Positions 1 through 27,680 of a DNA stretch of 27,680 nt are shown here, in pieces (position 1 is the first letter of the stretch; every line of letters starts with the position of its first letter). The stretch is from a virus, in the IMG/VR virus record IMGVR_UViG_3300037245_000661, positions 1 through 27,680 of that record. One strand, 5' to 3'. Position numbers and translations under genes: made by a program. The notes beneath the pieces were generated by a model. It ran no database searches and was not told the origin of the DNA. It was given only the letters and a program-made list of their open reading frames with translations.

Positions 1-738
1 CGCGTTTTCTTCGGCGAATTGAGCGATCTGTGCAGACAGCTCCGCTTGCTCCTGCGTTTGTTCCTGGGCACCAAACCCGAATATATCCTCAAGTCCTTCG
101 ACCTGTTTAGCTGCGATCGCCAGATTATTCATTGTTTCCTGTGCAGGCTGTTGACCGAACGCAAGCCCCTGACCTACTGCCGTCTGTGTTCTGGCTGCAT
201 CAGCCTCATCAAGTGCCTGATTCTGCTGAAGGTTGGCAAATTGAAGATCTGACCGCTGCGTATTCAGGCTGGTTTGTAAATCCGTAGCAGCCTTAACCTG
301 TGCATTGCTTCTTGCGGCTCCGAAGAAGCCTGGCCCGGCGAATGATTCATCGATGAACGGTGATAGTTCTTCGGTAAACTGCCTCTTTGCCGGATTAGCG
401 ATAACATCGGAGAAGTATTGATCGACGTTCTCACTGGATAACTGTTGTGCTCCAAGATCACCAGACAAGCCCTGCCTGATCGCTGTACCTGTCTCGCCAG
501 ACAATGGGGTACCGACTGTTTGCTGGTTTGAGAAGTAGTCAGCAAAGTTACCAGCTCCCTGAACCGCTTGACTCTGTAAACCGGAGAAGTCAGCAACCCG
601 ATCACCTTGAAACACATTCTGGTTCTGTCCAAGCTCTGGACCGTAAATAGCTAGAGCATCGGCTAAGCTTGCTTTTTGTTCTGCCGTCTTAGCGTCTGAA
701 GTGCTTTGGCTCTGTTGTTTACTTTGACCGAAACCCAT
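1..738 (-). CDS. Internal virion / DNA-ejection-type protein, N-terminal part (runs off the left edge)
   Basis: This is an open frame of 246 codons that is still open at base 1, so the C-terminus is missing. The ATG at 738 has an ideal AAGGAG eight bases upstream, and that site lies inside the last codons of the preceding gene. The protein starts MGFGQSKQQSQS and is rich in Gln, Ala, Ser and Gly. Its middle (FTEELSPFIDESF, then an Ala/Arg-rich helix and repeated Gln-rich helices) resembles proteins encoded just after tail genes in many podovirus-like phages and annotated as internal virion, ejection or structural proteins. I see no enzymatic motif, signal peptide or membrane segment. The role is inferred from position at the end of the virion operon and from composition. 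Confidence 0.7.
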   Translation of the reverse strand, partial: MGFGQSKQQSQSTSDAKTAEQKASLADALAIYGPELGQNQNVFQGDRVADFSGLQSQAVQGAGNFADYFSNQQTVGTPLSGETGTAIRQGLSGDLGAQQLSSENVDQYFSDVIANPAKRQFTEELSPFIDESFAGPGFFGAARSNAQVKAATDLQTSLNTQRSDLQFANLQQNQALDEADAARTQTAVGQGLAFGQQPAQETMNNLAIAAKQVEGLEDIFGFGAQEQTQEQAELSAQIAQFAEENA

Positions 739-740
739 AG

Positions 741-1148
741 TCAGATCTCCTTATATACTTCCGTTTCGTTATCAGGTGTAGGCTTAAATCCCCACCTTCT
801 TTTCCAAATACGCCTTACTCTATTTGGCTTTCCTGTGACAAGTTTGAAACCCTTATCCTTCGCCCATTCGATTATCGCATTAAAAGCCTCATCAACCAAG
901 CTCCTCGGTACATCCCTGCGAGTATTTGCCTGCCATATAAAAACGTCATTATCTCGGCAGTAAGCAATCGTCATGCCGCAAACACTGTTATCATCGTCGT
1001 AACATACGCATACATAAGTATCGTCCGGATCATCGTTCATTCTTTCGAGTAATTCAAGATACATGTTCTCGATCCGTATGTCGAGTACAACAAACCAAGG
1101 AATCAATTTCAAAGCTATCTCTGGTTTCTTGTGTCTGATTAGATACAT
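741..1148 (-). CDS. GNAT-like N-acetyltransferase-fold protein
   Basis: This 135-residue protein starts at ATG 1148; the GAAGGA upstream lies in the end of the preceding gene. The pattern fits a small GNAT domain: beta strands around residues 44-70 (VCVCYDDD, VCGMTIAY), a helix with EAFNAIIEWAKDKGF near 100, and a final strand and turn with RRIWKRRWGFKPTPD that looks like the usual C-terminal GNAT element. The acetyl-CoA pyrophosphate loop (Q/R-x-x-G-x-G/A) is not obvious; QANTRRDVPRSL is the closest segment, so activity is uncertain. GNAT-like genes occur in the tail or internal-protein region of several podoviruses, and this one sits directly before the ejection-type gene. The substrate is unknown. 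Confidence 0.6.
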   Translation of the reverse strand: MYLIRHKKPEIALKLIPWFVVLDIRIENMYLELLERMNDDPDDTYVCVCYDDDNSVCGMTIAYCRDNDVFIWQANTRRDVPRSLVDEAFNAIIEWAKDKGFKLVTGKPNRVRRIWKRRWGFKPTPDNETEVYKEI

Positions 1149-1156
1149 TATTGTTC

Positions 1157-2080
1157 TTAAAATCCTTCATCGACCAACACTCCATCGAACGAAGCGTTAC
1201 AAAGAGAATCTTCCGCCAATGCCACCATAGCCAATTTTATAATACAAGGGCCTTCAAATATTTTCGGTGGACTGAACACGCTATCTAAGGAAGTTAGGCC
1301 ATTGTCTTGAATTGCGGCTGTATGTTTAAAAGTAAAAGCTGTCGTGTTATTTTTTATGTCCGTAGACTGAAAGATAATTACTCCAGCGGCATCTATGGTT
1401 GGGCCAGGAGAAGAATGACCAATAGATGCAGCAAAATTATACATGTAAAGCTTTTGCGTACTTGGAACACCTAATACAGCCATCGCTGATTGACCCTTGA
1501 TAGGGCCTATCTGGGCCGTGACCGTTCCATCTCCATTTGCAATAGCAGAAATCACGCCAACATTAGAGAACGGTCCAACCGAACCTGTCGTCAAGACTTT
1601 CATTCTATGAATAATGACATAAGATTTTACAGTATCTACGGAGTTTGCACCGGTGGCTGTGCCATCCATAATAACATCTTCGTACGTTTCTGCCGTGTCC
1701 CAATCTTGAAGTCCATAAACTCTAATGGTCCTTGCACCAGCACCCTGGGCAACTGTACCTCCTGAATCAGAATCAGCATCGGATGTAGATATTATCTGGT
1801 GTGTCTGTGCAGAAGTCGGAGCTAACCAGAATTGCTGGTCTTTGTCCCAAACGTCCGTAGGGCCTGTTTGTATAAACGACGAAGAACCAAACTTATTTAC
1901 AGAGTGATGGCCATCGACGTTTCCCTTTGCCACTTCTAATAGATAATCCATAGATAAATCTCCTGCTATTCTAAGTAGATCCTGATAATGATCCTTTAGT
2001 ATCCGTTCAGCATAGGTAGTAAACTGTTGAGGATTTTTGGGTACAGATGAAACATTACGACTTACAAGGTTTAAACTCAT
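1157..2080 (-). CDS. Putative tail / receptor-binding structural protein
   Basis: This is a 307-residue protein. Its ATG overlaps the preceding stop as ATGA, with GGAGGG six bases upstream, so the two genes are translationally coupled. The N-terminal 55 residues are helical (YAERILKDHYQDLLRIAG). They are followed by GNVDGHHSVNKFG and VWDKDQQFW, a pattern I associate with tail or fibre proteins of marine and environmental phages, and then by a beta-rich Thr/Gly/Val body ending in VDEGF. No catalytic motif, signal peptide or membrane segment is seen. The DNA for the body (1157-1977) holds no GATC, whereas the N-terminal stretch has two, which suggests an anchor joined to an exchanged distal domain. 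The receptor-binding role is inferred from order and mosaic character. Confidence 0.6.
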   Translation of the reverse strand: MSLNLVSRNVSSVPKNPQQFTTYAERILKDHYQDLLRIAGDLSMDYLLEVAKGNVDGHHSVNKFGSSSFIQTGPTDVWDKDQQFWLAPTSAQTHQIISTSDADSDSGGTVAQGAGARTIRVYGLQDWDTAETYEDVIMDGTATGANSVDTVKSYVIIHRMKVLTTGSVGPFSNVGVISAIANGDGTVTAQIGPIKGQSAMAVLGVPSTQKLYMYNFAASIGHSSPGPTIDAAGVIIFQSTDIKNNTTAFTFKHTAAIQDNGLTSLDSVFSPPKIFEGPCIIKLAMVALAEDSLCNASFDGVLVDEGF

Positions 2081-3786
2081 ACCGTACCCTCCAATACTGG
2101 CTGATGGATTGTATAGCTGCTTACCTCGAAATTTCCGAGCTGCGGGGATCCGGTTTCATAGTTTGAAAAAGAAAATTGTATTTTTTTGCTCGTATCCAAT
2201 ATAGTGACCTCGTGATCAAGCCACTCGTCATCGTCGGTAAGTGTCACAAGGCTATGTGTCCATCCGCCGTCTACGGTATCAAAGTCTGACGTTCTGTAAC
2301 CTACGATCAAACCGGAGCCTCTGGCATTTATAGTTATACCAGGCCATAGCTTATTGTTACGTGGCGAGCCTGCATCGTACACCTCGGTAATATGCCTAAC
2401 TAGTTTGGTTTCCCCGTCCTCGGTTTTGTGGCCAGTCTCGAACTGGTAAACAAACCCTCTACTATCTCCCATCATTATACGTTCTTCGGTAAGTGTCTCG
2501 ATGATCATTTGCCTCGACGTTGTGCCTTCCGTTATCATATCGGCAGCGGTCTTGTTGGTTAATACCATTTCAGCGTATGTTGAACCGCTATCATAACTTC
2601 CCGATCCCATAAGAGCCACGGTAGTGATACCGCTAATACTACCGCTCCACTTCGCCGTAAAGTCTCGCTTTGACCATGCACCAGTACGTATATCCATGTA
2701 ATACGCCATAGTGATCCATTGTCCACCACTAGGCACGATAAATATACATAGACGCGAATTCTGTGCCCCCATGACCATATAGCAACGGTTAACTCGCGTT
2801 GGTTCAAGATCTCGCTGTAAAAACTTATGGATCTTATCACCTATCCTCGTTAATGCGGATCCGCCCTCGTAAGAATATACGTTGTAATCATTGCCGACAA
2901 AGTAGTGGACATTATTCTTTGAATATAATAGATGTGGAGCAAGCAAGCCAAGACTCGGTATCTCTGGACGAGGATCATAAACAATAGACCCGCCAACATG
3001 GTTCAGCGACCAGATAGAGTGACCTTGATAAACTATATAGGAGGATCCAAGCGGAGCTGACCATACGTTATTATCGCCAGTGTCGAGAAGATTGAAATTT
3101 CCCGTACCGAAACCCTCCCATGTTTCGAGCTTTCCAGCCCTACTCCATAAAACCATTTGCGAGTTTTTATGCAAGTTGTTGTTTGAATCGGCTATTCTCG
3201 GCGATAACAGAATCGTATGGTTATAATGGATGCCGACTTGTAAGGCGTAATGCTTTGTTTCACCGCTGGCTGGATCGTGATAACCATCGGCTCCGAGTAG
3301 ATCGGCATAGTCAGTCTCGAATTTACCGCCCCATCTCTGGATCGGAGCGACCCCACCAGGGCATATTACGCTATGTTGATACCAGTCGTCACCGCTACCG
3401 TTTAGGGGTAACCCGTCAGTATGCAATACCGTTGCCTGGCTTACGGGGAAAAGTATATTAGCGGCAAGTGCCTGCCCTGCCTGTGTTATGTCATCCCATA
3501 GATCTCTTTCAAAGTTCCGGTCGAATATTGCTCCGGATGTAACCGCGATTGTATGCTCAGTACCGTCAAGCTCTGTATGCCTGAAAATGCCGAGAACATC
3601 ATTACCGTTATCTATTGGCAGATTGATTTCGGCAGCTTTAGCAAAACCATTGGCGATTTTAATTATGCCTCTGCTGTAAAGCATGTTCTTAGAGTTATCG
3701 GCTGCGGATCCGCGTTTAAGCTCCGAAGGATCTTCTACGGTAGCATCCAAACCTTTATCAACTTGTCGTACTGTTATGTCTGGCAT
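2077..3786 (-). CDS. Tail stabilisation / nozzle-like beta-propeller protein
   Basis: This 569-residue protein starts at ATG 3786, with AGGA about nine bases upstream inside the end of the fibre-like gene. It begins MPDITVRQVDKGLDATVEDP followed by ELKRGSAADNSKN and repeated beta blades containing Trp and Gly (YVVGNDYN-like, WSLNHVGG, MDIRTGAWSKRDF). This is the style of podovirus stabilisation or nozzle proteins, as in P22 gp10-like proteins and related DUF families. No signal peptide or membrane segment is present. It lies between the fibre-like gene and the putative receptor-binding protein in the tail cluster. It probably closes the portal-adaptor channel in the short tail; assignment is by architecture and order. 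Confidence 0.62.
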   Translation of the reverse strand: MPDITVRQVDKGLDATVEDPSELKRGSAADNSKNMLYSRGIIKIANGFAKAAEINLPIDNGNDVLGIFRHTELDGTEHTIAVTSGAIFDRNFERDLWDDITQAGQALAANILFPVSQATVLHTDGLPLNGSGDDWYQHSVICPGGVAPIQRWGGKFETDYADLLGADGYHDPASGETKHYALQVGIHYNHTILLSPRIADSNNNLHKNSQMVLWSRAGKLETWEGFGTGNFNLLDTGDNNVWSAPLGSSYIVYQGHSIWSLNHVGGSIVYDPRPEIPSLGLLAPHLLYSKNNVHYFVGNDYNVYSYEGGSALTRIGDKIHKFLQRDLEPTRVNRCYMVMGAQNSRLCIFIVPSGGQWITMAYYMDIRTGAWSKRDFTAKWSGSISGITTVALMGSGSYDSGSTYAEMVLTNKTAADMITEGTTSRQMIIETLTEERIMMGDSRGFVYQFETGHKTEDGETKLVRHITEVYDAGSPRNNKLWPGITINARGSGLIVGYRTSDFDTVDGGWTHSLVTLTDDDEWLDHEVTILDTSKKIQFSFSNYETGSPQLGNFEVSSYTIHQPVLEGTV

Positions 3787-3789
3787 AAT

Positions 3790-4872
3790 TTAATATCCTA
3801 TGGCAAACCAATAAACATTCGGAGCATCACCAGCAACAACAAAGTAGTCAAAACTACTGACAGTAAGAGTGTCTACCCTATCGTTTGCAGTTCCAGAAGA
3901 AGCAGCATCATTTTGTTGTATAAATACAGAAACCACACCATTAGGAAAAGGTGTATCAAAAGTAACAGTTCCACTATTTGAACCAGTGCTACCCGTCTTC
4001 ATTATCATGCCATTAGGAAAGGTAACACTTTCCCTGCTATCACTACTGCCATCGTTTGTATAATCAGCAGGAGTGTAACCATCAGTGGAAGATGCTGTTA
4101 TTTCGGTATCTACATAAACTTTGATACTTTGTTGACTTGCGACTGACGTATCAGAATTAGAAAGCATGTCATTCTCATCTTTAAATCCGCCTCTGCCAGT
4201 AGCAAAGCTAGTTGAATCAAACGCATCATCTAAATCCAACTTACCGCCTATCAACGTATCACCAGTTGCACCGGATACCGTAAACTTGTTGGTATTGATC
4301 GTAATGTCGGATGTCGCTGACCCTACCAGATCGTCACCGGCTCCGAGTGTTATGTTACCGTTAGACAATATACCAAGCGTATGGACCGTCTGAAGATCGA
4401 ACGTCTGGACATCTGCCCATGAATGAGCTGCTGCTACGATCTCAGCGACCATAGAAGTGGACAGCAACGTCCACGTACCGGTACTGGCATAGTTCGTCAA
4501 GACATATACCAGGTTATCCGGCGATGAATTGGTATCGAACCACAAGGAACCTGTATCGTTGTTGGTCCATGCAGTACCATCGATCTGTGTTGTCGGAGCA
4601 CCGTCCTGCCAGAAGGCCCTCGCGGATCCCTGTTGGTGATTACCACCTGCCGATGAAGTAGCTAGCGTTTCATGCTCCTTGTTCATCCGGATAGCGATAC
4701 CCTTGCGGAGATCGTATATCTCTTTGTAATCATTACCGATGAGCTGGTCGATGTCCGGAGAAGCAACATCCCATTTAGTACCATCCCACGGATCATGGGT
4801 ACCGGCAAAGATACAGGTTGCAGTTAAAACACACAACAATAGGAAAGCTATTTTTCTAAATTGGGATCTCAT
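3790..4872 (-). CDS. Tail fibre-like protein with an N-terminal signal peptide
   Basis: This is a 360-residue protein. ATG 4872 has GAGGAG seven bases upstream and overlaps the adaptor gene by 17 bases, so this start is firm and no other Met lies nearby. Residues 1-24 form a classical Sec signal: basic MRSQFRK, hydrophobic IAFLLLCVLTA, then CIFA before GTHDPWDG. After it come DPWDGTKWDV and IYDLRKGIAIRMNKEHETLA, typical of phage fibre proximal domains. A beta-rich Gly/Ser/Thr body follows, then SQQSIKVYVDTEI and a C-terminal beta domain around 285-360. A leader on an assembled virion component is unusual. The C-terminal half (3790-4289) has no GATC and seems more A+T-rich, consistent with a swapped receptor-binding tip. 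It could instead be exported for another purpose. Confidence 0.68.
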   Translation of the reverse strand: MRSQFRKIAFLLLCVLTATCIFAGTHDPWDGTKWDVASPDIDQLIGNDYKEIYDLRKGIAIRMNKEHETLATSSAGGNHQQGSARAFWQDGAPTTQIDGTAWTNNDTGSLWFDTNSSPDNLVYVLTNYASTGTWTLLSTSMVAEIVAAAHSWADVQTFDLQTVHTLGILSNGNITLGAGDDLVGSATSDITINTNKFTVSGATGDTLIGGKLDLDDAFDSTSFATGRGGFKDENDMLSNSDTSVASQQSIKVYVDTEITASSTDGYTPADYTNDGSSDSRESVTFPNGMIMKTGSTGSNSGTVTFDTPFPNGVVSVFIQQNDAASSGTANDRVDTLTVSSFDYFVVAGDAPNVYWFAIGY

Positions 4873-5554
4873 TGCTTTGCTCCTCTAAACTCATTTCGTT
4901 ATATTCCATAAATTTAAACAGCCACGCATCAAACATACCTCTGGTTTTCAACGCTTTTGCTTCCAGTCTGTTATTGGTTAATGCCATCTCGTCGTAACAC
5001 TCTGCCAACGCAAACAGAATAAGTCCCTTGTCTGCATCCTTAATATCGCTGGTGTTCGTCGATATGATTGTCGGGAACGCCGTTGCGAATTTCGTATAAT
5101 CGAACCGCAAGTCATTGCCGTTAAATTCTTCACTGACAGGGCAGTTGAAGTATAACGTATTGCCGACCCTGGTATAGTGTACCGGCTCGGAAGCAGTCTC
5201 ACTGGCTGGAATGACATATTTGCAGAAGAACCTATCCTTTCGCATGTATTCGATACCCTGCCGTCTGGTTCCATCATCTTTCCCATCAATATCCAAGATC
5301 AGCAGTTGGATCTTGCTGATATGTGCGGGATCGATGGTACTTAGATCTAACGTTGTCTGGTCCGTAGATAGCTGGTAAGCGGCCTCGTCGATCGTTTCCA
5401 GATCGATCATACCAGGAGAACGCCGCACAATTTGTATTTGTGCTTCGTTTAACGCATCGAGTACGAATTCTGCTGTTATCAGAACCGAATCATTCGATCG
5501 CCCTGACCTGGTTCGAACTGTTGTTATAAGTTGTGCTGCTGTTTTAGCTGCCAT
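4856..5554 (-). CDS. Head-tail adaptor / tail accessory protein (gp4-like)
   Basis: This 232-residue protein starts at ATG 5554 with GAGG four to six bases upstream. Helical N-terminal sequence (SNDSVLITAEFVLDALNEAQIQ) is followed by beta elements (IDLETIDEAAYQLSTDQ), a strand pair around VHYTRVGNTLYFNCPV, and a C-terminal helical bundle (LFALAECYDEMALTNNRLEA). This layout is that of podovirus gp4-like adaptor or head-completion proteins, which dock under the portal ring. The usual length is 150-250 residues, which this gene matches. It precedes the fibre and nozzle genes, as expected for the first tail component. Confidence 0.68.
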   Translation of the reverse strand: MAAKTAAQLITTVRTRSGRSNDSVLITAEFVLDALNEAQIQIVRRSPGMIDLETIDEAAYQLSTDQTTLDLSTIDPAHISKIQLLILDIDGKDDGTRRQGIEYMRKDRFFCKYVIPASETASEPVHYTRVGNTLYFNCPVSEEFNGNDLRFDYTKFATAFPTIISTNTSDIKDADKGLILFALAECYDEMALTNNRLEAKALKTRGMFDAWLFKFMEYNEMSLEEQSNEIPI

Positions 5555-5561
5555 AATAACC

Positions 5562-6833
5562 TCATTTTAAAACGCTCTGTGGTTCCTTGCTTTTTGTGAT
5601 TTCTATTGGCATACTGCAATAAGGACAATTCGCAATACCTACGCCATTATCGACGTAATACTGGTTCCTGCAACACGGACAAAGCCAACCGATCGTACCG
5701 GCACATTGTTCAGTATGAACACCTTCCTTCAAGTATTTCGGATCCTTCGGCCATGAGTTTGGAATTTCGGTAACGATGTTGATCTTTTCGATACGGTCCT
5801 GTATGAAGGTAGCAGCTCGGAAGCAAGCATCACCGTCGATCTTACCGTAAAGGTGTTCTATTAATTCATCAAACGCCCACTCGATGATATTCGACTCGTA
5901 AATATCAGCTTCCTCTAGTGACAATTCAAGTGCTTCATAATCAACAGGGCGAGGACTAACAGCCGCAAGAAGTGGATCCGGATTGACATTACAATAATTA
6001 AACGAAGGCATACCCATTAAATGAGCCTCGATCGCCATTGTGGATCCGCTGTGTACCAGAATGTCAACATTCTGCAATGCTTCAAGGGATGGTTTACTTG
6101 GCTCATGGATCTTAACACCTGAAGGTATTCTATCCCTGTACTCCGTTATCAGTTCGCCGGGACGTACCTTAAGCTCGATATTCCACTCATCGCCATGCTT
6201 AATGAATAGTACCGTAATAGCTTCGATCCATGCTTGCCGGGCTTCACAGTGAAGATCGTATATTTGCTCGTGGTAAGCTGATTCTTCTGGAAGCCCACAC
6301 TCGCAATACTCACTCCTGCAATCGGCGGTAGAGAAGCCAGTAGCAAACAGGATGGTTTTACGTTCGCTATTCCTGATTACACCACTCTTGATATACGGAT
6401 CGAACGCGAACGCTCCGCAAGCCTTGATCTTGTACGCAGGCATATTGCCATTCTCAAACAGTATGTCGGCAAACTCTTGGCCCCAAACAAGCTCGAGGTC
6501 TACATAAGGCGAGTAATCCCAATGGCCGACAATGATCGTCTTGCGATCTGGTGACAGGTTCGCAAACTCCGCCCGGCCCATACCAGCTTCACCGCGACGA
6601 ACGACAACCTCGATTCCCCACTCCTTACACTGTTTGATAAAGTCATACTTATACTGACCGCCTGGCATTGGAACAATAACAACGTCCGGCTTTTCATAGC
6701 AGACAGTTTCCATACCTGCATTGATATAGTTTCGGACAGTTACTGCATGTCCATGTTTGCGCAGCTCGTCGGCAAGCATATCGTCGATACACTTGTCACG
6801 CTGCCCGCATAATGTTAAAATTGCAATCTTCAT
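5562..6833 (-). CDS. Glycosyltransferase-like surface carbohydrate protein with C-terminal zinc ribbon
   Basis: This is a 423-residue GT-B-type protein. I choose ATG 6833 (MKIAILTLCGQRDK) because AAGGA lies about nine bases upstream; an upstream in-frame ATG at 6869 would only add a Lys-rich stretch overlapping the methyltransferase. The N-terminal Rossmann half includes DVVIVPMPGGQ (50-60). The C-terminal half holds VDILVHSGSTMAIEAHLMG (256-274), the nucleotide-sugar-site signature of surface-polysaccharide and lipid-A-disaccharide-synthase-like transferases. Cysteines 385, 387/388, 403 and 406 (CPCC and CPYC) form a C-terminal zinc ribbon, unusual for this fold. Together with the methyltransferase next door it could modify virion proteins or the host envelope. 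The donor and acceptor are unknown. Confidence 0.7.
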   Translation of the reverse strand: MKIAILTLCGQRDKCIDDMLADELRKHGHAVTVRNYINAGMETVCYEKPDVVIVPMPGGQYKYDFIKQCKEWGIEVVVRRGEAGMGRAEFANLSPDRKTIIVGHWDYSPYVDLELVWGQEFADILFENGNMPAYKIKACGAFAFDPYIKSGVIRNSERKTILFATGFSTADCRSEYCECGLPEESAYHEQIYDLHCEARQAWIEAITVLFIKHGDEWNIELKVRPGELITEYRDRIPSGVKIHEPSKPSLEALQNVDILVHSGSTMAIEAHLMGMPSFNYCNVNPDPLLAAVSPRPVDYEALELSLEEADIYESNIIEWAFDELIEHLYGKIDGDACFRAATFIQDRIEKINIVTEIPNSWPKDPKYLKEGVHTEQCAGTIGWLCPCCRNQYYVDNGVGIANCPYCSMPIEITKSKEPQSVLK

Positions 6834-6834
6834 T

Positions 6835-7437
6835 TTAGTTTTCCTTTTCTTCTTTTTTACTTTCGCCATAAAACATAAGCCTGGTCATATCGTGAGTAGG
6901 TACCTCGAACTCGGTAGCCAGAACAGTGAATAAGTATCTCGCTGCTGTATCGATCCACCAGTCGCAATCTCTAACAGTACGGTGGCATTTGCCTTCCTGT
7001 AATGCGATGTCCATTGTTCGATCGAGTAACGGAACCACAAATGCTACGGTTTTCGCCACTCTGGACATCTCGGATATAGCAAACAATACCTTGTCTGGTT
7101 CGATATGTTCAAGTACATCGAAAGAAATCGCCATCTCGAACGTGTCGTCTACGAACGGCAATCCCATTTCGGCTATATCGTGCTGGATAAACTCATACCC
7201 ATCACGATCGTAAGGACCAGGCACAATGTCGATCCCGGTAACATCATGCCGCATATCAGTTAAGAGCCTGCATGTTTTGCCGTTACCGCAACCAACCTCT
7301 AAGATACTGGAAGATTCATAGGGGATAAATTGAAACCACTCCCTAAGTGTCAACAGCCCCCAATTATTATCTTGGAAGGCTGGTAGCATGTTATGCATCG
7401 TCCTATATAATGCTTCTTTTTTACTTGGTAATTCCAT
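6835..7437 (-). CDS. Class I SAM-dependent methyltransferase
   Basis: This is a 200-residue protein. Motif I is ILEVGCGNGKT (45-55), the acidic ribose contact is in GIDIV (68-72), and the post-motif is FDVLEHIEP (106-114), all characteristic of Rossmann class I methyltransferases. Later CHRTVRDCDWW (151-161) recalls small-molecule or sugar methyltransferases with an H-R-T-x-R-x-x-x-W-W signature. ATG 7437 is preferred because AAGG lies seven bases upstream. A longer frame from 7500 lacks a ribosome site and would read through the terminator-like hairpin. The stop lies one base before the ATG of the glycosyltransferase, so the two are almost certainly co-translated and probably act in the same modification. 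The target is not shown by sequence. Confidence 0.82.
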   Translation of the reverse strand: MELPSKKEALYRTMHNMLPAFQDNNWGLLTLREWFQFIPYESSSILEVGCGNGKTCRLLTDMRHDVTGIDIVPGPYDRDGYEFIQHDIAEMGLPFVDDTFEMAISFDVLEHIEPDKVLFAISEMSRVAKTVAFVVPLLDRTMDIALQEGKCHRTVRDCDWWIDTAARYLFTVLATEFEVPTHDMTRLMFYGESKKEEKEN

Positions 7438-7461
7438 TTCAAAACCTTGCCTTTTCTTCTT

Positions 7462-7501
7462 AAAAATCTCCGATGAGGAAGGCCACAAGGCCAACCCCAT
7501 C
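7462..7501 (-). terminator. Candidate rho-independent terminator after the capsid/decoration genes
   Basis: Read on the minus strand, a 13-base arm and its partner (7489-7501 and 7472-7484) pair around the loop TTGT. The inner GGCC/GGCC is perfect; two T-T mismatches and one G-T wobble lie further out. Five spacer bases and then TTTTT (7466-7462) follow. It begins just after the stop of the small decoration-like gene and before the methyltransferase, so it could reduce transcription after the capsid genes. The U tract is short and slightly displaced, so termination may be partial. Confidence 0.5.
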
Positions 7502-7516
7502 GAAGAAAAGGTTTCG

Positions 7517-7792
7517 TTAATCCCCGAACAAACTGTAACTCACAGTGTCGGCGGATGTACTTATTGATCCGATCCTAGTCATTTTGACCAGACCACCACT
7601 TACTACACCTCGCGTTGGAAGACAGGTAAGACCATCTGTAACCATCATGCCATGACCGCCAATTACTTTACGTAATTTAGTCGGCACATAAAAGACCTGG
7701 CTAGATACGCCAGAGATAGTCACTTCGCTACCCATTTCCATGCGGGCACCGTTCAGTAAGAACGATTTTTGCCTTAATACGTCATAAGCCAT
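7517..7792 (-). CDS. Small virion-associated (decoration-like) protein
   Basis: This 91-residue protein begins MAYDVLRQKSFLLNGARMEM. ATG 7792 is chosen because AGGAGG lies nine bases upstream; an in-frame TTG two codons earlier would be too close to it. The protein is beta-rich, with Gly, Val and Ser (VTISGVSSQVFYVP, IGGHGMMVTDGLT), and has no signal or membrane segment. It follows the capsid gene and the 184-residue structural-like gene, where phages often encode head decoration or head-completion proteins. I do not recognise a specific family, so function rests on position. Confidence 0.5.
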   Translation of the reverse strand: MAYDVLRQKSFLLNGARMEMGSEVTISGVSSQVFYVPTKLRKVIGGHGMMVTDGLTCLPTRGVVSGGLVKMTRIGSISTSADTVSYSLFGD

Positions 7793-7831
7793 ATTCAAGA
7801 ACCTCCTTTCAAAAAGGTTTAGAGGTTTAGA

Positions 7832-8386
7832 TTAGCTTACGTTTCCGTCAATGATGCAGGAGAACGCACTGAAAGTGCAAATGTCAGTAGCAGCTCCAAG
7901 ACTGAACGTTGCCAGCGTACCAGGATTCGCAAGGACCATGTAGGTACCTGCCGCGACATCCCCATCGGTGATATAAACACCATCAAGAGCAGCGACTAGA
8001 TCTACCGGACAAACACCGCCGACCCAGAACCAACCATACTCGCCATCGGCCATCGTTGCCAATGCAATAGCGATAGGACCGGTCAAGGTGCATTCGCCAC
8101 CGTCATTCGTGACAATGTGATACCCACCCTTAGCGGCAGATTCGGTAATGTCCTGGCTGCAAAGACCTTTTGCATCCACGGCAGCGGCAGATCCCTTTTC
8201 GTACTTCAGGTACATCAGCCTAGACCAACCCTTGTTTGTGTCATCATAGATAGCACGTTTCGTACCAACAGAAAAATTCGCGGTAAGTCCGTTTGCAACC
8301 CATGATGCCGGATTAGGCCCGTTATCTACTTCACCAGGCCAGTTATCAATTAGATAAAAGTTGCCATCATCAATTCCAACTGTCAT
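7832..8386 (-). CDS. Putative head decoration / capsid-associated structural protein
   Basis: This 184-residue protein starts at ATG 8386 with AAAGGAG eight bases upstream. It is rich in Ala, Gly, Thr and aromatic residues. It contains GYHIVTNDGGECTLTGPIA and EYGWFWVGGVCPVDL, then a C-terminal beta segment ending SCIIDGNVS. The small-residue composition, beta character and location directly after the major capsid gene are typical of capsid stabilisation or decoration proteins. No enzymatic motif, signal peptide or membrane helix is visible. It was probably made in large amounts, given the strong ribosome site and close link to the capsid gene. Confidence 0.58.
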   Translation of the reverse strand: MTVGIDDGNFYLIDNWPGEVDNGPNPASWVANGLTANFSVGTKRAIYDDTNKGWSRLMYLKYEKGSAAAVDAKGLCSQDITESAAKGGYHIVTNDGGECTLTGPIAIALATMADGEYGWFWVGGVCPVDLVAALDGVYITDGDVAAGTYMVLANPGTLATFSLGAATDICTFSAFSCIIDGNVS

Positions 8387-8451
8387 AATAATACTCCTTT
8401 GATAAAAAAAACAAAACTTCCATTATTGTGACGTACATACACACATTCAAA

Positions 8452-8471
8452 CACCGACAGTTTAGCCGGTG
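8452..8471 (-). other. Stem-loop overlapping the capsid gene stop codon
   Basis: On the minus strand CACCGGC and GTCGGTG can pair (seven pairs, one a G-U wobble) around TAAACT, which contains the capsid gene's TAA. Only three T follow, so it is a weak terminator at best. It may protect the 3' end of a processed capsid mRNA. A T-rich stretch lies further downstream, just before the ribosome site of the next gene, at about 8402-8416. Confidence 0.3.
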
Positions 8472-9529
8472 ACGTTTTCAAGCATCAACTGGCGGTTTGG
8501 ATGCCAGCAGACCAAATTACCCGCGAAGAAGATCCTCGCCAGTTTGAAGTCACTACCGTTAGCGATCTTGCTCTGATCAAAGAACTCGGTAAGCTTGAAA
8601 TTACGCTTGGGATGAATATACATATCCCAATCCTTCAGGTTCAAGCAATAGAGCCTACGTTCAAGGGCACCAGCCGCAGCAGAAGTCGTACCCATAGCGG
8701 CATTGTTAGAAGCCTGCAAGAACGGATCTTTTACCACTCTACGGTTATCAAGGATCATTTCCTCGAAGCCCTGTCGAGCGGTACGGTTTGCGACGATCTT
8801 GTAAGGTGTGCCGCGAGATTCCGCTTCTGCCTGCAATGCCAGATACAACGAACCGCCAACGATCGTAATCAGATCGGTGTTATCGGTTTCGAGATCTTCC
8901 AACGGCTCAAGGATCGCACGTAACCACAAAATACTAATCGGATATTCCGTAGTACTCTGCGTAGTGGTCGTGTAGCCATCATTGGCTTGCTGCCAGAAAT
9001 TGTTAATATCCGAAGCGGTTGTCCTTGCGATCTCGCCGTACGTACCATCAACAGTAAGAGCAGCGTTAAGACCCTGCATATACTTATTGCCGTCAGTAGC
9101 CCCAAGCGAATGACCGTTTCTACGGTACAACAGTTTACGAATATGGAACCGAACACCCTCTTGGATCTTCATGGTCCTGTACTTCGCAAGGTTCTGGAGC
9201 TGGGTACCGTCACCAGTTTGCTCGGCGTTTTCCAGTTCCTCATCGCAATCGATCTGGATAGGTGACTGGAATTTCTTACGTCTGAACGTAGCTTCCTCGG
9301 ACGTGTCCTTTACACCATGCGTCAACGGCTCGTTAACAGTGTAATCCTGGACAAGATCCTCGGTAGTCCGAACATCGAGGTTCTTGTAATACTTTTTACC
9401 ACCTTTAAACTTGAGGTTTTTACGTTCAAGCATCAGTGCCGTTACAGGGTTTTTCTTCATATACTCGACTTCCCAACTCTTGTCGTGCATATCCCTGGTC
9501 AACTTGTCTAAGTCATCATGAAACGCCAT
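8462..9529 (-). CDS. Major capsid protein
   Basis: This 355-residue protein (MAFHDDLDKLTRDMHD) starts at ATG 9529 with AGGAG nine bases upstream. Helical N-terminal arm sequence is followed by YYKNLDVRTTEDL and HGVKDTSEEATFRRKKF (E-loop-like region). A long helix with KYRTMKIQEGVRFHIRKLL forms the spine, then an A-domain (ITIVGGSLYLALQAEAESR), and a C-terminal beta segment with DWDMYIHPKRNFK and FAGNLVCWHPNRQ. This pattern matches the HK97-fold capsid subunits of podovirus-like phages, which are usually 300-400 residues. It follows the scaffold gene and precedes decoration-like genes, the canonical order. No separate prohead protease was seen, in keeping with scaffold-guided assembly. Confidence 0.85.
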   Translation of the reverse strand: MAFHDDLDKLTRDMHDKSWEVEYMKKNPVTALMLERKNLKFKGGKKYYKNLDVRTTEDLVQDYTVNEPLTHGVKDTSEEATFRRKKFQSPIQIDCDEELENAEQTGDGTQLQNLAKYRTMKIQEGVRFHIRKLLYRRNGHSLGATDGNKYMQGLNAALTVDGTYGEIARTTASDINNFWQQANDGYTTTTQSTTEYPISILWLRAILEPLEDLETDNTDLITIVGGSLYLALQAEAESRGTPYKIVANRTARQGFEEMILDNRRVVKDPFLQASNNAAMGTTSAAAGALERRLYCLNLKDWDMYIHPKRNFKLTEFFDQSKIANGSDFKLARIFFAGNLVCWHPNRQLMLENVTG

Positions 9530-9544
9530 TGTAAAATACTCCTG

Positions 9545-10366
9545 TTACTTTAGTGCTGAGTTCATCTGGTCGTATACTTCGTCCAGTGAACCGGCTTTAA
9601 TTTCATGTCCTTCGAGGCCAGTAAATCCGCCTCCGGACCCGTTGTCGGACGCAATGGTCGTTTTTTTACCACCTTTGGCTTTGACAGCATTTTTGTAACA
9701 CTTCTCCATGACGCGAGCAGCTCTTGCCGGGGATCCCGAAGGAACCTTGCCAGTCTTTGCTAGTTCCTGAAATTCCTTTACCGCAGCATTACGGACATCA
9801 GATCCGTAATCCTCGTCAAGATCTTTCAGTAATTCGTTATAAGCTGCCGTTTTCGCATTGTCCGCCTGGTTCTTCTTCCTGGCGTCACGATCGTCACTTT
9901 CAAACTTGTCTTTTGCCTTACCAAGTTTGTTAATCGCATCGTTAGACTTTGCCAGTGCAGAACGTAAATCGTTGACAACTTGAGCCATTGCAGGATCGCT
10001 TGACTGTTCGACATCGATCTCCTCAATATTGAGATCCTTATCGGCGAGTTTGCTTTCCGCATCGGCCAACTGCTGTTTAAGACTTTCGTTCTCGGAGTTG
10101 GCAGATTCAAACTTAGCTTCTGAAGCCTGTGCCTGTTCTCTGGATCTGGCCGCATTGGCTTTTTCCTGATCTGCCTGCTGTCTTACCTTGTCAAATTTTT
10201 CTGTTTCAGCCCTTTCAGCTTCCTCGATCGCCTTTTGGACAGCATCGGGATTGTTTCCCTCTGTGCCTTCACCATCGAACCGAACAAACGGTCCGTAGAT
10301 CTTATGCAATCTTTGAAGTTTAGCTGACATTTGACTACCCTTAAAACTACCCATTACATTCAACAT
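9545..10366 (-). CDS. Capsid scaffolding protein
   Basis: This 273-residue protein starts at ATG 10366 (MLNVMGSFKGSQ), where GGAAG stands five bases upstream; the in-frame upstream start at 10393 has no such site. A short N-terminal region is followed by a long Ala/Glu/Lys/Gln-rich segment (about 40-165) with strong heptad character, hence coiled coil. A charged region and a C-terminal Gly-rich linker lead to DEVYDQMNSALK, a likely capsid-binding helix. Low complexity, high charge, coiled-coil content and position directly upstream of the capsid gene identify a scaffold, which shapes the procapsid and leaves before maturation. No serine-protease triad is visible. Confidence 0.8.
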   Translation of the reverse strand: MLNVMGSFKGSQMSAKLQRLHKIYGPFVRFDGEGTEGNNPDAVQKAIEEAERAETEKFDKVRQQADQEKANAARSREQAQASEAKFESANSENESLKQQLADAESKLADKDLNIEEIDVEQSSDPAMAQVVNDLRSALAKSNDAINKLGKAKDKFESDDRDARKKNQADNAKTAAYNELLKDLDEDYGSDVRNAAVKEFQELAKTGKVPSGSPARAARVMEKCYKNAVKAKGGKKTTIASDNGSGGGFTGLEGHEIKAGSLDEVYDQMNSALK

Positions 10367-10491
10367 TTTTGCTTCCTTTCGTTTGAGCAACATGTCTCTT
10401 TCCGGAAATCTCTATATCTCGGTTAGCAGTTTGGCACATGGCCCTTTTGCCACCTCGACTTAACAATACCGCTACGAGCGATACTGGATTC

Positions 10492-10674
10492 CTACAATAT
10501 TTTCTCCGTAGCCTTCTTTCTGTCCTTAAGATGTTTCTTAGCAGCTTTCAATAGCGGCTTATTCATTTTGATTTCTTCGGCAGTAATCAAAACATTAGCA
10601 GCGTCTTCCGCTGTAATTCCATAAGACCTTGAAGGAACCTTGTACTCTTTTGCTTGTACTCCGATACCGGGCAT
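10492..10674 (-). CDS. Small conserved-looking protein between portal and scaffold
   Basis: This 60-residue basic protein (MPGIGVQAKEYKVP) has AAGGAG eight bases upstream of its ATG, beginning at the stop of the portal gene, so the frame is credible. The middle SYGITAEDAANVLITAEEI looks helical and the C-terminus (AAKKHLKDRKKATEKIL) is Lys-rich and amphipathic. I do not recognise a family. Similar short genes between portal and scaffold in other phages are unassigned or minor head proteins. A 98-base gap without any gene that I can support follows before the scaffold start codon region at 10394. Confidence 0.55.
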   Translation of the reverse strand: MPGIGVQAKEYKVPSRSYGITAEDAANVLITAEEIKMNKPLLKAAKKHLKDRKKATEKIL

Positions 10675-10685
10675 AACTAAACTCC

Positions 10686-12737
10686 TTACTGTTGTTGTTG
10701 TTGTTGTTGACCGCCTGCCAACTGTGCTGCCTGCATCATAAGCTGATACAATGGCATGATCGGTGGGAAGGTTTGAGCTAACGCCTGTATTTCTTCAGGT
10801 GGAATCTGTGCCACTTGTTGACTTAACTGAATAAACTGTATAAATAGTTGATTGCCCTGGTGCCTCTCGAGAAGCTTCTCGCGGTTCGGGATATTAAGAA
10901 TCCGCAGCATGTCAGGGAGCATCGGGTTTGCGATCGCTTCGCCCATGATCTTATAGGCTTCCATGTGATCCCTTTTTCTGGTTTCAATGTCGAATGGTAG
11001 AGTAGATCCCGGCTCGACATTGACATCGAATCGAACATCCAATGCACCTTGATCGATCTTTGTAATGATCTGGCCATCATCCGATACCGCTCTGGCGATA
11101 TAACCAGGCTCATAGTTCGCCTGGCATAATTCGGCCACAAGTGAAGCGGTATCGTCGATGAAGTTATCAAGGAAGATTGCTTGCAACGCAGTATTGTCGT
11201 GACTGTTAACGTCCAGCTTTGCCGCTTCGGTTGCACTTTGAGTTCCCTTCTTCGAAGCCCCTCGAGCAACATCCTGCATAAACATCGAATCGGCGATGTC
11301 CTGCTGCATGATCTGTGCCAGTGCGATCGTAGCAGGCTCCATGTTTCCATAGTCCATCTTGCGGATCCTATCGATCTTACCCTTTGCAGCGATGATAATT
11401 TTGGAAATCCCGAATTTGGTGGTACGGATCTTGCCTTTTCGATCTCTGGCAAGTGCCCCAGCTTCAACAATAGTTTCTTGATCGGCTGCAAGCCTTACCC
11501 GATGCATCATTGCGGAAACGGTCAAGTTAAGAGCATCGTTGTTGTTACGAGACATCTCGACAGCATTACTACCCTGCCACATATGCGGAAGAAGGTAGTA
11601 TGGCATAACCGTAAACGGCCACTTGCTGTATTTGTACTTCTGGTCCTCTATTTTTGGATTGAGTATAGTCCTGCCAATACGAAGCACGAACCGGCCATTA
11701 GGATAAAGTGGCTCGGTGTACTCGTTCGTTTTCTGTGTAGGCCACTCCTTGAGTTCTTCGTTTGTTTCTGGATCCAAATAAAGACCCGTAATCTCCTCCA
11801 GTACTACCTTGCCCTGGTCGATCAGATCCTTAGCAGGTACGTTATCATTTATTACGACTTCCTTTTCCTCGTAATCCTTCCAATATATTTCCTCGATGTC
11901 GTTATACCGCTGTTTCTCGCCAGCTCCGGAACCTGCCGAGTTGCCAGTTTTATTAAGACCTTTGTTAAGAACAAGGTCAACGAGCAAGTTACCCTTTAGT
12001 CTTTTCTCTTCGGAAGTTGTCGAGGCTTTCTGGTCCTCATATATAATCATATTGCCGCTTGCAAACTTCGCATCGTCCTCGGTGAACGCAGCAGCTTCGA
12101 TCTGTTCTTTATAATCCGGCCATCGATTTTGTGCCCACTCCATTTTCACTCTACGGAATGTACCGCAGTTCTCAGCCTCATCCATAGAATCGGCAGACGG
12201 ATCACACCAGAAACACGCAGGATGTATAAACTTTTCCCTTGCACTACCCAGCCATTTCTTAGCTTTGGGATCCCATCGAACCTTGTCCTCCCAATACGTC
12301 TTACCAACCATGTAACCCATTAACGCAGCGTCGAGTATACCCATGATCAGCTTTTGCCGCATCTTCATCTCGTACGGTGACTTCCAAAGGTACTCGAGAT
12401 GTTTCGCCCACCATTCAACATACTCCGGAACACCTTCCTCCTCGTTATCCCATGCGAAGGTGTTTATCTTCGGATCGTTCTTAGCCAGCTTTGCGATGTT
12501 CTGCATCATCAACGGGTATATGCGGTTAATGATAACGTACTTCCATCCCTCTTTAGGCTTTAGATCCTCGAGCTGTTGACCCCACGCATACTTGAAAGCG
12601 GCAAGCCACATACACTTCCATTGGTTCGTGACAACCATACCAGCATTGCGGATCTCGTCGAGGAAGTTGTTCAGGTCCGGAGACAGATCTTCTTCGGTAG
12701 TGCCGTCATCATGGTTTGTACTTTGTATTGGATCCAT
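10686..12737 (-). CDS. Portal protein
   Basis: This 683-residue protein starts at ATG 12737 with AAGGA seven bases upstream. It has the large podovirus-like portal layout: a helical clip and wing region (NQWKCMWLAAFKYAWGQQ, YVIINRIYPLMMQNIAKL), then a long segment with Trp-rich sequence, HPACFWCDPSADSM and a C-terminal crown/barrel region. The stem is suggested by MEAYKIMGEAIANPM and later helices. Twelve subunits would form the ring at the capsid vertex through which DNA enters and leaves. It follows TerL with three intervening genes and precedes the scaffold, the standard order. The C-terminus ends in seven glutamines encoded by a CAA repeat. Confidence 0.85.
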   Translation of the reverse strand: MDPIQSTNHDDGTTEEDLSPDLNNFLDEIRNAGMVVTNQWKCMWLAAFKYAWGQQLEDLKPKEGWKYVIINRIYPLMMQNIAKLAKNDPKINTFAWDNEEEGVPEYVEWWAKHLEYLWKSPYEMKMRQKLIMGILDAALMGYMVGKTYWEDKVRWDPKAKKWLGSAREKFIHPACFWCDPSADSMDEAENCGTFRRVKMEWAQNRWPDYKEQIEAAAFTEDDAKFASGNMIIYEDQKASTTSEEKRLKGNLLVDLVLNKGLNKTGNSAGSGAGEKQRYNDIEEIYWKDYEEKEVVINDNVPAKDLIDQGKVVLEEITGLYLDPETNEELKEWPTQKTNEYTEPLYPNGRFVLRIGRTILNPKIEDQKYKYSKWPFTVMPYYLLPHMWQGSNAVEMSRNNNDALNLTVSAMMHRVRLAADQETIVEAGALARDRKGKIRTTKFGISKIIIAAKGKIDRIRKMDYGNMEPATIALAQIMQQDIADSMFMQDVARGASKKGTQSATEAAKLDVNSHDNTALQAIFLDNFIDDTASLVAELCQANYEPGYIARAVSDDGQIITKIDQGALDVRFDVNVEPGSTLPFDIETRKRDHMEAYKIMGEAIANPMLPDMLRILNIPNREKLLERHQGNQLFIQFIQLSQQVAQIPPEEIQALAQTFPPIMPLYQLMMQAAQLAGGQQQQQQQ
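10689..10709 (-). repeat. CAA trinucleotide repeat coding the portal poly-Gln tail
   Basis: Six CAA codons and one CAG run in a row just before the portal stop codon and give a Gln-7 tail. Perfect trinucleotide tracts can slip, so length could differ among relatives. The tail is beyond any fold I can infer. Confidence 0.9.
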
Positions 12738-12747
12738 CGGGAAGTCC

Positions 12748-13263
12748 TTAGTAACCGGTTATAATTGCATAAGCAGACGAAGCCGTTGTAGATCCACCGT
12801 CAAGATCGATCTCACAGAACATGTTCTCGATATGAGCTTTATCAAACTTAACCTGACAAATACGGTTATTAGCACTGTCAAGGATTTCGGCAACGTCAGA
12901 AAGCAAGCCACCTGTAACAGTGATCGTATCTGCCCACTTACCATTAGCGATAACGGTGGTCTTGTCGATCGGATCCAGGGTACATACTTGCGTACCAAGA
13001 GTTATGATCCCACTAAGCAATAGCTGGATTGGACCGTTTGCCCTGGTCCTGCCATAAAGTTTGTAAGCGAAATCCTCGTTAGCAGCATCAGTACCATGAA
13101 ACGCGATAACAACTCCATTCGCATCCTTGAACGTAGAGCTTGCCAGATTAAAGGTTCCGGTTGACGGCCAATCACCGTAATCGAAAGTGGTGATAGCGGA
13201 ATCGCTGGACGATACGGCTGCCCTTAATGCCTGCCACGCTATTCTTGCTGTGTTGAGTATCAT
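12748..13263 (-). CDS. Beta-rich virion-type protein of unknown function
   Basis: This 171-residue protein starts at ATG 13263 with AGGAG seven bases upstream. A short helical start (ILNTARIAWQALRAAV) is followed by beta-rich sequence: FDYGDWPSTGTFNLASS, an aromatic stretch, TITVTGGLLSDV, then VKFDKAHIENMFCEID and a Gly-Tyr end. It looks like the beta-sandwich proteins often encoded near phage portal genes and found as minor virion components. No signal peptide, membrane segment or catalytic motif is present. It lies between the deacetylase-like gene and the portal, so expression with late genes is expected. I cannot name the family. Confidence 0.5.
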   Translation of the reverse strand: MILNTARIAWQALRAAVSSSDSAITTFDYGDWPSTGTFNLASSTFKDANGVVIAFHGTDAANEDFAYKLYGRTRANGPIQLLLSGIITLGTQVCTLDPIDKTTVIANGKWADTITVTGGLLSDVAEILDSANNRICQVKFDKAHIENMFCEIDLDGGSTTASSAYAIITGY

Positions 13264-13289
13264 CTTAAATCTCCTGTCTTAAAAGTTAA

Positions 13290-15011
13290 TTACCACCTTC
13301 TGCGGTATCTACCTCTATACCCGCCTGTTTTACCCGAAGAAATTCCTTGTGTGCTTATTAGATCCTGATATGTGATAACGTCTAAGGTGCCTGCATCTAC
13401 TTTTGTTTTTACGTAATCAACTAATGCTTCAAATTGAGTTTGATTCAGATCGTAGCCAGCCCCCGCCGTACCACCAAGAGTACCACCTGCCTCGATGTTA
13501 TGAATAAACAGTACGCCTAAGTCGCCATTGGCAACAACAGCATCAACGTAAGCTTTCATATTGGTATCAAATGATGCATTACTAGGAATTTGTGTAGCCG
13601 CTCCCCACCACGGTTCTGTACTGACAGTCGGAAATGTTAGCTTTCCAACTATGCCTTGCGGTGACGTGTTAGCTGTGGATGTAGCGAGTGAAGTATAAGG
13701 CCCCATCCTCCGCCAGGGCGTAGTACCTCGTATATGATTGAAATACTCTCGCATAATCTTAATATGACTTTCGGATTGTATATAACCTGTACCGCCTGGT
13801 AAGGCTAGATAGTCCGCACCCTCATAGAAACCATTATCATACATCCATGTTTTAATACCTTCGCACCACTGTCGAACACGTTCTTCAGAAGCAAAAACAT
13901 CTTTCTCGCCTTGAGTAGTTCCAAAATAAGCTCCTGACCAATGCCCACAAGGAAGCATCCCAAGATTGGCTATTTCTCTGACCTGTGCGATCGTCATTCG
14001 TTCAAGATTGCCAGCACCGATACCAATGGTGTTACCCTCAATGTAATTGATCGAACGAAATCCGTTAGCAGACAGGTACGGAGCTGCAATCGTTCTGTGT
14101 GGAAGGTATGCATCGTCGAAAGTGAACATGAACGCACCTTTTGTTCTGCCCGTAGATGTTACTTTAATACTATCGAAGTAAATATTAAATGCGGTTTGAT
14201 CTTCCGTTGCATGTGATTTATAGAGAAAACCCACCATATCGATAGCCGTAATATCTGGACTACTCGATTGGAGGAACTGGCTTAATGGTATATTAACTTC
14301 ATGCCATCCTGCCGCTAAGGGTATACTGACCCTGTAAACAGATCCACTTATGGTATTGCTTGAGCTTAGAATAGCAGTCCACTCCTGGGGATAAGTCGTT
14401 GAGCCAAATGCAGAGTATGGCCTATCTGAATAGTACCGGACTGTAAGAACACTATCAGTTGCATCGAAAGCAGTAACGGAAAGTTGCAAAGCTGCTAATT
14501 CACCAGCACCCGAATCAACCCCATCAATAGCAGGGATCGCCCATTTACATCCATAAAAGTGCCTACTACCGAGAAACGCCGTAACATCTGAACTTGTAGA
14601 AGTCCATACGGCTGTGAAAAGAGAATCTAATACATCGGTTTGAAAAATCGTTTTAACGGAATAAGTGGCCTTTGCGGTTTCGGTGAATGTTTCCGCTGTG
14701 TATGAAGAAGTTATAACCACTTCATTCGCAGATACGCTTTCAACCTTAAAACCCCTGTTGTAATTTGTTGTCCCTAATATCGAAATAACATCACCAGCAA
14801 TAAACGGATGTCCGGTGATAGGTATGCCAACTTCGCCACCGCCTGCATTTCTGGCCGCTGCTGAATTAATCTGAAATTCAGCAGTATCAAAAGAACCTAA
14901 CATATTAGCTGGTCTTAGACCGGGATCAGATAGACCGGATGTCTCGTACTTGAACGCACCGAAACATATACTTGTTAGTATGACCATTAAGCATATCAAT
15001 ATTTTTTTCAT
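13290..15011 (-). CDS. Secreted polysaccharide deacetylase-like (NodB/CE4) multidomain protein
   Basis: This 573-residue protein starts at ATG 15011 with AAGGA eight bases upstream. Residues 1-19 form a Sec signal (MKKILICLMVILTSICFGA). A beta domain like phage tail modules follows (GHPFIAGDVISILGTTNYN), then a jelly-roll-like region (about 125-285), then a NodB-like domain: TFDD (297-300), helix and strand, GMLPCGHWSG (351-360), LALPGGTGY (402-410) and VLFIHNI (500-506). CE4 enzymes use Asp and an H-x-x-x-H pair; here H357 is present but position 361 is Ala, so metal binding may be altered. The end is basic (GGYRGRYRRRW). It may remodel host capsule, peptidoglycan or chitin-like polymers, or be a catalytically weak binding module. 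Its GATC density is near random, unlike its neighbours. Confidence 0.72.
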   Translation of the reverse strand: MKKILICLMVILTSICFGAFKYETSGLSDPGLRPANMLGSFDTAEFQINSAAARNAGGGEVGIPITGHPFIAGDVISILGTTNYNRGFKVESVSANEVVITSSYTAETFTETAKATYSVKTIFQTDVLDSLFTAVWTSTSSDVTAFLGSRHFYGCKWAIPAIDGVDSGAGELAALQLSVTAFDATDSVLTVRYYSDRPYSAFGSTTYPQEWTAILSSSNTISGSVYRVSIPLAAGWHEVNIPLSQFLQSSSPDITAIDMVGFLYKSHATEDQTAFNIYFDSIKVTSTGRTKGAFMFTFDDAYLPHRTIAAPYLSANGFRSINYIEGNTIGIGAGNLERMTIAQVREIANLGMLPCGHWSGAYFGTTQGEKDVFASEERVRQWCEGIKTWMYDNGFYEGADYLALPGGTGYIQSESHIKIMREYFNHIRGTTPWRRMGPYTSLATSTANTSPQGIVGKLTFPTVSTEPWWGAATQIPSNASFDTNMKAYVDAVVANGDLGVLFIHNIEAGGTLGGTAGAGYDLNQTQFEALVDYVKTKVDAGTLDVITYQDLISTQGISSGKTGGYRGRYRRRW

Positions 15012-15012
15012 G

Positions 15013-15207
15013 TTACGTTTCCTTCTCTAAAAGTTCAAACTCCGCTGCATCACTAGACTGTTTATTTAATGTTGGTTCCTCGCCGTTATTGGCCTGGCGT
15101 ATTGCACAACTGAAACGGAAGCCAGTCCTAAACCCCTGCAAAACCAAACCGGCACCGATCAAGATACCAATTATCATTATTACCACGCTAATAATTATAT
15201 CATTCAT
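15013..15207 (-). CDS. Small single-span membrane protein (possible holin or accessory)
   Basis: This 64-residue protein has one strong transmembrane segment near the N-terminus (DIIISVVIMIIGILIGAGLVL) followed by a basic stretch (FRTGFRFSCAIR) and an acidic, soluble C-terminus. The positive-inside rule places the tail in the cytoplasm. ATG 15207 overlaps the TerL stop by eight bases; GTG 15213 is an alternative with better spacing to GAGGA. It ends one base before the deacetylase start. T7 has its holin beside the terminase genes, so a lysis role is possible, but a single helix and no known motif leave it open. Confidence 0.5.
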   Translation of the reverse strand: MNDIIISVVIMIIGILIGAGLVLQGFRTGFRFSCAIRQANNGEEPTLNKQSSDAAEFELLEKET

Positions 15208-16975
15208 ATTCACTCATATCCTCAAACATCGATTCGTTGTCATCATCCCCATCGTCTAAGTCGTCCTCGTCATCGTAGGTATTCGCAATCATCAATTTCC
15301 CTTGAACAATTCCCGGCGTTTCTTTATTAGCCCACTCATGGTTATCATCAACCGGACAACGCTTATGCAGTTGTAATGCTCCACCTAACGCGATAATACA
15401 ATCGTCGTGCTCGCCTTTGCGAGCTTCCCATTTCCCCACCGCATTCTTGATACACACTCGCATCTCATCAATGAACCGAATATCAAAGACAACCAGATCG
15501 CCTTTTCTGGTTTCCTCCTCGAGATCTACAAACATCGGCTTACGTGTTGCGGTCGTAGTTTTCCAGCCGAGCTTCTTTGAATCCTCAACCGAATCAGTCT
15601 CCTCTTTGGTTTCGCGATAGTAAATATACTCGTATTCGTCACGTTTAAACGTATCAAGGACAGACTGTCCGATTGAGTTCATTTCTGGCGAAGCCCACGC
15701 ATAATTATAAAACTTCGCTGCCATCAGCATTTGATCGCCATAGACGATCGTATCCGGCCTTCCGTAGTAAGTAGCCGGTACATTGAAAGCATTACGGTCA
15801 AGGACACAGGCAACGGATCTATCTTGCGTACTCTTTGGATCGTTAGGATCTGCCAAACATCCTTCAGCAACATCGCCAAACTCTACGTACGAATGATTCG
15901 GCTCGGGCCATTCCCATATCGCCCAACTATTAATACTTCTGGTAACGATCTTGTACTTGACCGTTCTGCCATCCATGTAAAACTCAACATACATCTTTGG
16001 TTCTTTACGGCAGCGGGTTTCCATGATGTCAAGGAAGGTAGTCTTAAAGACCATGTTACCAGTGGCTTGGAAAGCCTGTCGAGCTGTTACCGGATATTCC
16101 TGCTTAAAGAGATCTATGTCGGATCCACATCGGTTCTGGTATTTCAGGAAGGCCCAAAAGATCTGTTCGGGCGTAGGTGATTTACCTATCGACAGCAAAT
16201 CACGAACATATTCCTTAAAGTCCTGGGTAATTGGCGGATCGGACATGCCTTTAGGTAATGCCGTCTGGTATTCCGGAAAGATCATCCAGCTTAGAAAGAT
16301 CGGAAGATAACCGCGATAGTCATGCGGATCACGCTTCAATCTTTTAACTGCATCCCAATACTCATCATGGAAGGCACCGCCGACACCGTTCGCTGTCGAC
16401 TCTTGAGCAACCATTGTACCAGGCTCGTCCGGAACTTCCTGTAATAACGAGTTAAGCTGTACTTTTGCATTAGCCCAAAACGCTACCTCTGTCGCATGAA
16501 CATATTGAGTAGTACCACCACGACCGAGAATCTTCTTACCGGCTGTCTGGCATAACATGCTCGATCGATGTGGAGTTTGATACTTAATCTCTTTAGCGTT
16601 TGACTTGTCGATCGCCAGCACATTATCGGTTGGCATTTCATCTTGAAAGGTCTTACACATCCTAAAGACCTTTTCAGTTGCATCCTTGTCGGCAGACACC
16701 ACGCAACCATGCCGGTTCATATTCCGGTTGATCGCTTCGAAGATACAAGCCTCGATATACGTCGAGATCCCTTCTTGCCTGGCCTTCAGAATGATAAGCA
16801 TTACAGGAAGATTATTCTCGATCTGTAACTGCATTGCGTTATTAACTTTTAATTGAGCGATGTTGTGATCGAAATCCACTAACTGACTTTTTTTGTTTAC
16901 GATTTTCAGGTTGGCTTGCTGCCAGCCTAAACTCGTTTCGCTATACGACTTCGCTATCGAGTCCTGTTCCGGCAT
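15200..16975 (-). CDS. terL: Terminase large subunit (DNA packaging ATPase/nuclease)
   Basis: This 591-residue protein starts at ATG 16975 with GAGGA eight bases upstream. The ATPase domain shows KARQEGIST (64-72) as Walker A variant, YVHATEVAFW (158-167) as the Walker B region and QESTANGVGG (191-200) as coupling motif C. The nuclease domain has FGDVAEG (366-372, Asp368), a second acidic site near ASPEMNS (428-434) and GEHDDCIIAL (521-530, Asp524/525), matching the RNase-H-type acidic triad. The C-terminal 24 residues are almost all Asp/Glu. It cuts concatemers and drives DNA into the procapsid through the portal. It overlaps TerS by 35 bases. Confidence 0.95.
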   Translation of the reverse strand: MPEQDSIAKSYSETSLGWQQANLKIVNKKSQLVDFDHNIAQLKVNNAMQLQIENNLPVMLIILKARQEGISTYIEACIFEAINRNMNRHGCVVSADKDATEKVFRMCKTFQDEMPTDNVLAIDKSNAKEIKYQTPHRSSMLCQTAGKKILGRGGTTQYVHATEVAFWANAKVQLNSLLQEVPDEPGTMVAQESTANGVGGAFHDEYWDAVKRLKRDPHDYRGYLPIFLSWMIFPEYQTALPKGMSDPPITQDFKEYVRDLLSIGKSPTPEQIFWAFLKYQNRCGSDIDLFKQEYPVTARQAFQATGNMVFKTTFLDIMETRCRKEPKMYVEFYMDGRTVKYKIVTRSINSWAIWEWPEPNHSYVEFGDVAEGCLADPNDPKSTQDRSVACVLDRNAFNVPATYYGRPDTIVYGDQMLMAAKFYNYAWASPEMNSIGQSVLDTFKRDEYEYIYYRETKEETDSVEDSKKLGWKTTTATRKPMFVDLEEETRKGDLVVFDIRFIDEMRVCIKNAVGKWEARKGEHDDCIIALGGALQLHKRCPVDDNHEWANKETPGIVQGKLMIANTYDDEDDLDDGDDDNESMFEDMSEYE

Positions 16976-17639
16976 TTTCAGCGTCCTCGATTCTTTTCTT
17001 CACTTCTTCTAATGACAGTGTTGTATTTGTCTCGGTTCGTTCGGTAGGCTTACCCTCGTTGAGATCCGCTCGTTTTTCGGAGGTTTCACCAACGGAGGAC
17101 GGGTCTTTAGTATTACCACGATCAATACCGGCCTGTTTAATCAATGCTTTCAATCTATCCATCCGGTACATATCTTTGAGAATTGTTGCTTTAAGAATTG
17201 GATCGAGCTTACAACCGGTGACAGTCTTTATTTCTTTTGGATCTTTGCCGTCACTATATACCGTTTCGGTTACTTCGGAATACTTCTCATCAAGTTTCAG
17301 CTTCCCCTTGTAGTCTTTGTCAATCGATGAAAACTCTAAATCGTCCAGTTCCTCCTGGTTCTTTTTCTCGGCAGCCCTGATCCGTGTACTGTTCTCGAGT
17401 GAATCAATTAAGAGGTCTGCCGCTAACGCTCCTATCCGACGATACTTCGCATTGCGATACTCTGCCCGCTTCTTCTTTGCATCGTCTAACTTTTGTGGAA
17501 AGTCCTTCATGCGTTTGGTAATAGTGGTCGAGCAAACACTGAATGCGGTACCGATGTCGGCAAGCTGCTCTCCATCAGAATACATTAAGAACATCCTTGC
17601 CTGATCTGTGCCAAACCCGTTATCATCGTTTTGCGTCAT
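16941..17639 (-). CDS. Terminase small subunit (probable)
   Basis: This 232-residue protein lies directly upstream of TerL and overlaps it by 35 bases. N-terminal residues 14-45 form a helix-turn-helix of the terminase-small type (DQARMFLMYSDGEQLADIG then VCSTTITKRMK). A charged, coiled-coil-like middle and a C-terminal acidic helix (SLEEVKKRIEDAE) could mediate oligomerisation and TerL contact. Small terminase subunits form rings that recognise the packaging site, often inside or next to their own gene. Its ATG 17639 has no good Shine-Dalgarno sequence, unlike almost all neighbours, so its translation may be low or the start may differ. Identification rests on HTH plus position. Confidence 0.72.
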   Translation of the reverse strand: MTQNDDNGFGTDQARMFLMYSDGEQLADIGTAFSVCSTTITKRMKDFPQKLDDAKKKRAEYRNAKYRRIGALAADLLIDSLENSTRIRAAEKKNQEELDDLEFSSIDKDYKGKLKLDEKYSEVTETVYSDGKDPKEIKTVTGCKLDPILKATILKDMYRMDRLKALIKQAGIDRGNTKDPSSVGETSEKRADLNEGKPTERTETNTTLSLEEVKKRIEDAENAGTGLDSEVV

Positions 17640-17801
17640 GCTATCAGTATAACGTAGGTTTTTGGGGCTATAAGGAATGGCGGTCGAATTGTGTTAAGCT
17701 GGGTAATTCCCAACTTCTTCAACTTCTTCAACATGAAAATAGTGGGGTATTCTGCTTATTTTATTCTTGACATGGTTTTCGTAAAGCGGTGAATTGGACG
17801 A
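17640..17801. other. Largest intergenic gap, with direct repeats and a small palindrome before TerS
   Basis: These 162 bases contain no gene that I can support. They hold 2.4 copies of the nonamer CAACTTCTT (17711-17732) next to the imperfect palindrome TGGGTAATTCCCA (17700-17712). A weak promoter-like pair on the minus strand, TTTACG and TAAAAT 16 bases apart (17780-17785 and 17758-17763), would drive the terminase genes. Candidate packaging recognition site, candidate promoter, or both. Confidence 0.3.
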
Positions 17802-18017
17802 TTAGTTCGAGATCTTCGCCAGATCCTCCTCGATCTCACTACGGAAGTAAAACACCTTACCGGTTAGCATTTTGTGCGACCTGGGATATATTGACATAAC
17901 ATTAAACCTGTCTAAGCCACGCCAATACCGCAACGTACCTTCTGGTATATTGAACTCCTCGGACACTTGCTTCGATGTTAACCGTTCGTTTGGGTTCTTT
18001 GGTTTTGTATCATCCAT
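17802..18017 (-). CDS. MerR/excisionase-like helix-turn-helix protein
   Basis: This 71-residue protein (MDDTKPKNPNERLTSKQ) starts at ATG 18017, with AAGGAAAAGG upstream. Residues 13-34 (LTSKQVSEEFNIPEGTLRYW) form a winged-helix HTH of the HTH_17/AlpA-excisionase class. A wing follows (RSHKMLTGKVFYF) and a short helix (SEIEEDLAKI). Members act as DNA-bending excisionases or small transcription regulators. No integrase is visible here, so regulation of the late operon is the more economical idea. It lies directly upstream of the gap before TerS and could bind the repeats there; that is inference. Confidence 0.75.
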   Translation of the reverse strand: MDDTKPKNPNERLTSKQVSEEFNIPEGTLRYWRGLDRFNVMSIYPRSHKMLTGKVFYFRSEIEEDLAKISN

Positions 18018-18032
18018 GATTGTACCTTTTCC

Positions 18033-18293
18033 TTATGGGTCTATGTATATATCTTCAACATCAACGTCTTGCATCATAAGCTGGCCGGTCCTCCCTGGCT
18101 GATCTCCTATAAACTTGCAATATCGCCATACGGTACCATCGATGAAAGACATCTTAGCTCCAAGCTCTCCCGCAATCATCGCCTGCGTTTCATTCAATAC
18201 CAACGGCACCGCCGCACCGGTACCGGCCAACGCTGTCGGAGCGATCGCAGCAGCTCCGCAAGTTTTTAAGAATGATCGTCGGGATATGGTCAT
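18033..18293 (-). CDS. Small exported protein with a twin-arginine (Tat) signal
   Basis: This 86-residue protein has a textbook Tat signal: SRRSFLK (4-10) matches S/T-R-R-x-F-L-K, then an Ala-rich moderately hydrophobic core and TALA (20-23) before GTGAAVP. ATG 18293 follows AAAGGAG by eight bases. The mature part is only about 60 residues: a helix around NETQAMIAGELGAK, then beta-like FIDGTVWRYCKFIGDQPG and an acidic end (DVDVEDIYIDP). Tat exports folded, often cofactor-containing proteins across the cytoplasmic membrane. I know of no standard phage family with this arrangement. The mature part faintly recalls small beta decoration proteins, but the signal argues for periplasmic or surface action. 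Confidence 0.75.
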   Translation of the reverse strand: MTISRRSFLKTCGAAAIAPTALAGTGAAVPLVLNETQAMIAGELGAKMSFIDGTVWRYCKFIGDQPGRTGQLMMQDVDVEDIYIDP

Positions 18294-18315
18294 ATCTTAT
18301 ACTCCTTTAATATCT

Positions 18316-18341
18316 GGCAGGGCCACCGAAGCAGCCCTGCC
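18316..18341 (-). other. Strong hairpin with a UUCG loop upstream of the Tat-signal gene
   Basis: On the minus strand GGCAGGGCTGC and GTGGCCCTGCC form an 11-pair stem (two G-U pairs) closed by TTCG, giving the extra-stable C(UUCG)G tetraloop in RNA. No U tract follows on either strand, so this is not a standard terminator. It sits 22 bases before the ATG of the Tat-signal gene and after the stop of the membrane protein. It may be an mRNA processing or stability element that sets relative expression. Confidence 0.65.
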
Positions 18342-18381
18342 ATTGCCCGCACTGCTTACCATTCATATTTACAAAAGTAAT

Positions 18382-18978
18382 CTATCCATTCTCGATGTCT
18401 TCGGAGGAATCTTCGGTAGGGTGTTCAGTATCGCTTGCACCTGCTGCCTCGGCACCAGGGATCTGACCTTCAGGTGGATCCGCTTCTTTGCCCGGTTGTT
18501 GTCCACCTTCGTCCTTACCTGTCAAGCCAATAGCCTCGGCAGTTTCGATCGGACCAGACTTGATTTCCGCTTCCGGTACTGGATCCTTTACCGGCGGTCC
18601 AGTATTAAGCATACCAGAATCGTGTATGTTCTTCGTGATGTTCTTTATGATATAACCTAAGTAGCCAGTGGCCGACTGAAGAACACGAACACGTAAGTTC
18701 GGATCTTCGGCAGCTCCTTTGATTACGTCAGCAACATCGTCGACCGATACAGTCTCGAGTAGATCGGCAACCAACATATTCGTCGGGTTGTCGGTTTCGA
18801 GATATTGCTTCATGGCCTCCGTACCATAATGATCGAGGATCTCTTTGATCTGATCTTCTGTTTCAGTTTCAGCGATACTCAACTCCAGGTTCTGTGTGTC
18901 TATATCCGGATCGGATATAAGCCTGGTGACGATGATCGCTCCGAGCTGGATTGCCAGCAACAATAATACGGTTTCCAT
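18382..18978 (-). CDS. N-terminally membrane-anchored acidic protein
   Basis: This 198-residue protein starts at ATG 18978 (METVLLLLAIQLGAIIV), with AAGGAAG six bases upstream; an earlier in-frame GTG at 19002 would not place a better ribosome site. Residues 3-20 are a single hydrophobic anchor. Residues 30-115 look helical and acidic (ETEDQIKEILDHYGTEAMKQ). From about 125 onward the chain is rich in Pro, Glu, Gly and Asp, likely disordered. No catalytic motif is seen. It lies between the cysteine hydrolase and the Tat-signal gene, in an envelope-directed cluster. It could be a spanin-like or holin-partner protein, but I have no family match. Confidence 0.62.
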   Translation of the reverse strand: METVLLLLAIQLGAIIVTRLISDPDIDTQNLELSIAETETEDQIKEILDHYGTEAMKQYLETDNPTNMLVADLLETVSVDDVADVIKGAAEDPNLRVRVLQSATGYLGYIIKNITKNIHDSGMLNTGPPVKDPVPEAEIKSGPIETAEAIGLTGKDEGGQQPGKEADPPEGQIPGAEAAGASDTEHPTEDSSEDIENG

Positions 18979-19008
18979 AATACACTTCCTTTTTCTTAAC
19001 ACGATTAA

Positions 19009-19617
19009 CTATTTAATCCGTGTGTCCGGACCAATCAATACGTAACTCCTTAATACATACTTATCTAGCTTTGCCTGCTTGTGATCTGACCTGGTGTTGT
19101 CAGGCTCCCACTCTGCCGGGTTTATACATTCTTTTACCAGGTGACAATCCCTGAACAAGTGCAACACCCACATAGTACAAAAGAACCAATCATCGGTGTC
19201 GATGTTAGTGCTTGCTTTGACGAACCGCCTACTATCCCACACCGATCGGAGCAACATCTTAAAGCCCTGCTTCTTAGTAGGATCTGTGTACGGAGTTCCG
19301 AGATAACACTCGATGCAGAGCTTCGCGACTTTATAGGCATTCTCACGAGCTTCCTTATCAGTGATGATAATCTTGCGGATCCATACCTTGCCAGGATAGC
19401 CGATGATCCAATCGATGAACGGTGTAATTTGTACGCCATTCGTACCGCCTCGCTGCGTCGATTCGGTAACATACAGTATGCCGGTCTTAATATCACGATA
19501 CAACATCGCCGTATGCCCGATGTACTTCCAGAAGCCATAGCCCTCGCAGTTGATAATATAGAACGTGTTCAGGTCATTCCATACTTCAGCCAATGATATA
19601 ATCGGTTCCTGCTTCAT
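19009..19617 (-). CDS. Permuted NlpC/P60 (YiiX-like) cysteine hydrolase
   Basis: This 202-residue protein starts at ATG 19617, two bases after the stop of the preceding gene, with GGGGGA upstream. It shows the circularly permuted papain-like order: His in YIGHTAMLYRD (32-42, His35), a polar Glu in YVTEST (49-54), YLGTPYTD (105-112) and the nucleophile Cys in DDWFFCTMWVLHLF (142-155, Cys147). This fold includes amidases, peptidases and acyltransferases acting on cell wall peptides or lipids. No signal peptide is present, so if it acts on the cell wall it needs a holin or delivery with the particle. A role as an endolysin is plausible but not shown. Confidence 0.75.
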   Translation of the reverse strand: MKQEPIISLAEVWNDLNTFYIINCEGYGFWKYIGHTAMLYRDIKTGILYVTESTQRGGTNGVQITPFIDWIIGYPGKVWIRKIIITDKEARENAYKVAKLCIECYLGTPYTDPTKKQGFKMLLRSVWDSRRFVKASTNIDTDDWFFCTMWVLHLFRDCHLVKECINPAEWEPDNTRSDHKQAKLDKYVLRSYVLIGPDTRIK

Positions 19618-19619
19618 GG

Positions 19620-20129
19620 TCAGTCATCCCCCAATTCACCATCGGGATCCTCGATCTCGTCGTCCATGACCGGACCGCCGTCGGGAGCGGTTGGCTCGGC
19701 AGCGTTGGGAACTTCGACATCAGTAATAATCTCGATGGCTTCGTGTCTCAACTTATCAACCTCATAATCAGCCAGTACCTTTGTCAAGGTTGCGAGATAG
19801 ATCTCGTCGGTAGGGTTGACCTTGATCTGTTCGATCTGATCTTTGGCAATACCGAATTGCCTCTTTGCACCTTCGAGAGCTGCTGTCCTTGCTGGACAGT
19901 CTGGCAGATCCTTCAGACGATGGATCAGATCGTTCAACTCGTTAAGACTTTCATTGCTGCCTTCACGATCACGAGCAAACATCGTCTTCATTGCATCAAG
20001 ACGCATATGCATTACCACCTGGTTACGGTGGAGCATTTCAGCATCCGATACTTCCGCATCTTCAACTTCTTTCCTAAAACTGTTTTCCGCAAGCTTCGGG
20101 CTTGCTGCCGTTTCCTTGCTATCATCCAT
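19620..20129 (-). CDS. Acidic helical protein of unknown function
   Basis: This 169-residue protein starts at ATG 20129 (MDDSKETAASPKL), where GGGAAG lies about eight bases upstream. A longer in-frame start at 20171 would overlap the previous gene and is less likely. The centre is strongly helical (MHMRLDAMKTMFARDRE, then LNELNDLIHRLKDLP and LEGAKRQFGIAKDQIEQI). The C-terminal 35 residues are acidic with Pro and Gly. No family is recognised. It is followed closely by the cysteine hydrolase and may be expressed with it. A coiled-coil or adaptor protein would fit. Confidence 0.6.
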   Translation of the reverse strand: MDDSKETAASPKLAENSFRKEVEDAEVSDAEMLHRNQVVMHMRLDAMKTMFARDREGSNESLNELNDLIHRLKDLPDCPARTAALEGAKRQFGIAKDQIEQIKVNPTDEIYLATLTKVLADYEVDKLRHEAIEIITDVEVPNAAEPTAPDGGPVMDDEIEDPDGELGDD

Positions 20130-20148
20130 GCTACACACTTCCCTTCTA

Positions 20149-20349
20149 TTAAACTCTAAACTTCCTATCATAATGCCGTCCTCGATTCGTAGGAGGACAG
20201 CCCGAAAAACCTTTTGACGCTGGTTGGTGTATCTGTGATCGCGTGGCCGTCTGCTTTGGGTACTTAATATTCTTGTAATACTTTAGCCGTAAGCTCCATC
20301 CAAAAGGACCGATACACCAACCGATTACTGCAAGATGCATCCAACCCAT
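20149..20349 (-). CDS. Small hydrophobic protein, overlapping the next small gene in another frame
   Basis: This 66-residue frame begins MGWMHLAVIGWCIGPFGW, a probable membrane segment, and AAGGAG stands eight bases before ATG 20349. It overlaps the preceding 48-residue frame by 86 bases. The GPFGW motif after a hydrophobic run is like the second membrane helix of small two-helix phage proteins. The remaining 40 residues are basic and look less conserved. An in-frame TAA lies five codons upstream, so this is a re-initiation start or the rear half of a frameshifted gene. Confidence 0.45.
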   Translation of the reverse strand: MGWMHLAVIGWCIGPFGWSLRLKYYKNIKYPKQTATRSQIHQPASKGFSGCPPTNRGRHYDRKFRV

Positions 20350-20410
20350 ACCGCTGTCTCCTTAATCCAAGTAACGCCCATATAGTTATTAGTAATGCAA
20401 GCTCTAACAT
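20264..20410 (-). CDS. Tiny membrane protein (first helix of a possible two-helix protein)
   Basis: This is a 48-residue protein whose ATG shares one base with the preceding TAA (TAATG); GAGGTG lies a few bases upstream. Residues 2-16 (LELALLITIWALLGL) are a membrane helix followed by RRQR. The second half (YGLDASCSNRLVYRSFW) is not hydrophobic and does not look conserved. See the overlapping downstream frame: together they look like one small membrane protein split by a +1 or -1 shift, or two coupled genes. Confidence 0.45.
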   Translation of the reverse strand: MLELALLITIWALLGLRRQRYGLDASCSNRLVYRSFWMELTAKVLQEY

Positions 20411-20712
20411 TACAACACCTCGATGCCCGCTCCGAGTATTAAGTCGCCAACCCTCTTCTCGCAGCCAGGACATATATAACGATGCTTATACCGGTCAGTG
20501 CCAATATTCTCGGCCAAACTTGCATGGACGATACATGTTGTATCTGTACCATCGATCGGGATATAAATACAAATAGTGGGGTTCATTGTGTTTCGTGCCC
20601 TTCCACCTCGACTTTCAAGATCCTCTATCGTGTATCCCTTTTCTTCGTCACTAAGTTCGTGGTCCACGGTACACCCGCAAGCTCCGCATACATCTTTCGC
20701 TGTAATCTTCAT
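20410..20712 (-). CDS. Cysteine-rich, putative zinc-binding protein
   Basis: This is a 100-residue protein (MKITAKDVCGACGC). Its cysteines are in two clusters, 9-12-14 (CGACGC) and 81-84 (CPGC), spaced as two halves of a zinc ribbon. Between them lie a charged helix (DEEKGYTIEDLES) and beta sequence. ATG 20712 has AAAGG seven bases upstream. No family can be named. Zinc ribbon proteins in phage early regions often bind nucleic acid or host proteins. It precedes the small membrane protein with a TAATG junction, so it is co-translated with it. Confidence 0.6.
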   Translation of the reverse strand: MKITAKDVCGACGCTVDHELSDEEKGYTIEDLESRGGRARNTMNPTICIYIPIDGTDTTCIVHASLAENIGTDRYKHRYICPGCEKRVGDLILGAGIEVL

Positions 20713-20735
20713 AATCTTTACCTTTCCTTATTTAG

Positions 20736-21038
20736 TTAACACTTCAACGCCTCGAGAAGTTCGTCGCAGTAAGCTGCGGTTAGCTGATAATTCTCTGCCG
20801 CCCGCTCCTCGATCATTATCTTAAAGTATCCGACCATCTTTGTCAAACCCGCAGCATAGTCATCTGCTATAATGATACCAGGTATGCCAGGCTCGTTAGG
20901 TGCCTGAACTATCTGGTTGAGTTCATCCTTTGCAAGCTCGGCAGCGATCGCGGTTGTTACATAGTTCTTCGACGCCAGATCCATCAACACCTCATTCAAT
21001 AACACTCTGACTCGCTGGATTGCTTTTGGGTTTATCAT
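20736..21038 (-). CDS. Small helical protein of unknown function
   Basis: This is a 100-residue protein whose ATG overlaps the preceding stop as ATGA, so translational coupling supports it. It is largely helical (NPKAIQRVRVLLNEVLMDL, VGYFKIMIEERAAENYQ) with an Ile/Gly/Pro-rich middle turn (PNEPGIPGIII). No motif, signal or membrane segment is recognised. It is part of a run of short early genes. Confidence 0.58.
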   Translation of the reverse strand: MINPKAIQRVRVLLNEVLMDLASKNYVTTAIAAELAKDELNQIVQAPNEPGIPGIIIADDYAAGLTKMVGYFKIMIEERAAENYQLTAAYCDELLEALKC

Positions 21039-21226
21039 GTGTAATTGTCCTCACTTTCATCTATCATTGGGTTAGTTGCTTCTTTATATATTTCCATCTT
21101 CACCATTTCAAGTACTCCGATCACTTCGCAAAACTTACACGTCACCCACTTCTTAAAACTCCACCACCATGCCGTACAGTCATAGCAGTAACAGGGGTAT
21201 GCTGTTTTGGTCCAGTGGGTTTTCAT
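21035..21226 (-). CDS. Small zinc-ribbon protein
   Basis: This is a 63-residue protein starting at ATG 21226 (MKTHWTKTAYPC), where ATGA overlaps the preceding stop; an upstream start at 21253 is disfavoured for that reason. Cysteines at 12, 14, 17 and 30, 33 (CYCYDC and CKFC) flank a Trp-rich segment (TAWWWSFKKW), typical of a zinc ribbon. The tail is acidic. Family and partner are unknown. Confidence 0.58.
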   Translation of the reverse strand: MKTHWTKTAYPCYCYDCTAWWWSFKKWVTCKFCEVIGVLEMVKMEIYKEATNPMIDESEDNYT

Positions 21227-21429
21227 AGTTTTTTTCCCGTGAATAAATCGCAAGTGTTAATTATAGAAGTGTTAATTTCTAATCGCTTACATTTCCCTTG
21301 TGTTCTCGTTCCAAATCCAGCGTCATACGTCTCTGAAAACATTGAAATACAAATACCGCAATGCGATTCGTCACGGCCTTGTCGCCAGTTGTTTTGCTTT
21401 TTTGTCTTGTTGATTTCAGATCGTTTCAT
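21223..21429 (-). CDS. Small cysteine-containing protein
   Basis: This is a 68-residue protein (MKRSEINKTKKQNN) with GGAG nine bases upstream of ATG 21429. Cysteines at 24 and 27 (CGIC), 47 and 60 could bind zinc. The centre SETYDAGFGTRTQGKCKRL is rich in Gly and basic residues. It couples to the next gene through an ATGA overlap. Function is not recognised. Confidence 0.55.
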   Translation of the reverse strand: MKRSEINKTKKQNNWRQGRDESHCGICISMFSETYDAGFGTRTQGKCKRLEINTSIINTCDLFTGKKL

Positions 21430-21432
21430 AAC

Positions 21433-21636
21433 TTACTCCGTGTCATCTTGAAATATCAGGTCATCGAATGGAACTCTCGACGTTCTTTTGTTTCCGTCGA
21501 ATTTAACAACCGCCAACTGCGAACCTCTGTATCTTGCCGTATGTCTCACAAGGCCATAATACTCACCGTGCTTCGTTATTCGCGTTTTGCTGCGGCTATT
21601 AAGACTGTGCCGATATGTCCATTTTACTTGTTTCAT
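21433..21636 (-). CDS. Small basic protein (SH3-like in appearance)
   Basis: This is a 67-residue protein. Strand-rich sequence (HGEYYGLVRHTARYRGSQ, LAVVKFDGNKRTSRVP) followed by FDDLIF suggests a small beta barrel. ATG 21636 follows the stop of the tiny membrane gene by six bases, and GGAG at the end of that gene is its ribosome site. The protein is basic (many Lys/Arg), so nucleic-acid binding is possible. No family is named. Confidence 0.55.
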   Translation of the reverse strand: MKQVKWTYRHSLNSRSKTRITKHGEYYGLVRHTARYRGSQLAVVKFDGNKRTSRVPFDDLIFQDDTE

Positions 21637-21642
21637 TTTTTT

Positions 21643-21765
21643 TCACTCCATAATAAAAAGAACACCTTCTAATATCCACGCCACCGCGACCAGGGCAATA
21701 AGAGCAATGCCCGCGGCGATCAGCAGCATGGTCAACGTCAGTTTAAAGTCTCTGCTGGTTTTCAT
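21643..21765 (-). CDS. 40-residue membrane peptide
   Basis: This is a gene too short for usual thresholds. ATG 21765 overlaps the preceding TGA (ATGA). The peptide has a charged start (MKTSRDFK), a long hydrophobic segment (LTLTMLLIAAGIALIALV and on) and ends FIME. A single membrane span is likely. The tight coupling on both sides and its conserved-looking composition support expression. Role unknown. Confidence 0.6.
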   Translation of the reverse strand: MKTSRDFKLTLTMLLIAAGIALIALVAVAWILEGVLFIME

Positions 21766-22391
21766 AGGTGCTCCGGTGTTGGCGGGATTGGCAGCAAAAT
21801 ATCTGTAAACTTAAACATCGTATCGCCAACCTCGAAGTCCGATTCGTCGTCAACATCTTCTGCGGTTGCAGTGTGCTTTGCGATAAATCCGAGCCTTTCG
21901 GCATGGTCTTGCACATCGCACCCGTCTAGTTCGTCAGCACCCCAACAATACACGCTGATTATCTCGCGGACAAACTCTTTCAGATTGTTATCACACGCCG
22001 ACCCCTTTCCCGCTATGGCGGTGGTGGCGATGGCCTTGCAACAGCCGTACAAGGACGGCAGTGGTGGCTCACAGTCATCTACGCAGATACACCCCTCGCA
22101 CATTTCATCTTCAAGCACCTTTATCTTTTTCAAAGCCACCTCAAGCCCGGCGATGCGGTCTAGGTTTGATTGGCCGTTACTCACCAATACCTTATTAAGA
22201 CCTCTTGCATGAGCCATTTTATATTCTAACTTCTCATTCGCTGCCTGTGCCTTACGAGCCAATTCTGCCAAGTTGCCGTTAGCTTCGACTATCTTCGTGT
22301 TATCTGCCTTTGCCTCGGCGAGTTCGGTGCGGAGGTCGGTGATTGTTTGTGCTTCTTTTTTCGCCCAATTCTTATTAAATCTTGTTCCCAT
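21762..22391 (-). CDS. Coiled-coil protein with Cys-rich middle and a phage-type C-terminal domain
   Basis: This 209-residue protein starts at ATG 22391 (MGTRFNKNWAKKEAQ), where GAAAGG lies eight bases upstream; ATG 22415 overlaps the previous gene and is less likely. Residues 9-90 form a coiled coil (ITDLRTELAEAKADNTK). A Cys-rich stretch follows (CEGCICVDDCEPP, then YGCCKA). The C-terminal part has YCWGADELDGCDVQDHAERLG, which resembles small phage proteins with a D/E-G-x-D-x-Q-D-x-A-x-x-x-G-L/F motif. Function is not known. Confidence 0.6.
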   Translation of the reverse strand: MGTRFNKNWAKKEAQTITDLRTELAEAKADNTKIVEANGNLAELARKAQAANEKLEYKMAHARGLNKVLVSNGQSNLDRIAGLEVALKKIKVLEDEMCEGCICVDDCEPPLPSLYGCCKAIATTAIAGKGSACDNNLKEFVREIISVYCWGADELDGCDVQDHAERLGFIAKHTATAEDVDDESDFEVGDTMFKFTDILLPIPPTPEHL

Positions 22392-22405
22392 CTTACTTAC
22401 CTTTC

Positions 22406-22846
22406 TTACATCCATGAAATAAACCTATAAGCTGAATTTATATTCCGTAACGCTGTCTCGCGGTCCTTGCCTGGAAGGTCGACAGCGATCGTCGCATGAC
22501 CGTTAATTCTGGGGATGAGATCTCCGTCAGAATCGGTCAGGAAACAGCGAGCTGCGAACACTGGTTTTGTATGCTTTTTCCTGATGATTTCAGCCGCTTC
22601 GATCCAAGCGAATCTTAGCCCGTTTTTACCGTCATTTGCTCGGAAGTTCTTGAAATCCATATCCATACTATGATGATCGAGAACGATGCGGACAGAATCG
22701 CGGAATTTGGCCGATTTGAACCTCGGATCTTTGGCCGTTTTAGACTGGACATTGCTGGTCTGATTACCCGTTCTGGACAGGGCAGACATAGCAACTTCCT
22801 TATTGTTACTGTATAGCGTTTTATAGTGGTCCTGTATCTTACCCAT
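22406..22846 (-). CDS. Protein of unknown function next to the origin-like repeats
   Basis: This is a 146-residue basic protein from ATG 22846. An internal ATG at 22789 (MSALSRTGNQTS) has AAGGAAG five bases upstream, a better ribosome site than the weak GTGAG at the first ATG, so a 127-residue form may be the real or an additional product. It contains DPRFKSAKFRDSVRIVLDHH and a beta-rich C-terminal half (PVFAARCFLTDSDGDLIPR). No family match. It directly follows the primase and the repeats, one of which covers the second ATG, so it might be autoregulated or replication-linked. Confidence 0.58.
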   Translation of the reverse strand: MGKIQDHYKTLYSNNKEVAMSALSRTGNQTSNVQSKTAKDPRFKSAKFRDSVRIVLDHHSMDMDFKNFRANDGKNGLRFAWIEAAEIIRKKHTKPVFAARCFLTDSDGDLIPRINGHATIAVDLPGKDRETALRNINSAYRFISWM

Positions 22847-23108
22847 TTTAACTCACTTTTTTTTTTAAAAAACTAACCAATTTGTTGGACTATTGCTATG
22901 TCTGCTATGTCCAAAATGAATAAATCGTTATTCTTTTATATTTTACACCAGTTTTTCTGGACACTTAGAACATCAAGTTGCTATGTCCATCGGTGTCCAA
23001 ATCGGAGTTGCTATGTCCAAACTCCATACCCTCTTGATATTTAATACCCTCATACGCTGTGACTTTTTTCCCATTAATGAGAGGACGGCAACTTTTGGAC
23101 ATAGCAAA
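22782..23108. repeat. Iteron-like GCTATGTC repeats: candidate replication origin
   Basis: GCTATGTC occurs on the plus strand at 22895, 22904, 22980 and 23010, and on the minus strand at 22785-22792 and 23098-23105. Extended forms are GTTGCTATGTCCA (22977 and 23007) and a perfect 13-base inverted pair (22782-22794 with 22893-22905). The spacer 22847-22964 is very A+T-rich with long T/A tracts. The same DNA word is read as AMS and as GHSN in the genes, so selection seems to be on DNA. It spans the primase 3' end and the next gene's start. Confidence 0.6.
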
Positions 23109-25460
23109 ACATTTTTGCACTGTCTGCCCAAAGTGGCTATTATTCTTCGGACGCCGCCCATTATCCGCACACCATTCTTTGTACTTTCTGTACACATCGG
23201 ATTTAGTTAGATATTCGTCAAAATCCGGATTTACCTCTAAAAATTCATTCACAAACAGCCTCGCGGAGTTACTTTCGTCGCGGTACTGATTTAGCTTTTC
23301 TTGGCATGTTTTCGGCACAATAAAGCCATCGTTTTTAATGAGCAATTCGCGGCCTTCAATCATCCAGTTTAGTATGCCTGAAAGCTCCTCTGGTTCCTGT
23401 AATTCTCGGGCGAGGTTTTTGTTTTGTTGATCTTCTGGAATCTGCACATCGAAGGGCAGGTAGAGCATACGCCGCCATATCCCATCGCTCGGATCTCTTA
23501 TGATCGGCAGCTCATTTGTTGCAAACATAAGCTTTGCGGTTGGGTATGCGGAGAAGGCTTCGTTGTACAATTGTCTCCATAGCATCTTATCGCCGCCGAC
23601 ATACTCCTTGATAATGCTTTCGACGCTTGACTCGATGTCCCTGGTGTTCTCGTTCGACATGTTTACTGCCTTGCCGTACGTACTGAAGATCTTGGAGGTA
23701 TCGGCGAAGCAGGCCAACGGTACGTTTGACACGTTGTCCTTGCCGATAGCCGCCGCGAGTGTATCGAAGAATACGAATTTGCCGTTTGCACCATCGCCGA
23801 CACATAGGAGAAACTTTTGGTACTTGGTTGTTGACATGAGCAAGTATCCTGCCCACATCTGCATTAGTTGCATGATCTCTGTGTCGCCGCCTGTGATGTC
23901 CCATAGGAATCGTCCCCACTTATCACTGATCGCTTTCGGATCATAGTTATACATCATATAGTTAAACGTATAGAACTGGTCGGACACTGGCACTGTCTTG
24001 CCGGTCACGAGGTCCAGAATACAGTTTTGCATAGCAAGAACATCTTCAGTGCTTAGAGATCCATCGAGCGAGCAAGGAGCCTTCTGTCCTGGTAACAGGT
24101 GAACATCCTGCATATCTCGCAGCCATAACATGATCGACTTGATAAATGTTGGTGTTTTGTGTTTCTTGCTGGCCCTTACATACTTAGACTTGCCTTCCTT
24201 GTCCCTCGTCTTGAACTTACATATCAGCAGGAACCTGCGGATGTACGACTCGATCTCGTCGCTGTCCTCGACACGTTGATACTTATCCTTATAATAGATA
24301 GACCACTGATCGATCGAGTTGAATCGGTGCCGGACATTGCCGTCCTTCTGGCTCCACTTCTCGAAGTGGTAGGCGATCGTGTCAGGGTTATCGTCTGGAA
24401 GCTGGAGGAAGCCCTTGTTGTTCGCTGTACCAGGTGGCGGCACCTCGGGTACATATAGCTTCGTATCTTGAAGTATTATCTCGAATTGTTCTTTGGTATG
24501 TTCGGCTAGATAATCGTACAGGTCCTTACCATGATCCTCGGTGTATTTATAAGGGAGCCTGATTACCCGCAACTCTTTAGCTACGCCGCTGATCGCGTTG
24601 GCAGCTTTGACGGCTCCGCCTTCGTCGATCGTTACCTTACCAGTTTTCTTATTCTTTACTGGACCGCCGTTGCCAGCTGCATCAGTATCGAATATTATAT
24701 GCACGATCAAGCCCTTAAACATCCCAAGCCACTCATCTCGCCAGGTGCCGGCTCCGTTGGATCCCGCTACTGCTATGTACCCGAACTCTAAGGCTTTTAC
24801 TGCATCCTTCCAGCCCTCGGCGAAGATGATCGTATTCTCTTTATACGACTCGGTTGCATGGTGAACACCGACCAGGCCCGCTTTGGATCCTGTTAATAGT
24901 GGGTACTTCTCAAGCTTCTCGCACCACTTACCATTGTTATCTTTGTATTTGATAGGGCAATCCTGCCCATCGATCCCAACACGGATCCACCCATTAACAT
25001 GATCGTAGTCCTTCGGATTGTACGCTGGAATAAGGAATTCACGTTTGCCTTTACGCTTCTCTGGTTTGAGTAACATAAACGCTTTGGGATCCAAGCCTTT
25101 AACCTCACAGAACGCGAGAAGATCCTTTTGTGAGATCTCCTCACGTTCCGATGGTTTGGTCTTTGGAGATCCTTTGGCTGGTGGTGGCTTCTTCCTGTTG
25201 GTTTCAGCAGCATCTATCAGTCCATGCTCCTCAAGGAGCTTGAACGATGCTTGTGCATCCATACCCATGATCCTGCGTAGGAGGAGGTACGGATTGCCAC
25301 CACCGCCACCGCATCCGGTGAAGCACTTCCAAAGCCCATTGTCGGACCTGATGGATAGATGGTCCTTCTTACCGCACACAGGACAGCCGAATAAGAGATT
25401 GATCCCTTCTGTCCTGATGAGCGTAAGCCCGAGTTGCTCGGTCATAAATCGTTTTATCAC
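22965..25460 (-). CDS. Primase-helicase (CHC2 zinc finger, Toprim, SF3/D5-type helicase)
   Basis: This is an 831-residue protein. Residues 26-50 form a CHC2-type zinc finger (Cys26, Cys29, Cys46, Cys50). Toprim signatures are FAEGWKDA (213-220) and FDTDAAGNGG (257-266). The C-terminal part is a phage/plasmid P4/D5-type SF3 helicase: GDGANGKF (555-562) as Walker A, a NMSNENT region (600-606) and KLMFATNELP (643-652), then WRRMLYLPF (662-670). A winged-helix-like end follows. The usual Walker Ser/Thr after Lys561 is Phe here. It would prime and unwind DNA at the origin. ATG 25460 (MIKRFMTEQLG) places the zinc finger as in relatives. Confidence 0.9.
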   Translation of the reverse strand: MIKRFMTEQLGLTLIRTEGINLLFGCPVCGKKDHLSIRSDNGLWKCFTGCGGGGGNPYLLLRRIMGMDAQASFKLLEEHGLIDAAETNRKKPPPAKGSPKTKPSEREEISQKDLLAFCEVKGLDPKAFMLLKPEKRKGKREFLIPAYNPKDYDHVNGWIRVGIDGQDCPIKYKDNNGKWCEKLEKYPLLTGSKAGLVGVHHATESYKENTIIFAEGWKDAVKALEFGYIAVAGSNGAGTWRDEWLGMFKGLIVHIIFDTDAAGNGGPVKNKKTGKVTIDEGGAVKAANAISGVAKELRVIRLPYKYTEDHGKDLYDYLAEHTKEQFEIILQDTKLYVPEVPPPGTANNKGFLQLPDDNPDTIAYHFEKWSQKDGNVRHRFNSIDQWSIYYKDKYQRVEDSDEIESYIRRFLLICKFKTRDKEGKSKYVRASKKHKTPTFIKSIMLWLRDMQDVHLLPGQKAPCSLDGSLSTEDVLAMQNCILDLVTGKTVPVSDQFYTFNYMMYNYDPKAISDKWGRFLWDITGGDTEIMQLMQMWAGYLLMSTTKYQKFLLCVGDGANGKFVFFDTLAAAIGKDNVSNVPLACFADTSKIFSTYGKAVNMSNENTRDIESSVESIIKEYVGGDKMLWRQLYNEAFSAYPTAKLMFATNELPIIRDPSDGIWRRMLYLPFDVQIPEDQQNKNLARELQEPEELSGILNWMIEGRELLIKNDGFIVPKTCQEKLNQYRDESNSARLFVNEFLEVNPDFDEYLTKSDVYRKYKEWCADNGRRPKNNSHFGQTVQKCFAMSKSCRPLINGKKVTAYEGIKYQEGMEFGHSNSDLDTDGHSNLMF

Positions 25461-25480
25461 TGTGCATCCTTGCAGTTAAG

Positions 25481-25654
25481 TTAACAATTCTTGTCATATA
25501 TTTCGATTATCTTATTGATCTGGTTCGGCGTAAACGTATGGTTGATCTTTTCCCATAGCGACATATCCTCGACAAAACTGACCTCCCACTCGGAGAGGCC
25601 AGCTTCTAAATCGAGTAACGCTTGTAAGCATACTTTTACTTTCGACTGGTCCAT
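25481..25654 (-). CDS. Small conserved-type phage protein upstream of the primase
   Basis: This 57-residue gene is not in standard length cut-offs, but TAATG links it to the previous gene and its sequence reads as a real protein: MDQSKVKVCLQALLDLEAG, then LSEWEVSFVEDMSLW and FTPNQINKIIEIYDKNC. The pattern of E/W-rich helix followed by T-P-x-Q-x-x-K-I-x-x-I-Y resembles small proteins found before replication genes in many phages, function unknown. It is probably co-expressed with the primase. Confidence 0.68.
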   Translation of the reverse strand: MDQSKVKVCLQALLDLEAGLSEWEVSFVEDMSLWEKINHTFTPNQINKIIEIYDKNC

Positions 25655-26010
25655 TAATCAGCTATCTCCGTTTCGGACAGCTTAACCTTTACCAGCTCGT
25701 CGCGTGGAGTAACCGAGATCTTGGTATCGCTGATCGTAAACCGTATGACATTATCCGCCATCGGCTTGATCCCCGATTTATGGATGAGGCTTAACAGATC
25801 GTCCTTCTTGACGATCTCATCGGCAAGTGCTTCCATACGAGCCTTCGATGCCGCCTTGTAAGCGATCGCAACTTTAAGGATCATCCTTGACTCTGCTGTT
25901 TCCTTGAGGAATGGAAACTTAAGCTGCTCGCCCTTGATCTTATCGTCCTCCGGTTTTTCAACCTTTGGCTCCTTATCCTTCTTCTTCGTTTCCTTTTTAG
26001 CTTTTGCCAT
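25654..26010 (-). CDS. Lys-rich small protein of unknown function
   Basis: This 118-residue protein starts at ATG 26010 with AAAGGG eight bases upstream. The first 30 residues are almost all Lys, Glu and Asp (disordered, MAKAKKETKKKDKEP). They are followed by LKFPFLKETAESRM, a long helix, and a beta-rich end (VIRFTISDTKISVTPRDEL). It lies between helicase and primase-associated genes and is coupled to the latter by TAATG, suggesting a replication accessory or DNA-binding role. No named family. Confidence 0.6.
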   Translation of the reverse strand: MAKAKKETKKKDKEPKVEKPEDDKIKGEQLKFPFLKETAESRMILKVAIAYKAASKARMEALADEIVKKDDLLSLIHKSGIKPMADNVIRFTISDTKISVTPRDELVKVKLSETEIAD

Positions 26011-26025
26011 GATCGTAACCCTTTC

Positions 26026-27102
26026 TTACTTAAAGTAATATTTCAGTTCCTTTGCTGCTCTGGTAATGGCGGTGTATCGCCATCGTTTAGCGTCCCACAG
26101 ACGCTCCATTTGTTCATCGATCACCAGGACCTTATCCCACTCAGATCCCTGTGACTTATGGCAGGTGATACAATACCCATAGTCAGCAAACACGATGTCG
26201 CGGTTATCCGGTACTCCTCGAGCGTCGATCGGCTTGTGTCCGAATTGCTCTTTATAAAGAGGAAGCCCAACCTTGCGGCCATCATCAGTCACACAATTGG
26301 CTACAATAGTACGCCCTTTTGTGTTACCCAGCGATTCTATGGTGAGAATTTGTCCATTAAACACGCTGAAATTCTGGTTGTTGCGTAAAACGATGATCTT
26401 CTCGCCGGGATTTAACAGTCCTGTATGCTTTCTTATATTGCGGACTACTCTATTCAGTTTCAGCCTGGTAGCATTGAAACCACATAGGATAATATCAGCC
26501 CATTCAAGATCATGTACTGGCACGGATGATACTGCGTGATTGAGTATCACCTCATCGGTGTACTTAATATCCGGATCCAGCCAAAACTTATCCAGGCGAA
26601 TGTCCGTAGCGAACTGGATGATCCCGTTACCTTCCGCTTGCCGATGGATCTGGTTGAGTACAACGTCAGGCTTATGCATCAAGCGGGGATCCTTACCGAC
26701 CGGTTCAAGCTGACCAGGATCACCGAGCATAACGATCGGCTTCCTGTACGACATTATGTCCGTCCATAGATCTGTTGACACCATCGATCCCTCATCGATC
26801 AGGAACCACTTACCATCGACGTACGGCTTCTTATGGAACTTTGCACCATCATAGTCGTAAATGGTCCGGTGGATCGTTTGAGCGTAGATCCCCTTCTGTG
26901 TGAGCCTGTACGCTGCCTTGCCGGTAAACGCACAGGGCATACAGTTACTAAGCTGCTCGACGATATGTCTGGCTACGGTAGTCTTGCCGGTCCCTGCGTA
27001 ACCACCGAGCCTAAAGACGGGCTTACCCTCCTTGACAGCTTTGACAGCCGTGTCGACAGCAGATTGTTGTTCGGTTGTAAGTGTTTCGTTATTCGTCAGC
27101 AT
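26026..27102 (-). CDS. RecD/Dda-like SF1 DNA helicase
   Basis: This is a 358-residue protein. ATG 27102 (MLTNNETLTTEQQSA) has AGGAGG nine bases upstream and is favoured over the longer frame that would start at 27225 within the previous gene. SF1B motifs are in order: Walker A GGYAGTGKTT (33-42), Walker B LIDEGSM (101-107), motif III GDPGQLEPVG (127-136), motif IV NQIHRQ (150-155), motif V TCHKSQGSEWD (313-323) and motif VI YTAITRA (343-349). The protein is compact like T4 Dda. It probably unwinds DNA in replication or recombination. It overlaps the upstream gene by 14 bases. Confidence 0.9.
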   Translation of the reverse strand: MLTNNETLTTEQQSAVDTAVKAVKEGKPVFRLGGYAGTGKTTVARHIVEQLSNCMPCAFTGKAAYRLTQKGIYAQTIHRTIYDYDGAKFHKKPYVDGKWFLIDEGSMVSTDLWTDIMSYRKPIVMLGDPGQLEPVGKDPRLMHKPDVVLNQIHRQAEGNGIIQFATDIRLDKFWLDPDIKYTDEVILNHAVSSVPVHDLEWADIILCGFNATRLKLNRVVRNIRKHTGLLNPGEKIIVLRNNQNFSVFNGQILTIESLGNTKGRTIVANCVTDDGRKVGLPLYKEQFGHKPIDARGVPDNRDIVFADYGYCITCHKSQGSEWDKVLVIDEQMERLWDAKRWRYTAITRAAKELKYYFK

Positions 27103-27280
27103 CTTTGAAAACCTCCTGACATTCATCTTCGATCGGGCAATTATCGCAATCGTAAGCATTACAGTTAATGTTTCTGATGTACCACACTGACGTAACGTAC
27201 AAATGTCTCGCCAAGAGGATAACAATCAGTAACAGCACAAACACGAGCATTGCCAGCCATACAGGTATTAAGTTATTCAT
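27089..27280 (-). CDS. Small membrane protein with a C-terminal Cys motif
   Basis: This 63-residue protein overlaps the preceding gene as ATGA (start 27280). A hydrophobic helix spans about residues 4-24 (LIPVWLAMLVFVLLLIVIL). After it, Cys at 40, 45, 48 and 54 in an acidic tail could bind zinc or an iron-sulphur cluster or form disulphides. Topology is not certain; the N-terminus carries no charge while Arg25 follows the helix, suggesting the tail stays inside. Unknown function. Confidence 0.6.
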   Translation of the reverse strand: MNNLIPVWLAMLVFVLLLIVILLARHLYVTSVWYIRNINCNAYDCDNCPIEDECQEVFKDADE

Positions 27281-27680
27281 TTTGATAGCTCCCTTTTCTT
27301 GATTTCTTCAAATAGTGGCTCGGTGAAGTCCGGATGCAGCAGATAATGGATATAATCGCATACGGTCATTGTATCATTATACCATACTGTATCAGAACAA
27401 AGCTCCGGATCTTGTAATGCTACGCTGATGTTCTTCAGTCCGGTTATTAGATTATCCGTCTTAGCCGTGTCTGCATTTATAATATCCATACAATCCTGAA
27501 AACAGGTTACTCTTTCCGCTATATATCCGCATCGTCGTATCTTACGATGTACAGCGGCTTGTAGTTTTTCATTCTCATTATCTGGCTGCTTGAACTCAAA
27601 GAAGGATATTTTACGGTTCACCATACACATGACATCAGGAAAACCCCTATGCGAAGTATCGACCTTGACGACGAATGTTT
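27277..27680 (-). CDS. VRR-NUC domain nuclease (5' end outside the window)
   Basis: The frame is open to the right edge, so the start is beyond 27680 and at least 134 codons lie in the window. The visible part begins VDTSHRGFPDV, with PD of the nuclease core, then SFFEFKQPDNENEKLQ, where E-F-K and the following Gln match the E-x-K/Q pattern of VRR-NUC (a PD-(D/E)xK relative), then a helix ending RRCGYIAERV. VRR-NUC proteins are structure-specific nucleases in phage replication and repair; this is consistent with the helicase and primase that follow. The C-terminal part is helical with two Cys. Identification rests on the first half. Confidence 0.75.
   Translation of the reverse strand, partial: TFVVKVDTSHRGFPDVMCMVNRKISFFEFKQPDNENEKLQAAVHRKIRRCGYIAERVTCFQDCMDIINADTAKTDNLITGLKNISVALQDPELCSDTVWYNDTMTVCDYIHYLLHPDFTEPLFEEIKKRELSK

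Follow-up and report, generated by a model that had tools for sequence, protein, structure and literature searches.

The window, by which we mean the whole stretch of DNA analysed here, is an entire virus record of 27,680 bases from an uncultured phage. Its segment 22774-23107 is probably, with an estimated probability of about 0.83, a replication origin whose initiator is the primase encoded there. This reading rests on computation, from which we infer primase binding to the repeats, the site of melting, and origin activity. What was computed directly comprises the repeats, where they lie and that they occur nowhere else, as well as the AT-rich stretch, the fold of the winged helix, and the finding that such clusters recur at this place in relatives. 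The original prediction of a candidate phage origin is thus supported by the position of the repeats, the presence of one word across unrelated reading frames, the AT-rich flank, a P4-family primase with a winged helix, and the recurrence in relatives. The word is new as far as the searched collections go, and the layout is a known one.

The octamer GCTATGTC has exactly six matches, at 22785 (-), 22895 (+), 22904 (+), 22980 (+), 23010 (+), and 23098 (-), all within 22785-23105 and none elsewhere in the 27,680-base record. Because the virus record extends no further than the window, six is also the genome-wide count for this assembly, which had been proposed as a check, and no copy lies outside the cluster. 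The claim of six copies in about 320 bases, four on one strand and two on the other and beyond chance expectation, is confirmed by this listing and by simulation. Shuffled sequences contained on average 0.97 matches, and none of 100 reached six. GCTATGTC is the densest repeated 8-mer of the record, and even when both word and place were left free, the maximum for any 8-mer in 200 order-2 Markov sequences was four copies per 350 bp, compared with six here. The perfect 13-base inverted pair is exact (22785-22797 and 22975-22987). For the direct repeats described as 13 bases long and 30 bases apart, the spacing is correct and the length was slightly understated, as 22976-22989 and 23006-23019 are identical over 14 nt.

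Although the octamer is a real word, it is not the best description of the unit, which is better written as an asymmetric iteron of about 12 bp, TTGGACATAGCAA, on the strand of the genes. Partial copies had been missed and are found as TGGACAGGGCA at 22774, TGGACACCGA adjoining 22980, and TGGACATTGCT at 22746. Because TGGACAGGGCA and TGGACACCGA lie 9-10 bp ahead of two copies, and the copies at 22895 and 22904 form a further pair, three sites look like tandem pairs. Written as iterons, the array comprises TTGGACATAGCAA at 23095-23107 (+), inside the winged-helix coding region; TTGGACATAGCAA at 23008-23020 (-), in the primase tail; ATGGACATAGCAA with the upstream partial copy TTGGACACCGA at 22978-22999 (-); the non-coding tandem pair TTGGACATAGC-AGACATAGCAA, 9 bp apart, at 22893-22914 (-); and a tandem pair of partial TGGACAGGGC followed by full AGACATAGCAA at 22774-22794 (+), in the start of a 146-aa ORF. 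The cluster spans -141 to +172 relative to the primase stop codon.

Between and around the iteron sets lies a stretch of 73% AT (22846-22979), which is a candidate melting region. It is the most AT-rich 134 bp of the record, a level reached by only 0.01% of windows of that length. Iterons flank this stretch on both sides, and the tandem pair 22895/22904 stands in its middle. No promoter-like or terminator-like elements overlapping the iterons were found beyond chance. A change of GC skew, which the original prediction had proposed to look for here, was not found at the iteron cluster, and skew is uninformative.

All genes of the region are on the minus strand, in the order helicase, 118-aa ORF, primase, and 146-aa ORF. 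The primase-helicase gene (22965-25460) encodes 831 aa and matches TIGR01613 ("P4 family") with E=4e-62, above the cut-off, as well as D5_N, DUF5906, RFX_DNA_binding, and Pox_D5 in Pfam and primases in PHROG. Its domains follow the order zinc-ribbon and TOPRIM-like N-terminus, D5_N/SF3 helicase, and C-terminal RFX/Pox_D5 winged helix. In Pfam, the N-terminus gives only a zinc-ribbon hint; it is tentatively read as TOPRIM because a separate protein of the closest relative, L071, is 42% identical to it and matches Toprim_3 at 1.4e-6. The best sequence match of the helicase part among solved structures is 7ola, with a chain named "DNA primase", which we take to be SaPI5 PriRep1 of Qiao et al. 2022, in agreement with PMC10516667. 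The winged-helix segment (about aa 734-808 by the Pfam RFX match; 23037-23261, minus strand) is the presumed origin-binding domain. Its AlphaFold2 model has a mean pLDDT of 87.5, and Foldseek aligned it with X-box-bound RFX1 (1dp7, TM 0.86 by target) and RFX5 (8zjr, TM 0.85). Judged by this fold match, the C-terminal winged helix is a predicted double-stranded-DNA-binding fold.

Upstream, in the same replication module, profile matches point to a RecD2/Dda-like SF1 helicase (26026-27225, minus strand). Downstream of the candidate origin, the 146-aa ORF (22406-22846, minus strand) is syntenic with L071, where the ORF at the same place matches it with a BLASTP E-value of 5e-12; it has no match in Pfam, PHROG, or phages. 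Single-protein searches returned no relatives of the helicase or of the 146-aa ORF, and comparing the region with phages in a nucleotide search for distant similarity gave no match. The structural genes in positions 1-20000 are highly diverged, with weak matches to a terminase, an SU10-type portal, a virion protein, and a gp53-like tail fibre C-terminus; most other ORFs tested there had no Pfam or PHROG match.

Repeat clusters behind the primase gene were also sought in relatives. Among named phages with related primases (19-24% identity), read at a scale of 11-15 kb, the densest repeated word lies directly behind the primase in phiEG37K, TMW 1.591, PSA, A2, GMA4, and NatCom_29429, and a cluster is located there also in EV3, Sfi11, and Bacillus A9Y. 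It is absent from this place in the Vibrio and Shewanella phages examined. One of these loci, from Shewanella phage 1/44 (L068), carries AGGTGCCG nine times in a dense tandem repeat about 3.3-3.7 kb before the primase stop, in a region annotated as a hypothetical protein gene.

A broader set was taken from IMG/VR, with 80 further loci reduced to 51 by de-duplication and a cluster defined as a 9-mer occurring at least three times in 350 bp. Such a cluster is held by 34 of the 51 relatives, and the other 17 have none of three or more copies. The densest cluster falls within -200 to +400 bp of the primase stop in 21 of the 34, where 2.1 would be expected, and lies elsewhere in about a third of the cluster-bearing relatives. 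In 300-bp bins, the one directly after the stop (0 to 300) holds 19.5 of the 34, and no other bin holds more than 2. A comparison of gaps, serving as a control for intergenic bias with genes called by a simple longest-ORF scheme, found clusters in 20/32 gaps just 3' of the primase and in 8/182 other gaps of the same loci (Fisher P=6e-14). The iteron words differ from phage to phage, and their similarity tracks that of the primases (Mantel r 0.24-0.28, P 0.0005-0.001); in this covariation test, the words followed the winged helix no more closely than the helicase domain (partial r about 0). As far as sequence comparison goes, the conserved feature is the position of the repeat cluster, not the word. 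Of the expectation that relatives would keep copies at this site, the position stands and the word hardly does, with one good copy in a 55%-identical relative.

That relative is L071, the closest found, whose primase is 55% identical over aa 320-831. It carries one good copy of the word, TGGACATAGTAA at +38, accompanied by one or two degenerate copies; near its primase stop, no 9-mer occurs three times. In the alignment, the 22895/22904 pair corresponds to TTTGGACTGTGTGGACATAGTAA and the 22980 site to GATGGACAGGGTAA, and the other sites are eroded. L071 thus gives partial support and is at once the main weak point of the argument, as a full array of some word was hoped for at this distance. 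Its zinc/TOPRIM primase part and helicase/winged-helix part are two genes (1674-2594 and 4992-6578) about 2.4 kb apart, while the window has one fused 831-aa protein.

Searches for the word were extended to further collections. Among 2.9 million viral contigs, pairs of TTGCTATGTCCA or TGCTATGTCC turned up only in L008, L009, and L010, and nothing suggests that these form one family. The repeat of L010 is within coding sequence, that of L009 is a tandem array between genes of a GC-rich contig, and both were rejected as relatives. In L008 (IMGVR_UViG_3300023301_000185, positions 1-180), three tandem AAACCTTGGACATAGC copies stand at the contig start with the 12-mer kept, and a TTGACA/TATAAT promoter preceding a pair of terminase-like genes has TGCTATGTCCAAAG as its 17-nt spacer. 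This array could be an origin or an operator using the same 12-mer; it cannot be placed because it is truncated by the start of the contig, on which there is no P4-family primase.

An alternative is that the iterons are operators through which a phage repressor or activator controls the genes downstream of the primase, similar to mycobacteriophage stoperators. There are several copies around the start of the 146-aa ORF, and in the unrelated contig L008 the word in the promoter spacer is 100 bp from the three tandem copies, both of which would fit such a role. However, promoter-like matches in the window are at chance level and none overlaps the sites on the coding strand, all copies belong to one 320-bp cluster with none at other gene starts, and in relatives, clusters of different words recur at this position behind the primase. 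We therefore consider control by operators alone improbable. Nevertheless, the site may have a dual role as origin and operator, as in autoregulated origins.

It is less probable still that the word is left over from a repeat-generating element (REP/RAYT or tandem-repeat expansion) and does nothing for the phage. This idea draws on a scan of bacterial genomes for close TGCTATGTCC pairs, which yielded 42 loci; most are tandem arrays, and some resemble REP hairpins. Four of these, in cyanobacterial MAGs (L019, L036, L041, L047), have GGACATAGC arrays ending in GTAGGGACATAGCACTGCTATGTCC, a GTAG-footed hairpin that looks REP-like, and the array of one planctomycete (L039) lies next to what resembles, by eye (SNHFHL motif), a Y1/RAYT transposase gene. 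However, these loci were selected for having pairs, and one word was scanned without a control word, for which reason we treat all 42 as unrelated. The copies in the window form neither a GTAG-footed hairpin nor a regular tandem array; they occupy both strands at irregular spacing, with none elsewhere in the record, and clusters of other words take the same place in relatives. No Y1 transposase match was found among the window genes scanned. As further observations from the scan, a Chloroflexota locus (L053) has a GGACATAGC array with an end similar to GTAGGGACATAGCACTGCTATGTCC, and in L025, L038 (Stieleria), L039, L045 (Neorhodopirellula), and L029 and L032 (planctomycetes), GGGACATAGC is repeated and scattered over about 1 kb.

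The coding context of the copies bears on the remaining alternative. One copy lies in the winged-helix code (read as AMS), two in the last 17 primase codons (GHSN), two in the gap (22895 and 22904), and one in the start of the 146-aa ORF (AMS), so the codon positions bear out that the copies cross gene boundaries in unrelated frames, two of them being non-coding. The primases of most relatives end near the GMEF position, and the last 17 residues of the window protein extend past it. This tail, GHSNSDLDTDGHSNLMF (22968-23018, minus strand), is predicted to be disordered (pLDDT about 51), and a similar tail is present in L071. Being a predicted disordered run-on whose frame passes through two iterons, it accounts for the GHSN repeat without a cause at the peptide level. 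That the cluster is a repeat of the GHSN peptide and otherwise coincidence is scarcely credible: two of the six copies do encode it, ten codons apart, but two lie outside genes, another two are read as AMS in a different protein or domain, two are on the opposite strand, and the tail lies past the usual family end. The view that the DNA word rather than a peptide is conserved agrees with copies in different frames, in non-coding DNA, and on both strands.

For the origin reading, the following mechanism is proposed. The origin is very probably bound by the winged helix of the primase, in a layout like those of SaPI/PICI, Cch2, and P4. This domain would bind the TTGGACATAGCAA iterons, which are arranged in sets on the two strands about the AT-rich stretch at 22846-22979; loaded at the iterons, the SF3 helicase ring would then melt the AT-rich DNA, and the N-terminal primase part of the same protein would start synthesis. 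The RFX half-site (X-box consensus) is GTTRCY, and the GTTGCT half of the word is present in three of the six copies. We put forward a wider proposal tentatively and would not wager on it at even odds: phages with P4-family primase-helicases may keep an iteron cluster from the primase stop onwards while its word changes with the initiator. The primase frame could then run through the iterons, so that the disordered tail would be partly written by the protein's own putative binding sites, and since GTTGCT fits GTTRCY, the winged helix may read DNA in an RFX-like manner.

Through this analysis, an uncultured phage gains a candidate origin with defined putative sites and a candidate initiator. 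The part most useful to others is the positional rule across the family, which unifies scattered annotations. As a rule of thumb, a phage-specific repeated word would be looked for within 300 bp behind a P4/D5-type primase gene, and the origins of many uncultured phages could be predicted in this way. Comparing the resulting pairs of initiators and iterons could show how DNA is read by the winged helix.

Iterons beside a P4/D5-type primase had been described as a known origin design, and the precedents agree. The A2 and Sfi21-type origins were reportedly shown experimentally, by Moscoso and Suarez in 2000 and by Foley et al. in 1998. In the GenBank records of Lactobacillus phage A2 (AJ251789) and Streptococcus phage Sfi11 (AF158600), the rep_origin starts 28-29 nt inside the primase 3' end. 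These phages resemble the window in having a related primase, an annotated rep_origin at this place running downstream, and repeated words around AT-rich DNA. They differ in their iteron words (ACGGGAGGAT and GTAACTAA), and their primases are only about 20-24% identical.

PICI/SaPI origins directly follow the 3' end of the initiator gene (rep) and have an AT-rich region between two sets of iterons (PMC6092414), and SaPI Rep helicases recognise the origin via their C-terminal domain (PMC7581432). The window shares the origin 3' of the initiator gene and the iteron sets around AT-rich DNA. In contrast, SaPI primases are of the AEP type (PMC7581432), while that of the window appears to be TOPRIM. 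The window also encodes terminase-, portal-, and tail-fibre-like proteins and thus represents a phage; a PICI/SaPI satellite island was ruled out, given these structural genes in the same record. Cch2 of SCCmec is a D5-type helicase that, in vitro, uses its C-terminal domain to bind direct repeats situated downstream of the gene encoding it (PMC7581432). The type of helicase and the repeats downstream of the gene are as in the window, but Cch2 has no fused primase and only three short iterons, and it is not a phage protein. In P4 alpha, the winged helix binds the origin repeats, and the protein unwinds and primes (PMC4234260). P4 gp-alpha has a different repeat word and, apparently in the same order as the window protein, a TOPRIM-type primase (tentatively assigned in the window via the L071 homologue), an SF3 helicase, and a C-terminal winged helix.
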